Shown here: one piece after another, positions 1 through 64,000 of the stretch | Layout: every line of letters starts with the position of its first letter | How positions within the stretch are numbered: position 1 is the stretch's first letter | Assembly (NCBI RefSeq): GCF_000568255.1 | Contig: NZ_KK037166.1 | Location: 8,723,891-8,787,890, forward strand | Length of the DNA stretch: 64,000 bases | Origin: Kutzneria sp. 744 | GTDB lineage: Bacteria; Actinomycetota; Actinomycetes; Mycobacteriales; Pseudonocardiaceae | Reading direction: 5' to 3' | Position numbers and translations under genes: made by a program | Notes under the pieces: generated by a model | Told to the model about the DNA's origin: nothing | What the model saw: the letters and a program-made list of their open reading frames with translations, nothing else | Database searches by the model: none

Positions 1-3000
1 CCGACGCCCGCCGCAACGGGCACCCGGTGCTGGCGGTCATCCGCTCCAGCGCCGTCAACCAGGACGGTGCGTCCAGCGGCCTGACGGCGCCCAACGGCCC
101 GTCGCAGCAGCGGTTGATCCGGCAGGCGCTGGCCGCCGCCGACCTCCGGACGTCCGATGTGGACGTGGTCGAGGCGCACGGCACCGGCACCAAGCTCGGC
201 GACCCGATCGAGGCCCAGGCGGTGCTGGCCACCTACGGCCAGGACCGCGACGAGCCGCTGTACCTGGGGTCCATCAAGTCCAACATGGGCCACACCCAGG
301 CCGCGGCCGGCGTGGCCGGTGTGATCAAGATGGTCAAGGCCATCGAGCACGGCCAGCTGCCCAGGTCCCTGTACGCCGACGAGCCCACCCCACAGGTCGA
401 CTGGAGCGCAGGCAACGTCGAGTTGCTTGCGGACGCCCGTCCCTGGCCCGAGGTGGACCGCCCGCGCCGGGCCGGCATCTCGTCCTTCGGCCTGGGCGGC
501 ACCAACGCCCACGTGATCATCGAGCAGGCGTCGGCCGAGGAGCCGGCGGAGCGGGCTCCGGTGTCCCGTGTGCTGCCGTGGATCGTGAGCGGCAAGACCC
601 CGGAAGCCTTGGCGGCCAACGCTTCCGCCCTGTCGACTGTTCAGGGTTCCTTCGCCGACATCGCCTACTCGCTGGCCGCCACCCGGACCCCGTTCGAGCA
701 CCGGGGTGTTGTGGTGGCATCCGACCGCGAGACAGCGGTGGCCGGCCTGGCCTCGATCGCCGAGGGCGCCAACCACGCCGTCGCCCGGGCTCAGGGCCTG
801 GTGGCCTTCCTGTTCACCGGCCAGGGATCCCAGCGCATCGGCATGGGTCGCGAGCTGTACGACGCCTTCCCGGCCTTCGCCACGGCCTGGGACGAGGTCG
901 TCGCACAACTGGATCAGGCCGACACCGCCCGTTCCTCCTCTGTCCCCTCGCTCCGGGACGTCATCTGGGGCGCTGATCAAGAGGCCCTCAACCAGACCGG
1001 CACGACGCAGCCCGCGCTGTTCGCCTTCGAAGTTGCACTGTACCGTTTAGTTCAGTCTTGGGGTGTGCGCCCGGACTTCCTGGCCGGTCACTCGGTCGGT
1101 GAGATCGCCGCCGCCCACATCGCCGGTGTCCTCTCCCTCGATGACGCGGCCAAGCTGGTCAGCGCCCGTGGCCGCCTGATGCAGGCCCTGCCGGCCGGCG
1201 GCGCGATGGTGGCGATCCAGGCCACCGAGGACGAGATCACCCTGGTCGACGACGTCGGCATCGCCGCTGTGAACGGCCCGCGGTCGGTGGTCATCTCCGG
1301 TGACGAGAAGGCCGTCCTGGCCATCCAGGCGGAGTTCGAGGCGCTGGGCCGCAAGACCACCCGCCTGAAGGTCTCGCACGCGTTCCACTCGCCGTTGATG
1401 GAGCCGATGCTCGACGAGTTCCGCGGCGTGGTCGAGGGTCTGACCTTCGCCGAACCCAGGATCCCGGTGGCGGTCACGTCGGCCGGCGGCGGCACGTGGT
1501 CGCAGCCGGAGTACTGGGTCAACCACGTCCGGCAGGCCGTTCGGTTCGCGGACGCGGTGACCGGCCTGACCGCCAAGGGCGTGACCAAGTTCGTGGAGAT
1601 CGGCCCCGACGGCGTGCTCGCCGGCATGGGCGCCGGCTGCGTGGACGGCGACGACGCGGTGTTCGTCGCCCTGCAGCGTAAGGACAAGCCGCAGGAGCAC
1701 GAGCTGGTCTCCGGCCTGGCCAAGGCCTTCGCCAACGGCGTCGCCGTGAACTGGACGGAGTTCTTCGCCGGCCTCGACGTCCAGCCGGTCGACCTGCCCA
1801 CCTACGTGTTCCAGCGCCAGCGCTACTGGTCCGACCTCCAGGCCGGCACCCGCACCGTGAAGGGCTTCGGCAACTCCGACCACCCGCTGATCGACGCCAC
1901 CGTCGAGCTGCCCGACACCGGTGGCCTCGTGCTGACCGGCCGGCTGGCCGTGGACGCTCAGCCGTGGCTGGCCGACCATGACATCCTCGGCAGCATTCTG
2001 TTCCCCGGCACGGGTTTCGTCGAGCTGGTCGGCCACGCCGGCCGGCACGTCGGCAGCGACGTGATCGAGGAGCTGACCCTGGCCGCGCCGCTGATCCTGC
2101 CCGAGCGCGGCGGCGTCACCGTGCAGGTCACGGTCGGCGCCGCCGACGAGAGCGGCCGCCGTTCCGTCGGCGCCTACTCGCGGGCCGAGGGGAGCGAGGG
2201 CGAGTGGACCCGGCACGCCACCGGCATCCTGTCCTCCGAGCTCGCCGCCCCGGACTTCGACCTGACCACGTGGCCGCCGGCCGATGCCACGGCCCTTGAC
2301 CTGGGCCGGGCGTACGAGCTGCTGCATGACCGTGGCTACGGCTACGGCCCCGTGTTCCAGGGTCTCAAGGCCGCCTGGCGGCGCGGCGACGATGTGTACG
2401 CCGAGGTTCAGCTGCCTGAGGGGGCCGAGGGCGACCGCTACGGCCTGCACCCTGCCCTGCTAGACGCCGCCATGCATGCCGACCTGGTCGACGACAGCGG
2501 CGAGGGGGCCACGCTGCTTCCGTTCTCCTGGAACGGAGTCACGCTGCACGCCACCGGCGCTTCCGCGCTGCGGGTGTGGATCCGGCAGGTCCGCGGCGAC
2601 GAGGTGTCGTCCATGCGGATCGCCGACCAGGCCGGGCAGCCGGTGCTCACAGTCGCGGAACTGGTGTCGCGGCCGGTCTCCGCCGAGCAGCTCAGCGCCG
2701 GCACCGAGTCCCTGTACGGCATCGACTGGGTCTCCGTGCCAACGCCGAACGCGCCGCTGGGCTCCGTCGCCGTGGTCGGGCCCGATCTGGGACTGGGCAA
2801 GGCCTTCCCGTCGCTCGCGGCCATCGACGTCGTGCCGGAGCTGGTGGTTGTTGTTGTGCCGCCGGGCTCTTTCTCCCTGGACGGAGTCCGTACGGCCGCC
2901 AACTTCGTGCTGGACATCGCCCGCGAGTGGCTGGCCGATGCCCGCTTTGCCGACTCCAAGCTGGCCGTCGTCACCGTGCGGGCGACCGGTGAGGACGTCG

Positions 3001-4520
3001 ACCTCCGGCAGGCCCCCGTGTGGGGTTTGATCCGCGCCGGCCAGGCCGAGAACCCCGGCCGGTTCGCCCTCGTCGACGTCGACGGAACTTCCGCCTCCGA
3101 CAACGCTTTGCCGCACGCCCTCGCCGCCGGCGAGCCGGAAATCGCCGTGCGCGAAGGTTCTCTGTTGGTGCCCAGGCTCACCTCCGTCGCCACCGTGTCG
3201 TCGACTCCGTGGTCTGCCGACGACACGGTCCTGATCACCGGCGGCACCGGCGGCCTGGGTGCCCTGGTGGCCAAGCATCTCGTCACCAAGCACGGCGTGC
3301 AGAACCTGGTGTTGACCAGCCGTCGCGGCCTCAACGCCCCCGGTGCCGCCGACTTGCAGGCGGCGCTGATGGACAGCGGCGCCACCACCGTCACCATCGC
3401 CGCCTGCGACGTCACCGATCGCTCCCAGGTCGCTGCGCTGCTGGCCGGCATTCCGGGGCTTACCGTCGTGATACACGCCGCCGCGGCCGGGGAGAACGCT
3501 TTGATCGGCGCGGTCACCCCCGAGGACTTCGAGGCGACCATCCGTCCCAAGGCCGACGCCGCCTGGCATCTGCACGAGTTGACCAGCGACCTCAAGGCTT
3601 TCGTGCTCTTCTCGTCCGCCGGTGGCCTGGTTCTCGCCGCCGGTCAGGGCAGCTACGCCGCCGGCAACGTCTTCGTCGACGCCTTGGCCCAGCACCGCCG
3701 GTCCCAGGGCCTTCCCGCCACCTCGCTGGCGTTCGGGCTCTGGGGCGGCATCGGCCTCGGCGCCGAGCTGTCCGAGGCCGACCTGTCCCGTATGGCCCGC
3801 CAGGGCCTGCCCGCGCTGCCCGTCGACCAGGGCCTCGCCCTGTTCGACGCCGGCGTTTCCGCTGACCGGGCCGTCGTCGTCCCCATGCGCATCGACGGCT
3901 CCGCCCTCCGCAACCGCACCGACGAGATCCCGGCCCTGCTCCGGGGCCTCGTCCGTACCCCCGTTCGCGCCGCCGCCAAGCCTTCGGTGGCAGTTGGCCT
4001 CGCCGAGCGCATCTCCGGTCTGTCCGAAGTGGAGCAGACCCGCGTCGTCCTCGACCTCGTCCGCGCCCGCGTCGCCTCCGTCCTCGGTCACTCCTCCATC
4101 GACAACATCGGTCCCGACCGCGACTTCCGTGAACTCGGCTTCGACTCCCTGTCCGCCGTCGACTTCCGGAACCTGCTCAGCACCGAGACCGGCCTCCGCC
4201 TGCCCGCCACCCTCGTCTTCGACTACCCGACCCCGTCGGCGATTGCCTCTTTCCTCGTCGCCGAACTCGGCGGCGCCTCCGGCGAGCCCGACCTGTCCGC
4301 CCTCGACGGCGAACTGGCCAAGCTCGAGGCCGCCATCGCCGCCGCCCTGACCACCAACCCCGACGCCACCGACCGCTCCCGCATCGCCTCCCGCCTGCGC
4401 GCCCTGACCTCCAAGTGGGTCGACGACCAGCAGGAGGACACCCCCGCCGGGGACCTCACCGAGGTCAGCGCCAGCGACCTGTTCGACATCCTGGACAACG
4501 AGCTCGACTCCATCGCTTAG
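1..4520 (+). CDS. Type I modular polyketide synthase, 3' part (KS-AT-DH-KR-ACP)
   Basis: The gene enters from the left edge, reading in frame from base 3, and only the C-terminal half of the KS is present. Residue numbers here count from the GTG at base 27. The KS remnant has HGTGT and KSNMGH, which carry the two catalytic His. The AT has GHSVGE (Ser about 356) and the HAFH motif (about 451) typical of malonyl-CoA selection. The DH has HDILGSILFP (about 651) and HPALLD (about 808-813), so it looks active. The KR has GGTGGLG (about 1072), Ser 1196 and Tyr 1210; it lacks the LDD motif of B-type KRs, suggesting A-type stereochemistry. The ACP has GFDSL (Ser 1374). There is no ER and no TE. The acidic C-terminal tail resembles a docking domain, so the chain passes to another PKS protein as a beta-hydroxy acid dehydrated to an enoyl unit. 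Confidence 0.95.
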   Translation, partial: DARRNGHPVLAVIRSSAVNQDGASSGLTAPNGPSQQRLIRQALAAADLRTSDVDVVEAHGTGTKLGDPIEAQAVLATYGQDRDEPLYLGSIKSNMGHTQAAAGVAGVIKMVKAIEHGQLPRSLYADEPTPQVDWSAGNVELLADARPWPEVDRPRRAGISSFGLGGTNAHVIIEQASAEEPAERAPVSRVLPWIVSGKTPEALAANASALSTVQGSFADIAYSLAATRTPFEHRGVVVASDRETAVAGLASIAEGANHAVARAQGLVAFLFTGQGSQRIGMGRELYDAFPAFATAWDEVVAQLDQADTARSSSVPSLRDVIWGADQEALNQTGTTQPALFAFEVALYRLVQSWGVRPDFLAGHSVGEIAAAHIAGVLSLDDAAKLVSARGRLMQALPAGGAMVAIQATEDEITLVDDVGIAAVNGPRSVVISGDEKAVLAIQAEFEALGRKTTRLKVSHAFHSPLMEPMLDEFRGVVEGLTFAEPRIPVAVTSAGGGTWSQPEYWVNHVRQAVRFADAVTGLTAKGVTKFVEIGPDGVLAGMGAGCVDGDDAVFVALQRKDKPQEHELVSGLAKAFANGVAVNWTEFFAGLDVQPVDLPTYVFQRQRYWSDLQAGTRTVKGFGNSDHPLIDATVELPDTGGLVLTGRLAVDAQPWLADHDILGSILFPGTGFVELVGHAGRHVGSDVIEELTLAAPLILPERGGVTVQVTVGAADESGRRSVGAYSRAEGSEGEWTRHATGILSSELAAPDFDLTTWPPADATALDLGRAYELLHDRGYGYGPVFQGLKAAWRRGDDVYAEVQLPEGAEGDRYGLHPALLDAAMHADLVDDSGEGATLLPFSWNGVTLHATGASALRVWIRQVRGDEVSSMRIADQAGQPVLTVAELVSRPVSAEQLSAGTESLYGIDWVSVPTPNAPLGSVAVVGPDLGLGKAFPSLAAIDVVPELVVVVVPPGSFSLDGVRTAANFVLDIAREWLADARFADSKLAVVTVRATGEDVDLRQAPVWGLIRAGQAENPGRFALVDVDGTSASDNALPHALAAGEPEIAVREGSLLVPRLTSVATVSSTPWSADDTVLITGGTGGLGALVAKHLVTKHGVQNLVLTSRRGLNAPGAADLQAALMDSGATTVTIAACDVTDRSQVAALLAGIPGLTVVIHAAAAGENALIGAVTPEDFEATIRPKADAAWHLHELTSDLKAFVLFSSAGGLVLAAGQGSYAAGNVFVDALAQHRRSQGLPATSLAFGLWGGIGLGAELSEADLSRMARQGLPALPVDQGLALFDAGVSADRAVVVPMRIDGSALRNRTDEIPALLRGLVRTPVRAAAKPSVAVGLAERISGLSEVEQTRVVLDLVRARVASVLGHSSIDNIGPDRDFRELGFDSLSAVDFRNLLSTETGLRLPATLVFDYPTPSAIASFLVAELGGASGEPDLSALDGELAKLEAAIAAALTTNPDATDRSRIASRLRALTSKWVDDQQEDTPAGDLTEVSASDLFDILDNELDSIA

Positions 4521-4542
4521 CTCACGCGCCCCGGGTGATGCA

Positions 4543-4589
4543 GGGAAGGACGCCTTACCCGCGTTGAACGAGGGTAAGGCGTCCTTCCC
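4543..4589. terminator. 18-bp perfect hairpin after the PKS gene
   Basis: Arms 4543-4560 and 4572-4589 are exact reverse complements around an 11-base loop that contains GTTGAACG. The loop word and the purine-rich AGGAAGG-type arms recall the dispersed repeats at 15.1 and 36.2 kb. It lies between the PKS stop and the thioesterase and could terminate or attenuate read-through. There is no U-tract. Confidence 0.6.
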
Positions 4590-4625
4590 CACAGCACGGG
4601 GAACCACCGAGAGGATGTACCCGTC

Positions 4626-5378
4626 ATGTCAGGCGATGCCTGGATCCGCCGCTTCCACCCGGTGTCGGACGCCCCGACGCGGCTGGTGTGCTTCCCGCAC
4701 GCAGGTGGCTCGGCGACCTTCTACTTCCCGGTCTCCCGCGTGCTGTCGCCGGAGATCGACGTGATCGCGATCCAGTACCCGGGGCGGCAGGACCGCCGGG
4801 CGGAGTCCTGTGTGGACTCGATCGGGGAGCTGGCGGACATCATCGCGGCCCACCTGGAGCCCTTGGCCGACAAGCCGATCTCACTGTTCGGGCACAGCAT
4901 GGGCGCGATGATCGCATTCGAGGTGGCCCGGCGGATGGAGAAGGGCGGCACGCAGCCGCTGAAGCTGTTCGCCTCGGGCCGGCGCGCGCCGACGTGCTAC
5001 CGGGACGACCGGATGCACCTGGCCAGCGACGACGCGCTGGTCGAGGAGCTGAAGTCGTTGAGCGGAACGGATTCCGCGGTGCTGGGCGACGACGAGATCA
5101 TCCGCATGATCCTGCCGTCGGTGCGCAGCGACTACAAGGCGGTCGAGACCTACCGGTACCAGGAGGGCCCGCTGCTGAACTGCCCGATCACCGTGCTGAC
5201 GGGCGACAACGACCCGATGGTCACCGCGCAGGAGGCGCAGGCCTGGGCCAACCACACCAACGGCCGCTTCGACCTGAAGGTGTACCCGGGCGGCCACTTC
5301 TTCATCAACGACCACGCGACCGCGGCGATGCGGCTGATCCGGGAGACCGCCGGTACCCGGACGGCGCTGGCCGCCTGA
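4626..5378 (+). CDS. Type II thioesterase (PKS/NRPS editing)
   Basis: This is a 250-residue alpha/beta hydrolase. It has the nucleophile motif GHSMG near residue 90, an Asp in TGDND near 197 and a His in GGHFF near 220, which is the complete TEII triad. FPHAGGSA near the N-terminus is the usual oxyanion-loop signature. TEIIs hydrolyse stalled or mis-primed acyl groups from carrier proteins. It follows the PKS on the same strand, separated by about 105 bp that hold a hairpin, so it probably serves that PKS. Confidence 0.93.
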   Translation: MSGDAWIRRFHPVSDAPTRLVCFPHAGGSATFYFPVSRVLSPEIDVIAIQYPGRQDRRAESCVDSIGELADIIAAHLEPLADKPISLFGHSMGAMIAFEVARRMEKGGTQPLKLFASGRRAPTCYRDDRMHLASDDALVEELKSLSGTDSAVLGDDEIIRMILPSVRSDYKAVETYRYQEGPLLNCPITVLTGDNDPMVTAQEAQAWANHTNGRFDLKVYPGGHFFINDHATAAMRLIRETAGTRTALAA

Positions 5379-5383
5379 GACCA

Positions 5384-5474
5384 CACCGCCGGCCCGGGAC
5401 CCGTCAGTCCCGGACCGGCGGTGCTGGAACACAACAGAAAACACGAAAAGCCGGCCCGGAGACCCGGGCCGGCT
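5384..5474 (+). terminator. Two consecutive GC hairpins after the thioesterase
   Basis: Hairpin 1 pairs CACCGCCGG (5384-5392) with CCGGCGGTG (5415-5423). Hairpin 2 pairs 5449-5459 with 5464-5474, an 11-bp perfect stem. Both lie directly after the thioesterase stop and mark the end of the PKS transcription unit. Confidence 0.65.
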
Positions 5475-5592
5475 CAGCGTTATCCGACCGAACAACCGAC
5501 AAATCGGCCACCTGCTTGGAGAAAGCCGGGACTCGCCACGCACCCCGGCAGGACAGCGAGGTCACCGCAAAGATCCCTAGTGGGGTGCGAAC

Positions 5593-5862
5593 ATGCCTGT
5601 GAAACCGACTGCCGGCGTGACTGCCGCGCTGCTCGACGACGGGCGGCTGGAGCTGGTCTCGTCCACGACGGGAACCAGATTCCGTTGCGACACCGTGGGT
5701 GCGGCGATGTGGATCGCCCTGCGCCAGCACGGTGGCGACGTGGAGACGGCGGCCAGAACCCTGGCCGGAGCGTGGGAGAGCGATCCCGTGAACATCAGGG
5801 CCGATCTGGACGTCTGGGTCGACGAGCTGTGCGACGCAGGTCTCGTCGGCGCGACACCGTAA
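5593..5862 (+). CDS. PqqD-like (RiPP recognition element fold) small protein
   Basis: This 89-residue protein has the PqqD-family layout: an N-terminal beta-strand region (AALLDDGRLELV..TTGTRFRCD), a short central segment (VGAAMWIALRQHGGDVETAARTLA) and a C-terminal helix ending in an EL-CDAGL motif. PqqD-like proteins bind leader peptides and hand them to maturases. The mycofactocin operon 4 kb away has its own PqqD-like mftB, so this is a second, orphan copy between the PKS and mycofactocin blocks. No precursor peptide or radical SAM enzyme lies next to it. The family call is fairly safe; the partner is unknown. Confidence 0.75.
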   Translation: MPVKPTAGVTAALLDDGRLELVSSTTGTRFRCDTVGAAMWIALRQHGGDVETAARTLAGAWESDPVNIRADLDVWVDELCDAGLVGATP

Positions 5863-5872
5863 AGGCCACGAA

Positions 5873-5908
5873 CTCCGACCGGGCACTGTCCACAGTGCCC
5901 GGTCGGAG
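5873..5908. terminator. Bidirectional 17-bp hairpin terminator
   Basis: CTCCGACCGGGCACTGT (5873-5889) pairs perfectly with 5892-5908 over a two-base loop. It separates the convergent PqqD-like gene and SDR, so it can serve both strands. Confidence 0.7.
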
Positions 5909-5911
5909 CCG

Positions 5912-6760
5912 TCAGAAGCCCAGCTTCACCAGGGCGCCGCCGTCGACCTTGAGCTGCAGGCCGGTCACGTAGCGGGACTCGTCGGACACCAGGTACGTCA
6001 CGGCGTGCGAGACGTCCGAGGGCTCGACGTAGGGGATCGGCATGGCCTGGAACGCCACGAAGCCCAGCTCGGCGTCCTCGCGGGTGGGGTTCTCCAGGTC
6101 GGGGCGGAAGGTCTTGTACATCGGGGCGCTGTGCAGCATGTCGGTGTTGCAGTTGCTGGGGTGCACGGCGTTGACGCGGGTGCCGGACTTGGCCAGCTGC
6201 AGGGCCAGCGTGTTCACGTACTCGGCCAGCGTCTGCTTGGAGAAGCTGTAGCCGGCGCCGCCCGGCCCCTCGGGGCCGTTGCCGCCGCGGCCGGGGATCA
6301 GGCCGGCGGCGGAGCCGATGACCACAATGGACGCACCCTCGGCCAGGTGCGGCAGGGCGGCGTGCACGGTGTTGATCGCGCCGACCAGGTTGATGTCCAG
6401 GGTGTCGGTGAAGGCCTGCACGGGACGGCCCTGGCCGATCGGGCTGATGCCGGCGTTGGCGATCACGGAGTCCAGCCGGCCCAGCTCGGCGACGCCCTCG
6501 GCGATCGCCGCCTTCATGGCCGCGTAGTCGCGCACGTCGGCCTTGCGGGTGACGATGCGGCGGCCGGTCTTCTCCACCAGGCGCGCGGTCTCCTCGAGGT
6601 CCTCAGCGGTGGCCATCGCGTACTCGGCGATCTCGACGTCCTCGCACAGGTCGATCGCGATGATGTCGGCGCCCTCCTCGGCGAGCCGAACGGCGTGGCT
6701 ACGGCCCTGTCCGCGCGCGGCGCCGGTGATCGCCACGACCTTGTCTGCTACCCGGCCCAT
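5912..6760 (-). CDS. Mycofactocin-coupled SDR family oxidoreductase
   Basis: This is a 282-residue short-chain dehydrogenase. The start is the ATG at 6760, preceded by GGGAGGG at good spacing. GAARGQGRSHAVRLA forms the nucleotide-binding turn, NAG the central strand and YSFSK the catalytic Tyr/Lys. The insert after the second strand (IDLCEDVEIAEYAMATAEDL) and the HPSNCNTDM loop are hallmarks of SDRs that keep NAD(H) tightly bound and need mycofactocin as external electron acceptor. Its position next to a mycofactocin operon supports this. It is transcribed away from the operon. The alcohol substrate is unknown. Confidence 0.9.
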   Translation of the reverse strand: MGRVADKVVAITGAARGQGRSHAVRLAEEGADIIAIDLCEDVEIAEYAMATAEDLEETARLVEKTGRRIVTRKADVRDYAAMKAAIAEGVAELGRLDSVIANAGISPIGQGRPVQAFTDTLDINLVGAINTVHAALPHLAEGASIVVIGSAAGLIPGRGGNGPEGPGGAGYSFSKQTLAEYVNTLALQLAKSGTRVNAVHPSNCNTDMLHSAPMYKTFRPDLENPTREDAELGFVAFQAMPIPYVEPSDVSHAVTYLVSDESRYVTGLQLKVDGGALVKLGF

Positions 6761-6919
6761 CAGGCCCTCCCACTGTTTGTTGTCGACAGCCGGAATCGAT
6801 TGTCGGCCGTGACCCGTACGGACCCCAACCCCCCTTAGTGAAGCCCCCAGTACCTCTAGGGGGTAGCCACACCGGGGTGTTCGGTGCCTACGTTGCGTGG
6901 TATTCGGATTCAGCTGTTT

Positions 6920-6933
6920 CCTAGTCAACTAGG
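6920..6933. promoter_or_regulatory. Perfect 14-bp palindrome, candidate operator
   Basis: CCTAGTCAACTAGG sits in the 249-bp divergent gap between the mycofactocin-coupled SDR and the VOC gene. Related CCTAGT or CTAGGGG words occur nearby at about 5575 and 6855. A repressor binding here could control both genes. The regulator is unknown; mftR at 9.7 kb is one candidate. Confidence 0.45.
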
Positions 6934-7009
6934 GGTGTGAAAGGGTTCCCACCGCGGTTATCGTCATCGGTGAGACCTATCTCTGCCGTGCCATTCGTGA
7001 GGAGCGCAC

Positions 7010-7441
7010 ATGGGCACCCGGCCACCGATTCTCGTCGAGACCCTGCACACCCGGCTGCTGGTCAACAAATACGTCGAATGCTTCCGCTTCTACAACGCGG
7101 TGCTGCCCGAGCTGACCGGCGCGAAGCTGGCCAAGGGCGACGAGCAGTGGCCGTACGCCCGGTTCGACGTCGAGTTCCAGAAGCCCTACCTGGCCCTGAT
7201 GAACCGCCAGGTCATGACCCCGCACGCCGGTAGCGCCGAGCTGTCCCGCAGCGGCGGCGACGCCTGCCTGCTCTGCTTCCGCGTGGCCGACGTGGACGCC
7301 GCCCAGGCGGTCTGTGTGGCCGCGGGAGCGACCATTGTGGAGCCGGCGGTGGACGTCCCGGACTGGGGCGAGGACACGCGTATCGCCCTTCTCCGCGACC
7401 CCGACGGCAACCTCGTCGAACTCCAGTCCTCCCCGGACTAG
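7010..7441 (+). CDS. VOC (glyoxalase/bleomycin-resistance fold) family protein
   Basis: This 143-residue protein has the paired beta-alpha-beta-beta-beta VOC layout: an N-terminal half through LVNKYVECFRFYNAVLPEL and a C-terminal half ending RIALLRDPDGNLVELQ, where the final Glu is a usual metal ligand. A GAGGAG-like site precedes the ATG. VOC proteins are metal-dependent lyases, isomerases or dioxygenases, or binding proteins for resistance. Two terminator hairpins follow. It is a single-gene unit diverging from the SDR. The substrate cannot be read from sequence. Confidence 0.8.
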   Translation: MGTRPPILVETLHTRLLVNKYVECFRFYNAVLPELTGAKLAKGDEQWPYARFDVEFQKPYLALMNRQVMTPHAGSAELSRSGGDACLLCFRVADVDAAQAVCVAAGATIVEPAVDVPDWGEDTRIALLRDPDGNLVELQSSPD

Positions 7442-7464
7442 TCGCCCGACTCGCCTCCCGCGAA

Positions 7465-7542
7465 GAATCCCCCGACCCGCATGCGGGTCGGGGGATTCGC
7501 ATATTGCGGAACCGCCCCGGGCTAATTGGCCCGGGGCGGTTC
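7465..7542. terminator. Back-to-back convergent terminators
   Basis: 7465-7498 is a perfect 34-bp palindrome centred on GCATGC. 7509-7542 pairs GAACCGCCCCGGGC with its complement over TAATTG. They separate the VOC gene from the convergent ferredoxin/P450 pair. Confidence 0.75.
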
Positions 7543-7556
7543 TGGTGATTTCCCTA

Positions 7557-7754
7557 CTAGTCGTCCTCGACGCTCAACGCCAACACGGGGCAGCTGGCGG
7601 CGACGTCCTCGATCGCTTTTCGGTGTTCGGCGCCGGGCCTTTCCACCAGCACGAGCACACGACCGTCGTCCTCGTCCTGGTCGAAGATCTCGGGCAGCGT
7701 GAAGGCGCAGGCGCCGGAGCCGACGCAGCGCTCCCGGTCGTAGCGGATCCTCAT
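7557..7754 (-). CDS. [3Fe-4S] ferredoxin, P450 partner
   Basis: This 65-residue acidic protein carries Cys at about 10, 16 and 54 (RCVGSGAC...SCPV). This is the three-Cys pattern of SoyB/FdxH-type ferredoxins that hold a [3Fe-4S] cluster and feed electrons to actinomycete P450s. It starts four bases after the P450 stop, so the two are co-transcribed and almost certainly partners. Confidence 0.92.
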   Translation of the reverse strand: MRIRYDRERCVGSGACAFTLPEIFDQDEDDGRVLVLVERPGAEHRKAIEDVAASCPVLALSVEDD

Positions 7755-7758
7755 TGCG

Positions 7759-8985
7759 TCACCAGGTCACGGGCAGCGAGTACAGGCCGTAGATCAGCTG
7801 GTCGTGCTTGAACTCCAGCTCCTCCACGGGCGCGGCCAGGCGCAGCGTGGGGATGCGGGAGAACAGGGTGGTGAAGACGACGTCGAGCTCCACCCGGACC
7901 AGGTTGGCGCCCGGGCACTGGTGGTTGCCGTGGCCGAAAGCCAAGTGCCCCTTGGCCTCCCGGTGGATGTCGAGGGCATCGGGATCGGCGAAGAAGCGGT
8001 CGTCGCGGTTGGCCGAGCCGTTCAGGGCGATGATGCCCTCGCCGGCCCTGATCAGCACGCCGTCGATCTCGATGTCCTTGGTGGCCACGCGGGCGGTCGC
8101 CGAGTCGGAGATGCTCAGGTAGCGGAAGAGCTCTTCCACCGCCTTGGGCATCAGCGACGGGTCGGCCTTCACCTCGGCCAGCTGCGCCGGGTTCTCCAGC
8201 AGCGCCACGGTGCCGAGGCCGATGATGTTGGCGGTGGTGTCGAAGCCGCCGAACAGCAGCATCCGGGCCAGCGCCACCAGGTCGTTGTGCTGAAGCTCGC
8301 CGGTCTCGTTGTTCTTGGCGATCACCCGGCTCAGCACGTCGTCGCCCGGGTTCTCGGTCTTGGCCGTGACCAGGCCCTGTAGGTGCATCTCCATCTCGTA
8401 CTGCGCGGCGCCGAACTCCTCCGGGGTGATGTCCCGGTTGACCATCTGCTCGGCGTAGCGGCGGAAGAAGTCCACGTTCTCCCCGCCGACGCCGATGAGC
8501 TCGCAGAACACCAGCGACGGCACCGGCACGGCCAGCTCCTGGATCAGGTCGACCGGGCCGCCCTTGGCCAGCATGGCGTCGATGTGCTGGTTGGTGACCT
8601 CCTGGATGCGCGGCCGCAGGGCCTGCATGCGCTTGGCGGTCAGCTCGGGGATCAGGGCGCGCCGGCGCACGGTGTGGTCGGGCGGGTCCATCGCGACCAG
8701 CGGCAGCTCCAGCGTCTCCAGCACATCGGGCGGCAGAGGCACCTGGAGCGGGTAGCCGGGCAGCTTCCAGTTGGAGCTCATGTCCGGGCTGCCCAGCACC
8801 TGCCGGACCTGGTCGTGCCGCGTGACGATCCAGACCTGCTTGCCCGACACCCGCAACGTCACCTTGCTGACGGACTGCTCCTCACGCAGCCGCTCGTACT
8901 CCTGTGGCGGGTTCAGCGGACAGCGGCTGCGGCTCAGCGGAAAGGCGGGAGCCGTGATAGGCGCGGTGGTGACTTCGGCGGTCAT
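7759..8985 (-). CDS. Cytochrome P450 monooxygenase
   Basis: This 408-residue soluble bacterial P450 has a heme-ligand loop FGHGNHQCPGANLVR, a K-helix EELFR and an I-helix GGFDTTAN with the oxygen-activating Asp-Thr pair. The size and motifs suit the CYP105/107-like macrolide and xenobiotic groups, though the family cannot be fixed by eye. It lies upstream of its ferredoxin, between the PKS end and the mycofactocin operon. It may be a polyketide tailoring enzyme or may belong with the oxidoreductases around it. Confidence 0.93.
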   Translation of the reverse strand: MTAEVTTAPITAPAFPLSRSRCPLNPPQEYERLREEQSVSKVTLRVSGKQVWIVTRHDQVRQVLGSPDMSSNWKLPGYPLQVPLPPDVLETLELPLVAMDPPDHTVRRRALIPELTAKRMQALRPRIQEVTNQHIDAMLAKGGPVDLIQELAVPVPSLVFCELIGVGGENVDFFRRYAEQMVNRDITPEEFGAAQYEMEMHLQGLVTAKTENPGDDVLSRVIAKNNETGELQHNDLVALARMLLFGGFDTTANIIGLGTVALLENPAQLAEVKADPSLMPKAVEELFRYLSISDSATARVATKDIEIDGVLIRAGEGIIALNGSANRDDRFFADPDALDIHREAKGHLAFGHGNHQCPGANLVRVELDVVFTTLFSRIPTLRLAAPVEELEFKHDQLIYGLYSLPVTW

Positions 8986-9053
8986 GGGTGCTGCCTCTCG
9001 ATAGGGACGCCTCGCGGGTAGGTTCCGTCAGGGGGCTCGTGCAGTGTCAGCCC

Positions 9054-9689
9054 CTACGCACCCCTAACCCCGGTCAGGGACGGCAAAGTGAAGCCTGACG
9101 CCAGTTCTCGCAACGCGAAGTCCAGCAGCTGCGGCAGATCGGCGTGCTCGGCGGCCAGCCACTGCTCGTGCGCGGCGACGGCCACGCCCAGTGTGGCATA
9201 GGCGATCGACTGCGGGACAAGGGAATCGGCCGGGTGGCCCAGGCGCGGCGCCACGAAGTCGGCGATCACCTGCCGCCACTGGACGTACCGGAGCGTGGAG
9301 TGGGCCTGCAACGCCGGCACGCGCAGGATCAGTGCCATTCGCTTGCGGTGCCAGGGAATCTCGTCGGCATCGAGCCGGTTGCACGCCACCACGGCCTGCC
9401 GCACGGCGTCCATCGCCGCCAGCCCCGGCCCGCATTCCCGCAGCCAGCACCGCAGGCGTTCCAGCTCACGGTCGAAGGCGCCCCACGCGATGTCGTTCTT
9501 CGACGGGAAGTAGCGGAAGAACGTGCGACGGCTCACGCCGGCGGCGCGGGCCAGCTCGTCGACCGTGGTCGCCTCGTAGCCCCGCTCGGTGAACAGCTCC
9601 AGCGCGACATGCTCCAGGTCGAGGTGGGTGCTGACGCGCTGCCGGCCGCCGCGGCCGCAAGACTGGGTGTTTCCCCCGACCTTCGCCAT
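9054..9689 (-). CDS. mftR: MftR-type TetR regulator of the mycofactocin operon
   Basis: This is a 211-residue TetR protein. The N-terminal HTH (ALELFTERGYEATTVDELARAAGVSRRTFFRYFP) matches the MftR group in wording and spacing. The C-terminal ligand domain begins near residue 80. It is transcribed divergently from mftA with a 78-bp gap, the usual mycofactocin arrangement. MftR proteins repress the operon and respond to long-chain acyl-CoA in mycobacteria; the effector here is unknown. The start is the ATG at 9689. Confidence 0.88.
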   Translation of the reverse strand: MAKVGGNTQSCGRGGRQRVSTHLDLEHVALELFTERGYEATTVDELARAAGVSRRTFFRYFPSKNDIAWGAFDRELERLRCWLRECGPGLAAMDAVRQAVVACNRLDADEIPWHRKRMALILRVPALQAHSTLRYVQWRQVIADFVAPRLGHPADSLVPQSIAYATLGVAVAAHEQWLAAEHADLPQLLDFALRELASGFTLPSLTGVRGA

Positions 9690-9721
9690 GCTGTCTTCCA
9701 ATCGGCACCGGGTGTCATTAG

Positions 9722-9739
9722 CTTCGTGTTTGTTCGAAG
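9722..9739. promoter_or_regulatory. Inverted repeat in the mftR-mftA gap, candidate MftR operator
   Basis: CTTCG and CGAAG flank an AT-richer eight-base spacer (TGTTTGTT). It is the only clear symmetric element in the divergent gap, and it sits about 30 bp upstream of the mftA start. Confidence 0.4.
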
Positions 9740-9767
9740 GCAAGCCCGCCCCGTTCAGGAGTGTGTC

Positions 9768-9863
9768 ATGGCGAACGACACGGAAACGCCCACTACTTCC
9801 GATGATGTGGACGAGCTGCTCGTCGAGGAAGTCTCCATCGACGGCATGTGCGGCGTCTACTAG
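9768..9863 (+). CDS. mftA: Mycofactocin precursor peptide MftA
   Basis: This is a 31-residue peptide. Its C-terminus ELLVEEVSIDGMCGVY contains the near-invariant IDGMCGVY core of mycofactocin precursors. MftC decarboxylates the terminal Tyr and crosslinks it to the adjacent Val; MftE then releases the modified dipeptide that becomes the cofactor. The leader is short and acidic, as usual, for binding by MftB. The ATG at 9768 follows a weak AGGAG. The mftB ATG begins three bases after the stop. Confidence 0.97.
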   Translation: MANDTETPTTSDDVDELLVEEVSIDGMCGVY

Positions 9864-9866
9864 CCG

Positions 9867-10136
9867 ATGTTCGATCCCAAGCGACCGTACCGCTGCTCGC
9901 CCCAGGTGGCGTTGCGGCCCGAGCCGTTCGGCGCGCTGGTCTACGACTTCACCACCCGCCGGCTGTCCTTCCTCAAGACCAAGCAGCTCGCGCAGGTCGT
10001 TGCCACGCTGGAGAAGCACGCCGACGTCGACTCCACTTTGGACGCTGTGGAGGTGGCGCCGGGACAGCGCGCCGCCTACCTGCACGCCCTCGCCGGACTG
10101 GCCGACGCGGGCACGATCCAACAGCGGGAGCCGTAG
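9867..10136 (+). CDS. mftB: Mycofactocin chaperone MftB (PqqD-like)
   Basis: This 89-residue protein, with PYRCSPQVALRPEPFGALVYDF and a later KTKQLAQVV..LE segment, is the MftB type of PqqD-like leader-binding protein. It presents MftA to the radical SAM enzyme MftC. It directly abuts mftC: its TAG ends at 10136 and mftC starts at 10137. Confidence 0.95.
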   Translation: MFDPKRPYRCSPQVALRPEPFGALVYDFTTRRLSFLKTKQLAQVVATLEKHADVDSTLDAVEVAPGQRAAYLHALAGLADAGTIQQREP

Positions 10137-11300
10137 ATGAAGCTGGTCGACCACTTCGCGACCGGTCTCGACGCGCCGATCTGCCTGACCTGGGAGCTCA
10201 CCTACGCCTGCAATCTCGCCTGCGTGCACTGCCTTTCGTCGTCCGGCCGCCGCGACCCCCGCGAGCTGGACACCGCCCAGTGCCGTGCGGTGATCGACGA
10301 GTTGCAGCGCATGCAGGTGTTCTACGTCAACATCGGCGGCGGCGAGCCCACGGTCCGGTCGGACTTCTGGGAGCTGGTGGAGTACTCCACCGACCACCAG
10401 GTCGGCGTGAAGTTCTCCACCAACGGCGTGCGCCTGAACGAGAAGCGCGCGAAGTGGTTGGCCGGCAGCGACTACGTGGACGTGCAGATTTCGCTGGACG
10501 GGGCGACGGCGGCGGTCAACGACGCCGTCCGCGGGCCCGGTTCCTTCGACACGGCCATGCGCGCCATGGGAAACCTCGCCGACGCGGGCTTCCGCGACTT
10601 CAAGATCAGCGTGGTGATGACCCGTCAGAACGTCGACCAGCTCGACGACTTCGCGGCCATCGCCGACTCCTACGGCGGGCAGCTGCGCATCACCCGGCTG
10701 CGCCCGTCCGGCCGCGGCGCCGACGTGTGGGACGAGCTGCACCCGACGGCCGCGCAGCAGCGGCAGCTCTACAACTGGTTGGTGGCCCACGGGGAAGGCG
10801 TCCTGACCGGCGACTCCTTCTTCCACCTCAACGCGTTCGGTTCGACCCCGCTGCCGGGGCTGAACCTGTGCGGCGCGGGCCGGGTGGTGTGCCTGATCGA
10901 CCCCATCGGGGACGTGTACGCGTGCCCCTTCGCGATCCACGAGCAGTTCCTCGCCGGCAACGTACGCGCTCCGGGCGGCTTCAGCGAGGTCTGGCGGAAC
11001 TCCCCTCTGTTCCAGGACCTCCGCCGCCCGACGTCGGCGGGGAGCTGCTCGTCCTGTCCCTCCTACGACAGCTGCCGCGGCGGCTGCATGGCCGCCAAGT
11101 TCTTCACCGGCCTGCCGATGGACGGCCCGGACCCCGAATGCGTGCAGGGCTACGGGGAACTGGCGCTGGCCACCGCCGGCGCGCCGCCGAAGCCGTCCGG
11201 CGACCACTCGCGGCGCAAGAAGCCGGTGCCGCTGTCGATCGGCTTCGGACAGCCGGCCGACCGGGCCTGCGACACGAGTCCCCTGGCGGGTATGCGGTGA
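10137..11300 (+). CDS. mftC: Mycofactocin radical SAM maturase MftC
   Basis: This 387-residue radical SAM/SPASM protein has the SAM-cluster motif CNLACVHC near residue 22 and SPASM cysteines in CGAGRVVC, CPF and CSSCPSYDSCRGGC toward the C-terminus for two auxiliary [4Fe-4S] clusters. It performs the oxidative decarboxylation and C-C crosslink of the MftA C-terminal Val-Tyr. The tail after about residue 345 is basic and Pro-rich. The stop overlaps the next start by four bases (GTGA). Confidence 0.97.
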   Translation: MKLVDHFATGLDAPICLTWELTYACNLACVHCLSSSGRRDPRELDTAQCRAVIDELQRMQVFYVNIGGGEPTVRSDFWELVEYSTDHQVGVKFSTNGVRLNEKRAKWLAGSDYVDVQISLDGATAAVNDAVRGPGSFDTAMRAMGNLADAGFRDFKISVVMTRQNVDQLDDFAAIADSYGGQLRITRLRPSGRGADVWDELHPTAAQQRQLYNWLVAHGEGVLTGDSFFHLNAFGSTPLPGLNLCGAGRVVCLIDPIGDVYACPFAIHEQFLAGNVRAPGGFSEVWRNSPLFQDLRRPTSAGSCSSCPSYDSCRGGCMAAKFFTGLPMDGPDPECVQGYGELALATAGAPPKPSGDHSRRKKPVPLSIGFGQPADRACDTSPLAGMR

Positions 11301-13165
11301 TACTGACGACTCCGGTCGTGCTGGCCGGCCGAACCGCGCCCAGTCGCGTGATGTTCGGGCCGCACGAGACGAATCTGGGCCGTGGGCGGGCGATCTCGCT
11401 GCGGCACGTGGCCTACTACGAGCGCCGCGCGGCCGGCGGGGCCGGAGTTATCGTCACCGAGACGGCCAGCGTGGACACCAGCGACTGGCCGTACGAGCGG
11501 GCCCCGTTGGCGGCCGAGTGCCAGCCGGGCTGGGCCGCGACCGTGTCCGCCTGCCGTCCACATGGGACGCTGGTGGTGGCCTCGCTCGGCCATGCCGGTT
11601 CACAGGGCTCGGCCGCCTACTCCCGCACGGCGCTGTGGGCTCCGTCGCGGGTGGCGGACGTGGCCAGCCGGGAACTGCCGATGGAGATGGAAGAACCCGA
11701 GCTGGACCGGTTGCTCCAGGGCTTCTCCTTCGCCACGGCGATTGCCATGGAGTCCGATGTGGACGGCGTGGAGATCGACGCCGGCCAGCACAGCCTGCTG
11801 CGGCAGTTCCTGTCCGGTCTGACCAACCAGCGCGAGGACGAGTACGGTGCCGACCGGGCGTTGCTGCTGCGCGAAGTGCTCTGCGCGGTACGGGATATCC
11901 TCGGCCGCGACCGGATCCTCGGGCTGCGGCTGTCCTGCGACGAGCTCGCCCCGTGGGCGGGCATCACGCCCGAGCACGCGGCCGGTCTCGCCGCCGAGCT
12001 GGCCAAGGCCGTCGACTACATCACCGTCGTGCGGGGTTCGGCCATGTCCACTTCGGCCACCCGCCCCGACTTCCACACGCCTTCCGGCTTCAACATCGAC
12101 CTGTGCCGGGACATTCGGTCCGCGGTCGGCGGTGTGGCCGACGTGATCCTTCAGGGTTCGATCGTCGGGCCCGACCAGGCCGAGTGGGCGCTGTCCTCCG
12201 GCGTGGCCGACCTGGTGGAGATGACCCGGGCCCAGATCGCCGAGCCGAACCTGGTTGCCTTGTGCGTCAAGGAAGAGACCGAGCGCGTCCGGCCGTGTGT
12301 GTTGTGCAACCAGCGGTGCCGCGTCCGTGACGGCCGGAATGCCGTCGTGAGCTGCGTTGTCGAGCCGTCCAGCGGCTACGAGACGACGGACCGTCCGCTG
12401 GCGCCGCCCGCCGCCCCGCGCGAGGTGCTCGTCGTTGGCGGCGGTCCCGCCGGCCTGGAGGCCGCGCGGGCGTTGGCCGATCGAGGGCATCAGGTGGAGC
12501 TGGTCGAGCGGAGCGAGCAACTCGGCGGCTCGCTCAGGTTGTCGCCGCTGGAGGGCTTCGCCGACTGGCTGGCGTCGGAGGTGAGCCGGCTGGGCGTGAA
12601 GATCCGCACCGGCGAGGCCGTGACCAGCGCCGACTTCGGCGGGCGGACGGTCGTGCTGGCCACCGGCTCGGTTCCCGGGCCGCGTGACTACGACATCGAC
12701 GGCGGCCAGGTCCTCGACGTCGCCGACGTGCTGCGGGCCGGGCTCGATGCCCTGCCGGCGGGCCCGGTGGTGGTGTTCGACCCGGTCGGGGACTCGGTCG
12801 GCGCCCGGATCGCCGAGCTGCTGGCCAGCGCCGGCCGGGACACGACCGTCGTGACGCGGGACGCCGTCGTCGGCACCCAGTTGGCCGTCACCGGCGATCT
12901 GGCCGATGCCAACGCCCGGCTGCACCGCGCCGGCGTCCAACTGGTCAAGCGGTCGACCCTGCTGGCCGTTCGCGACGCGAGCGTGGTCGTGGAACACGTG
13001 CTCACCGGCGAGAAACAGGAGCTGGCCTGCGGGCTGGTCGTCCATTGTGGACACCGGTTGCCCGATGTGACGCCGGGCGAGGTGCGGGCCGGCGACTGCG
13101 TGGCCCCCAGGACGTTGTACGAGGCCGTGTTGGAGGGCCGGCGGGCCGCCCAGGGGGTTTCCTGA
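11297..13165 (+). CDS. Mycofactocin-system OYE/FadH-like flavin oxidoreductase 1
   Basis: This 622-residue protein has an N-terminal FMN TIM barrel of the old-yellow-enzyme/2,4-dienoyl-CoA reductase type, a four-Cys [4Fe-4S] segment (CVLCNQRCR..C) near residues 335-355 and a C-terminal FAD/NAD domain with VVGGGPAGLEAARALA. It starts at GTG 11297, overlapping the mftC stop. The architecture matches the OYE families known in mycofactocin operons, whose reaction is unproven. The usual active-site HxxH-type pair of OYEs appears altered (DAGQHSLL). It sits where mftD is normally found but is unrelated to the MftD/LldD fold. Confidence 0.85.
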   Translation: MILTTPVVLAGRTAPSRVMFGPHETNLGRGRAISLRHVAYYERRAAGGAGVIVTETASVDTSDWPYERAPLAAECQPGWAATVSACRPHGTLVVASLGHAGSQGSAAYSRTALWAPSRVADVASRELPMEMEEPELDRLLQGFSFATAIAMESDVDGVEIDAGQHSLLRQFLSGLTNQREDEYGADRALLLREVLCAVRDILGRDRILGLRLSCDELAPWAGITPEHAAGLAAELAKAVDYITVVRGSAMSTSATRPDFHTPSGFNIDLCRDIRSAVGGVADVILQGSIVGPDQAEWALSSGVADLVEMTRAQIAEPNLVALCVKEETERVRPCVLCNQRCRVRDGRNAVVSCVVEPSSGYETTDRPLAPPAAPREVLVVGGGPAGLEAARALADRGHQVELVERSEQLGGSLRLSPLEGFADWLASEVSRLGVKIRTGEAVTSADFGGRTVVLATGSVPGPRDYDIDGGQVLDVADVLRAGLDALPAGPVVVFDPVGDSVGARIAELLASAGRDTTVVTRDAVVGTQLAVTGDLADANARLHRAGVQLVKRSTLLAVRDASVVVEHVLTGEKQELACGLVVHCGHRLPDVTPGEVRAGDCVAPRTLYEAVLEGRRAAQGVS

Positions 13166-15105
13166 TGGCTTTCCGGTTCCTGTTCTCGCCGTTCCGGGTC
13201 GGACCGGTGATGCTCGCCAACCGGGTCGTGTTCTCCGCGCATCTCACCAACTATGCCGAGGACGGGCGGCCCAGCGAGCAGCACGCCGCCTACTACGCGG
13301 CCCGGGCGGCCGGCGGCGTCGGGCTGATCATCACCGAGGAGCATTCCACCCACCCGTCGGACTGGCCGTACGAGAAGCTGATCCACGGCTTCAATCCGGA
13401 CGTCGTCGAGGGCTACCGGCGGATCACCGATGCCGTGCACGCCCACCGGGTACCGATCTTCGCGCAGCTCAACCACAACGGCGGCCAGGCGTCGAGCCTG
13501 TACTCGCGGCTGCCGGTGCTGGCCCCGTCGGCCGTGCCGGATCCGCTGTTCCGCGAGGTGCCCAAGGCCGTCGACGACAAGGACATCGCCGACATCATCG
13601 CGGGATACGCCCTGGTGGCAAGGCACTGCGCCGAGGGCGGGTTCGACGGCGTCGAGCTCCAGTGCTCGCATTCCTCGATCGTGCGGGGCTTTCTCTCCCC
13701 GGCCACCAACAAGCGCACCGACCGCTACGGCGGATCCCTGGCCAACCGTGCCCGTATCCTGCTGGACATCGTCGCCGCCGTCCGGGACGCCATCGGCCCC
13801 GGCCTGGCCCTCGGCGTGCGGCTGTGTGGCGACGAGCTGATCGAGGGCGGCATCAAGCTTGACGAGGCCGTCGAGGTCGCGCGGCTGGTCGAGGCCACCG
13901 GCCAGGTCGACTACATCAACACCTCGATCGGCGTCGCCACCTCCACGCTGTTCATGATCGAGGCCTCGATGGCCGTTCCGCCTGGTTACGCCCTGTTCAT
14001 CGCCAACGCCATGCGGCAGGCCGTGAAGCTGCCGGTCGTCGGCGTCGGGCGGATCAAGGACCCGGTGCAGGCCGAGCGGGCGCTCGCCGAGGGCCACTGC
14101 GACCTCGTCGGCGTGGTCCGGGGGCAGATCGCCGATCCCGAGTTCATGGCCAAGGCCCGGTCCGGGCACGCCAGCGACATCCGCACCTGCCTGTCGTGCA
14201 ACCAGGAGTGCGTGGGGCGGATGGGGCTCAACCACACGCTCGGCTGCATCGAGAATCCCCGCGCCGGCAACGAATCCGTTCCGCTGCCCGCTCCTCGCCT
14301 GCGCGGCCGTCGCGTGCTCGTCGTCGGCGGCGGTCCCGGCGGTCTCCAGGCCGCCTCCACTGCCGCCCAGCGCGGCCACCAGGTCACCCTGTTGGAACGT
14401 TCTTCCACCACCGGCGGCCAGGCCGCCCTGGCTGCCACGGTCCCCAGCCGGGCCGAATTCCTCGACCTGCCAAGGAATCTGCTGGCCGAGTGCAAGCGTC
14501 ACGGCGTCGATGTCCGCACCGGCGTCGAGGCCACGGTGGACAGTGTGACGGCGGCGCAGCCCGAGGTCGTGGTCCTGGCCACCGGCGCGCGCCCGAAGCT
14601 GCCGTGGTGGGGCGAGGAACTGGCCCAGATCGTCGACGTCCGGGACGTCCTGGAGGGGCGGGCCGCTCCCGCCGGCGATGTGCTGGTCTTCGACGAACTC
14701 GGCTTCCACCAGGCCACCTCCGTCGCCGAGTTGCTGGCCGACCGCGGTTGCCGGGTCCGGATCAGCACGCCCGGCATGGTCGTCGGCCAGGATCTCGGCG
14801 TCACCCTGGACATGGAGATGTTCCTGCTGCGGGCCAACCACAAGGGCATCGCGCTGACCACCGACGAGGTGATCATGGGGGCCGCCGAGGGCATCGAGGT
14901 GCAGATCCTCCGCCACACCACCGGCGCCATGTCCACCGAGCGCTTCGACTGGGTCGTCTGTGTCGTGCACCAGGAGCCCGAGGACGGATTGTGGAAGGCG
15001 TTGAAGGACGGGCCCTTCGAGGTGCACCGGGTCGGCGACTGCCTCACCCCGCGCCGGGCCAACGCCGCCGTGATCGAAGGCCACCGAGTGGGGGTGTCAC
15101 TGTGA
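13165..15105 (+). CDS. Mycofactocin-system OYE/FadH-like flavin oxidoreductase 2
   Basis: This 646-residue paralogue of the preceding gene has the same plan. The FMN barrel contains SAHLTNYAEDGRPSEQHAAYY, the Cys cluster is CLSCNQECVGRMG, and the FAD/NAD domain has VVGGGPGGLQAASTAA. Its ATG overlaps the previous TGA by one base (TGATG). Two consecutive OYE paralogues are a recognised feature of some mycofactocin loci, but substrates are unknown. They could oxidise or reduce mycofactocin itself or pass electrons to the adjoining ETF. Confidence 0.87.
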   Translation: MAFRFLFSPFRVGPVMLANRVVFSAHLTNYAEDGRPSEQHAAYYAARAAGGVGLIITEEHSTHPSDWPYEKLIHGFNPDVVEGYRRITDAVHAHRVPIFAQLNHNGGQASSLYSRLPVLAPSAVPDPLFREVPKAVDDKDIADIIAGYALVARHCAEGGFDGVELQCSHSSIVRGFLSPATNKRTDRYGGSLANRARILLDIVAAVRDAIGPGLALGVRLCGDELIEGGIKLDEAVEVARLVEATGQVDYINTSIGVATSTLFMIEASMAVPPGYALFIANAMRQAVKLPVVGVGRIKDPVQAERALAEGHCDLVGVVRGQIADPEFMAKARSGHASDIRTCLSCNQECVGRMGLNHTLGCIENPRAGNESVPLPAPRLRGRRVLVVGGGPGGLQAASTAAQRGHQVTLLERSSTTGGQAALAATVPSRAEFLDLPRNLLAECKRHGVDVRTGVEATVDSVTAAQPEVVVLATGARPKLPWWGEELAQIVDVRDVLEGRAAPAGDVLVFDELGFHQATSVAELLADRGCRVRISTPGMVVGQDLGVTLDMEMFLLRANHKGIALTTDEVIMGAAEGIEVQILRHTTGAMSTERFDWVVCVVHQEPEDGLWKALKDGPFEVHRVGDCLTPRRANAAVIEGHRVGVSL

Positions 15106-16121
15106 TCACCACCGACTTCCCGCCCGGCGAACGTCAGGAAGGGCCCCTTCCTGACGTTGAACGTCAGGAAGGGGCCCTTCCTGACGTTCAACGAGAGGAA
15201 TGGTCCCTTGATCTTGGGGTGCTGGGTGTGGTGGTGGTGCGGGACGGGGAGTTGCCGCTAGGGGCGGACGAGGTCGCGGCGGAGGCGGGTGGGGCGGTGT
15301 TGGTGGTGGGGACGAACGCCAAGGTGGCCGCCGACCAGCTGACCGCCGCCCGGACGGTCTGGGTGGCGGAGAGCGGCACGGTAACGCCTGGGGCGTTAGC
15401 GGGGGCGCTGGCGCCGGTTCTGGGAGAGGTGCACGCGGTGGTGCTGGTGGCGGCGGCGGATGGGCGGGACCTGGCGCCGAGGCTGGCCTATGCGCTGGGG
15501 AGACCGCTGCTGAGCGGGGCGAATGCGGTGGGGCCGAGGAGCGCGGACGTGCTGCGGTGGGGGAGCCAAGGGCTGCAAGAGCTCACCCCGAACGGACCCT
15601 TTGTCGCCACGCTGCAGCCCGGCGTGAGAGGGGCGGCGACGGAGCCAGGGCCGCCGCGGATCGTCGAGATCGAGCTGACCAGCGTCGATGCGCCGGATGC
15701 GCGGTCGCTGGAAGTCAGCACGCCCAAGGCGCGAGAGGCGGATCTGGCCGAGGCGCGGCGGGTGCTCGGGGCGGGGGCGGGGCTGGTGAGCGACCAGGCG
15801 CAGATGGATCTGCTGGTCGAGGTGGGAGAGCGGCTCGGGGCGGCGGCGGGGGCGACGCGCGTGGTCACCGACGCCGGGTTCGCCGGGCACGAGCGGCAGA
15901 TCGGCACGACCGGGGTGGTGATCGACCCGGATCTGTACATCGCCTTCGGCGTCTCGGGGGCGGCCCAGCACGTCGGCGGCTTGGGCGCGCCGAAGCACGT
16001 GATCAGCGTGAACACTGATCCGTGCTGCCCGATGACGGCCATGGCGGACCTGGGCATCGTAGCCGACGCCCCGGCGGTGCTGGCGGAACTGGCGCGGCGG
16101 CTGGAGGACAGCGATGGCTGA
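15102..16121 (+). CDS. Electron transfer flavoprotein alpha subunit (FixB/EtfA-like)
   Basis: The C-terminal FAD domain is clear: QIGTTGVVIDPDLYIAFGVSGA, then HVISVNTDPCCPMTAMADLGIV. The open frame overlaps the OYE2 stop by GTGA at 15102, giving 339 residues. The first 37 or so, however, are encoded by a palindromic repeat (15129-15216), and normal ETF alpha sequence begins only at VLGVVVVRDGE. The true start may be the GTG at 15219. ETF alpha/beta carries electrons one or two at a time from flavoprotein dehydrogenases to FixC/ETF-QO. It overlaps fixC by 8 bp. Confidence 0.88.
   Translation: MITTDFPPGERQEGPLPDVERQEGALPDVQREEWSLDLGVLGVVVVRDGELPLGADEVAAEAGGAVLVVGTNAKVAADQLTAARTVWVAESGTVTPGALAGALAPVLGEVHAVVLVAAADGRDLAPRLAYALGRPLLSGANAVGPRSADVLRWGSQGLQELTPNGPFVATLQPGVRGAATEPGPPRIVEIELTSVDAPDARSLEVSTPKAREADLAEARRVLGAGAGLVSDQAQMDLLVEVGERLGAAAGATRVVTDAGFAGHERQIGTTGVVIDPDLYIAFGVSGAAQHVGGLGAPKHVISVNTDPCCPMTAMADLGIVADAPAVLAELARRLEDSDG
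15129..15216. repeat. Palindromic repeat embedded at the start of ETF alpha
   Basis: It contains two tandem copies of a GAACGTCAGGAAGG-type palindrome (15129-15160 and about 15159-15192). A unit reading CCAAGATCAAGGGACC on the minus strand follows, ending near 15216. The same units recur at 36150-36267. Here the repeat keeps the frame open and would encode the motif GERQEGPLPDVERQEG. Confidence 0.85.
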
Positions 16122-17469
16122 GCACGCGGGTCCGGGAACGAGGTCGGCGGTTGTCGACACGCCGCCGCAGCGTGAGGTGGACGTGGTCGTGGTCGGCGCG
16201 GGGCCGGCGGGCTCGGCGGCGGCGCTGGAGGTGGCCCGCGCGGGCCACTCGGTGGTGCTGCTGGAACGCGGGCCGTTCCCCGGATCCAAGAACGTGTACG
16301 GCGGCGTGGTCTACGGGCGGGTGCTGGACGAGCTGGTGCCGCGCTGGTGGGAGCAGATGCCGGTGCAGCGCTGGGTGACCCGCCGCAGCACGATGATCAT
16401 GACGCCGACGCAGGCGCTGACCGTGGACTTCCGCACCCAGGCCTGGGGCGGCCCGCCCTACAACGGGGCCACGGCGCACCGCTGCGACCTCGACGGCTGG
16501 CTGGCCGGCCTGGCCACGGAGGCAGGAGCCACGCTCGTTCCGTCAACGGTGGCAACGGGATTGCTCCGCGACGCCAGCGGCGCGGTCGTCGGCGTCCGGA
16601 CCGACCGCCCGGACGGAGACCTCACGGCCAAGGTGGTGATCGCCTGTGACGGCGTGAACTCCTTCCTGGCCAAGGAAGCCGGCATGTTCGTCGGCAAGCC
16701 CACCGGGCACGTCACGCTCGGCGTCAAGGAAACCCTGCGGCTGCCTCGAAACGTCATCGACGAGCGCTTCGGCGTCACCGGCCAGCACGGCGTCGACATC
16801 GAGATCCTGGGCTGCACCAGGGGAATCCCCGGTGGCGGCTTCCTCTACACCAACCTCGACTCGGTCAGCGTCGGTGTGGTCGTCGACCCGCACGGGTTGG
16901 CGGCGAAGAAGGTTCGGCCCGAGGAGTTGGTCGCCGAGCTGAAGCGGCACCCGGCGATCGAGCCGCTGGTGCGGGGCGGCGAGCTGCTGGAGTACTCGGC
17001 CCACCTGATCCCCGAGGGCGGCTACGACACCATGCCCGAGCTGGTGACCGACGGCTTCCTCGTCGCCGGCGACGCCGCCGCGATGTGCCTGGCGGCCGGG
17101 ATCTGGCTGGAGGGCGTGAACTTCGCCATCGGGGCCGGCATGTACGCGGGACGGGCCGCCGCCGACGCGTTGGCGGCCAAGGACACCTCGAAGTCCGGGC
17201 TGGCCTCGTACCAGCGGATGGTGGACGAGTCGTTCGTGCTGGGGGACCACCGCAAGCTCCGCCGCGTGCCCGGGCTGGTGCTGGGGCAGCGGATGCAGCA
17301 GGAGTACCCGGCGGTGCTGTGCGATCTCGCCCAGGGACTGTTCCAGGTGGACAATCCACGTCCGAAGCCCGGCCTGCTCAAGCTGATCCGCCGGGTCTTG
17401 AAGTGGCATGGCGTCAAGACCAGGGACGTCCTGTCCGACGCGCTGACCGGAGTGAGGTCGTTCGGATGA
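16114..17469 (+). CDS. FixC-like ETF:quinone oxidoreductase flavoprotein
   Basis: This 451-residue FAD protein has an N-terminal dinucleotide motif VVVVGAGPAGSAAALEVA, then PGSKNVYGGVVYG (the FixC signature) and a second FAD motif GFLVAGDAAAMC near residue 310. FixC with FixX passes electrons from ETF to the quinone pool, usually at the membrane. It is embedded in the ETF alpha - FixX - ETF beta run, with 8-bp and 4-bp overlaps. This makes a complete FixABCX set inside the mycofactocin operon. Confidence 0.92.
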   Translation: MAEHAGPGTRSAVVDTPPQREVDVVVVGAGPAGSAAALEVARAGHSVVLLERGPFPGSKNVYGGVVYGRVLDELVPRWWEQMPVQRWVTRRSTMIMTPTQALTVDFRTQAWGGPPYNGATAHRCDLDGWLAGLATEAGATLVPSTVATGLLRDASGAVVGVRTDRPDGDLTAKVVIACDGVNSFLAKEAGMFVGKPTGHVTLGVKETLRLPRNVIDERFGVTGQHGVDIEILGCTRGIPGGGFLYTNLDSVSVGVVVDPHGLAAKKVRPEELVAELKRHPAIEPLVRGGELLEYSAHLIPEGGYDTMPELVTDGFLVAGDAAAMCLAAGIWLEGVNFAIGAGMYAGRAAADALAAKDTSKSGLASYQRMVDESFVLGDHRKLRRVPGLVLGQRMQQEYPAVLCDLAQGLFQVDNPRPKPGLLKLIRRVLKWHGVKTRDVLSDALTGVRSFG

Positions 17470-17768
17470 GCCCAGGACAGAGTTACGGACTTCAGGCCTT
17501 TGACGACCGAATGTCCACGGTGGACTTCGACGTCGCCGAGAGGCCGCACATCACCGTGGACAACGACGTGTGCCGGTCGTGCCAGACGACGGACTGCGTG
17601 TACGCCTGCCCGGCCAAGCTTTTCGTGCCGACCTCGGACGGCGGCATCCTGTTCAACTACGAGCAGTGCTTCGAGTGCGGCACCTGCTACCAGGTCTGCT
17701 CCGGCGAGAATGCCCTGAGCTGGACCTATCCCGACGGCGGCCATGGCGTCGCCTTCCGGAAGGGGTGA
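17466..17768 (+). CDS. FixX-like ferredoxin
   Basis: This 100-residue ferredoxin has Cys runs CRSCQTTDCVYACPAK and CFECGTCYQVC, as in FixX partners of FixC. It holds the iron-sulfur cluster that passes electrons from ETF through FixC to quinone. Its ATG overlaps the fixC stop by ATGA, and ETF beta starts three bases after its stop. Confidence 0.93.
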   Translation: MSPGQSYGLQAFDDRMSTVDFDVAERPHITVDNDVCRSCQTTDCVYACPAKLFVPTSDGGILFNYEQCFECGTCYQVCSGENALSWTYPDGGHGVAFRKG

Positions 17769-17771
17769 GTC

Positions 17772-18590
17772 ATGCTGGTCGTCGCCGCGCTGACCTGGCC
17801 CGGCCCGCGCACCGTGGTCGACCAGCTCACGGGGAGCACCCGGACCGAGGAGGGCCGGCCGGGCGCCAGCGCTGCCGGCCTGGCCGCGCTGGAACACGCC
17901 CTGCGCATCGGGGAATCGCTCGGCGGCAAGGTTGTCGCCGTGACCATCGGCCCGTCGGCGGCCGAGGAAATGCTGCGCGAGGCGGTGGCCGCCGGCGCCG
18001 GTGGTGCGCTCCGCGTTGACGCCGACCCGACGGATGACGAGGCCGTGGCGCGGGCGCTGCTGGCCGCCGTCGCCGAACGCCACGGCACCCCCGATGTCGT
18101 GGTGTTCGGCGACGACTCCGGCGACGTTCCCGGCTTCCTCGCGGCCATCACCGATACCGCGCAAGCGTTGGGGTTGCTGGAGCTCACCGTCGAACAGGGT
18201 GTCCTCAATGGACTCCGACGGCTGGACAAGGGTCGGCGTGAGCGCCTGGCCATCCCGATGCCGGCGGTGTGCTCGGTGGAACCGGTGCTGCGGCCCCGCC
18301 GCGCCGGCCTGCCGGCGATGCTGGCCGCCCGTAACACGACCATTCCTGTCGTGAAGCCAGTCGTTCCCGGCTGGACAGTGCGGGCGGGAACTATCCGGGC
18401 ATACCGGCCGCGCGCCAGAATTCTTCCGATACCCGCGGCCGATCAGGCCAGAGACCGCATAGTTGCCCTGACGAACGCGGTGTCCGCGGGCGGCTCCGCA
18501 ACCGTGGTGACGCCGCCCGACGCGGCGGCCGCGGCTGACCTCCTGCTCGATTACCTGTCCAGGCACGGCTATCTGGGGGACACGACATGA
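17772..18590 (+). CDS. Electron transfer flavoprotein beta subunit (FixA/EtfB-like)
   Basis: This 272-residue protein has the ETF beta AMP-binding fold (ALEHALRIGESLGGKVVAVTIGP) and a recognisable but divergent signature loop RRLDKGRRERLAIPMPAVCSVE. It pairs with the ETF alpha product. The N-terminal half is typical; the last 60 residues are less conserved. Its stop overlaps the next SDR start by ATGA. Confidence 0.88.
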   Translation: MLVVAALTWPGPRTVVDQLTGSTRTEEGRPGASAAGLAALEHALRIGESLGGKVVAVTIGPSAAEEMLREAVAAGAGGALRVDADPTDDEAVARALLAAVAERHGTPDVVVFGDDSGDVPGFLAAITDTAQALGLLELTVEQGVLNGLRRLDKGRRERLAIPMPAVCSVEPVLRPRRAGLPAMLAARNTTIPVVKPVVPGWTVRAGTIRAYRPRARILPIPAADQARDRIVALTNAVSAGGSATVVTPPDAAAAADLLLDYLSRHGYLGDTT

Positions 18591-19372
18591 CGCCACGAGT
18601 CGCGGTGGTGACGGGCGCGGCCCGTGGCATCGGCGCGGCCGTGGTGCGCCGGCTGGCCGGTGAGGGCTGGCGGGTCGTCGCCGTGGACATCTGCGAAGAC
18701 ATTCCCGGGCTCGGCTATTCGTTGGCCTCCAAGGAAGAACTCCTGTCGCTGGTGCGGGAGTTCCCGGACACCGTCCGCGAGGTCGTGGCTGACGTTCGTG
18801 ACGCCGGAGCCCTGGTCGAGGCGGCGGAGATCGCGCAGCGGGAGTTCGGTGGCCTGGACGCGGCCGTCGCCGCGGCGGCGGTGATCGCCGGCGGGCATCC
18901 GCTGTGGGAGTCCGACGACGAGGAATGGCAGCTACAGCTGGACATCGGCGTGAGCGGCGTGGCCAACCTGGCCCGCGCGGCCATACCCGTGATGCTTCGC
19001 TCGGCCCAACCCCGGTCCGGCCGCTTCGTCGCCCTGGCCTCGGCCGCCGCGCATCGCGGCCTCTGGCACGCCGCCGGCTACAACGCCACCAAGCACGCCG
19101 TTGTCGGGCTGATCCGTGGACTGGCCCATGACCTGCGCGGCACCGGCATCACCGCGACCGCCGTGTCGCCGGGCAGCACGCGCACCAGCCTGCTCGACGC
19201 CAGCGCCGCCTTGTACGACCTGGCCGACGTCGAGGAGTTCAGCCGCTACCACCTCACCGAACAGTTGCTGCGGCCGGAAGAGGTCGCCGACGTGGTGAGT
19301 TTCCTGTGCGGCAAGGGGGCGTCCTCCATCACCGGCACCGTTGTGCACGCCGACGGGGGGTTCACGGCATGA
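18587..19372 (+). CDS. Mycofactocin-coupled SDR, second subfamily
   Basis: This 261-residue SDR has GAARGIGAAVVRRLAGEG and the catalytic YNATK. The stretch VAVDICEDIPGLGYSLASKEEL is the mycofactocin-type insert that traps NAD. It differs from the SDR at 5.9 kb and resembles the second subfamily found inside mycofactocin operons. It probably oxidises an alcohol and delivers the hydride to mycofactocin. It overlaps ETF beta and mftF by ATGA. Confidence 0.88.
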   Translation: MTPRVAVVTGAARGIGAAVVRRLAGEGWRVVAVDICEDIPGLGYSLASKEELLSLVREFPDTVREVVADVRDAGALVEAAEIAQREFGGLDAAVAAAAVIAGGHPLWESDDEEWQLQLDIGVSGVANLARAAIPVMLRSAQPRSGRFVALASAAAHRGLWHAAGYNATKHAVVGLIRGLAHDLRGTGITATAVSPGSTRTSLLDASAALYDLADVEEFSRYHLTEQLLRPEEVADVVSFLCGKGASSITGTVVHADGGFTA

Positions 19373-20730
19373 TTCCTTTGCACGTCAGGCTAGATCCCGG
19401 CGCACGCCGCATCGACAACCTCATCCTCGGCGGCTCGCCCTATGTCGTGCTCAGGCTGTCGGCCAAAGCATCGTCCTGTGTGGACGCCTGGCTCGCCGGC
19501 CAGGCGGTGGACAGCGATCACCTGAAGCTGGCCGACATGCTGGTGCGTAAGGGAATTCTACACCCGCGCCGGGAAATCACCAGCCTCACACCGCAGGATG
19601 TGACCGTTGTCGTACCGGTCCGCGACCACGCCGATGACCTGGCCCGGCTGCTGCCGGCTTTGACCGACGCCGCGAAGGTCCTGGTGATCGACGACGGTTC
19701 GGCGAAGCCGATTCCCGAGGCCACCGTGCGGCACGCCAAGGCCAAGGGCCCGGCCGCCGCGCGCAACGCCGGCTGGCGGCTCGCCGGCACCGAGCTCGTC
19801 GCCTTTCTGGACGCGGACGTCGTGCCCGAACCCGGCTGGCTGGCAACGATTCTCCCGCACTTCGAGGACCCGAGCGTCGTCGCGGTCGCCCCGCGAGTGC
19901 GCAGTGTCGAAGGTCCGTCGATGCTTGAACGGTATGAGGAGCTCCGCTCGCCGCTGGACCTGGGTGGGGCCGAGGCGCCGGTGCGACCGGGCAGCCGGGT
20001 CAGCTACGTCCCGTCGGCGGCGTTGGTCATCCGGTTTTCCACGCTGCTCAACCACAACGGCTTCGACGAGACCATGCGGTTCGGCGAGGACGTGGATCTG
20101 GTGTGGCGCTTGAACGAAGCCGGCGACCAGGTCCGCTACGAGCCGCGATCGGTGGTCCGCCATCGTCCCCGCGAGACGTGGAAAGCCTGGCTGCGCCAAC
20201 GTTTCGGCTACGGCACCTCGGCCGCCCCACTGGCCATTCGCCATGGAGCCAAGGTCGCACCGGTCAAGGTCTCGATGTGGAGCGCCCTGTCCTGGGCGCT
20301 CGTCGCCGCCGGCCCCCGCTGCTGGGAGGGGCCGTCGCCGGCAACTACGGCGTCGTTGCTGCCACGCAAACTGAAAGACGTCGGTGTGCCGGCGACGGAG
20401 TCCGTGCAGCTCGCCGTCCGCGGCCATGTCGGCGCGGGGCGGCTGCTGGGCGACGCCGTGGTCCGGTCGTGGTGGCCGGTGGCCATCCCGGTGCTGGCGG
20501 CGACCCGTTGGGGCCGTTGGGTTCTGCTGGCGGCCTTCGCCCGGCACGTGGAGGAGTGGTACACCCGCGGCGCGACCGTCGGCCTGCCGGGCTGGCTCGC
20601 CGCCCGGGTGCTCGACGACCTCGCGTACGGGGCCGGCGTGTGGTGGGGCGCGATCCGGCACCGCACCGTCAAGCCGCTGTTGCCGGACCTGAGCGACTGG
20701 CCCGGCCGGGACGGGGTCGGCCGCACGTGA
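19369..20730 (+). CDS. mftF: Mycofactocin glycosyltransferase MftF
   Basis: This 453-residue protein has an N-terminal PqqD-like stretch (about 1-70) and a GT2 domain starting near residue 78: TVVVPVRDHADDL, LVIDDGS, the metal-binding Asp pair in FLDADV and GEDVDLVWRL. Hydrophobic C-terminal segments suggest membrane association. MftF adds beta-1,4-glucose units to the cofactor. It starts at ATG 19369, overlapping the SDR stop, and overlaps mftE by GTGA. Confidence 0.94.
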   Translation: MIPLHVRLDPGARRIDNLILGGSPYVVLRLSAKASSCVDAWLAGQAVDSDHLKLADMLVRKGILHPRREITSLTPQDVTVVVPVRDHADDLARLLPALTDAAKVLVIDDGSAKPIPEATVRHAKAKGPAAARNAGWRLAGTELVAFLDADVVPEPGWLATILPHFEDPSVVAVAPRVRSVEGPSMLERYEELRSPLDLGGAEAPVRPGSRVSYVPSAALVIRFSTLLNHNGFDETMRFGEDVDLVWRLNEAGDQVRYEPRSVVRHRPRETWKAWLRQRFGYGTSAAPLAIRHGAKVAPVKVSMWSALSWALVAAGPRCWEGPSPATTASLLPRKLKDVGVPATESVQLAVRGHVGAGRLLGDAVVRSWWPVAIPVLAATRWGRWVLLAAFARHVEEWYTRGATVGLPGWLAARVLDDLAYGAGVWWGAIRHRTVKPLLPDLSDWPGRDGVGRT

Positions 20731-21410
20731 ACCGTCTGACCGACATGGCCTGGCCGGAGGTCGAGGCCCTCGCCGCCGCCAGCGTGCTGGTCGTTCCGGT
20801 CGGCTCGACCGAGCAACACGGTCCGCACCTGCCTTTCACCGTGGACACCGAGATCGCCGCCGCGCTGTGCGAGCGGCTGGCGCAGGCCCGCGACCGCGTG
20901 GTCGTGGCCCCTGCCTTCTCGTACGGCTCCAGTGGTGAACATGCTGCCTTCCCGGGCTCGCTGTCGATCGGTCTGGACGGGGTGGAACCCTTGTGCTGGA
21001 ACTGGTTCGCTCGGCCGACGCGTTCGCCGGCGTGCTGCTTGTCAACGGGCACGGCGGCAATTCCGGCGCCGTGTCCCGCGCTGTGCGGCGGCTGTGTCAC
21101 GAAGGTCGGCGCGTCACCTGCTGGTCGCCCAGTGGGTCCGCTGTGGACAGTCACGCCGGCTGCACCGAAACATCGGTGATGTTGGCGCTGCGTCCCGAAT
21201 CCGTTCGCCTCGATCTCCTGGAGGCCGGGGACACCCGGCCGCTGCGGGAGATCATGCCGCTGCTGGTCCGCTCTGGAGTTGTGGCCGTGAGTGCCAACGG
21301 TGTTCTCGGCGATCCACGCGGGGCGTCACGCGGTAGAAGGCCGGCGCGTCCTGGAGCATTGGACGGCCGGCCTGCTCTCGGCGTACGACACATGGACACC
21401 AGTCTCGTGA
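20727..21410 (+). pseudogene. mftE: mftE peptidase (creatininase family), two compensating frameshifts
   Basis: MftE cleaves the crosslinked Val-Tyr dipeptide from processed MftA. The GTG start gives MNRLTDMAWPEVEAL, and VGSTEQHGPHLPFTVDTEIA and SSGEHAAFPGSLSIG follow with metal ligands intact. Coding then moves to another frame (LVLELVRSADAFAGVLLVNGHGGNSG... VVAVSANGVLGDP), and near 21325 it returns to the first frame (HAVEGRRVLEHWTAGLL) before TGA 21408. The shifts map to GGGG runs at 20979-20982 (one base short) and 21320-21323 (one base extra). If these are read errors the protein is about 227 residues and normal. Confidence 0.85.
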
Positions 21411-21415
21411 CCGCG

Positions 21416-23007
21416 TCAGACCGCGGCCCGCTCGCGCACCTCCTCAACCGTGCTGTCGTCCTTGACGGCGGGCTGCGGCGGGGTCGGCTTGATCCGCCCA
21501 GGAAACGATGGTGAAGATCGCCGTGGCCAGCGCGACCGCGCCGCCGGCCAGCGAGGCGGTGTGCACCGCGCCGGTGAAGGCTTCCTGGGCCGCGGCCAGC
21601 AGCGCGTTGCCCTGTGCGGCCGGCAGGGTGTGGGCCACCTCGGAGGCGCCGGCGACGGTCTGCCGGGCGGCGTACAGCACCGGGGCGGGCACGTTGTGAG
21701 GGGCGTTGAAAGTCGAAGTTGGAGCTGTAGACCGCGGCGCCGATGGAGCCGAGGACCGCGATGCCCAGCGCGCCACCGAGTTCCTGGCCGGTCTGGACCA
21801 GGGCGCCGGCGGAGCCGGCGTGCTCGGCTGGGGCCGCGCCGACGACCATGTCGGTGATGCAGGTCAGCGCCACGGCGACCCCGAGGCCCACGCCGATCGT
21901 GCCGGCGACCACCACGAACATGTTCCGGTCGGTGCCGAGCTGCGTCATGATCAGGAAGCCGACGGTGCCGACGAGGAAGCCCGCGGCGATGATGTAGGCC
22001 GGGCGGACGGTGCGGGCCACGACCGACACGAACGGCACGGCGATGGTCACCACGACCGGGGACACCAGCGTCCAGAGCGCCGCCTCCAGCGGGCTCATGT
22101 GCAGCACCTCCATCAGGTACTGCGTGGTGAAGATGCCCGAGCCGATCATGCAGAAGAAGCAGGCCAGGCTGACCGACAGGGAAGCGCCGAAGTCGCGGTT
22201 GCGGAACAGGTCCGGGTTGATCATCGGGTGGGTCAGCGTCTTCTGGCGGCGGACGAACACATAGCCGAGCACGATGCCGGCGGCGATGGCCACGGCCGGC
22301 AGCACGCCGAAGCCGTTGACGGTGATCTCCTTGAGGCCCCAGATGACCGACAGCACGCCGCCGAGCGACAGCACGGCCGAGGCGAAGTCGAACCGGCCGG
22401 CGTCGCCCTTGGGCAGGCGGAACTCCGGGATCAGCACCGGGCACAGGATCAGCAGCACCACGATCGCCGGCACGTTGATCAGAAACACCGAGCCCCAGGC
22501 GAAGTTGTTCAGCAGCAGGCCGCCGACGACCGGGCCGAGTCCGGCCCCCGCGGACAGCGCCGTGGACCACACGGCGATCGCGGAACGGCGTTGCTTCTCG
22601 TCGTGGAACATGTTGCGCACCAGGGCAAGCGTGGACGGCATGAGTGTCGCGCCGCCGATGCCCTGCACGGCCCTGGCCACGATCAGCATGGTCGGGTCGG
22701 TGGAGAAGGCGGCGGCCACGGAGGCCAGTCCGAAGATCGCGGAACCGATCATCAGCAGGCGGCGGCGGCCGATGCGGTCGCCGACGTTGCCCATCGTGAT
22801 CAGCAGGCCGGCGAGCACGAAGCCGTACATGTCGATCATCCACAGCTGCTGCGTGCCGGAGGGCTGCAGGGCCGACGCGATGGACGGGATCGCGAAGTAG
22901 AGCACGGTCATGTCCATCGAGACCAGGAGCAGGGGCAGGGCCAGGACGGCGAGGCCGATCCACTCAAGGCGTCCTGCCAGGCGCGGGGTTTGCGTGGCGT
23001 GTGTCAT
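21416..23007 (-). pseudogene. DHA2-type MFS drug exporter, frameshifted near the C-terminus
   Basis: This is a 14-helix DHA2 (EmrB/QacA-like) proton-coupled exporter. It has MDMTVLYFAIPSI in helix 1, GDRIGRRRLL in the loop-2/3 motif and GAGLGPVVGGLLL in motif C. It starts at ATG 23007. The frame is lost at an AAA run (21709-21711) and again at a CCC run (21497-21499). Removing one base from each restores NAPHNVPAPVLYAARQ through IFTIVSWRIKPT to the stop at 21416. It lies divergent to an SDR across a palindromic operator and is probably induced with it. Confidence 0.85.
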
Positions 23008-23016
23008 GGCCGAAAC

Positions 23017-23043
23017 TATACATACGTCTCTGACGTTTGTATA
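23017..23043. promoter_or_regulatory. Operator palindrome between the exporter and the SDR
   Basis: TATACATACGTC (23017-23028) and GACGTTTGTATA (23032-23043) are inverted with one mismatch over TCT. Another half-site-like GACGAATGTATA follows at 23045. This resembles a TetR- or HxlR-type operator and overlaps both divergent promoters. The truncated HxlR gene downstream may have been its regulator. Confidence 0.65.
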
Positions 23044-23087
23044 GGACGAATGTATAAAACGGGTTCCCACCTGCAAGGAGAAAGATC

Positions 23088-23915
23088 ATGAGTGCTGCTG
23101 GCAAGATCGTCGTCCTGACCGGGGCCAGCGCCGGCATCGGCGCCGCGGCCGCCCGGCAGCTGCACCGGGACGGCCACACGGTCATCCCCGTCGGCCGCAA
23201 CGCCGACAAGACCGCGGCCATCGCCGAAGAGGTCGGCCAGCCCGGCCTGACCTGCAACTACGCCGACCTGTCCGATGTGCGCCGGCTCGCCGACGCGCTG
23301 CTGGAGCGCTGCCCGCGCATCGACGTGCTGGCCAACAACGCCGGCGGTCAGTGGGTCAAGCGCGAGCTGACCAAGGACGGCAACGAGCTCCAGTTCCAGG
23401 TCAACTGCCTGGCGCCGTTCCTGCTGACCCGGCTGCTGACCGACCGGCTGCGTGAGAGCGGCGGTCGCGTGGTCAACACGTCCACGATGATGGTGCACAA
23501 GCACGGCCACATCGACCTGGACGACCTGGACAGCAACCACCGCTACAAGTCGCACGAGGTCTACACCAGCAGCAAGGTCGCGGCCGCGCTGCTGCTGCGC
23601 GAGTTCGCCCGCCGCAACCCCGACATCGAGACCGCCGACTACCACCCCGGCATCGTGGCCAGCGAGTTCGCCCGGGACCAGAAGTTCCAGCAGTTCCTGC
23701 TCAAGACCCCGCTCGGCAAGCCCATGCAGAAGCTGCTGGACTCGCCCGAGGTCGCCGGGCAGCGACTGTACTTCCTGTGCACCACCGCGGAGAAGCTGGA
23801 CGCCGGCTACTACTTCAAGAACGAGCGGACCCAGGAGAACCCGGTCGTGCTGGACGAGGACAACGCACGCAAGCTGTGGGACATCGCGTCCCGCCGAATC
23901 GGTGTGGAGGTCTGA
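23088..23915 (+). CDS. Short-chain dehydrogenase (retinol-dehydrogenase-like)
   Basis: This 275-residue SDR has TGASAGIGAAAARQL, NNAG and catalytic YTSSK. The YHPGIVASEF loop and long C-terminal part match the RDH/WWOX-like group acting on bulky hydrophobic carbonyls or alcohols, usually with NADPH. AAGGAG precedes the ATG. It lacks the mycofactocin-type insert. It is divergent to the DHA2 exporter, suggesting joint induction by a toxic compound. Confidence 0.85.
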   Translation: MSAAGKIVVLTGASAGIGAAAARQLHRDGHTVIPVGRNADKTAAIAEEVGQPGLTCNYADLSDVRRLADALLERCPRIDVLANNAGGQWVKRELTKDGNELQFQVNCLAPFLLTRLLTDRLRESGGRVVNTSTMMVHKHGHIDLDDLDSNHRYKSHEVYTSSKVAAALLLREFARRNPDIETADYHPGIVASEFARDQKFQQFLLKTPLGKPMQKLLDSPEVAGQRLYFLCTTAEKLDAGYYFKNERTQENPVVLDEDNARKLWDIASRRIGVEV

Positions 23916-23974
23916 GCGACGTCTACATCGGACACGTCACCGCCGGCGCACCGTGGTCCTCGGCCACGGTGCGC

Positions 23975-24190
23975 CTACTCGTCTTCCTCGAACGCGTCCC
24001 TGGCCGCCATGACCTCTTCGATATGGGTCTCCGACCACGTCTTCACGGCCACCAGCACCGGGACCAGGGTCCGGCCCAGGTCCGTCAGCTCGTAGTCGAC
24101 GCGGACCGGGACGGTGGGGGTGACCGTCCGGGTCAGCAGGCCGTCCCGCTCCAGCTTGCGCAGGGTCTGGGTGAGGATCAAGGTCTCCAC
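23975..24190 (-). pseudogene. HxlR-family regulator, 5' truncated
   Basis: What remains (about 71 residues: LTQTLRKLERDGLL, TVPVRVDYELTDLG) is the recognition helix, wing and C-terminal helix of an HxlR repressor. The N-terminal dimer helix, the CPV segment and the start of the HTH are missing. A GTG at 24190 is available but gives no complete domain. The sequence upstream switches directly to an alcohol-dehydrogenase tail on the other strand, so a deletion removed the 5' part. Confidence 0.75.
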
Positions 24191-24195
24191 GATAC

Positions 24196-24351
24196 GAGGG
24201 GAAGCACATCGGTGCGAAATCCGTCATTGGTCGCGGCGACGTCCACGGCCAGTTCGATGCGATCCTCGACGCCGGGCCCGCCGCGAACGCCGTCGAGGCC
24301 CACCGCCGCGCCGACGCCGGGATCCAGGGCAAGCTCGTCCTCACGTTCTGA
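24196..24351 (+). pseudogene. 3' remnant of a zinc-type alcohol dehydrogenase/quinone oxidoreductase
   Basis: The plus strand reads about 50 residues to TGA 24349. It ends FDAILDAGPAANAVEAHRRA, then DAGIQGKLVLTF, the standard C-terminal tail of MDR-family quinone oxidoreductases. No start or upstream part exists: the frame runs straight into the HxlR remnant. HxlR genes are often divergent from such oxidoreductases, so one deletion through the shared promoter explains both remnants. Confidence 0.6.
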
Positions 24352-24928
24352 GCAGGCACGTCAATGCCAACGCGGAGCGGCGGAAATACTCCAGGTCCAC
24401 CGTGCCGGGCTCCAGCACGGCCCGGCGGACCAGGCCGCCGAGCAGGGCGGCGAGGGCCGGGGCGACCTGTTCGGCCTGCTCGTGCGTGACCTCGCCGTCC
24501 TTGTGCCGACGGCCGACGAACAACTCGGCCAGGCGGCCGGACGTCGTCAACGACAGGACGGTGGGGTCGCGCAGCATGAGGCCCGCCAGTTCGAGCTCGA
24601 AGGCGAAGCGGCGGCGCGCGTCGGAGGCGGTGGCGACCTGGTGGAAGGCGTCGGCGCAGCCGGTGAGCACCTCGGACAGCGACAGCCGGGGATCCGACAG
24701 CTCGGCCAGGTGGCCGTCGAGCTCGTCGGCGTACCGGGAGACCACGGCCAGCAGCAGGTTCCGCTTGCTGCCGAAGATGGAGTAGACGGCGCCGGTGGTG
24801 AGCTCGGCCCGCTCGGCGATGTCGTCGAGGCGGGCCTGCTGGTAGCCGCGCTCGGCCATCTCCACCAGCGCGGCGTCGATCAGCGCGTCCCGGTTGCGCT
24901 GCCGCGACTGGGAACGGGTCAACCGCAT
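24341..24928 (-). CDS. TetR-family regulator
   Basis: This 195-residue protein has a clear N-terminal HTH (ALVEMAERGYQQARLDDIAERAELTTGAVYSIFGSK) and a helical ligand domain. The start ATG 24928 overlaps the stop of the upstream M14 peptidase gene by 10 bp, so the two are translationally coupled. It may report on a small molecule linked to that peptidase. Its 3' end overlaps the alcohol-dehydrogenase remnant on the other strand by 11 bp. Confidence 0.88.
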   Translation of the reverse strand: MRLTRSQSRQRNRDALIDAALVEMAERGYQQARLDDIAERAELTTGAVYSIFGSKRNLLLAVVSRYADELDGHLAELSDPRLSLSEVLTGCADAFHQVATASDARRRFAFELELAGLMLRDPTVLSLTTSGRLAELFVGRRHKDGEVTHEQAEQVAPALAALLGGLVRRAVLEPGTVDLEYFRRSALALTCLLRT

Positions 24929-26220
24929 GATGCCAGCCTTCTGACCACCGCCAGTGCCGCCTCGGACTGCACGCACACCAGCTGCCGCACCGGGAAGGGA
25001 TCCTGCGACAGCTCGGTTTCCCCGGCGGCGCACCAGGTGTCGAACAGCTCGTCGACCTGGCGCCGGATCCGGCGGGACTCGGGCGGCTGGTTGCCGGCGG
25101 CGTGTTCGACGGCCAACTGCCGGCGCATCATGCCGCTGGCCCGCAGCCGCAGCATGTGCACCAGGGTCGACGCCGCGAACGTCTCGGCCACCGTGGCCGG
25201 GCGCTCCGGCGTGTCGTCGGCCACCGCTTCGTTGGCCGCGGCCGCCGACAACGCGGTGGCCAGCGTGTCGGCGATCGACCTCCGCATCGGCGTCGGCACC
25301 ACGAGCCACGGTCGCATCTGCTCGTACAAGTCGGACAGCACGCCCCTATCGTCCCGCAGTTCGACCGCCGTGTGTCGGAGAGTGTCCCCGTAGGACCGGC
25401 CCGACTCGGAAAGGTCGTCCGCACGGGCATCGTGCCAGAACGGCACCTCGGTGATCAGGGTCGTCGTGCCGTAGCGCTCCGCGTAGTGCGCGCTGGAACC
25501 CCCGTGCCGCACCGAATCCCGCGTTCCCCGCGCCGCCGCCTCGATCAACGTCTCAGCCGGCGGCATCAGGTAGACGGCCGGCGCCGCGGTGTCCCAGCCC
25601 AGCGTGTCCACCGGGCCCAGCGACAGCGGAACCCGCTGATCAGCCGCCACCCGGCCCAGATCTTCGGCCATGCCGGGTAAACCGCCGTTGAGGATGAAGA
25701 ACACGCCGCCGAAGTTCGCGTTGTGCAAGGAATACTGGAACCTGGGCCGCAGCTCGTCGATGACCCGGGCCAGCGCCTCGGTCTCGGGCAGCGTGCGGTC
25801 GAAGAACGCCCGCTCGTCCAACACCGGGAAGGTCCATTCCGGCTGGTCCTCGAAGGCTGGGCGGTAGAAGTTCTCGTGGTAGCTGCGGATGGTCAGCGGG
25901 CCGGCGAACCAGCCCTCGTTGAGCCGGGTCCCGTCCGGGTCGATGCACGGCACGAAATGCCAGCTGAAGTCCATGCCCTCCCGTAACTCCGGCGTGGTCG
26001 CCACCCGCCGGGCCAGGTCGAGCACGGTGCGCAGGCCGATCGGCTCGTTGGGGTGCGGGCAGCCGACCACCAGCGCGTTGCGCCGGCCGTGTCCCACCGA
26101 CAGCATGCGCAGCGGCTCACCCAGCCGCGACGTGCCGATGCGGCGGGTCCGGCACACCTCCGGCAGGTCGGCGGCCAGCTTCTCGACCTCGGAGACCACC
26201 TGGTCGACGGTCGGGATCAC
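24919..26220 (-). CDS. M14-family zinc carboxypeptidase-like protein
   Basis: This 433-residue protein has the HxxE zinc motif CPHPNEP (about residues 54-57), SWHFVPCIDPDG and RPRFQYSLHN, where the later His is the third ligand. The M14 core occupies about 1-260; the helical C-terminal 170 residues are unassigned. There is no signal peptide, so it is cytoplasmic. M14 members trim C-terminal residues or act on N-acyl amino acids or peptidoglycan peptides. It forms a two-gene unit with the TetR gene. Confidence 0.82.
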   Translation of the reverse strand: MIPTVDQVVSEVEKLAADLPEVCRTRRIGTSRLGEPLRMLSVGHGRRNALVVGCPHPNEPIGLRTVLDLARRVATTPELREGMDFSWHFVPCIDPDGTRLNEGWFAGPLTIRSYHENFYRPAFEDQPEWTFPVLDERAFFDRTLPETEALARVIDELRPRFQYSLHNANFGGVFFILNGGLPGMAEDLGRVAADQRVPLSLGPVDTLGWDTAAPAVYLMPPAETLIEAAARGTRDSVRHGGSSAHYAERYGTTTLITEVPFWHDARADDLSESGRSYGDTLRHTAVELRDDRGVLSDLYEQMRPWLVVPTPMRRSIADTLATALSAAAANEAVADDTPERPATVAETFAASTLVHMLRLRASGMMRRQLAVEHAAGNQPPESRRIRRQVDELFDTWCAAGETELSQDPFPVRQLVCVQSEAALAVVRRLASCG

Positions 26221-26316
26221 GCGCCACCTCCGGCAATGGTAACCAGACTACTTTCGTAATCAGATTACCGAAACGCGAGCGTTCCACATCCGCCACAAGG
26301 TTGGATGCGGTGGTGG

Positions 26317-27108
26317 CTACGGCTTGCGGCCGACCCCGGCGTACACGCCTTCGGGCCCGGGCTCCCGGACGCCGATGTCGGGGCGCCAGGAGGGGGCGCT
26401 GACCAGGCCGGGGTCGATCAGGTCCAGGCCGGCGAACATCGGCGCCACGTCGTCGTAGGTGCGGAAGTACATGGGATCCCGGCTGTTCTTCATGGCCTCG
26501 ACGACAGCGGCCATGGCCTCGGGCTGATGGTCGGCGGTCAGGTGGGACAGCGCCACGAAGCTGCCGGCGGGCAGGGCGTCGCGGTAGACGGCGACGATGC
26601 CGGCGGGGTCCGATTCGTCCGGCACGAAATGCATCACTGCCACCATGAGCAGCCCGATGGGTTGGCTGAAGTCCAGGAACTCCCGGGTGACGGGCGCGTC
26701 CAGCACCGTATCGGGCCTGGTCAGGTCGGCGGCGAGCATGATCGCGTCGGGATCGTCGGCCAGCAGCAGGTCGCTGTGCGCGACGGCCACCTCGTCGTGG
26801 TCCACGTACAGCACGCGGGCCGACGGGGCGATCTCGTGCACGTTGCCGGCGGTGGGAATGCCGGAGCCGAGGTCCAGGAACTGGGTGATGCCCTGCTCGA
26901 CCAGGCAGCGCACGGCCCGCCGCAGGAAGGAGCGGTTGGAGATGGCGACCTGCCGCCCGTGGGGCAGCACCTGGAGCACCCGCTCGCCGACGGCCCGGTC
27001 GGCGGCGAAGTTGTGCGCCCCGCCGAGCAGGTAGTCGTACACCCGGGCGGCGCTGGGCAGGTCGACGTTGACGTCCTTGGGCACCCACGCGGCCTGGTTG
27101 ACGGTCAC
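26317..27108 (-). CDS. SAM-dependent methyltransferase (DUF574/Methyltransf_19 type)
   Basis: This 263-residue protein has the actinobacterial family start NQAAWVPKDVNVDLPSAARV-YDYLLGG, then FLDLGSGIPTAGNVHEIA as SAM motif I and VLYVDHDEVAVAHSDLLL as motif II. This family is very abundant in Streptomyces-like genomes, often near regulators, and its substrates are unknown. It stands alone here, with 79 bp to the ligase gene. Confidence 0.88.
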   Translation of the reverse strand: MTVNQAAWVPKDVNVDLPSAARVYDYLLGGAHNFAADRAVGERVLQVLPHGRQVAISNRSFLRRAVRCLVEQGITQFLDLGSGIPTAGNVHEIAPSARVLYVDHDEVAVAHSDLLLADDPDAIMLAADLTRPDTVLDAPVTREFLDFSQPIGLLMVAVMHFVPDESDPAGIVAVYRDALPAGSFVALSHLTADHQPEAMAAVVEAMKNSRDPMYFRTYDDVAPMFAGLDLIDPGLVSAPSWRPDIGVREPGPEGVYAGVGRKP

Positions 27109-27187
27109 CAGTTCCCCCCATTGGAAAAGTCGCCGGGCATCCGTTCGGCCCTGTGGGGCACCCTACCGCCGGGTCAGCCGCCGCCGG

Positions 27188-28801
27188 TCAAAGTCGACCG
27201 GATGGAGGCATGGACCGCAGGCGGTAGCGCTGCACCTTGCCGGTGGCGGTGCGGGGGAGGCTGTCCAGGAACACCACCTCGCGGGGGTACTTGTACGGCG
27301 CGAGAGTGCGCTTCACGAAGTCCTGCAACTCGGCGGCGGTCACCGCGCTTTCCGCCCGCGGCACCACAAAGGCCTTGACCACGGCGCCGCGCTCGGTGTC
27401 GGGGGCGCCGATCACCGCGGCCTCCAGCACATCCGGGTGGTCCAGCAGCGCTGCCTCCACCTCGGGCCCGGCGATGTTGTAGCCGGAGGAGACGATCATG
27501 TCGTCGTTGCGGGCCTCGAACCAGTAGTAGCCGTCGGCGTCCCGGTGGTAGCTGTCCCCGGTCAGCGTCCATCCATTGCGGACGGTGGTGCGCTGGCGCT
27601 CGTCGCTCAGGTAGCGGCAGCCGGTCGGCCCCTTCACGGCCAGCCGGCCGGAAACGCCGTCGGGCACGGGATTGCCGTCCTCGTCGAGGATCACCGCCTG
27701 GAAGCCCGGCACCACCAGCCCGGTGGCGCCGGGCCGGATCTCCTCGTCGGCGGCCGCGATGTAGATGTGCAGCATCTCGGTGCCGCCGATGCCGTTGATG
27801 ATGCGGATCCCGGTCTGCGCCAGGAAGTCCCGCCAGGTGGCCGGCGGCAGGTGCTCGCCGGCCGAGATGCAGCGGCGCAGGCCTTTGAGGGCGGATGCCT
27901 TGCCGCCGGCCAACATCGCGCGGTACGCGGTCGGGGCGGTGAACAGCACGGTGACGCCGTGCTCGGCCACGGCGTCGGCCAGCTCGACGGGGGTGGCCCG
28001 CTCCAACAGCAGCGTGGAAGCGCCGGCGCGCAAGGGAAACAACACCAAGCCGCCGAGCCCGAAGGTGAAGCCGATGGGCGGCGAGCCCGCGAAGACGTCG
28101 TCCTGGCTGGGGCGCACCAGGTGGCGGGAGAAGGTGTCGGCGCAGATCAGCAGGTCCCGGTGGAAGTGCATGGTGGCCTTGGGCTTGCCGGTGGTGCCCG
28201 AGGTCGGCGCGAGGATGGCCACGTCGTCGGCGGCGGTGGCGACGCTGGTGAAGGTGTCGCTCGCGGACGCGGCCAGCGCGGTCAGATCCTCGGAATCCGG
28301 GCCGCCGTAAGCGATCGCGGGCAGGTCGGGCGCGCCGAGTTGGAGCTCAGCCAGGAAGCGGTGATCGCACACGGCCAGATCCGGCCGGGTCAGCTCGACC
28401 AGGTCGGCAATCTCCCGGGACCGCAGCAGCGGCATGGTGGTGACGGCGACACCGCCGGCCTTGAGCACGGCGAACCACACCGCCACCAGCCACGGATTGT
28501 TCGGTCCTCGCAACAGAACGCGGTTGCCGGGCTTGAGTCCGAAGTGGTCGGTCAGCACGTGCGCGGCCCGGTTGGCCGCGCCGAGCAGGTCGCCGTAGGT
28601 CCACGTGCCGGTCTCCGTGCGCAGGCACGGTCGGTCCGGGCCGAGCCGCCGGACGGTGTCGTCGAGCAGGGCGTCGGCGCAGTTGAGCCACTCGGGGTAG
28701 TGCAGCTCCGGACGGTCGAAGACCAGGTCCGGCCAGGCGTCGGCCGGCGGCAGGTGATCCCGGCAGAAGGTGTCCACGTGCGCTGATCTGACAACCGGCA
28801 T
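27188..28801 (-). CDS. Aryl-CoA ligase (salicylate/benzoate-type, AMP-forming)
   Basis: This 537-residue ANL-family enzyme has TSGTTGKPKATMHFHRDLL (A3 motif), ARNDDMIVSSGYNIAGPEVE (A7-A8) and TATGKVQR (A10 Lys). The start HVDTFCRDHLPP matches 2-aminobenzoate/benzoate-CoA ligases. I chose ATG 28801 because GAAGAGGTG lies about 8 bp upstream; a GTG at 28810 is too close to that site. With gentisate and salicylyl-CoA genes alongside, salicylate or anthranilate is the likely substrate, which it activates with CoA. Its promoter overlaps the operator at 28845-28862. Confidence 0.88.
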   Translation of the reverse strand: MPVVRSAHVDTFCRDHLPPADAWPDLVFDRPELHYPEWLNCADALLDDTVRRLGPDRPCLRTETGTWTYGDLLGAANRAAHVLTDHFGLKPGNRVLLRGPNNPWLVAVWFAVLKAGGVAVTTMPLLRSREIADLVELTRPDLAVCDHRFLAELQLGAPDLPAIAYGGPDSEDLTALAASASDTFTSVATAADDVAILAPTSGTTGKPKATMHFHRDLLICADTFSRHLVRPSQDDVFAGSPPIGFTFGLGGLVLFPLRAGASTLLLERATPVELADAVAEHGVTVLFTAPTAYRAMLAGGKASALKGLRRCISAGEHLPPATWRDFLAQTGIRIINGIGGTEMLHIYIAAADEEIRPGATGLVVPGFQAVILDEDGNPVPDGVSGRLAVKGPTGCRYLSDERQRTTVRNGWTLTGDSYHRDADGYYWFEARNDDMIVSSGYNIAGPEVEAALLDHPDVLEAAVIGAPDTERGAVVKAFVVPRAESAVTAAELQDFVKRTLAPYKYPREVVFLDSLPRTATGKVQRYRLRSMPPSGRL

Positions 28802-28844
28802 CGGCAGCACCTCTTCGGTGAGGAGTTGTCCCCCAGTATGCCTC

Positions 28845-28862
28845 GCCGATGACGACAGTCAA
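28845..28862 (-). promoter_or_regulatory. Promoter/operator of the aryl-CoA ligase
   Basis: On the minus strand it reads TCTTGACTGTCGTCATCG: a TTGACT -35 overlapping TGACTGTCGTCA, with an ATACTG-like -10 about 17 bp on. It is 17/18 identical to the site at 31702-31719 in front of the other half of the pathway. It lies just downstream of paaX, a natural place for PaaX to bind. Confidence 0.65.
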
Positions 28863-28878
28863 GAGAACGCGATAAAGC

Positions 28879-29724
28879 TCAGGAGACGTAGTCCCTCGCG
28901 CCCTCGGCCAACCGCTCGCGCAGGGCGAAGAACAGGTCGGCGGCGCGGGTTCCGACCCAGTCCGAGGGCAGAAGTTCCACCGGCAAACCGGGATCCAGGT
29001 ACGGCAGCCGCCGCCACGCCGTCAGCACGCGCACGTAGTCCACGAACGCCTCGCGGCCCTCGCCGCTGCGCTTGCGCTTCCAGCGCTGCCACACCGGCTC
29101 GTGCTCGTCCAGGAACGCCGCGTACTGGCGCTCCAGCTCGTCGAGATCCCACCACCGCCGCATCTTCCCGGCCACGTCGCCGAAGGCCAGGTGGTCGGCG
29201 CGGAACAGATCGGCGTAGCCGTCCAGATCCTGTTGGCGCAGCATGGCCGCCGTCGCCTCGTGCAGGTGCGCGGGCGCGATCCACACGCCGGGCGCGGCCG
29301 TGCCGAAGCCCAGCCGGGTCAGCTGGGACCGCAGCACGTGCCGCTTGTTGCGCTCCGACTCCGGCACCGAGAACACGGCCAGCAGCCAGCCCTCGGCCAG
29401 CGTGGAGCGGTCCCGGCGGAAGATCCGCTCATCGCCCTCGCGCAGCACCGCGAGGCCCTCGTCCGACAGGGCGTAGCCGGCCGCGCCGCCGCGCCGCTCG
29501 GCCACCAGGATGCCCCGCCGCTTCAGCCGTGAGATGGACGACCGCACCGCCGGCTCGTCGATGTCGAGATCGGCCAGCAGCGCGATGAGCGACGCCACCG
29601 ACAGCCACCCGCCGTCGGCGCGCGCGTACAGGCCGTACACGGTGACGATGAACTGCCGCGGCTGAGCCGACCGCGCGCCGGAATCACCGTCCGTGAAAGC
29701 CTCTCCGGCCGCTGTGATCGCCAT
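28879..29724 (-). CDS. paaX: PaaX-family transcriptional repressor
   Basis: This 281-residue protein has an N-terminal winged helix (VRSSISRLKRRGILVAERRGGAAGYALSDEG), a PaaX central domain (GWLLAVFSVPESERNKRHVLRSQLTRLGFG...GVWIAP) and the PaaX C-terminal domain. PaaX repressors are released by aryl-CoA thioesters, so a salicylyl- or gentisyl-CoA would be a fitting inducer here. It lies in the GDO-FPH-paaX-ligase run, 68 bp upstream of the ligase. Confidence 0.9.
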   Translation of the reverse strand: MAITAAGEAFTDGDSGARSAQPRQFIVTVYGLYARADGGWLSVASLIALLADLDIDEPAVRSSISRLKRRGILVAERRGGAAGYALSDEGLAVLREGDERIFRRDRSTLAEGWLLAVFSVPESERNKRHVLRSQLTRLGFGTAAPGVWIAPAHLHEATAAMLRQQDLDGYADLFRADHLAFGDVAGKMRRWWDLDELERQYAAFLDEHEPVWQRWKRKRSGEGREAFVDYVRVLTAWRRLPYLDPGLPVELLPSDWVGTRAADLFFALRERLAEGARDYVS

Positions 29725-29748
29725 GCCCGCAAGATAGCAGCGGGGGTG

Positions 29749-30564
29749 TCACCTCGCGTCCACAACGGGATTGCGCAGGGTTCCGATGCGCTCGATCGTG
29801 GCCTCCACGACATCGCCCGGCCGCAGGAACTGCTGCGGGGTGAAGCTCGCGCCGACGCCGGCGGGGGAGCCGGTGGAGATCACGTCGCCCGGTTCCAGGG
29901 TCATGCCGGCGCTGATGTCGGCGATCAGGTCCGGGATGCGGAACAACATGTAGCGGGTGTTGGACTTCTGCTTCACCTCGCCGTTGACCCGCAGCGACAG
30001 GTCGAGGTCGTGCGGGTCGGCCAGCTCGTCGGCGGTGAGCACGGCCGGGCCGAAGGGGGCGTAGGAGTCCTGGCCCTTGGAGAAGAACCACTGCCCGGAG
30101 CGGCGCTGGTCGCGGGCGCTGATGTCGTTCATGATGCTGTACCCGAACACGTGCTCCAACGCGTCCTCGGCCCGCACGCGTTTCGCCGTGCGCCCGATGA
30201 TCACGGCCAGCTCGCACTCCCAGTCCAGCTGCTGGGTCATGTTCCCGTTGTGCTGGATGGGCTCGTCCGGCCCGACCACGGCGGTGGCCGGCTTGCTGAA
30301 CAGCACCGGCCGCTGCGGCAGTTCCTTGTCGGTGTCCAGGGTTCGGGCCGACTCGGCGACGTGCTCGGTGTAGTTCAGGCCGATGCCGACGATCTTGCCA
30401 GGCCGCAGCGGGGCGTGCAGGGTCACCGCGTTCAGCGGGTGTCGCACGCCGGTCTCCGCAAGTCCACTGTGGAGCATCGACTCCGCGGTGGTCTCGAAGA
30501 CCTCGTTGTCCCGCAGGATGCCGACCCGGCGCCGGCCGTCGATCGAGTACGTGACAAGCAGCAT
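29749..30564 (-). CDS. Fumarylpyruvate/acylpyruvate hydrolase (FAH family)
   Basis: This 271-residue protein has GIGLNYTEH, WECELAVIIGRTAKRV (metal Glu/Asp), GYSIMNDISARDQR and GDVISTGSPAGVG, the full FAH-fold signature. In the gentisate pathway it splits fumarylpyruvate (or maleylpyruvate directly) to fumarate and pyruvate. No maleylpyruvate isomerase is visible here, so either direct maleylpyruvate cleavage or an isomerase elsewhere is needed. It lies 12 bp after gentisate dioxygenase and 24 bp before paaX. Confidence 0.9.
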   Translation of the reverse strand: MLLVTYSIDGRRRVGILRDNEVFETTAESMLHSGLAETGVRHPLNAVTLHAPLRPGKIVGIGLNYTEHVAESARTLDTDKELPQRPVLFSKPATAVVGPDEPIQHNGNMTQQLDWECELAVIIGRTAKRVRAEDALEHVFGYSIMNDISARDQRRSGQWFFSKGQDSYAPFGPAVLTADELADPHDLDLSLRVNGEVKQKSNTRYMLFRIPDLIADISAGMTLEPGDVISTGSPAGVGASFTPQQFLRPGDVVEATIERIGTLRNPVVDAR

Positions 30565-30576
30565 CTTCGAACGCCC

Positions 30577-31686
30577 CTATTCGACGGTCTGGTGGCCGTT
30601 GTTGTCCGGGTAGGCCTCCTCGCGCCAGAACGCGAGCGAGCGCATCACCGGGAAGTCGTTGTACGAGAACAGCACGGCGTCGTCGGTCAGGCTTCCGTTG
30701 GCGTGCTCGTGCCACGCCCACGACGGCACGCAGAACACGTCGCCCTCGTTCCAGTCGTACCGCGTGCCGGCGATCACCGAGTGCCCGCTGCCCTTGGCCA
30801 CGGTGTACATCACGGAACCGGTGTGCCGGTGGGCCTTCGTGGCCTCGCCCGGCCGCAGCATCTGCAGGTGCGCGCTCATCGTCGGCATGACGGAGCCGCC
30901 GGTGAGCGGGTTGCTGTACTCCAGGATGATGCCGTCGTAAGGACTTCCGTCGCTCGCCGCGGCAACGTCCAGCAGCGCTTGATAGGTCTGCTCCCACGGG
31001 TAGGCGAACAAGGGGGAGTAGCGCTTGTCCCAGGCCTCGTAGCCGTACGGGCGCAGCTGCCCGTGGCCGTAGGTCAGCAGCGAGGAGTTCACCACCTCGC
31101 CCTGCTTCTGGTACAGGTCCGGGTGCACCTCGTAGAAGCCGGCGTCGTGCGCGTTCACGAGCGGGATGTCCAGGCCGTCCTGCCAGATCACCGGCTCGTC
31201 CGAGCCTTCGTTGCCGTGCTCGTGCCACGTCCAGTTCGGGGTGATGGCGAAGTCGCGCGGGCCCACCTTGAGCTTCTGCCCGTCGACCACGGTCCACGCG
31301 CCCTGGCCCTCCAGCACGAACCGCAGCGCGGCGGCCTGATGCCGGTGCGCGGTCATGGATTCGCCGGGTCCCATCACTTGGAGGCCGCTGTAGAGCAGGC
31401 CGACCGAGGCGGAGATGTCCTTGCGGCCGGGGTTGACCAGCATCACCACCCGGCGGCCGGCGTCGTCGCCGGTGACCAGGCTGAGCGCCTCCAGCACCAG
31501 CGGCCGCAGCTCCTGGTACGACCACAGCGTGGGCACCGATTTCGGCTGCGGGTACCAGGGTTCGATGTCGTTCGCGACAGTCCACAGTGCACCGGCCTGG
31601 AACTGGCCGAGCTTCGAGTAGTACGCCTTGAGATCGTCCGTGTCGACCACTCGCGCGCGGCCGAGCACGTCATCGCTGAGGGTCAT
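30577..31686 (-). CDS. Gentisate 1,2-dioxygenase (bicupin)
   Basis: This 369-residue protein has two cupin domains, each with a metal site: HRHQAAALRFVLEGQGAW...TWHEHG in the first and HRHTGSVMYTVAKGSG...AWHEHA in the second. Gentisate dioxygenases use Fe(II) to open gentisate between C1 and C2, giving maleylpyruvate. AAGGAGA precedes the ATG. It leads the minus-strand pathway operon and is divergent from the thioesterase/hydroxylase operon across a 71-bp gap. Confidence 0.92.
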   Translation of the reverse strand: MTLSDDVLGRARVVDTDDLKAYYSKLGQFQAGALWTVANDIEPWYPQPKSVPTLWSYQELRPLVLEALSLVTGDDAGRRVVMLVNPGRKDISASVGLLYSGLQVMGPGESMTAHRHQAAALRFVLEGQGAWTVVDGQKLKVGPRDFAITPNWTWHEHGNEGSDEPVIWQDGLDIPLVNAHDAGFYEVHPDLYQKQGEVVNSSLLTYGHGQLRPYGYEAWDKRYSPLFAYPWEQTYQALLDVAAASDGSPYDGIILEYSNPLTGGSVMPTMSAHLQMLRPGEATKAHRHTGSVMYTVAKGSGHSVIAGTRYDWNEGDVFCVPSWAWHEHANGSLTDDAVLFSYNDFPVMRSLAFWREEAYPDNNGHQTVE

Positions 31687-31701
31687 GCCGTTATCTCCTT
31701 A

Positions 31702-31730
31702 TCTTGACGGTCGTCATCGTCGCGCTATAC
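31702..31730 (+). promoter_or_regulatory. Divergent promoter/operator of the salicylyl-CoA operon
   Basis: TCTTGACGGTCGTCATCG (31702-31719) differs by one base from the ligase operator. TTGACG, then TATACC 16 bp later, makes a plausible plus-strand promoter. TGACG and CGTCA form its inverted arms (31705-31716). On the minus strand, TTGACA at 31739-31744 may drive gentisate dioxygenase through the same site. Confidence 0.65.
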
Positions 31731-31757
31731 CGTGGAGGTGTCAAGGAGGTGCTCCCC

Positions 31758-32152
31758 TTGTTGGATGTGACGCCCGAGGTGACGATCGAGCGCGTGGTCG
31801 AGTGGTACGACACCGACGCGGCCGGCCATCAGCACCATTCGGTGATCCTGCGGTGGGCCGAGGCCGCCGAAGCTGAGCTGTTGCGCCAACACGGCGTGGC
31901 CTGGCTGTTCGGCCGCACGCCACGGGTCCGTCACGAGGTGAACTACCGGTCGCGGCTGTGGTTCGGCGAGCTGTGCAAGGCCCGGTTCTGGGTGGAGAGC
32001 CTCGGCCGCACCTCGCTGACCTTCGCGTTCGAGGTGCACGGATCTCACGGCCTGGCGGCCACCGGTTCCGTCGTCGTCGTGCACGCCGAACCCGACGAGG
32101 GGAAGGCCACCCCGTGGCCCGAGGAAGTCGTGGCAGCGCTCGGAGGCCGGTC

Positions 32153-32156
<4 letters not shown>
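31758..32156 (+). CDS. Hot-dog thioesterase (4HBT type), probable aryl-CoA thioesterase
   Basis: This protein of about 132 residues has VEWYDTDAAGHQHHSVILRWAEAAE, the 4-hydroxybenzoyl-CoA thioesterase active-site region with catalytic Asp. I chose TTG 31758 because AAGGAGGT ends 7 bp upstream; an upstream GTG/ATG frame extension would run through the promoter. It probably releases gentisate from gentisyl-CoA after ring hydroxylation. Its stop overlaps the hydroxylase start (ATGA). Confidence 0.83.
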
Positions 32157-34265
<2,109 letters not shown>

Positions 34266-34273
<8 letters not shown>

Positions 34274-35228
34274 GTTCCCGCGGTTCACCGCCGCCGCCGT
34301 CCAGGCCGCGCCCGTCTACCTGGACGCCGCCGCGACCGTCGACAAGGCCGTGTCCCTGATCCACGAGGCCGCCGCCAACGGCGCCACCCTCGTGGCGTTC
34401 CCCGAGGTTTTCGTGCCTGGGTACCCGTACTGGAACTGGACCATGAACCCGGTCGACGGTTCCCCTTGGTACGAACGGCTTTACCGCTCCGCCATCGATG
34501 TCCCCGGGCCCCATGCCGAGACCCTGTGCGCCGCCGCCAAGGCCGCTGGATGCACCGTGGTCATCGGCGTCAACGAACGCGGCCCGCACAGCCTGGGCGT
34601 GCTCTACAACAGCGTGCTGACTATCGGCCACGACGGCACTCTCCTCGGCGTGCACCGGAAACTGGTGCCCACCTGGGCCGAGAAGCTCACCTGGACCAAC
34701 GGCGACGCCAGCTCCCTCCGTGTGCACCAGACGCCCATCGGCCCGCTCGGTGTGTTGGCGTGCGGCGAGAACACCAACACCCTGGCCCGCTTCGCCCTGC
34801 TGGCTCAGGGCGAACTCGTGCACGTGGCCGGCTACATCTCGCTGCCGGTCGCGCCGACCGACTACGACATGTCCGAGGCCATCGCCATCCGCACCGCCGC
34901 GCACTGCTTCGAGGGCAAGCTGTTCTCCCTCGTCGCCTGCTCGACCATCACCGAGGAGATGATCGAGATCGCCGCCGGCGACAACGCCGTGATCGCCGAA
35001 CGCATGCGCCGCAAGCGCAGCGCCCTGTCCGGCATCTTCGGCCCCGACGGCCGTCCCCTCGTCGACCCCCTCATCGACGAGGAGGGCATCGTCTACGCCG
35101 AGATCGACCTCGCCCGCTGCATCCAGCCCAAGCAGATGCACGACATCATCGGCCACTACAACCGCTTCGACATCTTCCACCTCACCGTGGACAACACCCC
35201 CCGAGCGCCGGTGACCTTCACCGCCTAG
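34266..35228 (+). CDS. Nitrilase-family carbon-nitrogen hydrolase
   Basis: This 320-residue protein has the full triad: Glu in FPEVFVPGYPYW, Lys in HRKLVPTWAEK and Cys in ACGENTN. The long PGYPYWNWT motif and CGEN indicate a branch-1 true nitrilase (nitrile to carboxylic acid) rather than an amidase. Overlap with the hydroxylase gene puts it in the salicylyl-CoA operon. An aryl nitrile that yields the pathway acid (for example a hydroxybenzonitrile) is a reasonable inference. Confidence 0.88.
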
Positions 35229-35238
35229 GGTCGGTTGT

Positions 35239-36144
35239 ATGACCACAACGATCGGCTCCCTCACCGTCGGCCCGCGCTGCCTGGGCACCAACGTCTTCGG
35301 GCGCTCCGTGGACGCGGCCGGCGCGGCTCGGATCCTCGACGCCTTCGTCGACGGCGGCGGCGACCACGTGGACACCGCCGCGCTGTACGGCGGCACCCTG
35401 TCCGAGAGCTACATCGGGCAGTGGGGCAAGCGGGACGGCGTGGTGATCGCGACCAAGATCGGCTGGCCCGACGACGCGAACCACCCGGGTCTCCAGCCGG
35501 CGACCATGCGGGCCGCCGTCGACGGCTGCCTGCAGCGGCTCGGGACCGACCGGATCGACCTGCTCTACACCCACCACGACGACGAGACGGTGACCGTCCC
35601 CGAGATCATCGACACCCTCGACGAGCTGGTCCGGGCGGGCAAGGTGCGGGAGATCGCCGCCTCCAACCTGTCGCCCGAGCGCCTGACCGAGTCCCTGGAG
35701 TACTCCGCCAGCAACGGCAAGGCCGCCTACGTCGCGCTGCAGCCGCACTACAGCCTGATGTCCCGCGACACCTACGAGGGGCCGCTGGCCGCCGTGGCCG
35801 AGAAGTTCGACCTGGCCGTCTTCCCGTACTTCTCGCTGGCCATGGGCTTCCTCACCGGCAAGCACCGCCCCGGCGTGACCGCCGACTCCGTGCGCGCCGG
35901 CGGCGTGGCCCAGTACGTCGACTCCGACCGTGGACGCAAGGTGCTCGCCGCCCTGGACGCCATCGCCGCCGCCACCGGAGCCGAGCTCGCGACCATCGCC
36001 CTGGCCTGGCTCGGCTCGCGCAAGCAGGTCGCCGCCCCCATCGCCAGCGCCCGCAAGCTCGACCAGCTCCCCGCCCTCCTGGCCGCCCCCTCCCTCCACC
36101 TCACCCAGCCCCACCTCGACGCCCTCACCGCCGCCTCCGCCTGA
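35239..36144 (+). CDS. Aldo/keto reductase
   Basis: This 301-residue AKR is of the NADP aryl-alcohol-dehydrogenase group. VDTAALYG carries the catalytic Asp/Tyr, ATKIG the Lys, and RIDLLYTHHDD the substrate-pocket His. HYSLMSRDTYEG and the C-terminal ASARKLDQL supply the NADP site. It starts 10 bp after the nitrilase stop and could be co-transcribed. A role in aldehyde reduction within the pathway is unproven. Confidence 0.9.
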   Translation: MTTTIGSLTVGPRCLGTNVFGRSVDAAGAARILDAFVDGGGDHVDTAALYGGTLSESYIGQWGKRDGVVIATKIGWPDDANHPGLQPATMRAAVDGCLQRLGTDRIDLLYTHHDDETVTVPEIIDTLDELVRAGKVREIAASNLSPERLTESLEYSASNGKAAYVALQPHYSLMSRDTYEGPLAAVAEKFDLAVFPYFSLAMGFLTGKHRPGVTADSVRAGGVAQYVDSDRGRKVLAALDAIAAATGAELATIALAWLGSRKQVAAPIASARKLDQLPALLAAPSLHLTQPHLDALTAASA

Positions 36145-36149
36145 TGCAC

Positions 36150-36267
36150 AAGATCAAGGGACCGATCCTCTCGTTGAACGTCAGGAAGGACCCCTTCCTG
36201 ACGCCGTGGCCAAGATCAAGGGACCGATCCTGGCGTTCAACGTCAGTAAGGGGCCCTTCCTGACGTT
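36150..36267. repeat. Compound palindromic repeat, second copy
   Basis: It has two rounds of AAGATCAAGGGACCGATCCT, then an imperfect CGTCAGGAAGG/CCTTCCTGACG palindrome (about 36178-36204 and 36239-36267). These are the same units as at 15129-15216. It fills the 167-bp gap between the aldo/keto reductase and the XRE gene. Confidence 0.85.
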
Positions 36268-36311
36268 AGGGGTGCCGAATTGACAAACTCGGTTGCTGAA
36301 ACTGCGATGGG

Positions 36312-36909
36312 GTGGTGGGTGACGAGCTGGAGCAGGTGCTGACGGAGGTGGGGCCGCGGCTGGGGCCCTGCGGGAGCAGTGCAACATCACGCTGGCGGCG
36401 CTGTCCAAGGCGACCGGCATCTCGGGAGCACGCTGTCCCGCCTGGAGTCGGGCGGCCGTCGACCGAGCCTGGAGCTGCTGCTGCCGCTGGCCAAGGCCTA
36501 TCAGGTGCCCCTCGACGAGCTGGTGGGCGCGCCGCCGACCGGCGACCCGAGGGTGCACCTGAAGCCGTTCCGCCGCGGCGACGAGACGATGATCCCGCTC
36601 AACCGCCAGCCGGGCGGCCTGCGGGCGTTCAAGCACATCATCCCGGCCGGCGTCCGCCTCGAACCGGACCTCAAGACGCACGAGGGCTACGAGTGGCTGT
36701 ACGTGCTGACCGGGCGGCTGCGGCTGGTCCTGGGCGAGCACGACATCGTGCTGAAGGCGGGGGAGGTGGCGGAGTTCGACACGCACGTGCCGCACTGGTT
36801 CGGCAACGGCGACGACCGCCCGGTGGAGGTCCTGAGCCTGTTCGGCCCGCAGGGGGAGCGCATGCACGTCCGGGCCGCGCCAAGGAATTCTGGAGTGGAC
36901 GGTCCGTAA
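36312..36909 (+). pseudogene. XRE-cupin transcriptional regulator, two frameshifts
   Basis: The restored protein reads MVGDELEQVLTEVGPRL, then ALREQCNITLAALSKATGIS, then STLSRLESGGRRPSLEL: a standard HTH of the XRE family, followed by a small cupin (HEGYEWLYVLTGRLRLVLGEHD, HVPHWFGN) that would sense a ligand. The first change of frame is near 36362-36365 and the second at 36424-36426. Each needs one inserted base at a G run. The downstream TetR gene starts 10 bp after its stop. Confidence 0.78.
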
Positions 36910-36918
36910 ACTGGGGTC

Positions 36919-37521
36919 ATGTCCGAGCGCCTGACTGCCAAGGGGCGGGCGACCCGTGAGCGGATCGTCTCGGCCGCCGCGCTGCTGATGTTCGAGCACG
37001 GCGTGGCCGGCACCAGCACCGAGGACGTGCAGACCGCGGCCGAGGTCAGCACGTCGCAGGTCTACCACTACTTCCGCGACAAGAAGGCCCTGGTACGGGC
37101 GGTGATCGCGCACCAGACCGAGGCCGTCGTGGGCCACCAGGAGCAGATGCTGGCCCGGCTGGACTCGGTGGCGTCGCTGCGGGCCTGGGCCGACGCCATC
37201 GTGGCCCTGCAGCGCGAGCTGGAGTGCCGGGGCGGCTGCCCGATCGGCTCGCTCGGCTCGGAGATCGCCGAGCACGACGCCGACGCCCGGGCCGACGTCG
37301 TGCTGGGCTTCAACCGCTGGGAGCGGGCGATCCGGGACGGCCTGCACGCCATGCGCGACCGCGGCGAGCTGCGCCGCGAGGCCGACCCGGACCGGCTGGC
37401 GATCACCCTGCTGACCACCTTGCAGGGCGGCCTGGCGCTGACCCAGCTGCGGCGCGACACCGTGATGCTGGAGGTCTCGCTGACGCAGGTGATCGACTAC
37501 ATCGAGTCGTTCACGGCCTGA
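36919..37521 (+). CDS. TetR-family regulator
   Basis: This 200-residue protein has an HTH AAALLMFEHGVAGTSTEDVQTAAEVSTSQVYHYFRDKKAL and a C-terminal domain with CRGGCPIGSLGSEIAE, as in the TetR_C group that senses quinones or electrophiles. TTCTGGAGTG lies just upstream and matches half of the twin operators in front of the convergent peroxiredoxin gene (38183-38231). It may therefore regulate both itself and that gene. The two genes overlap by 11 bp at their 3' ends. Confidence 0.87.
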   Translation: MSERLTAKGRATRERIVSAAALLMFEHGVAGTSTEDVQTAAEVSTSQVYHYFRDKKALVRAVIAHQTEAVVGHQEQMLARLDSVASLRAWADAIVALQRELECRGGCPIGSLGSEIAEHDADARADVVLGFNRWERAIRDGLHAMRDRGELRREADPDRLAITLLTTLQGGLALTQLRRDTVMLEVSLTQVIDYIESFTA

Positions 37522-38164
37522 TCTCGTCCAGCGCCGCGAGGATCTCCGACGCCTCGGTGCGGGTGGTGTAGTTCGGGTGCACGTCGATCCAGCGGATCAC
37601 GCCGTCCGCGTCCAGCACGACGGTCGTCGGCATCGGCAGCGCGACCGTGCCGTCCGCGTTGATGCTGGTCAGGTCCATTCCCAGCGCCTTCTGGGCACCG
37701 ACGGCCTCGTCGGTCGGCGCGGTGAGGATGCCCAGCTTGCCGGCGATCTGGTTGCCCGGGTCCGACACCACGGCGTATGTGAGGGCGTTGGTCTCCCGCA
37801 TGCTCAGCGAGCCGTCCGGCTTCTGCGGGCTGAGGGCAACCAGCGTTGCGCCACGCGCGGTCAGCTCCGGCACCAGTTCCGCTTCGTACGTCCGCAGCGC
37901 GACGTTGCAGTACGGGCACCAGGCGCCGCGGTAGAAGACCACCACCGCCGGCTTGCCCCGCGTGACCTCGGCCAGCGTGGTCGGCTGTCCGTGGGCGTCC
38001 AGCAGCTCACCGTCCGGCATCGGGCTGCCCGGCTCGGCCACCCCCGACGGCGTCCCCGCCGCGTCCAGTCCCTGCTGCTCCTCGGTGAACGGCCGCGCCA
38101 CCTCCGCCGGCAGCTGGCTCGCCATACCGGCCTGCATCTGTTCGACCTGCTCCGCGATCGTCAC
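37511..38164 (-). CDS. AhpC/TSA-type peroxiredoxin-like protein
   Basis: This 217-residue thioredoxin-fold protein has FYRGAWCPYCNVALRTYE near residue 85, a CxxC redox pair in the peroxiredoxin position, and TTVVLDADGVIRWIDVHPNYTTR. It probably reduces peroxides or a disulfide in the cytosol. The N-terminal 45 residues are helical and extra to the core. It starts at GTG 38164. Twin TGGAGT-N4-ACTCCA operators lie 19-67 bp upstream. Confidence 0.85.
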   Translation of the reverse strand: MTIAEQVEQMQAGMASQLPAEVARPFTEEQQGLDAAGTPSGVAEPGSPMPDGELLDAHGQPTTLAEVTRGKPAVVVFYRGAWCPYCNVALRTYEAELVPELTARGATLVALSPQKPDGSLSMRETNALTYAVVSDPGNQIAGKLGILTAPTDEAVGAQKALGMDLTSINADGTVALPMPTTVVLDADGVIRWIDVHPNYTTRTEASEILAALDEIRP

Positions 38165-38182
38165 GATCCCCAGCCTTCATAG

Positions 38183-38231
38183 TGGAGTGTTTACTCCATT
38201 TCACTCCCTCGATTCTGGAGTGTCAACTCCA
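38183..38231. promoter_or_regulatory. Twin TetR-type operators upstream of the peroxiredoxin
   Basis: TGGAGTGTTTACTCCA (38183-38198) and TGGAGTGTCAACTCCA (38216-38231) share perfect six-base arms around four-base spacers. They are 33 bp apart, about three helical turns. The adjacent TetR gene carries a related TTCTGGAGTG before its own start and is the prime candidate regulator. Confidence 0.75.
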
Positions 38232-38283
38232 AAACCCCCGCGAGTCACGCTCTCGAACACACCGAAATACGGGTTCCGGCAGG

Positions 38284-38829
38284 TCAGCAGTCGGTCTGGA
38301 ACACCAGGGCCTTGGCGCTGGCCGCCCACTGGTACGGGATCTGCCGGAACCAGTCCCACCAGGGCAGCGGCGAGGTCGCCACGGAGATCGTGCCTGGGAA
38401 GCACCGGCTGATCCGCAGCTGCGCGCGCAGGGCGTGATCGGGCGTGGTGACGATGATGACCGACTGCCAGTGCCGCTGCGCCGCCATCTCGCCGATGTAG
38501 CGGGCCTCGCCGCGGGTGGTGCCGGGGTCGGGGTTGAAGCACAGCACCTCGACGCCCTCGACCGCCGGCAGGCACCGGTGCGTGCCGGCCTCGACCGGCA
38601 CCGTCGACTGCGCGACCACCGGAGCCCGGCCGGAGCGCACCAGCGCCATGGTCGTCGCGTCCCGATTGCCCGGACCGGCCAGCTCGATGATCGCGTCGGC
38701 GTGCGCGGGCAGCGGATTCAGGTCCGGCAGCACGAACAGGCGCACCGTGGCCACGCCGAACACCACCAGCACCAACACCACGACCACGGCCAGCTTGCGA
38801 CGCCAGGTGGTGGTGACCGGCTGCTCCAT
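38284..38829 (-). CDS. DUF218 (YdcF/SanA-like) membrane-anchored protein
   Basis: This 181-residue protein has one N-terminal transmembrane segment (LAVVVVLVLVVFGVATVRLFV) and a DUF218 domain: ADAIIELAGPGNRD, TRGEARYIGEMAAQRHWQSVIIVTTPDHALRA. The DUF218 domain would lie outside. Family members are linked to envelope barrier function; the activity is unknown. I chose ATG 38829 because it places the hydrophobic segment directly after a short basic tail. Confidence 0.8.
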   Translation of the reverse strand: MEQPVTTTWRRKLAVVVVLVLVVFGVATVRLFVLPDLNPLPAHADAIIELAGPGNRDATTMALVRSGRAPVVAQSTVPVEAGTHRCLPAVEGVEVLCFNPDPGTTRGEARYIGEMAAQRHWQSVIIVTTPDHALRAQLRISRCFPGTISVATSPLPWWDWFRQIPYQWAASAKALVFQTDC

Positions 38830-38884
38830 GACCGGTACATCGTTCCATCGCGCGCGGACGTTGCCGGGATCTAGGCTCCGTGTC

Positions 38885-39628
38885 GTGCGACGCATCGTGG
38901 TGAAGCTGAGCGGCCGGGCCATCGCCGGGCCCGACGAGTACGGATTCAGCGCCGCCGCGCTGGACCACCTGGCGTCCGAAGTGGTCTCCGTGCGGCGGCT
39001 GGGCATCCAGGTGGCGGTGGTCGTCGGCGGTGGCAATGTCTTTCGGGGCAACAGATCCGACGCGTGGGGCATCGACCGGGTCGAAGCGGACAACATCGGC
39101 ATGCTCGGCACGGTCATCAACAGCCTGCTGCTGCGCGGGCGGCTCACCGCGCTGGGCGAGCACGACGTGCGGGTGATGACCGCCGTGCCGATCGACGCCG
39201 TGGCCGAGCCGTACATCCGGCTGCGGGCGGTGCACCATCTGGAGAAGGGGTCCGTGGTCATCCTGGCCGGCGGGATCGGCCAGCCGTTTCTGACCACCGA
39301 CTATCCCAGCGTGCAGCGGGCCATCGAGATCGGCGCCGACGCGTTGCTGGTGGCCAAGCACGGCGTCGACGGCGTCTACGACAGCGACCCGAACAAGCAT
39401 CCGGAGGCGCTGCGCTTCGCCCGGCTGACCTACGCCCACGTGCTGGACAACGAGCTGGGCGTGATGGACCAGTCCGCGTTCATCCTGGCCCGCGACCACA
39501 AGCTGCCGATGCACGTGTTCGACATCGAGCGCACGGGCGTGATGGCGGCGATCTGCGGCGGCGAGCGGCTCGGCACCTACATCGGGCCGGACGTCGAGCG
39601 ATCGGTGCACGCGCACGATCGGCGGTAG
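38885..39628 (+). CDS. UMP kinase-like amino-acid-kinase family protein
   Basis: This 247-residue protein starts at GTG and has KLSGRAI, GGGNVFRG, ADNIGMLGTVINSLLL, GQPFLTTD and EIGADALLVAKHGVDGVYDSDP, the PyrH signature set. Bacterial PyrH makes UDP from UMP. The gene is far from the usual tsf-pyrH-frr setting and sits 10 bp before ligD, so it is probably a second copy. Its role may be nucleotide supply or a specialised substrate. Confidence 0.85.
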   Translation: MRRIVVKLSGRAIAGPDEYGFSAAALDHLASEVVSVRRLGIQVAVVVGGGNVFRGNRSDAWGIDRVEADNIGMLGTVINSLLLRGRLTALGEHDVRVMTAVPIDAVAEPYIRLRAVHHLEKGSVVILAGGIGQPFLTTDYPSVQRAIEIGADALLVAKHGVDGVYDSDPNKHPEALRFARLTYAHVLDNELGVMDQSAFILARDHKLPMHVFDIERTGVMAAICGGERLGTYIGPDVERSVHAHDRR

Positions 39629-39638
39629 CCTGGCTTTC

Positions 39639-41006
39639 ATGGCCGATCTTCACGAGTACCGGCGGAAACGGGATGCCCGGCGCACTCCCGAGCCGGTGCC
39701 CGCGGACGGTCCGCTGCCCGTCGGCGACGACGACGTCTTTGTGGTGCAGGAGCATCACGCCACCCGGCTGCACTACGACGTGCGGTTCGAACGAGATGGC
39801 GTCTTGGTGTCGTGGGCCGTGCCCAAGGGCCTGGTGATGAATCCCGGCGCGGTGCGGCTGGCCGTGCACACCGAGGACCACCCCATGGAGTACGCCTCGT
39901 TCGAGGGCGACATTCCCAAGGGGGAGTACGGCGGCGGTCACGTGTCCATCTGGGACCGTGGCACGTATGAGACGCACAAGTGGACCGACTACGAGATCGA
40001 CGTGACCTTCCACGGAACCCAGCTCGACGGGCGCTATGTGTTCATCCACAAGGAGGACAAGGACTGGCTGGTCCGCAAGCGTGGCAAGCGGATCAACACC
40101 TCGACCATGGTCGAGGTCGAGGGGCGGCGGCTGAAGCTGACCAACCTGGAGAAGATCCTCTATCCGGCCGACGGCTTCACCAAGGCGCACGTCATCGACT
40201 ATTACCGCCAGGTCGCGCCGATGCTGCTGGCGCACCTGGCCGAGCGGCCGGTGACGCTGAAGCGCTTTCCCGACGGCGTGGACTCGCAGTCCTTCTTCGA
40301 GAAGAACGTCTCCCGTCACGCGCCGGAGTGGTTGCGCACCATGACCTTGCCGACGCCGGGCAGCTCGCGCGGGGCCGAGACCCTCGACTTCGCCATGATC
40401 GACGACCTGCCGGGCCTGGTGTGGGCGGCCAACCTGGCGGCGCTGGAGCTGCACGTTCCACAGTGGACCGTCGGCCCGCGCGGCGGCGTGCGGCCGCCCG
40501 ATCTGCTGGTCTTCGACCTCGATCCGGGCCCCGACACCACCGTCGTCGAGTGCTGCCAGGCCGCCCTGCTGATCCGGGAGATCCTGGCCGAGGACGGCTT
40601 GACCGGCTTCCCCAAGACCAGCGGCTCCAAGGGTCTTCAGATGTACGTCCCGGTTCAGGTCCGCGACCCGGAGCGCACCTCCGAGTACGCCAAGGCCGTG
40701 GCCCAGCGCCTCGCGTCCGCCCATCCCGACCGGTACGTCGCCGTGATGGCCAAGGCCCGCCGTGGTGGCCGCGTTTTTGTCGACTGGAGCCAGAACAACC
40801 CGGCCAAGACCACCATCGCGCCGTACTCGCTGCGGGCTCGGGACATGCCGACCGTGTCCACGCCGCTCACGTGGCGTGAGGTCGAGCGCTGCCGCAAGCC
40901 GGCCGACGTCACCTTCACCGCGCCGGACGTGTTGGCCCGCCTGGACAAGCACGGCGACCTGCTGGCCGATCTGCACAAGGAACCGGGCCGGCTGCCGCGC
41001 ACTTAG
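39639..41006 (+). CDS. ligD: LigD phosphoesterase-polymerase protein (NHEJ), ligase domain absent
   Basis: This is a 455-residue protein. Residues 1 to about 150 are the 3'-phosphoesterase domain (HHATRLHYDVRFERDG, WAVPKG, FEGDIPKGEYGGG). About 165-440 is the archaeo-eukaryotic primase-like polymerase (LTNLEKILYPADG, VFDLDPGPDTT with the metal Asp pair, KTSGSKGLQ). The C-terminal ATP-ligase domain of one-piece LigD is missing; a separate LigD-like ligase gene lies at 51.9 kb. No Ku gene is in the window. Confidence 0.93.
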   Translation: MADLHEYRRKRDARRTPEPVPADGPLPVGDDDVFVVQEHHATRLHYDVRFERDGVLVSWAVPKGLVMNPGAVRLAVHTEDHPMEYASFEGDIPKGEYGGGHVSIWDRGTYETHKWTDYEIDVTFHGTQLDGRYVFIHKEDKDWLVRKRGKRINTSTMVEVEGRRLKLTNLEKILYPADGFTKAHVIDYYRQVAPMLLAHLAERPVTLKRFPDGVDSQSFFEKNVSRHAPEWLRTMTLPTPGSSRGAETLDFAMIDDLPGLVWAANLAALELHVPQWTVGPRGGVRPPDLLVFDLDPGPDTTVVECCQAALLIREILAEDGLTGFPKTSGSKGLQMYVPVQVRDPERTSEYAKAVAQRLASAHPDRYVAVMAKARRGGRVFVDWSQNNPAKTTIAPYSLRARDMPTVSTPLTWREVERCRKPADVTFTAPDVLARLDKHGDLLADLHKEPGRLPRT

Positions 41007-41405
41007 GGCCGGTGTCGATGCGGTTCGATTTGGGCACGGCGACTCGTTGTCCAGCGTGGGTATGGACGTATTTCGCACATTTATCGTGAGCGTCGCCGGT
41101 GGTTGCGACGCGTCAACGAAGGCCGTCATGAATACCGTGGGTGCCAATAGGGTCACGCGGCGGCGATTTGTATACCGTAGTCATCCTATGACGGGACCAT
41201 CGTGTGGTCCATTCGTGTATAGGGGTCGTCGTGGCCCGAATATCCCGCGGACATGGCGGTTCACGTGCATGGATGCGGAGATTCGGACAGGGGTGACCGC
41301 TATTGCGACCTGGTCTGTGATCCAGTTCATAAGTTAAGATGTGGATGAAGTTCAGGTCTGCCTGCCTGAGGTTTGTTTTGCCGTGCAATGCGAACTTGAG
41401 GAGAC
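41007..41405. other. 399-bp intergenic region, AT-richer than surroundings
   Basis: I see no convincing gene. A minus-strand open frame here has neither a Shine-Dalgarno site nor a recognisable sequence. Base composition is clearly lower in GC than the flanks. The last 70 bp hold ATAAGTTAAGAT and a GAGGAG Shine-Dalgarno site that belong to the binding-protein gene. No RNA gene or clear hairpin was recognised. Confidence 0.5.
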
Positions 41406-42242
41406 ATGACCATGCGCCGCCGTGGTTTAGTGCGGATTACTGCTGCGCTGGCAGCCCTGACATTTGTCGCTTCCTGCGGATCGAAGGGGCCGGCCGGATC
41501 GCTCAGCGCGGACGCCGGTCAGGGCCACCTGACCATCGGCATCCGGTTCGATCAGCCCGGGCTGGGTGAGCGCACGCTCAACGGCGAGTTCAAGGGCTTC
41601 GACGTGGACGTGGCCAAGTATGTGGCCAATGAGCTGGGCGTCAGCCCGGAGAACATCACCTGGAAGGAGGCTCAGCCCACCTACCGGGAGACGCTGCTGA
41701 CCAGCGCCAAGGTCGACATGGTGGTCGCCGCGTACACGATCAGTGACGAGCGTAAGAAGCTGGTCGACTTCGCCGGCCCGTACTTCACGCTCGGGCAGGA
41801 CCTGTTGGTGCGGCTGGACGACCCCTCGATCACCGGGCCGCAGTCGTTGAACGGCAAGAAGCTCTGCACGGTGCCCAACACGACGTCGGCCCAGGCCGTG
41901 AAGGACAAGTTCGCGCACGAGGTCGCCCTGGTCGAGTACCCGCGGTACACCGACTGCATCACGGCCCTGCTGGCCGGCATCGTCGACGCCGTCACCACCG
42001 GCGACGTGATCCTGGCCGGTTACGCGGCGCAGAACCCCGAGCTGCTCCGCATTGTCGGCAAGCCCTTCACCAACGACGCCTACGGCATCGGCCTGCGCAA
42101 GGGCGACCCCGACGGCATGGCCAAAGTGGACGCCGCGCTGCAGAAGATGATCACCAGCGGGGCGTGGCGGACGTCGGCGCAGGCCAATCTCGGCGCCTCC
42201 GGCTACCAGCTGCCCTCACCGCCGGCCATCACCGAGCACTGA
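41406..42242 (+). CDS. Glutamate/polar amino-acid ABC transporter substrate-binding lipoprotein
   Basis: This 278-residue protein has a lipoprotein signal (basic start, hydrophobic core, FVASCGS lipobox with Cys near residue 20), then an SBP family 3 domain: LTIGIRFDQPGLGERTLNGEFKGFDVDVAKYVA, TSAKVDMVVAAYTISDERKKLVDFAGPY. It resembles GluB. No permease or ATPase genes adjoin it, so it is an orphan binding protein that may share a distant transporter. Confidence 0.9.
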   Translation: MTMRRRGLVRITAALAALTFVASCGSKGPAGSLSADAGQGHLTIGIRFDQPGLGERTLNGEFKGFDVDVAKYVANELGVSPENITWKEAQPTYRETLLTSAKVDMVVAAYTISDERKKLVDFAGPYFTLGQDLLVRLDDPSITGPQSLNGKKLCTVPNTTSAQAVKDKFAHEVALVEYPRYTDCITALLAGIVDAVTTGDVILAGYAAQNPELLRIVGKPFTNDAYGIGLRKGDPDGMAKVDAALQKMITSGAWRTSAQANLGASGYQLPSPPAITEH

Positions 42243-42255
42243 GGGCTTCGGGCCT

Positions 42256-42278
42256 CCGGCGGCGGGATCCGTCGCCGG
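42256..42278. terminator. Hairpin between convergent SBP and sirtuin genes
   Basis: CCGGCGGCG (42256-42264) pairs with CGTCGCCGG (42270-42278), with one G-U pair. It lies in the 48-bp gap between two convergent stops. Confidence 0.55.
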
Positions 42279-42290
42279 GGCGCCCCGTCG

Positions 42291-43163
42291 TCAGACCGAG
42301 CCGACGAGTTCGGTCAGGGCCTGGCCGAGCGGGCGGTCGACCCGCACCGTGGCCTCCTTGTCGCCTCGGGTCCGGCCCTTGTTGATGATCAGCACCGGCT
42401 TGCCGGCGCGGGCGGCGTGCCGCACGAAACGCAGGCCGGACATGACGGTCAGGGAAGAACCCAGCACCAGCAGGGCGTCGGAGTCGTCGACCAGCTGGTA
42501 GCACTGCTCGACCCGTGGGCGCGGCACGTTCTCGCCGAAGAACACGACGTCCGGCTTGAGCACGCCCTGCTCGCACCCGCCGCAGTCGACCAGGGAGAAC
42601 CCGGCCACCACCTGCTCGTCCAGCTCGACGTCGCCGTCCGGGTTGATGCGGGTGGCGACGCCACCGAAGTCGGGATTCACGGCGTGCAGGCGCCGGTCCA
42701 GCTCGTCGCGGGCCGAGGTCTCGCGGCAGCCGAGGCAGATCACGCGGTCCAGGCTGCCGTGCAGCTCGATCACGTCGGTGGCCCCGCCGGCCTGGTGCAG
42801 GCCGTCCACGTTCTGCGTGATGACGCCGGTCAGCAGGCCGCGTTTCTGCAGCTCGGCGACGGCGCGATGGCCGTCGTTCGGGGCCGCGCGGGCGATGGTG
42901 CGCCAGCCGACGTGGCTACGGGCCCAGTACCGCCGGCGGCCGTGCTCGGTGGCCACGAAGTCGTCGTAGGTCATCGGGGTGTGCCGACGCAGGCTGCCGC
43001 CGTCGCCGCGGTAGTCGGGGATGCCCGACTCGGTGGAGATGCCCGCGCCGCTGAGCACCGCGACCCGGCCGCGCCCGACAACGTCGACAACCTCGGTCAA
43101 GCTGGTGGTGCGCGGCAGCTCCGCACCGGGATCGGTCCAGGTCAGGGTCGGTCGAGTCCGCAC
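42291..43163 (-). CDS. Sir2-family NAD-dependent protein deacylase
   Basis: This 290-residue sirtuin starts at GTG. It has GAGISTESGIPDYRG and TQNVDGLHQAGG for NAD, ELHGS with the catalytic His, and a zinc module CLGC...CGGCEQG. It removes acyl groups from lysines using NAD. The gene follows the short rho by 32 bp on the same strand and may be co-transcribed with it. Confidence 0.92.
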   Translation of the reverse strand: MRTRPTLTWTDPGAELPRTTSLTEVVDVVGRGRVAVLSGAGISTESGIPDYRGDGGSLRRHTPMTYDDFVATEHGRRRYWARSHVGWRTIARAAPNDGHRAVAELQKRGLLTGVITQNVDGLHQAGGATDVIELHGSLDRVICLGCRETSARDELDRRLHAVNPDFGGVATRINPDGDVELDEQVVAGFSLVDCGGCEQGVLKPDVVFFGENVPRPRVEQCYQLVDDSDALLVLGSSLTVMSGLRFVRHAARAGKPVLIINKGRTRGDKEATVRVDRPLGQALTELVGSV

Positions 43164-43195
43164 CCATCCAGGATACGAGCACAGGCAGCTTACGT

Positions 43196-44299
43196 TCAGC
43201 GGGCCGGCGGTGTGGTCTGCGTGATCTGCACCAGGAAGTCGGCGTTGGTGCTGGTCTTGCGCAGGCCGTCCAGCAGCACGTCCACGTCCCGGCCCTCCAG
43301 GGCGCGGCGCATGCGGCGGGTGGCGGCGAGCTCGGCCGGCGTCATCAGCAGCTCCTCGTGGCGGGTGCCGGAGCCGGTCACGTCCACGGCCGGGAACACC
43401 CGCTTGGCCGCGATCTTGCGGTCCAGGCGCAGCTCGGCGTTGCTGGTGGCCTTGAACTCCTCGAAGATCAGGTTGTCGCCCAGCGAGCCGGTGTCGACCA
43501 GCGCCGTGGCGAAGATGGTCAGCGAGCCGCCGTCCTCGATGTTGCGGGCCGCCGCCAGGAACTTCTTCGGCGGGGCCAGCGCGCCGGCGTCGATGCCGCC
43601 GGACAGGATGCGGCCCGAGTTCGGGGCCGACAGGTTGTAGGCGCGACCCAGGCGGGTCAGGGAGTCCAGCAGCACCACCACGTCCCGGCCCATCTCGACC
43701 AGGCGCTTGGCCCGCTCGATGGCCAGCTCGGCGATGGCCGTGTGCTCCCTGGAGGGCTGGTCGAACGTCGCCGCGATCACCTCGCCCGGCACCGATCGGG
43801 CCAGGTCCGTGACCTCCTCCGGGCGTTCGCCCACGAGCACCAGCATGAGGTGGCACTCCGGGTGGTTCTTGCTGATGCCGTGCGCGATCGCTTGCAGCAC
43901 AGAGGTCTTGCCCGCCTTCGGCGGGGCGACGACCAGGGCGCGCTGGCCCTTGCCGACCGGCGTCACCAGGTCGGCGACCCGGGTCGTGAGCAGGTGCGGC
44001 TCGGTCTCCAGACGGAGCCTTTCGTTGGGGTACAACGGGGTCAGGTTCTCGAACTGCGGACGGCGATAGCCCGGCCGCTGGCCGTTGACCGTGTCCACGC
44101 TGACCAGTTTCCCTGCGGCGGTGGCCTTTCCGGTGACGGAGTCGCCCCGGCGCAGCCCGCTGTCGCGGACCTGTGTCGTGGTGACCTGCACGTCGTCGGG
44201 GCCGGGCAGGTAGCCGTCGACCCTGAGGAAGGCTCGGTTGCCGACGATGTCGAGGATGCCGCCGACATCCTCGAACTCGGTGTTGTCGTTGGTGTTCAT
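43196..44299 (-). CDS. rho: Short transcription termination factor Rho
   Basis: This 367-residue Rho has an RNA-binding cold-shock-like domain at the very N-terminus (GGILDIVGNRAFLRVDGYLPGPDDV), a Walker A APPKAGKTS, Walker B VVVLLDSLTRLGRAYN and the Q/R-loop region RKIAAKRVFPAVD. The usual actinobacterial Rho is much longer, with an N-terminal extension and a large insert; this one lacks both. It is therefore probably a paralogue rather than the main Rho, though that cannot be shown from one window. Confidence 0.9.
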   Translation of the reverse strand: MNTNDNTEFEDVGGILDIVGNRAFLRVDGYLPGPDDVQVTTTQVRDSGLRRGDSVTGKATAAGKLVSVDTVNGQRPGYRRPQFENLTPLYPNERLRLETEPHLLTTRVADLVTPVGKGQRALVVAPPKAGKTSVLQAIAHGISKNHPECHLMLVLVGERPEEVTDLARSVPGEVIAATFDQPSREHTAIAELAIERAKRLVEMGRDVVVLLDSLTRLGRAYNLSAPNSGRILSGGIDAGALAPPKKFLAAARNIEDGGSLTIFATALVDTGSLGDNLIFEEFKATSNAELRLDRKIAAKRVFPAVDVTGSGTRHEELLMTPAELAATRRMRRALEGRDVDVLLDGLRKTSTNADFLVQITQTTPPAR

Positions 44300-44527
44300 G
44301 GGTTTGTGTTCCTTGCTTCGATGGATGCGGCAGACAGGCCGCGGACAGAGATCTCCCGCAGAAGGCCGCGGTGATGGATCTCGGTGGTGAGTTCCTCTGA
44401 TGGGGGAGTGATCCGCACCCACTTGAGGTAGACAATCCGGATCGTAGGGCACTCGGCCCGGGCCGCGCAAGTGTGTTCCCGGCGGCGCGCTCCGTAGCAT
44501 GATCATCCGGGGCGCTATCGTTTTCGC

Positions 44528-45190
44528 ATGCAGCGTGGCGAGATCGTGGCGGTGTGGACGCGTGACGTCGCGTCTTCGGATGGTCCGCTGCCCGGCGCCG
44601 TCCTGGACCCGATGCCCACGCCGCACGGCTGGTGCGGTCATGTCGGCGGGACGACTCCGCAGCTCGCGGCGGCTGCCGCCGCTCGGATCGCGTCGGTCTA
44701 CGGCCTGCCGGACCGGTGTCTGCTGGTGGAAACAACGGAGGGCGGTGGCGTATTCCTGTGGGCCTATCGCGCCTCGTCCGCCGCCGACTACCACCGCCAG
44801 TGGCCGCAGCCGGTCATCGACGGCTCCGAGTTCACCGACGTGCCCCGCTCGGGCTCCGGCACCAGCCTGCTCGACTACGTGCGGCTGACCGAGATGGCCC
44901 GCAAGCACCAGGCCGAGTGGCTCGACCTGCGTGGCGGCCGGCCCGTCGACATCCAGCGCTTCGCCCGGCGGCTCAGCCTGCTGCGGGCCGGCGTCATCGA
45001 CATCCTCACCCGCTCCGAGTCCGTCCAGGTCCGGGAGCTCCTGCTCCGCGTGGGCGTGCCGGCCGAATCCCTGCCCGACGACATCCTGCAGGCGCTGGAC
45101 TACCCCATCGGCGGGCTGCCCACCGTGCCTCGCGCCCGTGGCGTCGCGTTCACGTCGGACGGCGACCGGACGGACCGGATCGCCAAGTAG
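44528..45190 (+). CDS. Hypothetical protein
   Basis: I do not recognise this 220-residue protein. It has no signal peptide or membrane segment. The N-terminal half is beta-rich (MQRGEIVAVWTRDVASSDG, GVFLWAYRASS); the C-terminal half has helices rich in Arg/Leu (RFARRLSLLRAGVIDILTRSESVQVRELLLRVG). It is divergent from rho across a 228-bp leader region and convergent with the LuxR gene, with a one-base gap between stops. The reading frame shows normal high-GC codon use, so it is a real gene. Confidence 0.7.
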   Translation: MQRGEIVAVWTRDVASSDGPLPGAVLDPMPTPHGWCGHVGGTTPQLAAAAAARIASVYGLPDRCLLVETTEGGGVFLWAYRASSAADYHRQWPQPVIDGSEFTDVPRSGSGTSLLDYVRLTEMARKHQAEWLDLRGGRPVDIQRFARRLSLLRAGVIDILTRSESVQVRELLLRVGVPAESLPDDILQALDYPIGGLPTVPRARGVAFTSDGDRTDRIAK

Positions 45191-45191
45191 G

Positions 45192-45983
45192 TCAGCGCGT
45201 CGGCAACAGGCCCATGCCCTGGGCGCGGAGGACGGCCATCAGACGGTCGGTGGCGGAGAGCTTCCGGTAGAGGTTCTCGGTGTGCTTGTGGACCGTCCGG
45301 TTGGAGATGCCCAACCGGCGGCCGATGGCCTCGGCCGTCATGCCGTCGGCCAGGAGGCTGAGCACGGCGATCTCGCGTGGCGTCAGCTTCGTCTCGGCCG
45401 CCGACTCCAGGGGCTGCTCTTGTTGTTGCACGGACTCGGCCCACTCTGTCAGCTGGCGTACGAAGCGGTCGACACTCACCAGCAGCGGCTGCATCCGGCG
45501 CACGTAACTCCGCTCCCGGTCGTCGAAATCGCCGCCGTCGCGATGCACCACGAACGTCCGGAACTGCCCCTTCGCCTTGGCCGGCAAGGGAATCGCGATG
45601 TGCCGCACCACTCCCACCGTCTCGTGCAGCGTCGCGTACGCCTCCGTTCGCCGCCACACGCTCATCTCCGCCACGTCGGTCACCGCCAGCGGGCGTTGAT
45701 CCCCCGTGCGGGCGTAGTGCTCCGGCAGCGGATGGCCGCCGTCAAGTCCCTTGCGCAGCAACCGATCCAGCGGCAGCGAGCCCACCCACTCCGGCGCCCA
45801 GGCCTCCACCCTCGCCGTCCCCGCCGGGCCGTTCACGTCCGACAGCAGCACCATCGTGCCGCCCAGCGCCCGCGCCAGCTCCTCCGCCACCAGCGGCCAC
45901 GGGGACTCCGGCGCCGCCGTGTCCATCACCGCGGCCGCCAGGTCCAGCATGCGCTCGTAGTCCCGCGTCGACAGGCCGCCCAT
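45192..45983 (-). CDS. LuxR-family regulator with a GAF-like sensor region
   Basis: This 263-residue protein has a C-terminal LuxR HTH, LTPREIAVLSLLADGMTAEAIGRRLGISNRTVHKHTENLYRKL. The N-terminal 190 residues look like a GAF-type ligand domain; there is no response-regulator receiver. The signal is unknown. It adjoins a MarR gene on the same strand with a 42-bp gap. Confidence 0.85.
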   Translation of the reverse strand: MGGLSTRDYERMLDLAAAVMDTAAPESPWPLVAEELARALGGTMVLLSDVNGPAGTARVEAWAPEWVGSLPLDRLLRKGLDGGHPLPEHYARTGDQRPLAVTDVAEMSVWRRTEAYATLHETVGVVRHIAIPLPAKAKGQFRTFVVHRDGGDFDDRERSYVRRMQPLLVSVDRFVRQLTEWAESVQQQEQPLESAAETKLTPREIAVLSLLADGMTAEAIGRRLGISNRTVHKHTENLYRKLSATDRLMAVLRAQGMGLLPTR

Positions 45984-46025
45984 GGATTCCCCTCAGAATT
46001 CGGACAGCCCCATGTATAGCGCACG

Positions 46026-46541
46026 TCACCCCAGGGCCGCATCGATCTTCGCCAGGCACCCGGCCAGCACGTGCCTCTCCTTCGCGCTGAGCGATTCGAC
46101 CAGCCCGGCCTCATGTTCCAGCAGCTGCCGCACGGTCTGCTCGATGAGACGGTGTCCGGCATCCGTGAGCCTCACTGCCACGGCCCGCCGCGACGCCGTC
46201 GACGGTGCCCGTTCCACCAGACCGGCTTCCTCGGCGCGGCCGATCCGCTGCGAGATCGCCCCCGCCGTGACCAGCGTGCGGCGCGTGATCTCCCGTGTCG
46301 TCAGCTCGTACGGCTCTCCCGCGCGCCGGATCACACTGAGCAGATCCAGCGTCGACGGATCGACCCCCAGCGCCGCCAGCGTCCGCCGCCGATCGTCGGC
46401 CAATGCCTTGGCCGTGCGCCAGAGCGGCGTGATCACCCCGATCGACTCGGTGGCCGCCCCCGGCAGCTCGCGCCCCCACGCCTCCACGATGTCCGCGACA
46501 GGCCAGGACGACACCGGATCGTCGAGCGGATAGTTGGACAA
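46026..46541 (-). CDS. MarR-family transcriptional regulator
   Basis: This 171-residue MarR protein has a winged helix LTTREITRRTLVTAGAISQRIGRAEEAGLVERA and wing RRAVAVRLTDAGHRLI. I use TTG 46541 because AGGAGGT lies about 7 bp upstream and no ATG/GTG fits. It is divergent from an SDR across a perfect palindrome (46561-46574), so it probably represses that SDR and itself. Confidence 0.87.
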   Translation of the reverse strand: MSNYPLDDPVSSWPVADIVEAWGRELPGAATESIGVITPLWRTAKALADDRRRTLAALGVDPSTLDLLSVIRRAGEPYELTTREITRRTLVTAGAISQRIGRAEEAGLVERAPSTASRRAVAVRLTDAGHRLIEQTVRQLLEHEAGLVESLSAKERHVLAGCLAKIDAALG

Positions 46542-46560
46542 CGCCCCACCTCCTGGCTAC

Positions 46561-46574
46561 GTTTAGTGCTAAAC
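46561..46574. promoter_or_regulatory. MarR-type operator palindrome
   Basis: GTTTAGTGCTAAAC is a perfect inverted repeat (GTTTAG-TG-CTAAAC), centred in the 55-bp gap between the divergent MarR and SDR genes. Confidence 0.7.
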
Positions 46575-46596
46575 ATAGCAGCGAGGGGGGCTGGTC

Positions 46597-47316
46597 ATGA
46601 CGCGCAAGGTGCTGGTCACGGGTGGTAGCGGCGGCATCGGCAAAGCGGTCGCGGCCCGGTTTCGCCGGGCCGGGGACACGGTGGTGATCACCGGGCGGGA
46701 CGGGGCGCGGCTGGCGGCGACCGCGAAGGAGATCGATGCCGAGCCGATCGCCTGCGACGCGGCCGATCCGCGCCAGGTGCGGGAACTGGCCGAGGCGATC
46801 GGGCCGGAGCTGGACGTGGTGGTCAACATGGCCGGAGGCAACACGGATATCGGTCGGCCGTCGGCGACCGACCTGGCTGACGTGGCGGCGTCCTGGCGGG
46901 CGAACCTGGATGCCAACCTGCTCAGTGCCGTCCTCACCACCACGGCGGTGCTCGACAAGCTGCGCCCCGGCGGCACGGTGATCAACGTGGGCTCGATCGG
47001 CGCGGAGTACGCCGCCAGCGGCTACGGCGCAGCGAAGGCGGCGTTGCATGCGTGGACGGCCGGGCTGTCGGCCGCGATCGGGCCGCAGGGACTGACGGCC
47101 AACCTGGTGTCGCCGGGCTATATCGAGGAAACCGACTTCTTCCACGGCCGGCTCACCGATCAGCGCCGCGAGGCCCTGATCGCCGCCACCCACACGGGAC
47201 GCGCCGGCAACCCGGAGGACATCGCGGCAACGGTGGAATTCCTGGCGTCGACGGGGGCACGGCACATCACGGGGCAGACGGTTCACGTCAACGGGGGCGC
47301 GCACACCACCCGTTGA
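46597..47316 (+). CDS. Short-chain dehydrogenase/reductase
   Basis: This 239-residue classical SDR has TGGSGGIGKAVAARF, NMAGG, GSIGAEYAASGYGAAK (catalytic Ser, Tyr, Lys) and the SPGYIEETDFF loop. It resembles FabG-like 3-oxoacyl reductases. GAGGGGGG precedes the ATG. Its control is probably by the divergent MarR regulator. The substrate is unknown. Confidence 0.88.
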   Translation: MTRKVLVTGGSGGIGKAVAARFRRAGDTVVITGRDGARLAATAKEIDAEPIACDAADPRQVRELAEAIGPELDVVVNMAGGNTDIGRPSATDLADVAASWRANLDANLLSAVLTTTAVLDKLRPGGTVINVGSIGAEYAASGYGAAKAALHAWTAGLSAAIGPQGLTANLVSPGYIEETDFFHGRLTDQRREALIAATHTGRAGNPEDIAATVEFLASTGARHITGQTVHVNGGAHTTR

Positions 47317-47331
47317 CGTGAACCGTTCAGT

Positions 47332-49095
47332 TCAGCTGCCGAAGACCTGGAACTCCCACAGCGAGTAGCCGTACTGGGTGGCCCGGGCCGTGCCGTTGAC
47401 GCGGACGTAGCGGCCGGAGCCGGACACGGGCAGCGACTGGTTGCCGCCGGTGCCGGTGGTGGTGCTGTAGATGTTCGACCACGTGCTGCCGTCATTGGAC
47501 GTCTGGATCTGGAAGGCCTTGGCGTAGGCGGCTTCCCAGCTCAGGTCGACGCGGCTGATGGCGTGGGTGGCGCCGAGGTCGACCTGGAGCCACTGGGGGT
47601 CGCTGAAGGCGGACGACCAGCGGGTGCCGGTGTTGCCGTCAACGGCGTTGGCAGCGGTGAAACTGGCGTTCTCGGACGACGAGGAGGTGGCGGTCTTTCC
47701 CTGCGACAGCAGGGAACCGGTGCCGCCACCGGAGGTCGGCGAACCGTACAACGCCAGCTCGTAGAGGGAATCGCCCCACTGGGAAGCCCGGCTGGTGGCC
47801 AGGACCCGCACGTAGCGGGCGGTGGCTGACAGCGGTGTGGACTGTATGTCCTGTGGGGAGTTGTTGTTGGTGTAGGCCGTTGCCCAGTTGGCGCCGTCGG
47901 TGGAGGTCTGTAGCTGGTACGCCGACGCGGTGGCGGCCTCCCAGGTCAGGGTGGCGTGGTTGAGGTTGTAGTTCTGCCCGAGGTCGACCTGCAGCCACTG
48001 GGGATCGCTGAAGGCGGAGGACCACCGCGTGGTGATGTCGCCGTCGGTGGCGTTGGACGCCGGGAACTGCGCGCTCTCGGCCGACGACGCGGTGGTGGGC
48101 TTGCCCTGGGCGATGTTGGTCCCGTAGTTGGGCGACTTGTTGTACACGGCCACGTAGTCGACGTTCAACGACCCGCCGGACGCGGTGGCGGCGTTGGGGC
48201 CGCCGCCGAACGCGGCCGGGAAGGCGCCGCCGATGGCCAGGTCGAAGATGATGAAGTAGCTGTGGTCGACGGCGTTGGCCCAGGTGGTGGCGTCGACCTG
48301 GTTGGAGCTCAACGAGAAGTACTGCGTCCCGTCGAGGTACCAGCGGATCTGCTCGGGCGAGGTGGAGCGGTCGAGCTCGACGGCGTAGGTGTGGTAGCCG
48401 GTCTGGCAGCCGCCGCAGGCCCGTTCACCGCTGCCGAGGCCGGTGCCCTCGTTGCACGGGCCGCCGGGGCTGACGCCGCAGTGCAGCGTGCCGAACAGGG
48501 AGCTGCGGCCGTTGATGTCCTCGAGGATGTCGACCTCGCCGGAACCGGGCCACACCTGGCCGATGCGCAGCGGCGCGCCCAGCATCCAGAACGCCGGCCA
48601 GTAGCCGGCGCCGTTGGCGGTGGACAGGTCGGGCTGCTGGATGGAGGCCTGGATCCGCACCACGCCGCCGGGCTGGGCGCCGAAGCCGTCGGCCTGTGTC
48701 TCGACACGACCGGACGTCCAGCCGGAATTCGGGTCACCGCCGGAATGCAGGGCCTTGAGCACCAGGTGGCCGTTGCCGTCGTGGTAGACGTTGTCGGTGC
48801 TGGTGGTGGTCGTCTCGATCTCGCCGGTGCCGAAGCTGGAGCCGGGACCGGCGTCGTAGCGCCAGGTTCCGGTGTCAAGGCCGGTGTTCGCGGCGCCGGT
48901 GAAGTCGTCGCTCCAGGTGGTGGTGAAGCCCGCCGGTGGGGCGGGCACGGCGGAGGGCTGCGCGACGGCGGCCTCCACGATCGTCGGCGCGGTCATGGCG
49001 ACCGCGCTGGTGGCTGTCAGGGTCAACGCGAGCAGGCCGGTGGCGAGCCGTCCGGGCGAGCGGACCAGGCGCGCACACTTGTCCCTGATCGACAT
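47332..49095 (-). CDS. Secreted GH16 beta-glucanase with two discoidin domains
   Basis: This 587-residue protein has a signal peptide to about residue 45. The GH16 catalytic domain (about 55-325) carries GSGEVDILEDING with the two catalytic Glu. Two F5/8C (discoidin, CBM32-like) domains follow: IAQGKPTTASSAES and LLSQGKTATSSSSEN. It probably cleaves beta-1,3 or beta-1,3-1,4 glucans such as fungal walls. The second discoidin domain is nearly the same as the one in the divergent GH64 enzyme. The start follows GCAAGGAGT. Confidence 0.92.
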   Translation of the reverse strand: MSIRDKCARLVRSPGRLATGLLALTLTATSAVAMTAPTIVEAAVAQPSAVPAPPAGFTTTWSDDFTGAANTGLDTGTWRYDAGPGSSFGTGEIETTTTSTDNVYHDGNGHLVLKALHSGGDPNSGWTSGRVETQADGFGAQPGGVVRIQASIQQPDLSTANGAGYWPAFWMLGAPLRIGQVWPGSGEVDILEDINGRSSLFGTLHCGVSPGGPCNEGTGLGSGERACGGCQTGYHTYAVELDRSTSPEQIRWYLDGTQYFSLSSNQVDATTWANAVDHSYFIIFDLAIGGAFPAAFGGGPNAATASGGSLNVDYVAVYNKSPNYGTNIAQGKPTTASSAESAQFPASNATDGDITTRWSSAFSDPQWLQVDLGQNYNLNHATLTWEAATASAYQLQTSTDGANWATAYTNNNSPQDIQSTPLSATARYVRVLATSRASQWGDSLYELALYGSPTSGGGTGSLLSQGKTATSSSSENASFTAANAVDGNTGTRWSSAFSDPQWLQVDLGATHAISRVDLSWEAAYAKAFQIQTSNDGSTWSNIYSTTTGTGGNQSLPVSGSGRYVRVNGTARATQYGYSLWEFQVFGS

Positions 49096-49171
49096 GGGCA
49101 CTCCTTGCGGGCGGGCAGGGCGACCGCATCTGGCGGGAGGCGTCACCGACGTAGGTAACAGGGAGCATTGC

Positions 49172-49296
49172 GAGAGCGCTCTCACGAGGAAGCATCTCCC
49201 TCGATTCCGTTGACGTCAAGGGGTGTGCCGCCAGACGCGTCAACATCCTTGACATCTGGCCGTAATCGTATGAACCTGCCCGTTGAGAGCGCTCTC
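49172..49296. promoter_or_regulatory. Two LacI-type operators in the GH16/GH64 divergent promoter
   Basis: GAGAGCGCTCTC occurs exactly twice, at 49172-49183 and 49285-49296, one near each gene. The central AGCGCT resembles operators of sugar-responsive LacI regulators such as CebR. The regulator gene is not in the window. The 231-bp gap between the genes holds nothing else I recognise. Confidence 0.8.
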
Positions 49297-49326
49297 CCCA
49301 TGCCCCCTGTCGGCTCAGGAGAGACC

Positions 49327-50676
49327 ATGTCCACCACCGCACCGCGACGACGACTTCGCGGATCGCTGCTGCTCGCCGTCGCCGCCATGACGGCCACCCT
49401 GTTCGGCGCCGTTCCCGCGCACGCCGCGGGAACGCTGATCTCGCAAGGCAAGGCCGCCACGTCATCGTCCACAGAGAACGCCAGTTTCGGCGCGGCCAAC
49501 GCGGTCGACGGCAACACCGGCACCCGCTGGTCATCGGCCTTCAGCGACCCGCAGTGGATCGAGATCGACCTCGGCGGCGCCGCCACGATCAACCAGGTCG
49601 TGCTGAACTGGGAGGCCGCCTACGGCAAGGCCTTCCAGATCCAGGTCTCCGACGACAACGCCAGTTGGAAGGACATCTACAGCACCACCACCGGTGCCGG
49701 CGGCACGCAAACGCTGAACGTGACCGGATCCGGACGCTACGTGCGCATGTACGGCACGCAGCGCGGCACTCCGTACGGCTACTCGCTGTTCGAGTTCCAG
49801 GTCTTCGGCACCGGCGGCGGCTCCAACCCGGGAGGCGGCGGCACCGGCGCCCCGCCCGACTCCTTCTGGGGCGACACCAGCACCATTCCCGCCGCCAACA
49901 ACGTGGTCGAGGTGAAGATCCTCAACCGCACCAACGGCAAGTACCCGGACAGCCAGGTGTACTGGAGCTTCAACGGCCAGACTCACTCCATCGCCGAGCA
50001 GCCCTACCTCGACATGCCGGCCAACTCCGCCGGCCGCATGTACTTCTACCTCGGCTCGCCCACCAGCCAGTACTTCGACTTCATCGAGTTCACGGTCGGG
50101 GCCGCGGTGTTCAACGGCAACACCACCCGGGTCGACGCCTTCGGGCTCAAGCTGGCCATGCGCCTGCACGCGCACGACGGCTACGACGTCCAGGTCGGCG
50201 AGGACTACCAGACCTTCCAGGAGGATCGCAGCGCGACCTTCCAGAAGTTCGTCAACGAGGTGCCCGCCGAGTTCAAGCAGCTCGCGCAGGTCCAGTCCCC
50301 GTATCGGATCCCCGCTCCCGGCAGCGTCGCGGCCTTCCAGCCCGGCGGCCAGTACGCCAACTACTTCACCTCCTACGCCCAGTCCGTCGGCGTCAACGAG
50401 ACCACGCAGTTCATCTTCGGCTGCGCCAACTCCATGGCCGGCAACCCCACCATGTGCGCCGCCCTGAACCGCCACACCGCCCAGCTGCCCTCCTCCCAGC
50501 AGCAGGACCCGTCGCAGTTCTACAAGGCCGCGCCCGGCAACTACTACGCCAAGTTCTGGCACGACCACAGCATCAACCACCTCGCCTACGGCTTCCCGTA
50601 CGACGACGTGGCCGGCCAGTCCTCCTTCGTCTCCCACGGCAACCCCCAGTGGCTGGAGGTCGCCGTCGGCTGGTGA
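49327..50676 (+). CDS. Secreted GH64 beta-1,3-glucanase with discoidin domain
   Basis: This 449-residue protein has a signal peptide (about 1-35, ending VPAHAA), one discoidin domain (about 36-165), a Gly/Pro linker and a GH64 domain beginning near PDSFWGDTSTIPAANNVVEVKI. VDAFGLKLAMRLH and FIFGCANSMAG are family stretches. GH64 enzymes release laminaripentaose from beta-1,3-glucan. ATG 49327 is chosen because it starts the signal peptide. It is co-regulated with GH16 through paired operators. Confidence 0.92.
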   Translation: MSTTAPRRRLRGSLLLAVAAMTATLFGAVPAHAAGTLISQGKAATSSSTENASFGAANAVDGNTGTRWSSAFSDPQWIEIDLGGAATINQVVLNWEAAYGKAFQIQVSDDNASWKDIYSTTTGAGGTQTLNVTGSGRYVRMYGTQRGTPYGYSLFEFQVFGTGGGSNPGGGGTGAPPDSFWGDTSTIPAANNVVEVKILNRTNGKYPDSQVYWSFNGQTHSIAEQPYLDMPANSAGRMYFYLGSPTSQYFDFIEFTVGAAVFNGNTTRVDAFGLKLAMRLHAHDGYDVQVGEDYQTFQEDRSATFQKFVNEVPAEFKQLAQVQSPYRIPAPGSVAAFQPGGQYANYFTSYAQSVGVNETTQFIFGCANSMAGNPTMCAALNRHTAQLPSSQQQDPSQFYKAAPGNYYAKFWHDHSINHLAYGFPYDDVAGQSSFVSHGNPQWLEVAVGW

Positions 50677-50684
50677 CTCGTGTG

Positions 50685-50719
50685 CCGCTCGGTGGAACGG
50701 CGATCGTTCCGCCGAGCGG
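50685..50719 (+). terminator. Terminator hairpin after GH64
   Basis: CCGCTCGGTGGAACG (50685-50699) pairs with 50705-50719, with one G-U pair over a short loop. It lies between the GH64 stop and the next gene. Confidence 0.65.
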
Positions 50720-50732
50720 GCATGCTGGTGCG

Positions 50733-51224
50733 GTGCGAGTAGTGGTGTTGTCCGACACTCACGCGCCGCGCCGGTGGAAGGCCTGCCCGCCGAGGGTGGC
50801 CGAGCATCTGCGGGACGCCGACCTCATCCTGCACGCGGGCGACGTGTGCGTGCCGTCCGTGCTGGACGAGCTCGCGGTGTACGCGCCAGTACAGGTGGTG
50901 CTCGGCAACAACGACGGTCCCGACGTCGCCGCCTGGGGCGCGCCGGAGACGCTGGAGCTGGACATCGACGGCCTGCGGGTGGCGATGATCCACGACAGCG
51001 GCCACAAGGACGGCCGGGCCGCTCGCATGCAACGCCGCTTTCCACGCGCCGACCTCGTGGTGTTCGGCCACTCGCACATCCCGATGGACGTCACCGAGGC
51101 CGGCGTGCGGATCTTCAACCCGGGCTCGCCGACCGACCGCCGCCGCCAGCCGCACGGCACGATCGGCCTGCTCACCGTGGCCGAAGGGCAGCTGCTGAAG
51201 GCCGAGATCGTCCCGGTGACCTGA
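50733..51224 (+). CDS. YfcE/MJ0936-type metallophosphodiesterase
   Basis: This 163-residue protein starts at GTG. Its VVLSDTHAPR, LILHAGDVC, VLGNNDG, IHDSGHKDG and VVFGHSH motifs carry all dimetal ligands. This small phosphodiesterase family acts on model diesters and sometimes cyclic nucleotides. It stands alone after the GH64 terminator. Confidence 0.9.
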   Translation: MRVVVLSDTHAPRRWKACPPRVAEHLRDADLILHAGDVCVPSVLDELAVYAPVQVVLGNNDGPDVAAWGAPETLELDIDGLRVAMIHDSGHKDGRAARMQRRFPRADLVVFGHSHIPMDVTEAGVRIFNPGSPTDRRRQPHGTIGLLTVAEGQLLKAEIVPVT

Positions 51225-51275
51225 CGTCGGGCTCGTCGATGCGGCATCATGTTCCTCCCTGGGGAGGCGAGGATC

Positions 51276-51815
51276 ATGGGGAGTGCGGCTGACGACGGTC
51301 ACAATCCGCACGTCGAGAACACCATCCGCGGACGTGTCAAGGGAACGGCGGTTCAAGCCGGCTCGATTCGCGGCGGGGTTCACTTCGACCAGTCGCGGAT
51401 CGTGTACCAGACCGTGTACGTCGACCGCCAGCGGAAGGGCAGTCCGCTCGATGCCCTCTGGGGTCTCCAGATCATGGCGAGTGGCGGCGTGGCCGCCGCC
51501 GCGATACCAGGACTGTTCAACGTGGTGACGGGCCAAGTCTTCGCCGCGCGCCTGCCCTGGCTGCTTCTGGTTCCGTGGTTCGTGCCGATTGGTGCGATGT
51601 GGGGCCTGGTCTTCGCGCTGCTCACCCGCCGTCGACTCCTGACCCGCCTGCGCAGGCGGATCTGGATCTTCGTCATGGGCGGTGGGCTGATCCTTCCCCT
51701 CACGGCCGTCGTGCCGAGCGGGCAGGGGCACGTCAGCGTGATCTTCTTTTTCAGCGGAGCGGTATCCGTACTCGTGCTGCCCTTGCTACGAGGACTCTGG
51801 TCCAGGCGCCACTGA
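51276..51815 (+). CDS. Four-helix membrane protein with an actinobacterial VQAGSIRGGVHF motif
   Basis: This 179-residue protein has a cytoplasmic N-terminus with NTIRGRVKGTAVQAGSIRGGVHF, a short beta-type motif common at the start of actinomycete signalling and NTPase proteins. About four transmembrane segments follow from residue 63 (LWGLQIMASGGVAAAAI; LLLVPWFVPIGAMWGLVFALL; IWIFVMGGGLILPLTAVV; VIFFFSGAVSVLVLPLL). Function unknown. ATG 51276 is preferred over 51249 because GGGAGGCGAGG precedes it. Confidence 0.7.
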   Translation: MGSAADDGHNPHVENTIRGRVKGTAVQAGSIRGGVHFDQSRIVYQTVYVDRQRKGSPLDALWGLQIMASGGVAAAAIPGLFNVVTGQVFAARLPWLLLVPWFVPIGAMWGLVFALLTRRRLLTRLRRRIWIFVMGGGLILPLTAVVPSGQGHVSVIFFFSGAVSVLVLPLLRGLWSRRH

Positions 51816-51850
51816 GCCCGGTGGCCTGACTACTCCATCCGGGCTACGGT

Positions 51851-52798
51851 GTGGTGGTGGCGGGACGGTCGGCGGTGCCGGAGCCGGTGGAGCCGATGCT
51901 GGCGAGCTCCGACGGGGGAGAGCTGCCGGACGGCGACGGGTGGTCGTACGAGTTCAAGTGGGACGGCTACCGGGCGGTCATGCGGGTGGCCGAGGACGGC
52001 ACGACGCGGCTCAACAGCAGGAACCTCAACGATTTAACCGTCAGGTACGCGGAGCTGACGGAGCCGGGGCTGCCCACCGAGGCGGTGCTGGACGGGGAGA
52101 TCGTGGCGCTGGACCGGGACGGGGTGCCGGACTTCGGCCTGCTGCAGAACCGGGCGGTGAAGGTGCGGTATTTCGCCTTCGACCTGCTGCGCCTCGGGGA
52201 CACGGACCTGACGGACGAGCCCTACGGCCGGCGCCGGGAGCTGCTGGCGGAGCTGGGGGCGACCAGCCCGAGGATCTCGATCACGCCGTACTACGACCAC
52301 CGGGACGTCGACCCGAACGAGCTGCTGCGCATCGCGGCGGCCTCGCGGCTGGAGGGGCTGATCGCCAAGGTCACGAACTCCCGCTACCACCCGGGCCGCC
52401 GCAGCACGGAATGGCTGAAGCACCCGTTCGTCCATACCCAGGAGGTGGTGCTGGGCGGCTGGCGGCCGGGGCAGGGCCGCCGGGACGGCACGATCGGGGC
52501 GCTGCTGCTCGGCGCGTACGACGACAGCGGCCTGCGGTACATCGGTGACGTCGGCACGGGCTTCACCGATCAGGCGCTACGTGACCTGCAACGCGAGCTG
52601 GAACCGTTGGCGCGCAAGGATCCTCCGTTCGTCAACGCGGTGCCGAGGGAACGGGCCAGACGGGTGCACTGGCTGCGGCCGGAGCGGGTGGGCGAGGTGG
52701 AATACCGCAAGTTCACGGCGGATCGCGTGCTGAGGCATTCCTCGTGGCGCGGACTGCGGCCGGACCGCCGGCCGGAGGAGGTGCGCTGTCCCGACTAG
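51851..52798 (+). CDS. LigD-type ATP-dependent DNA ligase
   Basis: This 315-residue ligase has motif I EFKWDGYRA (AMP-accepting Lys near residue 36), RNLNDL, VLDGEIVALD, YFAFDLLRLG, EGLIAKV and WLKHPF, and an OB-fold half with VLGGWRPGQGRR. These are the ligase-domain features of LigD. With the PE-Pol protein 11 kb away it would rebuild a split LigD. It starts at GTG. Confidence 0.92.
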   Translation: MVVAGRSAVPEPVEPMLASSDGGELPDGDGWSYEFKWDGYRAVMRVAEDGTTRLNSRNLNDLTVRYAELTEPGLPTEAVLDGEIVALDRDGVPDFGLLQNRAVKVRYFAFDLLRLGDTDLTDEPYGRRRELLAELGATSPRISITPYYDHRDVDPNELLRIAAASRLEGLIAKVTNSRYHPGRRSTEWLKHPFVHTQEVVLGGWRPGQGRRDGTIGALLLGAYDDSGLRYIGDVGTGFTDQALRDLQRELEPLARKDPPFVNAVPRERARRVHWLRPERVGEVEYRKFTADRVLRHSSWRGLRPDRRPEEVRCPD

Positions 52799-52864
52799 CT
52801 GCCCGACTCGCCGGCCCGAACAGCTGGCCGGATTAGCCGTGCGCGCAGCGGGTATTCGATCAGA

Positions 52865-53416
52865 GTGGAGCAGAAAGAGCTGCTGCGCTCGCTGGCCAAG
52901 GTCGCGAACACGCTGCACGCCGCCGACGTGCCGTTCGCGCTGACCGGCGGATGCGCCGTGTATGCGCGTGGTGGCCCGCCCACCACGCACGATGTGGACG
53001 TCCTCGTACGGGAAGAGGACGCGCCGCGAGCGGTGAGTGCATTGGTGGCGCAGGGAATGCGCGCCGCCGACACCCCGCTTGACTGGCTGGCCAAGGTGTA
53101 TGACGGCGACCGGCTGGTGGATCTGTTGCACCATCCCAATCGGGAGCCCGTGACCGAGGAGGTCCTCAAGCGGGCGGAGTGGATGCGGGTGGGGCCGGCG
53201 GAGATGCCGGTGGCCACCGCGACCGACCTGATGACGGACAAGCTGAAGGTGTTCGGACCGCACCGCTGCGACTTCACCGAGGTGCTGCCGATCGCGCGGG
53301 CGCTGCGCGAGCAGGTCGACTGGAAGCAGGTGTGGGACCGCACCGCCGAATCACCGTACGCGGAGGCGTTTCTGTTGCTGCTCAAGCGATTGGACATCGA
53401 GGAGGTCGTGCCGTGA
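52865..53416 (+). CDS. Nucleotidyltransferase-fold protein
   Basis: This 183-residue protein has FALTGGCAVYARGGPPTTHDVDVLV, the GGxAxxxxG...DxDhhh pattern of pol-beta-type nucleotidyltransferases as in AbiEii/MNT toxins and aminoglycoside-type NTases. It may nucleotidylate RNA or a small molecule. It starts at GTG 52865 and overlaps the BON gene by four bases. It is the first gene of a three-gene operon. No antitoxin-like partner is obvious. Confidence 0.8.
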   Translation: MEQKELLRSLAKVANTLHAADVPFALTGGCAVYARGGPPTTHDVDVLVREEDAPRAVSALVAQGMRAADTPLDWLAKVYDGDRLVDLLHHPNREPVTEEVLKRAEWMRVGPAEMPVATATDLMTDKLKVFGPHRCDFTEVLPIARALREQVDWKQVWDRTAESPYAEAFLLLLKRLDIEEVVP

Positions 53417-53661
53417 ACGTGCCCCAGTACGACGTGGCCGCGCTGCGGCGTGCGCTCGCCGAGGACCCGCGGACCGCGGAGCTGGGGGTGCACGTGCGCA
53501 TCCGCGGCGACCAGCTGTTCCTGTCCGGGGACGTGGCGTGCGAGCAGCGCCGGGCGGCGATCGCCGAGGTCGTCACCGAGCACACGGACGGAATGGTGCT
53601 GCACAACGAGGTGCACATCGTGCGGGCGGAGCCGCCGACCGAACAGGAGGATCTGCGATGA
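53413..53661 (+). CDS. BON-domain small protein
   Basis: This 82-residue protein is essentially one BON domain: LRRALAEDPRTAELGVHVRIRGDQLFLSGDVACEQRRAAIAEVV..HTDGMVLHNEVHI. BON domains bind membranes or hydrophobic ligands; this one has no signal peptide. Starts and stops overlap the genes on both sides (GTGA and ATGA), so it is translated with the nucleotidyltransferase and phosphoesterase. Confidence 0.85.
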   Translation: MNVPQYDVAALRRALAEDPRTAELGVHVRIRGDQLFLSGDVACEQRRAAIAEVVTEHTDGMVLHNEVHIVRAEPPTEQEDLR

Positions 53662-54389
53662 TCCGGGTCGCCGCCGTCGGCGACGTGCATCTCGGCGTCG
53701 ACACGAGGGGAACCCTGCGCCCGTCCTACGAAAGCATCGCCGAGCACGCGGATCTGCTGCTGCTGGCCGGTGATCTGACCCGGCTCGGCACCGTGGCCGA
53801 AGGTGAGGTCGTCGCCGACGAGTTCGCCGAGCTGGACGTGCCGGTCGTGGCGGTGCTGGGCAATCACGACCACCAGTCCGACGCCGAGGACAAGATCGCC
53901 GCGCTGCTGGCCGACCGGGGCATCACCGTGCTGGAGGGCAGCGGAACGGTGATCGACGTCGACGGCACGCGGATCGGCATCGCCGGCGCCAAGGGCTTCG
54001 GCGGCGGGTTCGCCGGGAAGTGCGGGCATGCCTTCGGGGAGCGCGAGATGAAGGCGTTCATCCATCACACCGAGGACGTCGCCGAGCAGCTGCGGACGGC
54101 GCTGCTGGGGCTGAGCGCCGACGTTCGGGTGGCCTTGACGCACTACTCGCCGTCGGCCGACACGCTGCGCGGCGAGCCGCCGGAGATCTTCCCGTTCCTG
54201 GGCTCGTACCTGCTGGCCGAGGCCATCGACGACAGCTCCGTCGACCTGGCCGTGCACGGGCATGCCCACTACGGCAGCGAGGCCGGCACCACCGCCGGCG
54301 GGGTGCGGGTGCGGAACGTGGCCCAGCCGGTGATCCAGGCCGCCTACCGGGTCTACACGTTGGAGCCGGTCTCGACCGTCCCGGAGTGA
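53658..54389 (+). CDS. Metallophosphoesterase
   Basis: This 243-residue calcineurin-like phosphoesterase has VGDVHLG, LLLAGDLT, VLGNHDHQ, LTHYSPS and VHGHAHYG, giving all metal ligands. IHHTEDVAEQL and KGFGGGFAGKCG match a group seen next to actinobacterial nucleotidyltransferases. It is the last gene of the operon. Its 3' end overlaps the convergent SARP gene by 37 bp. Confidence 0.88.
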   Translation: MIRVAAVGDVHLGVDTRGTLRPSYESIAEHADLLLLAGDLTRLGTVAEGEVVADEFAELDVPVVAVLGNHDHQSDAEDKIAALLADRGITVLEGSGTVIDVDGTRIGIAGAKGFGGGFAGKCGHAFGEREMKAFIHHTEDVAEQLRTALLGLSADVRVALTHYSPSADTLRGEPPEIFPFLGSYLLAEAIDDSSVDLAVHGHAHYGSEAGTTAGGVRVRNVAQPVIQAAYRVYTLEPVSTVPE

Positions 54390-57329
54390 GCCCGGATCTC
54401 GGCCGCCTCGGCGTGGAAACCGGCGTCGTCCAACAGGGTTTCCGCCTGCCGCCAACACAGTCCGGCGTCCGCCGGCTTGCCGGCCGCATGCAGCACGTGG
54501 CCGAGCTGCCGCAGCGCACGGGCGTGTTCCTGCCGCAGCTCCAGGCCCTCGGTCGTGGCGACGGCCCGCTCGGCCAGCGCCAGCGCCGACTCCGGCGAGT
54601 TGGTCAGCAGCCCGACCCAGCTCAGCAGCCGCCACGCCCACGCCTTGCCGGCCATGTCGTCGTGCTCGTCGAAGAACACCAGCGCCTGCTGCGCCTCGGT
54701 GCGCGCGGTGTCCTTCGCGCCCATCCGCAGGTACGTCTCGGCCAGTGTCAGCCGCAGGTTGGCCACCAGGTCCGGGTCGCCGAGCTGGTGCGCGTCGGTC
54801 AGGCTGGCGTGGATGTGCTCGACGGCCCCGGCCAGCTCGCCGCGGGCGTGCAGCACCCGGCCCAGCTCCAGCGCCGCCGACAGCATGCCCATCCGGTCGT
54901 CCAGCTCGGTCGCCGTCTCGAGGGCCCGGCGCAGGTACGCCTCGGCCGCGGAGTTCCGGCCGGCCCGCCGCTCGATCGCGCCCAGCGAGCACAGCACGTC
55001 GACCTGCCCGTGCCGGTTGCGGGCGGTCTCGAAGCGCCGCATTGCCATCTCGTGGCACGCCCTGGCCTCGGCCTGCCGGCCGAGCCACTCGTGCATCCAG
55101 CCGACGCCGTGCCAGGCGTAGCCGGCGCCGTCGGCGTCCGCCAGGTACTCGAAGACGTCCTTGGCCCGGGTGAAGTCGCGCTGGGCGTCGGCGAAACGGT
55201 GCTGACGGCTGTTCAGCAGGCCACGCTGCTGCACGAGGATCGCCTCGGCCGGTGTCGCGCCGACGGCGGCGGCCAGGCCGAGCCCGTTCGACATCTCCCA
55301 GTCGTCGAACCGGGCGCGCAAGTCGCAGGCCGCGGCGCCGGCGATGGCCAGCCGGGCCGTCTGCTCGGCCAGGCCCATGGCGGCGCACTGGGCGATCACC
55401 CCGCCCAGCGTCATCCACTCGGCGTCGAACCAGCCGGTCGGGTCGGCCAGCAGCCGCTCACCCAGCACACCGGCGTCGCTGACGGCCAGCCGCGGGCCGC
55501 GCTGGGCGATCTTGTGGTCGGCGCACTCGGCCAGCGCCACCCACTGGTCCATCAGCGCGACCAGCGCGGCGTCGTCGGCGTCGCCGAGGTCGCGGCCGAA
55601 CACCCGGAGCAGGTCGTGCAGGCGGTAGCGGGTCTGCCCGAGGGCGTCCCAGCCGAGGGTGTCCACCAGCCTGGCGTCGACCAGCGCCTCGACGTGGTCC
55701 TCGGCGGTGTCCGGGTCGACGCCGAGCAGCGGCCCGGCCACCCAGGCCGGGAAGTCGGGCGTGTCCAGCCGGGCCAGCAGCCGGAACGCCCGCTGCTGCG
55801 GCTCGGCCAGCTCCCGGTAGCTCAGCGTCAGGCTGGCCCGCACGTCCAGGTCGCCGAACCGCAGCTCGTCCAGCCGTCGCCGCTCGTCCGACAGCCGGGC
55901 GGCCAGCTGCGTCAGCCGCCAGTGCGGCCGCGCGACCAGCCGGGCCGCCGCGACCCGCAGGGCCAGCGGCAGGCGACCGCAGTACTCGACGAGCTGTTCG
56001 GCGGCCGCCGGTTCCGCCGCCACCCGCGCCGGGCCGAGCACCTTCCGGACGGCGTCGCCGGGGAGTGAGCACCGCCAGCGGCAGGACCTGGGCCGACTCC
56101 AGGCCGGCCAGCACCGATCGGCTGGTCACGAGCGCGGCGGACGTGGTCGTGCCCGGCAGCAGCGGCCGGACCTGGGCCTCGGTCGCGGCGTTGTCCAGCA
56201 CGACCAGGATCCGCCGGTCGGCGACCCGGTCGCGGTACAGCGCGACGCGCTGGTCCAGCGCCGCCGGGATCGCCGCGCCGGGGGTGCCCAGGCCGCGCAG
56301 CAGGCGGTCCAGCGCCTCGGCCGGCTCCACCGGGCGTTCCTGCGACTGCAGGTCCAGGTACAGCTGGCCGTCCGGGTAGCAGCTGCGGACCAGGTGAGCG
56401 ACGTGCACGGCCAGGCTGGTCTTGCCGACGCCGCCGGGGCCGGTGATCATCCACACCCGGCGCGAGTCCCGCTCGGCCCGCAGGCTGTGCGTCATCCGGA
56501 CGACGTCCTCGGTGCGCCCGGCCAGCGTGGCCACGGCCGGCGGCAGCTCGCACCGCGGGGCCCAGGCCGGCTCCGCCCGCGGTGGCACGCCGACCGGCTC
56601 GGCCGAACCACCCAGCACGGCCTGGTGCAGCGCCCTGAGCTCGGCGTTCGGGTCGATGCCCAGCTCGTCGGCCAGCACCTCGCAGCAGCGCCGGTACGCG
56701 TCCAGGGCCTGCGCCTGCTGCCCGCCGTGGTGCAGAGCCAGGATCAGCTGAGCCCAGAACCGCTCGCGTAACGGGTGTTGCGTTACCAGGTCGCGCAGCT
56801 CGTCGACGAGCGCCTCGTGCCGGCCGAGCCGCAGCTGGACCTCGTTGCGCCGCTCCACCGCGTCCCACCGGCGCTCGTCCAGCCGCAGCGACTCGGTCGA
56901 ATGGCCGGTGAACGCCGGTCCGCGCCAGAGGCTCAGCGCCTCGGTCAGCAGGCGCGCCTCCTCGGCCGTGTCCTCGGCACGTTCCGCCTGCCGGGCCTGC
57001 GACCGCAGCCGATCGAACCGGATAAGGTCGAGGGCGCTCGGCTCGATCCGGATCGAGTAGCCGCCGGGCACGGTCCGCACCAGAGAGCTGTCGCCGAGGG
57101 TGTTGCGCAGGCGCATCACGTGCGTCTGCAACGTGGCGCGGGCGCCGTCCGGCGGATCCTCGCCCCACAGCCGGTCGACCAGGTCGTCCGCGGAGACGGG
57201 TTCGTTGGCGCGCACCAACAACACCGCGAGCAGCAGCTGCTGTTTGGTCGAACGCAACTGGACCGTTCGGCCCTCGTGTCGGACCTGAAGCGGCCCGAGC
57301 ACGCCGAACTCCCACCCGACTCCGGACAT
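54353..57329 (-). pseudogene. AfsR-like SARP regulator (wHTH-BTAD-NB-ARC-TPR), one frameshift
   Basis: It starts at ATG 57329 with an OmpR-like winged helix (FGVLGPLQVRHEGRTVQL..LLLAVLLVRANEPVSADDLVDRLWG). A BTAD domain follows (ALDAYRRCCEVLADELGIDPNAELRALHQAVL), then an NTPase with ITGPGGVGKTSLAVHVA and RRILVVLDNAATEAQ, and TPR repeats to the stop. The frame breaks at a GGGG run on the plus strand (56060-56063). Removing one base turns LAVLTPRR into LAVLTPGDAVRKVLGPARV. SARPs activate promoters through direct repeats, and this gene is divergent from the secreted-protein array. Confidence 0.88.
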
Positions 57330-57386
57330 GGCCCCCACTGCGCAGAACTCGACAGGGATCGAACGAAAGCGACTGTACATCGAGGC

Positions 57387-57542
57387 GTCAGCAAAAAGTC
57401 AGCGTCGCGTGCGGTCCGCCGCCAGCAGCTGATTCGTGCTCGGTTGCCAGGAAGTCACGGCCCCGGGCCGTGACCGGGTCACGGTGACCTGAGTCACGGT
57501 CGGCCGCCGCACCCGCCGGCACCCGTCAGGCCGAAGTCAGGG
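57387..57542 (+). promoter_or_regulatory. Array promoter A: two SARP-like direct-repeat pairs and GTGAC palindromes
   Basis: GTCAGCA-N4-GTCAGCG at 57387-57404 and GTCAGGC-N4-GTCAGGG at 57525-57542 both have the 11-bp phase used by SARP activators. Between them CCGTGACCGGGTCACGG (from about 57469) and GTGACCTGAGTCAC form overlapping palindromes. The whole block is repeated before the second half of the array. The gap also holds the SARP gene's own promoter. Confidence 0.75.
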
Positions 57543-57579
57543 CCGGCGGCGAGAGTTCCCCCAGCAGAGGGGATGGACC

Positions 57580-58029
57580 ATGATGATTCGCAAACTGTTG
57601 TTCGGCCTGGTGGCGGTGGCCGCGACGCTGGCCACGCTCGGCGCGGGCCCGGCCCAGGCCGAGTCGGCCCCCGGCTGCTCGGGCACGGTGCAGATCGGCA
57701 CGACGGCCTACGTCGACTACGGCGGCCAGCACATCGCCTCGGTCAAGCAGTTCAAGGGCTGCAACAGGAACTGGGCCTACGTGTACGCCTGGCAGGGCTT
57801 CGTGGACAGCGGCAAGGGCTTCACCCTGCGCACGGCGATCGGCGCCTTCGGCAGCGCCAGCCAGCAGGAGGCCGACCGCTACCTCGGCCTCACCATCGGC
57901 CACCACAACCAGCGCGAGCTGTGGTCGCCCGGCACGGACACGCTGACCACCTGCACGGCCGCGTTCGGCGCGGTCTCCATCGACGGCGTCAGCAGCACGC
58001 CGGACAACCACACGTCGATCAGGTGCTGA
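57580..58029 (+). CDS. Secreted four-cysteine protein, array member 1
   Basis: Function unknown. It has 149 residues, a signal peptide ending near GPAQA-E and a mature domain of about 120. Cys 33, 61, 125 and 149 are the only mature cysteines, and the last is the final residue, so two disulfides are likely. The family core is APGCSGTVQIGTTAYVDYG, then VKQFKGC-NRNWAYVYAW, and RELWSPGTDTL before the third Cys. It belongs to the long subgroup with members 7, 8 and 12 (DYGGQHIAS, FVDS, ending IRC). It is first in unit A; AGAGGGG lies upstream and a second ATG directly follows the first. Confidence 0.9.
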   Translation: MMIRKLLFGLVAVAATLATLGAGPAQAESAPGCSGTVQIGTTAYVDYGGQHIASVKQFKGCNRNWAYVYAWQGFVDSGKGFTLRTAIGAFGSASQQEADRYLGLTIGHHNQRELWSPGTDTLTTCTAAFGAVSIDGVSSTPDNHTSIRC

Positions 58030-58463
58030 TGACGATGCTGAGGAAACTGTTGTGCGCCACGGGTGTCGCGGCGCTGGCGATGGCCGGCCTCGGGACCGGG
58101 GTGGCCCAGGCCGAGCAGGCACCGGGGTGTTCGAGCACGGTGCAGATCGGCTCGACCGCCTACGGCGCCTACCAGGGGCAGAACGCCATCTCGGTCAAGC
58201 AGTTCAAGGGCTGCGGCAAGAACTGGGCCTACACCTTCGTGTGGCAGAGCTTCCGGGACCGGCACATCGCCTACCACGGCCACGCCTCGGTCTACGTGCA
58301 GTTCGACGGCGGCATGTCGTGGGGCGACGTGGACAAGGCCGGCAGCCCGGTCGAGGTGTGGTCGGAGGGCACGAACACGCTGGACACGTGCACCCAGGCC
58401 TCCGGTTACATCCAGTGGGACAACGACAAGTTCGTCGAGGCGAAGACCGGATGGCGTTGCTGA
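58029..58463 (+). CDS. Secreted four-cysteine protein, array member 2
   Basis: This 144-residue protein has a signal peptide ending GVAQA-E. It follows the family pattern APGC, VKQFKGC-GKNWAYTFVW, TLDTCTQASG and a terminal WRC. The middle part (YHGHASVYVQFDGGMSWGD) is unlike any other member, so it is the only one of its subgroup. Its ATG overlaps the stop of member 1 by one base, implying coupled translation. Confidence 0.9.
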   Translation: MTMLRKLLCATGVAALAMAGLGTGVAQAEQAPGCSSTVQIGSTAYGAYQGQNAISVKQFKGCGKNWAYTFVWQSFRDRHIAYHGHASVYVQFDGGMSWGDVDKAGSPVEVWSEGTNTLDTCTQASGYIQWDNDKFVEAKTGWRC

Positions 58464-58474
58464 GAGGGGAAAGC

Positions 58475-58903
58475 GTGAAGTTCATGCTGGCCGCCGCCGC
58501 GTCGGCGGCGATGGTGGCGGGCGGTCTCGGGGCGGGTGTGGCGCAGGCGGAGTCCGCGCCGGGCTGCGCCAGCACTGTCCAGATCGGATCGACGGCGTAC
58601 GCCAAGTTCCAGGGGCAGGACATCGCCTCGGTGAAGCAGTTCAAGGGCTGCGGCAAGAACTGGGCGTACGTCTACGTGTGGGAGAGCTTCCGGGCCCGGG
58701 GCCTGCACTACCTGCTGACCGCCGCCGTCGAGGTCAATCCCGGCCCGAACGCCACCTACAAGGGCGGCAAGGACAAGCTCGGCGACCCGGTCGAGCTGTG
58801 GTCGTCCGGCACCGACACGCTGTCGGACTGCACCGCCGGCTACGGCCTGATCTCCCTTTACCAGTACGACAACTACCCGGCATGGACGGACACCCGATGC
58901 TGA
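58475..58903 (+). CDS. Secreted four-cysteine protein, array member 3
   Basis: This 142-residue protein starts at GTG after GAGAGGGGA. Its signal peptide (VKFMLAAAASAAMVAGG...VAQA-E) is followed by the subgroup with KFQGQDIAS, YVWESFRARGLHY, a NPGPNATY loop and the DTRC end, shared with members 4 and 9. The four Cys are conserved. Confidence 0.9.
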   Translation: MKFMLAAAASAAMVAGGLGAGVAQAESAPGCASTVQIGSTAYAKFQGQDIASVKQFKGCGKNWAYVYVWESFRARGLHYLLTAAVEVNPGPNATYKGGKDKLGDPVELWSSGTDTLSDCTAGYGLISLYQYDNYPAWTDTRC

Positions 58904-59328
58904 GATCCCCGGTCGTGGCGGCTGCCGCGGCCGCGATGGTGATGGGCGGTCTCGGGGCGGGTGCGGCGCAGGCGGAGGCGGCGCCGGGTTGTTCGAGCAC
59001 GGTGCAGATCGGCTCGACGGCGTACATCAAGTTCCAGGGGCAGGACATCGCCTCGGTGAAGCAGTTCAAGGGTTGTGACAAGAACTGGGGCTACATCTAC
59101 GTCTGGGAGAGTTTCCGCCAGCGCGGTCTGCACTGGTTCCTCGCCGCGGCGGTCGACGTCAACCCCGGCCCGAACGCCGTCTATGAGGGCGGTCTGGACA
59201 ACATACACAGTCCGGTCGAGTTGTGGTCCAAGGGCACCGACACGTTGTCGGACTGCACCGCGGGCTACGGAATGATCTCGGTCATCGGATACGACAACTT
59301 CGCGGCCTGGACGGACACACGATGCTGA
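58897..59328 (+). CDS. Secreted four-cysteine protein, array member 4
   Basis: This 143-residue protein is of the same subgroup as members 3 and 9 (KFQGQDIAS, YVWESFRQRGLHW, NPGPNAVY, DTRC). Its first 100 residues are especially close to member 9. The ATG lies inside the last codons of member 3 (CGATGCTGA), a 7-bp overlap, so it relies on re-initiation rather than its own Shine-Dalgarno site. Confidence 0.9.
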   Translation: MLRSPVVAAAAAAMVMGGLGAGAAQAEAAPGCSSTVQIGSTAYIKFQGQDIASVKQFKGCDKNWGYIYVWESFRQRGLHWFLAAAVDVNPGPNAVYEGGLDNIHSPVELWSKGTDTLSDCTAGYGMISVIGYDNFAAWTDTRC

Positions 59329-59747
59329 CGGCGAAACTGCTGGGGATCGCGGCCGCGGCCGCGCTGGTGATGGGCGGTCTCGGGGCGGGTGTGGCGCAGG
59401 CGGAGTCGGCGCCGGGTTGTTCGAGCACGGTGCAGATCGGCTCGACCGCGTACATCAAGGACGGCGGCGAGACCGCCGCCTCGGTCAAGCAGTTCAAGGG
59501 CTGCGGCCAGAACTGGGCCTACATCTACATGTGGACGGCATACCTGGCGCATCATTCCGGCTTCTACATGACGGCGGCCATCGACGCCGGCGCGGAGGGG
59601 CTGGGTTTCGTGCGTGGCGACAAGAATCAGCGTGAGGTGTGGTCGTACGGCACCGACACGCTGAACATGTGCACCCGCGCGGCCGGAGAAATCACCTTCG
59701 TGGGCAGCAATCCGTTGCTGTACACGGAGACTGACCAGCGTTGCTGA
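59322..59747 (+). CDS. Secreted four-cysteine protein, array member 5
   Basis: This 141-residue protein is in a subgroup with member 10: KDGGETAAS, KGCGQNWAYIYMWTAYLAHHSGFY, GDKNQREVWSYGTDTLNMC. The signal ends GVAQA-E. The start overlaps the stop of member 4 through CGATGCTGA. Four mature Cys, the last terminal. Confidence 0.9.
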   Translation: MLTAKLLGIAAAAALVMGGLGAGVAQAESAPGCSSTVQIGSTAYIKDGGETAASVKQFKGCGQNWAYIYMWTAYLAHHSGFYMTAAIDAGAEGLGFVRGDKNQREVWSYGTDTLNMCTRAAGEITFVGSNPLLYTETDQRC

Positions 59748-59758
59748 GAAGGAGAGTT

Positions 59759-60178
59759 GTGAAGTTCCTCGGAGTCGCAGCCGTCGCGGCCGCGTTGACC
59801 GTCGTCGGTCTGGGTTCGGGCACCGCGCAGGCGGAGTCGGCGCCGGGCTGTTCCAGCACGGTGCAGATCGGCTCGACGGCGTACATCACCTACGGCGGCC
59901 AGACCATCGCGTCGGTGAAGCAGTTCAAGGGCTGCAACAAGAACTGGGCCTACACCTATGTGTGGGACCAGTTCCGCGACAAGCGCACGGACTACACCAT
60001 CGACACCTACATCGACGCGGGCACCGACCCGCTGGGATACCAGGTGAGCGGTCGGGGCGCGCACGAGCTGTGGTCGTCCGGCACCAACACGCTCGGTGTC
60101 TGCACCCAGGCCGCCGGCTCGATCTGGTCCACGAGCGGCAATGACCTCGGCGGTGCCGAGACCGGCAAGCGCTGCTGA
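59759..60178 (+). CDS. Secreted four-cysteine protein, array member 6
   Basis: This 139-residue protein is in a subgroup with members 11 and 13: YVWDQFRDKRTDY, GAHELWSSGTNTL, ETGKRC. I use GTG 59759 because GAAGGAGA lies just upstream and the start VKFLG matches other members; an in-frame TTG at 59741 would add six residues. It is the last gene of unit A, and a terminator follows. Confidence 0.88.
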   Translation: MKFLGVAAVAAALTVVGLGSGTAQAESAPGCSSTVQIGSTAYITYGGQTIASVKQFKGCNKNWAYTYVWDQFRDKRTDYTIDTYIDAGTDPLGYQVSGRGAHELWSSGTNTLGVCTQAAGSIWSTSGNDLGGAETGKRC

Positions 60179-60195
60179 CCCCAGCGGCAGCGCGA

Positions 60196-60223
60196 AGCCC
60201 CCGAGCCGAAAGGCCCGGGGGCT
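60196..60223 (+). terminator. Terminator A of the secreted-protein array
   Basis: AGCCCCCGAGCC pairs with GGCCCGGGGGCT over GAAA (one mismatch) and is followed by TTGTC. Stem and downstream bases match terminator B (63693-63718), so the terminator was duplicated along with the genes. Confidence 0.8.
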
Positions 60224-60262
60224 TTGTCGTGTCTGGGTGTGCTGCCGCTCCGGGCGGCCGGT

Positions 60263-60428
60263 GTCAGTGAAAAGTCAGCGTCGCGTGCTGGCCGCCACCA
60301 GCAGCCGAATCACGGTGGGGCGCGCCGAAATCACGCCTCTGACCGTGACCGGGTCACGGTGACCTGGGTCACCGCCACTGGCACCTCGGATCGGCCCGCG
60401 CCAGTGACCGGTCAGGGCGGAGTCAGCG
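60263..60428 (+). promoter_or_regulatory. Array promoter B: duplicate of promoter A
   Basis: GTCAGTG-N4-GTCAGCG (60263-60280) and GTCAGGG-N4-GTCAGCG (60411-60428) keep the 11-bp phase. CCGTGACCGGGTCACGG (60343-60359) and GTGACCTGGGTCAC lie between. The word AAAAGTCAGCGTCGCGTGC is shared with promoter A. Spacing between the two pairs is 148 bp, against 138 bp in promoter A. Confidence 0.75.
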
Positions 60429-60484
60429 GAGGCGGCGAGTGTTCTGTCTGACCGAGGGACCGCCACTCCTGGAGGGGAACGTCA

Positions 60485-60517
60485 ATGATCAAGACCATCA
60501 GCCGGGTGCCGGCATGA
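60485..60517 (+). CDS. Possible 10-residue leader peptide (MIKTISRVPA)
   Basis: GGAGGGG lies about 7 bp before ATG 60485. The frame ends in TGA overlapping the ATG of array member 7 (ATGA). The best Shine-Dalgarno site therefore serves this mini-ORF, and member 7 would be reached by coupling. It could instead be the relic of an older signal-peptide start lost to a frameshift. Confidence 0.4.
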   Translation: MIKTISRVPA

Positions 60518-60960
60518 CGCACGTCCGGACGATCACGCTCGTGCTGGCCCTGCTCGCCGGCCTGCTGGCCACCGCCGGCGCCGCGCAGGCCGAGACCCCG
60601 CCCGGCTGCGCCAGCACCACCCAGGTCGGGCCGACCGCGTATGTCGACTACCGCGGCCAGCACATCGCCTCGGTCAAGTGGTTCACCGGCTGCGGCAAGA
60701 ACTGGTCGTACGTGTACGCCTGGCAGTCCTTTGTAGACAGCAAGAAGTCGTTCTTCCTGACTTCCGCCATGGCCATGTACACCACTCCCGCCCAGCCGGA
60801 TCCCGACTACGCCGTCGGGCTGGTCCACGGCAGGACGGGCCAGCGCGAGCTGTGGTCGACCGGCGTCGCCGCGGTGCGCAAGTGCACCGCGGCACTCGGC
60901 AACGTCGCGATACTCAGCGACGACGCCTTCGTCGACGCGCACACGGAGATCAGGTGCTGA
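60514..60960 (+). CDS. Secreted four-cysteine protein, array member 7
   Basis: This 148-residue protein is the first of unit B and, like member 1, is of the long subgroup (DYRGQHIAS, YAWQSFVDS, GRTGQRELWS, ending IRC). It is the most divergent of that set: PPGCASTTQVGPTAY and VKWFTGC replace the usual APGCSSTVQIGSTAY and VKQFKGC. The signal peptide is MTHVRTITLVLALLAGLLAT...AQA-E. I chose ATG 60514 because it starts that peptide. Confidence 0.88.
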   Translation: MTHVRTITLVLALLAGLLATAGAAQAETPPGCASTTQVGPTAYVDYRGQHIASVKWFTGCGKNWSYVYAWQSFVDSKKSFFLTSAMAMYTTPAQPDPDYAVGLVHGRTGQRELWSTGVAAVRKCTAALGNVAILSDDAFVDAHTEIRC

Positions 60961-60965
60961 CGACA

Positions 60966-61406
60966 ATGCGGAAACTGTTGTGCGGCACGGCTGTCGTGGC
61001 CACCATGCTGGCGACCGTCGGGGTCGGCCCGGCGCAGCCGGAGTCCGCGCCGGGGTGTTCGAGCACGGTGCAGATCGGCTCGACCGCCTACCGCTCGTAC
61101 CTGGGGCAGGTTGTCGCGTCGGTGAAGCAGTTCAAGGGCTGCGGCCAGAACTGGGGCTACATCTACGTCTGGCAGTCCTTCGTGGACGGCAAGCTGCCGT
61201 TCTACCTGGAGGCCGGCGTCGCCGTGTTCGACAGCCCGACGCATCGGCAGCCCGACCGCTACCTCGGTCTCACGCGGGGCAAGGTCGGCCAGCGCGAGCT
61301 GTGGTCGGCCGGTGCGGACACCCTGTCCGCGTGCACCGCCGCCTACGGCCTCATCTCCATCAGTGGCGCGGACGACCACGACACCCTCACCTCGATCAGG
61401 TGCTGA
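60966..61406 (+). CDS. Secreted four-cysteine protein, array member 8
   Basis: This 146-residue protein is of the long subgroup (YVWQSFVDG, GKVGQRELWS, LTSIRC). The expected AQA signal-peptidase site has become AQP (GVGPAQPESAPGC), which should block cleavage at the usual point; cutting could move to GPA-Q. The start ATG 60966 lies 5 bp after the stop of member 7. All four mature Cys are kept. Confidence 0.88.
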   Translation: MRKLLCGTAVVATMLATVGVGPAQPESAPGCSSTVQIGSTAYRSYLGQVVASVKQFKGCGQNWGYIYVWQSFVDGKLPFYLEAGVAVFDSPTHRQPDRYLGLTRGKVGQRELWSAGADTLSACTAAYGLISISGADDHDTLTSIRC

Positions 61407-61416
61407 GGAGCAAACC

Positions 61417-61845
61417 ATGAAGATCCTGTTGGCCGCCGCGGCGTCGTTGGCGCTGGTGGCGGGCGGTTTCGGCGCCGGCGTGGCGCAGGCGGAGGCGGCG
61501 CCGGGTTGTTCGAGCACGGTGCAGATCGGCTCGACGGCGTACATCAAGTTCCAGGGGCAGGACATCGCCTCGGTGAAGCAGTTCAAGGGTTGTGACAAGA
61601 ACTGGGGCTACATCTACGTCTGGGAGAGCTTCCGCCAGCGCGGTCTGCACTGGTACCTCCTCGCGGCGGTGAACGTCAACCCCGGCGTGCACAACGTCTA
61701 CCAGGGCGACACGACCAACCTTGACAGCGTGAAGGAGTTGTGGTCCACGGGAACCGACACATTGTCGGAGTGCACCGCGGGCTACGGACTGATCTCGATC
61801 GTCGGATACGACCACTACTCGGCTTTCACGGACACCCGATGCTGA
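61417..61845 (+). CDS. Secreted four-cysteine protein, array member 9
   Basis: This 142-residue protein is of the subgroup with members 3 and 4; long stretches (KFQGQDIASVKQFKGC, GYIYVWESFRQRGLHW) are identical to member 4. It differs in the NPGVHNVYQGDTTNLDSVKE loop. GAGGAG lies about 8 bp before ATG 61417, giving a strong independent start. The signal ends GVAQA-E. Confidence 0.9.
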   Translation: MKILLAAAASLALVAGGFGAGVAQAEAAPGCSSTVQIGSTAYIKFQGQDIASVKQFKGCDKNWGYIYVWESFRQRGLHWYLLAAVNVNPGVHNVYQGDTTNLDSVKELWSTGTDTLSECTAGYGLISIVGYDHYSAFTDTRC

Positions 61846-62261
61846 CCGCGAGACTGCTGGGGGTCGCGGGCGCGGCCGCGCTGGTGATGGGCGGCTTCGG
61901 ATCGGGGGTGGCGCAAGCGGAATCCGCGCCGGGCTGTTCGAGCACCGTGCAGATCGGCTCGACCGCGTACATCATGGACGGCAGCCAGACGGCCGCCTCG
62001 GTCAAGCAGTTCAAGGGCTGCGGTCAGAACTGGGGCTACGTCTACGTGTGGACGGCCTACCTGGCGAAGCATTCGGGTTTCTACGTGTTCGCCGCCATCG
62101 GCGACGGCGGGGAGCCGATCGGCCTCGTTCGTGGCGACAAGAACCAGCGTGAGGTGTGGTCGTACGGCACCAACACGCTCAACGTGTGCACCTGGGCCGT
62201 CGGCGACATCGATTTCGTCGGCGGTCCGATGCTGCACCAGGACACCGGCAAGCGCTGCTGA
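61839..62261 (+). CDS. Secreted four-cysteine protein, array member 10
   Basis: This 140-residue protein is the sister of member 5 (DGSQTAAS, VWTAYLAKHSGFY, VRGDKNQREVWSYGTNTLN). It overlaps member 9's stop through the same CGATGCTGA junction that joins members 4 and 5, so the 4-5 and 9-10 gene pairs were duplicated as a unit. It ends GKRC. Confidence 0.9.
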   Translation: MLTARLLGVAGAAALVMGGFGSGVAQAESAPGCSSTVQIGSTAYIMDGSQTAASVKQFKGCGQNWGYVYVWTAYLAKHSGFYVFAAIGDGGEPIGLVRGDKNQREVWSYGTNTLNVCTWAVGDIDFVGGPMLHQDTGKRC

Positions 62262-62272
62262 AGGGACGAACC

Positions 62273-62689
62273 ATGAGGTTGCTGGGAGTCGTGGCCGTTT
62301 CGGCCGCGCTGACTGTCGCCGGTCTCGGGGCGGGCACCGCGCAGGCGGAGGCGGCGCCGGGGTGTTCGAGCACGGTGCAGATCGGCTCGACGGCGTACGC
62401 GAAGTACCAGGGGGAGATCAGCGCGTCGGTGAAGCAGTTCAAGGGCTGCGGCAAGAACTGGGCGTACATCTACGTGTGGGACCAGTTCCGGGCGAAGCAC
62501 CTCGACTACTACCTCATCTCCTTCATCGCCATCGGCGACGATGCCTTCGGTTACAAGGAGAGCGCGACGGGCGCACGCGAGCTGTGGTCGTCGGGGACCG
62601 ACACGCTGGCGGCGTGCACGCGCGCTGACGGCGCCATCTTCGGCCGCGATGCGGACTACGGCTACGCCGAGACCGACCAGCGCTGCTGA
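62273..62689 (+). CDS. Secreted four-cysteine protein, array member 11
   Basis: This 138-residue protein is of the subgroup with members 6 and 13 (YVWDQFRAKHLDYY, ATGARELWSSGTDTL, ETDQRC). AAGGGA precedes ATG 62273. The signal peptide MRLLGVVAVSAALTVAGLG..TAQA-E resembles that of member 6, again in line with block duplication (5-6 and 10-11). Confidence 0.9.
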   Translation: MRLLGVVAVSAALTVAGLGAGTAQAEAAPGCSSTVQIGSTAYAKYQGEISASVKQFKGCGKNWAYIYVWDQFRAKHLDYYLISFIAIGDDAFGYKESATGARELWSSGTDTLAACTRADGAIFGRDADYGYAETDQRC

Positions 62690-62706
62690 CCAAGAGGGAG
62701 ACAGGC

Positions 62707-63150
62707 ATGAAGTTCCTTGCAGTGGCGGCCGCTTCGGTCGCGTTGGTGGTCGGCGGTCTCGGTTCCGGCGTGGCGCAGGCGGAAACCGTGCCGGGGTGTT
62801 CGAGCGCCGTGCAGATCGGCGCGACGGCGTACATCGACTACGGCGGCAAGCACATCGTCTCGGTGAAGCAGTTCAAGGGCTGTGACAAGAAGTGGGCGTA
62901 CATGTACGCCTGGCAGACCTTCGTGGACAGTCGCAAGTCGTTCTTCATGACCTCCGCCGTCGGCGTGTTCGGACTGGTCACCCAGCCCGATCCGGACTAC
63001 CTCGTCGGTGTCGTGCACGGCAGGACCGGCCAGCGCGAGGTGTGGTCGTCGGCCACCGACACCGTGACGAACTGCACCACCGCCGCGGGCGACGTCGCCC
63101 TCGTCACCGACGACAAGTTCCTCCAGGTCTACTCGCAGATCAGGTGCTGA
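62707..63150 (+). CDS. Secreted four-cysteine protein, array member 12
   Basis: This 147-residue protein is of the long subgroup and closest to member 7 in its middle (FVDSRKSFFMTSAV, QPDPDYLVGVVHGRTGQRE). It differs at VPGCSSAVQIGATAY, DKKWAYMYAW and the end SQIRC. GAGGGAGA precedes ATG 62707. Its place between two members of the 6/11/13 subgroup suggests a later insertion or unequal exchange. Confidence 0.9.
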   Translation: MKFLAVAAASVALVVGGLGSGVAQAETVPGCSSAVQIGATAYIDYGGKHIVSVKQFKGCDKKWAYMYAWQTFVDSRKSFFMTSAVGVFGLVTQPDPDYLVGVVHGRTGQREVWSSATDTVTNCTTAAGDVALVTDDKFLQVYSQIRC

Positions 63151-63185
63151 CCGGGATGCGAAACACGCAGTGGAGGGGAGAAGTC

Positions 63186-63602
63186 GTGAAGTTCATGCTG
63201 ACCGCTGCCGCGTCCTTGGCGCTGATGGCCGGTGGTCTGGGCGCCGGGGTGGCACAGGCCGAGGCGGCGCCGGGGTGTTCGAGCACCGTGCAGATCGGCT
63301 CGACCGCGTATGCCAGCTACGAGGGGCAGACCATCGCGTCGGTGAAGCAGTTCAAGGGCTGCGGCAAGAACTGGGCCTACACCTACGTGTGGGACCAGTT
63401 CCGGGCGAAGAACCTGGACTACTACATCGTCACCTTCGTCGACTCCAGCGCGACTGACGTCGGGTTCAGGACGAGCACGAAGAACGCGCGGGAGTTGTGG
63501 TCGGGCGGCACCGACACGTTGGCGCTCTGCACGAGGGCCGCGGGCGCGGTCTACCTGGGCAGCAAGGCCTACGACGCGGTCGAGACCGACGAGCGTTGTT
63601 GA
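63186..63602 (+). CDS. Secreted four-cysteine protein, array member 13
   Basis: This 138-residue protein starts at GTG after GGAGGGGAG. It is of the subgroup with members 6 and 11 (YVWDQFRAKNLDYY, NARELWSGGTDTL, ETDERC). The signal is VVKFMLTAAASLALMAGG..VAQA-E. It is the last intact copy; a decayed fragment and terminator B follow. Confidence 0.9.
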   Translation: MKFMLTAAASLALMAGGLGAGVAQAEAAPGCSSTVQIGSTAYASYEGQTIASVKQFKGCGKNWAYTYVWDQFRAKNLDYYIVTFVDSSATDVGFRTSTKNARELWSGGTDTLALCTRAAGAVYLGSKAYDAVETDERC

Positions 63603-63608
63603 CACCTG

Positions 63609-63673
63609 AAGTGCCAGGGCGAGATCGCGGCGTCGGGGACTGCGGGTGCGCGGAGACCGGCCGGCGCCGCTGA
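63609..63673 (+). pseudogene. Remnant of a 14th array member
   Basis: AAGTGCCAGGGCGAGATCG matches the KYQGEIS segment of member 11. About 30 bp on, GAGACCGGCCGGCGCCGCTGA matches the family's 3' end (ETDQRC stop), with the final Cys codon changed to CGC and a frame change between the two pieces. Roughly 230 bp of a normal gene have been deleted, and no signal peptide remains. Confidence 0.55.
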
Positions 63674-63692
63674 CTCCCTCCAGCAGCGCCAT

Positions 63693-63718
63693 GCCCCCGG
63701 GCCTTCGGGCCCGGGGGC
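63693..63718. terminator. Terminator B of the array (bidirectional)
   Basis: GCCCCCGGGCC-TTCG-GGCCCGGGGGC is an 11-bp perfect stem with a UUCG-type loop, followed by TTTGTCATG. It is homologous to terminator A and also faces the convergent CGNR gene. Confidence 0.88.
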
Positions 63719-63722
63719 TTTG

Positions 63723-64000
63723 TCATGCCTGGGCGTGGCGTTCGCGGTGGCGGGCCTGGCGGGCGCGGTTGGCGCAGGTCTTGGTGTCGCAGAACCTCCG
63801 CCGCTCGTCGCCGTGGGCGAAGAACAGCACGCAGTCGTGGTTGGCGCAGCCGCGCAGGCTCGCACCGGCCACGACCTCGACCGCCGAGCGGCCGATGACC
63901 GCGAGCGCGCCGCCGCCCCACTCCACGACGGGTCCGTCCGAAGTGGACGACAAGGTGGCCAGGCACCGGTGCGCGGCCTGGTTGATGCTCATCGTGGCGT
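63723..64000 (-). CDS. CGNR-type zinc-finger protein, 5' end outside the window
   Basis: The C-terminal part reads GCANHDCVLFFAHGDERRRFCDTKTCANRARQARHRERH. This is the CGNR/ABATE zinc finger C-x4-C...FC-x4-C, with CANR in place of the usual CGNR. Such proteins are about 180 residues with an N-terminal ABATE domain and act as putative transcription regulators. The frame is open to the right edge, so the start is not seen; an internal ATG at 63992 is probably not the true start. Confidence 0.82.
   Translation of the reverse strand, partial: ATMSINQAAHRCLATLSSTSDGPVVEWGGGALAVIGRSAVEVVAGASLRGCANHDCVLFFAHGDERRRFCDTKTCANRARQARHRERHAQA

Follow-up and report, generated by a model that had tools for sequence, protein, structure and literature searches.

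Background: described systems closest to the locus

SARPs are known for switching on antibiotic pathways, and the AfsR regulator of the AfsR-afsS system has OmpR-type DNA-binding, BTAD, NB-ARC and TPR domains. The rule for SARP sites is 11-bp direct repeats whose 3′ repeat lies 8 bp from a −10-like hexamer (PMC10936776). On the protein side, the comparison is with DUF2690 (PF10901), small secreted actinobacterial proteins whose function is likewise unknown, and with the rim of the MspA porin. In the window (the whole 64-kb stretch of DNA analyzed), a regulator sharing all four AfsR domains adjoins an array of small genes, whereby, in difference to AfsR-afsS, the genes it putatively controls encode a whole set of secreted proteins rather than a pathway activator or a biosynthetic operon.

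Gene array and operon layout

The array (57580-63602, + strand) of this soil actinobacterium consists of 13 intact ORFs of 138–149 residues with the chosen starts, all found where the sequence-only reading had placed them. The single consecutive run described there is, however, split into two operons, genes 1–6 and genes 7–13, separated by 335 bp holding a second copy of the promoter region. Inside the operons the genes are either spaced by 5–35 bp or overlapping, with genes 2, 4, 5 and 10 overlapping the preceding stop by 1–7 bp.

57580..58029, +, gene 1, subgroup A, first of operon 1, predicted secreted four-Cys Ig-like protein
58029..58463, +, gene 2, subgroup B, start overlapping the gene 1 stop by 1 bp
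58475..58903, +, gene 3, subgroup C, GTG start, AlphaFold model made
58897..59328, +, gene 4, subgroup C, 7-bp overlap with gene 3
59322..59747, +, gene 5, subgroup D, 7-bp overlap with gene 4
59759..60178, +, gene 6, subgroup E, GTG start, last of operon 1
60197..60222, +, GC-rich hairpin followed by TTT 3′ of gene 6, possible terminator seen by eye (not returned by the terminator scan)
60514..60960, +, gene 7, subgroup A, first of operon 2
60966..61406, +, gene 8, subgroup A
61417..61845, +, gene 9, subgroup C
61839..62261, +, gene 10, subgroup D, 7-bp overlap with gene 9
62273..62689, +, gene 11, subgroup E
62707..63150, +, gene 12, subgroup A
63186..63602, +, gene 13, subgroup E, GTG start
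63693..63718, +, terminator-like hairpin 3′ of operon 2 (scan: 3 sites in the region against 2.3 expected in shuffles)

The protein family

As read in the sequences, each protein has a charged start, a hydrophobic stretch and AxA, consistent with a predicted Sec-type cleavable signal peptide. The mature parts of 113–122 residues follow A-Q-A/E, the ending named in the sequence-only reading, except for gene 8 with A-Q-P/E. As had also been claimed, exactly four cysteines are present in every mature protein and the last residue is Cys in 13/13. Each of the four is kept in 76–77 of 77 alignment rows, and an extra Cys pair occurs in 21 rows with both members together and in 1 row singly. The pI of the window proteins is 4.9–7.1, against a median of 8.4 for 64 relatives, which counts against the envelope-binding reading given below. 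The quoted motifs are present but not invariant (PPGCASTTQVG and SVKWFTGC in gene 7, CDKKW in gene 12).

The mature proteins are 38–80% identical pairwise. In a search of the host genome, a profile built from the 13 scored its members at E 1.8e-58 to 1.9e-66 and just three further places at E≤0.001, which excludes chance as the source of the likeness. The identity matrix fits the proposed five subgroups (genes 1/7/8/12; 2; 3/4/9; 5/10; 6/11/13), although the placement of genes 11 and 13 is not resolved in the tree. In the tree, gene 1 clusters with the leading family gene of each array in two congeners (G001 and G002) and gene 9 with gene K5 of G002; several paralogue types are common to different species. 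Pooled over orthologues from different species, pN/pS was 0.18 for the core, 0.43 for the middle and 0.38 for the C-terminal segment, by which measure the orthologues are under purifying selection. The suggested diversifying selection is not seen between species. In comparison, the middle segment of the window paralogues had a pN of 0.53 against a pS of 0.43, and this ratio of 1.24, which may be inflated by GC-rich codon bias holding pS down, leaves past diversification between paralogues possible.

No match above cut-off was obtained for the scanned proteins in Pfam, NCBIfam, PHROGs, PADLOC or PDB sequences, nor any PDB chain at E≤0.1, which bears out that the family had been unrecognized; the 13 proteins seem to form an undescribed actinobacterial family of small exported disulfide-bonded proteins. 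Toxin families stayed below cut-off (Ntox17 E 0.073, MafB 0.18, lactococcin 972 0.065). The lactococcin 972 model (TIGR01653) matched residues 5–57 of gene 1, a region including the signal peptide, with 13.5 bits against a cut-off of 32.1 bits, and was absent from the matches listed for 76 mature members. The distribution is patchy: family members occur in 29/297 genomes of the taxonomic family and 2/396 of the phylum, own genome included.

Predicted fold

Structure prediction, proposed as a check in the sequence-only reading, was run with AlphaFold for gene 3 and for the mature part of gene 1 (pLDDT 97.2, pTM 0.90, alignment of 76 rows) and confidently predicts an Ig-like beta sandwich, for which no solved structure is a convincing relative. 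The MspA porin rim domain is the best structural neighbor of both models in VIA-align (Z 8.0/7.6 and 7.7; 2v9u and 1uun aligned over 101–104 residues with rmsd 3.6–3.8 and 6–7% identity), whereby a Z of 7–8 is, according to the tool's note, usual for models without relatives. The next folds reached Z 6.9 and 7.5, with 4ruw and superoxide reductase within about 1 Z; the likeness to superoxide reductase, FnIII and Ig-like sandwiches (Z about 5.5–6.9) is one of shared arrangement only. In Foldseek against PDB, MspA was top for the first model (E 1.6e-3) and ranked 8 (E 0.12) for the better one. Neither model has the long beta-hairpin insert that forms the transmembrane stem of MspA, and the array proteins carry four cysteines. 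The MspA sequence family (PF09203) was absent among the Pfam matches listed for five window proteins at E≤10 and for 76 members at E≤1, a negative limited by HMMER filters, which drop most weak matches.

Relation to DUF2690

The faint DUF2690 likeness noted earlier is supported in part. In a profile-profile comparison with 12 motif-picked DUF2690 rows, E was 0.0023 (probability 12.7%, 38 columns), with a score of 23.0 against a maximum of 22.65 in 100 column shuffles. With 30 Pfam-found loci taken without motif selection, it was 0.0021 (probability 13.3%, 19 columns); the score of 22.55 was reached in 0/200 shuffles (maximum 21.8; reversed 8.3). One family–DUF2690 pair was found by BLASTP at E 8e-4, 8/30 of the sampled DUF2690 proteins end in Cys, and at nine Lentzea loci a DUF2690-type gene lies directly upstream of the family gene. 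Against this, the probability stays at 13% and the array proteins do not match the DUF2690 model itself (cut-off 23 bits): it was absent among the matches of 76 members at E≤1, with gene 1 again without a match, and its 3 places in the host genome at E≤10 all lie outside the array. A strand followed by a CxxNW-type core may be weakly common to both families, whereas the array family has an SVKQF strand and an ELWSxGTxTLxxCT block and lacks the N-terminal DP-containing stretch. The Cys...DP motif of the latter, common in the 30 unselected rows and invariant in alignment A3 through its selection, is absent from all 13 array proteins. Overall, the array family is perhaps distantly related to DUF2690.

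The adjoining regulator and its putative operators

54353..56041, −, SARP C-terminal part: rest of NOD, TPR; other frame
55458..57380, −, SARP N-terminal part: Trans_reg_C, BTAD and the beginning of NB-ARC; homology stops at about residue 439
57387..57402, no strand assigned, putative operator 1 of operon 1: GTCAG-N6-GTCAG, 11-bp direct repeat
57468..57484, no strand assigned, 17-bp palindrome CCGTGACCGGGTCACGG, one center mismatch to its own complement
57525..57540, +, putative operator 2 of operon 1, immediately 5′ of gene 1: 11-bp direct repeat followed after 8 bp by GAGAGT
60263..60278, no strand assigned, putative operator 1 of operon 2, counterpart of 57387-57402
60343..60359, no strand assigned, second copy of the 17-bp palindrome
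60411..60426, +, putative operator 2 of operon 2: 11-bp direct repeat followed after 8 bp by GAGTGT

The gene directly adjoining the array and divergent from it is, by its domains, a predicted AfsR/SARP regulator: BTAD (E 1.7e-41), Trans_reg_C (1.2e-11) and NB-ARC (15.4 bits, below the cut-off of 23.5) in the N part, TPR_12 (E 4.1e-19) in the C part, and the AfsR model in both (E 1.9e-104 and 1.6e-59, each below the full-length cut-off). Its two frames in the window correspond to a single frame of 985 and 999 residues in G001 and G002, respectively; the copy in this assembly carries a frameshift, so the switch could be defective here.

Within the 64-kb window, GTCAG-N6-GTCAG occurs four times, each time in one of the two array promoters, against an expectation of 0.22 sites. 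In the whole genome, the A-rich repeat GTCAGNNAAAAGTCAGCG with up to one mismatch is found only there, as is the exact palindrome, which has one other place with one mismatch. The promoter sites are conserved in both congeners. Moreover, operator 1 of operon 1, read toward the regulator, has its 3′ repeat 8 bp from TACAGT. The same repeat, 8-bp and hexamer geometry recurred at 9/9 loci (8 Lentzea and Nocardia sp. NRRL S-836) with a divergent SARP 52–61% identical to the window's and at 11/11 Lentzea loci with a convergent downstream SARP match, in agreement with the AfsR/SARP rule (PMC10936776). The 11-bp repeat was not found at one Solihabitans locus with a divergent SARP (L060) and at three with downstream SARP matches (L094, L115, L125). 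A sigma-70 scan found no promoter, and the hexamers facing the array are poor −10 matches. On the level of sequence, the putative control of both operons by the SARP, presumably by binding to the 11-bp repeats, is well supported.

Neighborhoods in relatives

By tblastn, a SARP match was nearby at 34/86 family loci (52/86 without a match) against 2/40 control loci. A full-length peptidoglycan-hydrolase-type gene (clusters of NlpC/P60, M23, I36+CHAP, I36+SpoIID and a PG-binding-like protein) was present at 25/87 family loci from eight genera and absent at 62/87 by the method used, against 0/40 controls, a comparison that is partly circular because the clusters were chosen for recurring at family loci. 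These loci are not independent (48/86 are from Lentzea, and L050 and L136 are one place). At 17 loci the hydrolase-type gene is directly downstream on the same strand; genome-wide, such matches were few in the genomes examined, with 2–3 for M23, 1–4 for CHAP and 9–10 for NlpC/P60. The window array has no hydrolase gene beside it; the link rests on the relatives. In G001 and G002, the first one or two genes of the array operon encode small secreted proteins of another kind, and one from G002 shares 48% identity with the C-terminal domain of an M23 peptidase near a family gene in Lentzea (L098). Other neighbors in relatives included an NsdA-family regulator with 227 bits (cut-off 75) and SpoIID with 42 bits (cut-off 23), GsmA (103 bits, cut-off 240) and SleB, both below cut-off, and a peptidase-inhibitor I36 domain in three scanned proteins. 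These neighborhoods favor a peptidoglycan or envelope role; the weapon, inhibitor and lectin roles named in the sequence-only reading are further candidates.

Possible function and alternatives

The best reading, with a probability of about 0.45, is that the SARP drives a set of secreted proteins which bind the envelope and act as partners of wall hydrolases. The divergent SARP would bind the 11-bp direct repeats 8 bp upstream of the −10-like hexamers and activate both operons and its own gene, the array being switched on along with secondary metabolism or development. The proteins would be exported by the Sec route and fold with two disulfides, and a third in some relatives. The conserved part PxC...TQIGxTAY...SVKQFKGCxxNWxYxYVW would bind a common envelope partner, for which peptidoglycan or a secreted hydrolase of peptidoglycan is the likeliest candidate. 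A second specificity, different for each subgroup, may come from the variable middle; the proteins would then act as accessory or targeting factors for wall lysis or remodeling. A bolder form of this, which we regard as unlikely, is a combinatorial system in which the SARP directly commands tightly packed, co-expressed genes for Ig-like paralogues. These would share a wall-binding core, differ in their binding faces and together steer own or imported hydrolases to chosen wall targets; DUF2690 and the M23-tail domain would also belong to the system.

The multi-copy operons of small secreted disulfide proteins, their SARP linkage and operators, the patchy distribution, the wall hydrolases adjoining some relatives and the divergence of the paralogues, greatest in the middle segment, would also suit a secreted bacteriocin-like cocktail deployed with antibiotics, each paralogue hitting a different competitor target. 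Nevertheless, the gene spacing leaves no room for immunity genes inside the operons, the orthologues are under apparent purifying selection with several types common to different species, and the toxin families gave nothing above cut-off, which makes such weapons rather improbable. It is similarly doubtful that the paralogues build a developmental coat as surface or spore/sporangium envelope proteins: the tight, partly overlapping genes suggest joint stoichiometry, developmental names occur near relatives, and the congeners' leader protein presumably resembles spore-associated protein A, but the NsdA-type and SpoIID genes sit at loci other than the main array, a coat role alone leaves SARP control unexplained, and no LPXTG or other anchor was seen by eye in the 13 array proteins.

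The downstream hydrolase-type genes and the I36 domains might point to secreted inhibitors or immunity factors restraining co-encoded or foreign hydrolases. This is quite improbable, as the main array is without a hydrolase gene, and a single conserved core that occurs beside hydrolases of different chemistry (NlpC/P60, M23, CHAP) would point to a wall ligand common to the loci, not to enzyme-specific inhibition. Least probable is oligomerization of the sandwich like the MspA rim into an outer-envelope pore or collar: the top ranks in VIA-align and, for the first model, in Foldseek are set against Z values typical of models without relatives, the lower Foldseek rank of the better model, rivals within about 1 Z, the missing stem and the missing Pfam match.

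Overall, an unnamed exported family has been defined, given a confident predicted fold and tied to a testable regulator–operator pair, to the peptidoglycan hydrolases of relatives and to DUF2690. If the reading as wall hydrolase partners is right, the reach of SARPs would go beyond antibiotics to a programme of extracellular proteins acting on the wall, and the function of several "hypothetical" secreted families could be approached directly and together.

Organization of the array

The tandem array of small secreted four-cysteine proteins proposed in the sequence-only reading was borne out as 13 intact ORFs on the plus strand (57580-63602), encoding proteins of 138–149 aa with mature parts of 113–122 aa. 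Each mature protein contains four cysteines, one of which is the last residue in all 13, and pairwise identity among them is 38–80%. The genes are tightly packed in two operons (genes 1–6 and genes 7–13) with intra-operon gaps of −7 to +35 bp; the interval between gene 6 and gene 7 is 335 bp. A computed scan found a terminator-like hairpin 3' of operon 2, and a hairpin after gene 6 was read by eye. Rfam gave no match at the gathering threshold at the array.

Elsewhere in the window, the following features were observed:
27-4520: type I PKS-like ORF, adjoining the mycofactocin genes
210-278, minus strand: Rfam match to ASpks (antisense RNA to PKS), 64 bits
5912-19372: mycofactocin genes
5912-6760, minus strand, and 18587-19372: two mycofactocin-coupled SDRs
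9867-10136: MftB
10137-11300: radical SAM maturase
13165-15105: OYE-family oxidoreductase 2
39639-41006, plus strand: LigD-type protein with phosphoesterase and polymerase domains
51851-52798: ligase-like ORF, read by eye

The ASpks match perhaps reflects mere PKS sequence likeness, because it falls inside the PKS coding region.

Novelty and distribution of the family

That the family is an unrecognized one also held: five window proteins gave nothing above the cut-off in Pfam, NCBIfam, PHROGs and PADLOC, 76 members had only sub-threshold matches in Pfam and NCBIfam, and the family profiles had none above the cut-off among PDB sequences (best, Hapless 2, E 0.11). Literature searches, including those on the SVKQFKGC core and on SARP regulators with hydrolases, found nothing on the four-cysteine family. 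With respect to the libraries searched, this is a new family.

In the host genome (11.65 Mb, one contig), three further matches lie outside the array: two stand together at 4.42 Mb, and a single weak member (E 1.9e-5) is at 10.43 Mb. At this third locus (L134:4379-8599), a SARP-like ORF is followed by small secreted-looking proteins, one of them the weak member. The copy-number comparison suggested earlier showed the family in three of seven genomes of the genus, with 16, 8 and 9 matches. Within the Pseudonocardiaceae it was present in 29 of 297 genomes and 5 of 46 genera, in a scan that scored 13 candidates per genome and gives copy numbers as lower bounds; phylum-wide, with 11 candidates scored per genome, it was found in 2 of 396, one being the host's own genome. 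The best 80 of 93 confirmed loci belong, where the genome is named, to Lentzea, Actinomadura, Planotetraspora, Streptomyces, Solihabitans, Umezawaea, Longimycelium and others.

Alignment A2 brings the 13 proteins of the window together with 63 of the 64 non-redundant relatives (from 99 hits); the truncated row of locus L117 was left out. With L117 included (77 rows), every one of the four cysteines is conserved in 76–77 rows, and Cys is the final residue of 75. In 21 rows two additional cysteines are both present, and in one row only one of them is; this co-occurrence suggests a third disulfide in the relatives carrying both.

Searches of mobile elements gave 10 pattern matches among viral contigs, none of them confirmed, and no family match at E ≤ 1 among phage records; on plasmids, four Streptomyces californicus records matched at 32% identity, labelled 'hypothetical protein'. 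Given these outcomes and that of the Rfam search, a phage origin of the family was dropped. In the one plasmid examined (L140, NZ_CP070243.1), an RHS-repeat protein gene lies downstream of the distant family member at 8001-8327.

Evolution of the array genes

A recent local burst of duplication was tested with a tree. This tree of the array genes (W, window; B and K, congeners G001 and G002) contains well-supported cross-species groups, W1-K1-B1, W6-K6-B5 and W9-K5, and a less supported one, W2-K3-B3 (92/100); W3, K4 and B4 meet at one open fork. Because of the well-supported groups, subgroups A, C and E at least are, on this tree, older than the species split. Genes 5, 7, 8 and 10–13 have no clear counterpart in either congener, so that a large part of operon 2 may be peculiar to this lineage. 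Long branches (W8, W12 and W13) and eight open forks mark the tree.

The diversifying selection proposed for the middle segments was examined by pooled counts. Among 15 orthologue pairs, pN/pS stayed below 1 in all regions (core 0.18, middle 0.43, C-terminal 0.38), which does not support it between species; among the 78 window paralogue pairs it reached 1.24 in the middle (core 0.44, C-terminal 0.84), where such selection is possible. Single pairs scatter, as with W9/K5, whose core pN/pS of 1.07 rests on few changes. Pooled over paralogues, the ratio is highest in the middle segment. The excess among paralogues in that segment would fit either diversification in the past or a codon bias that depresses pS.

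The SARP-type regulator and its putative operators

The regulatory features adjoining the array are:
54353-57380, minus strand: AfsR-like SARP gene, split over two frames (domain searches, frame comparison)
57468-57484 and 60343-60359: 17-bp near-perfect palindrome, in its exact form only in the two array promoters

The divergent SARP comprises Trans_reg_C, BTAD and TPR domains and a weak NB-ARC match. Its frame breaks around 55.95–56.07 kb and is single in G001 and G002; the frameshift may be either a real mutation or an assembly error. The promoters of both operons and of the G001 and G002 arrays have in common two GTCAG-N6-GTCAG 11-bp direct repeats and the palindrome. All four such repeats in the window fall in the two array promoters (0.22 expected), and genome-wide the A-rich repeat (≤1 mismatch) and the exact palindrome are both confined to these promoters. 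The protein that binds the palindrome need not be the SARP.

According to PMC10936776, the repeats at SARP targets have a spacing of 11 or 22 bp, and the 3' one stands 8 bp away from the −10 element. In the array promoters, the array-proximal repeat is followed after 8 bp by GAGAGT, GAGTGT, GAAGGT or CAGTCT. These hexamers are poor −10 matches, and a promoter scan found no sigma-70-type promoter. The other repeat, in the orientation facing the SARP, has TACAGT 8 bp beyond it at each of the three loci having a SARP; TACAGT is absent at this distance in operon 2, which has none.

Divergent SARPs 52–61% identical to that of the window occur at nine loci (eight in Lentzea, the other in Nocardia sp. 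NRRL S-836), all nine with GTCAGCGA(A/T)ATGTCAGCG, 8 bp and GATGCT directly 5' of the family gene. CTGAC-N6-CTGAC, followed by 8 bp and a hexamer, is present at each of the 11 Lentzea loci where a SARP hit lies downstream in convergent orientation, and the hexamer is GGTGTA in eight; the repeat is absent at L094, L115 and L125, the three other loci with a downstream SARP hit, and at L060, with a divergent one. Overall, a repeat of this kind was found in 22 of 80 family loci (in one, L086, far from the family gene) versus a single site across 720 kb of control sequence.

Predicted fold and likeness to DUF2690

The AlphaFold2 model of gene 3 (13 rows) had a mean pLDDT of 87, with 91–98 per ten-residue block from residue 31 on; that of the mature gene 1 protein (76 rows) reached pLDDT 97.2 and pTM 0.90 and is all-beta with one short helix. 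Foldseek at E ≤ 0.001 gave no match in the PDB for both models, nor in BFVD for the first. VIA-align placed the MspA rim domain first for both (Z 8.0/7.6 and 7.7), followed by superoxide reductases, 4ruw (C-terminal part, 7.5 for the second model) and folds of the Ig/FnIII type, Z values of a size that its own note calls common for models without relatives. Literature on the MspA rim yielded nothing on the four-cysteine family. The array proteins are thus predicted to form an Ig-like sandwich, with relatives unproven. In the mature gene 1 protein the disulfides would probably pair C6 with C34 and C98 with C122.

A faint pattern likeness to DUF2690 had been noticed from the sequence. By tblastn, a DUF2690-like gene lies between the CTGAC repeat and the family gene at 9 of the 11 Lentzea loci, with no match at L076 and L079; the two of these nine genes scanned against Pfam scored 34.6 and 36.6 bits (cut-off 23). 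Among 120 genomes, three of five DUF2690 places in genus g8, inferred to be Lentzea (G056:C17, G087:C7, G108:C27), are <1 kb from family matches. In profile comparison, a strand and the Cys-NW region align. Alignment A3, 12 of 16 found sequences picked by a motif pattern that favours a match and fits 10 of 30 DUF2690 loci, gave E 0.0023 and a probability of 12.7% (score 23.0 versus ≤22.65 in 100 column shuffles); all 30 fetched loci, with no motif choice, gave E 0.0021 and 13.3% over 19 columns, with 0 of 200 shuffles as high. The hint thus gained a profile likeness and an adjoining gene; common descent is suggested, not shown.

Genomic neighbourhood and possible function

Family loci were compared with 40 control stretches cut to 12.4 kb. 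Of these, 20 were taken from the g8 genome G276 at 500-kb intervals, 10 from G000 at 600-kb intervals within 0.3–5.7 Mb, and 10 from G002 at intervals of about 1 Mb, with one placed at 4.4 rather than 4.6 Mb to avoid its array. SARP-type tblastn hits occurred at 34 of 86 family loci versus 2 of 40 controls (Fisher p 3e-5, ignoring relatedness): Kutzneria 4/7, Lentzea 20/48, Actinomadura 3/13, Planotetraspora 3/6, Nocardia sp. NRRL S-836 1/4, and Solihabitans, Longimycelium and Umezawaea 1/1 each, with none in Streptomyces (0/2), Hamadaea, Planosporangium or a MAG (0/1 each). Two genomes contain 69 and 68 BTAD matches, fragments counted, which corresponds to an expectation of about 7–8% for a 12.4-kb stretch.

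Five hydrolase-type clusters were represented by full-length genes at 25 of 87 family loci versus 0 of 40 controls, a comparison that calls for caution, as the clusters were picked from the family loci themselves, Lentzea predominates, and L050 and L136 are one place. This stricter count was used because the hydrolase hits at the main Kutzneria arrays may rest on an M23-tail domain, seen in L050. At 17 loci the hydrolase-type gene is directly downstream on the same strand; its apparent overlap with the family gene at L098, L108, L115, L133 and L138 hinges on taking the first start codon, and no overlap is claimed. Scanned examples represent NlpC/P60 (sub-cut-off GsmA match), M23, I36+CHAP, I36+SpoIID and a protein with weak peptidoglycan-binding matches; the last, of cluster c8, is by our reading of its sequence a putative M15-type peptidase. 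The second Kutzneria locus (L133, L138, L139) combines a family pair, a PG-binding-like protein, an I36-CHAP protein and an HTH-NB-ARC-TPR regulator, and is kept in three species by clustering, with one member of each cluster scanned. A further kind of neighbour, just 5' of the family gene in one scanned locus each of Planotetraspora and Actinomadura, joins an HTH_31 match to an N_BRCA1_IG domain (Ig of the NBR1 type):
L072:4571-5800: HTH_31 (below cut-off) and N_BRCA1_IG protein
L085:4659-5795: HTH_31 and N_BRCA1_IG protein

In the congeners, the array operon starts with other secreted proteins, one in G001 and two in G002. One of the G002 leaders shares 48% identity across 110 residues with the C-terminal domain found in an M23 peptidase at a Lentzea family locus, a domain matched at 13 of 80 family loci and 0 of 40 controls. 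The congeners' leader protein may resemble 'spore-associated protein A'; none of its tblastn hits bears that label.

We tentatively prefer, with a probability of about 0.45, a role at the peptidoglycan, where the array proteins would act as partners of secreted hydrolases. The main rival readings, in which the proteins would make up an antibacterial cocktail or a developmental coat, both appear unlikely, neither more so than the other. The best-supported statement on the family is a regulatory one, namely that its genes would be under a SARP-type switch conserved between genera.
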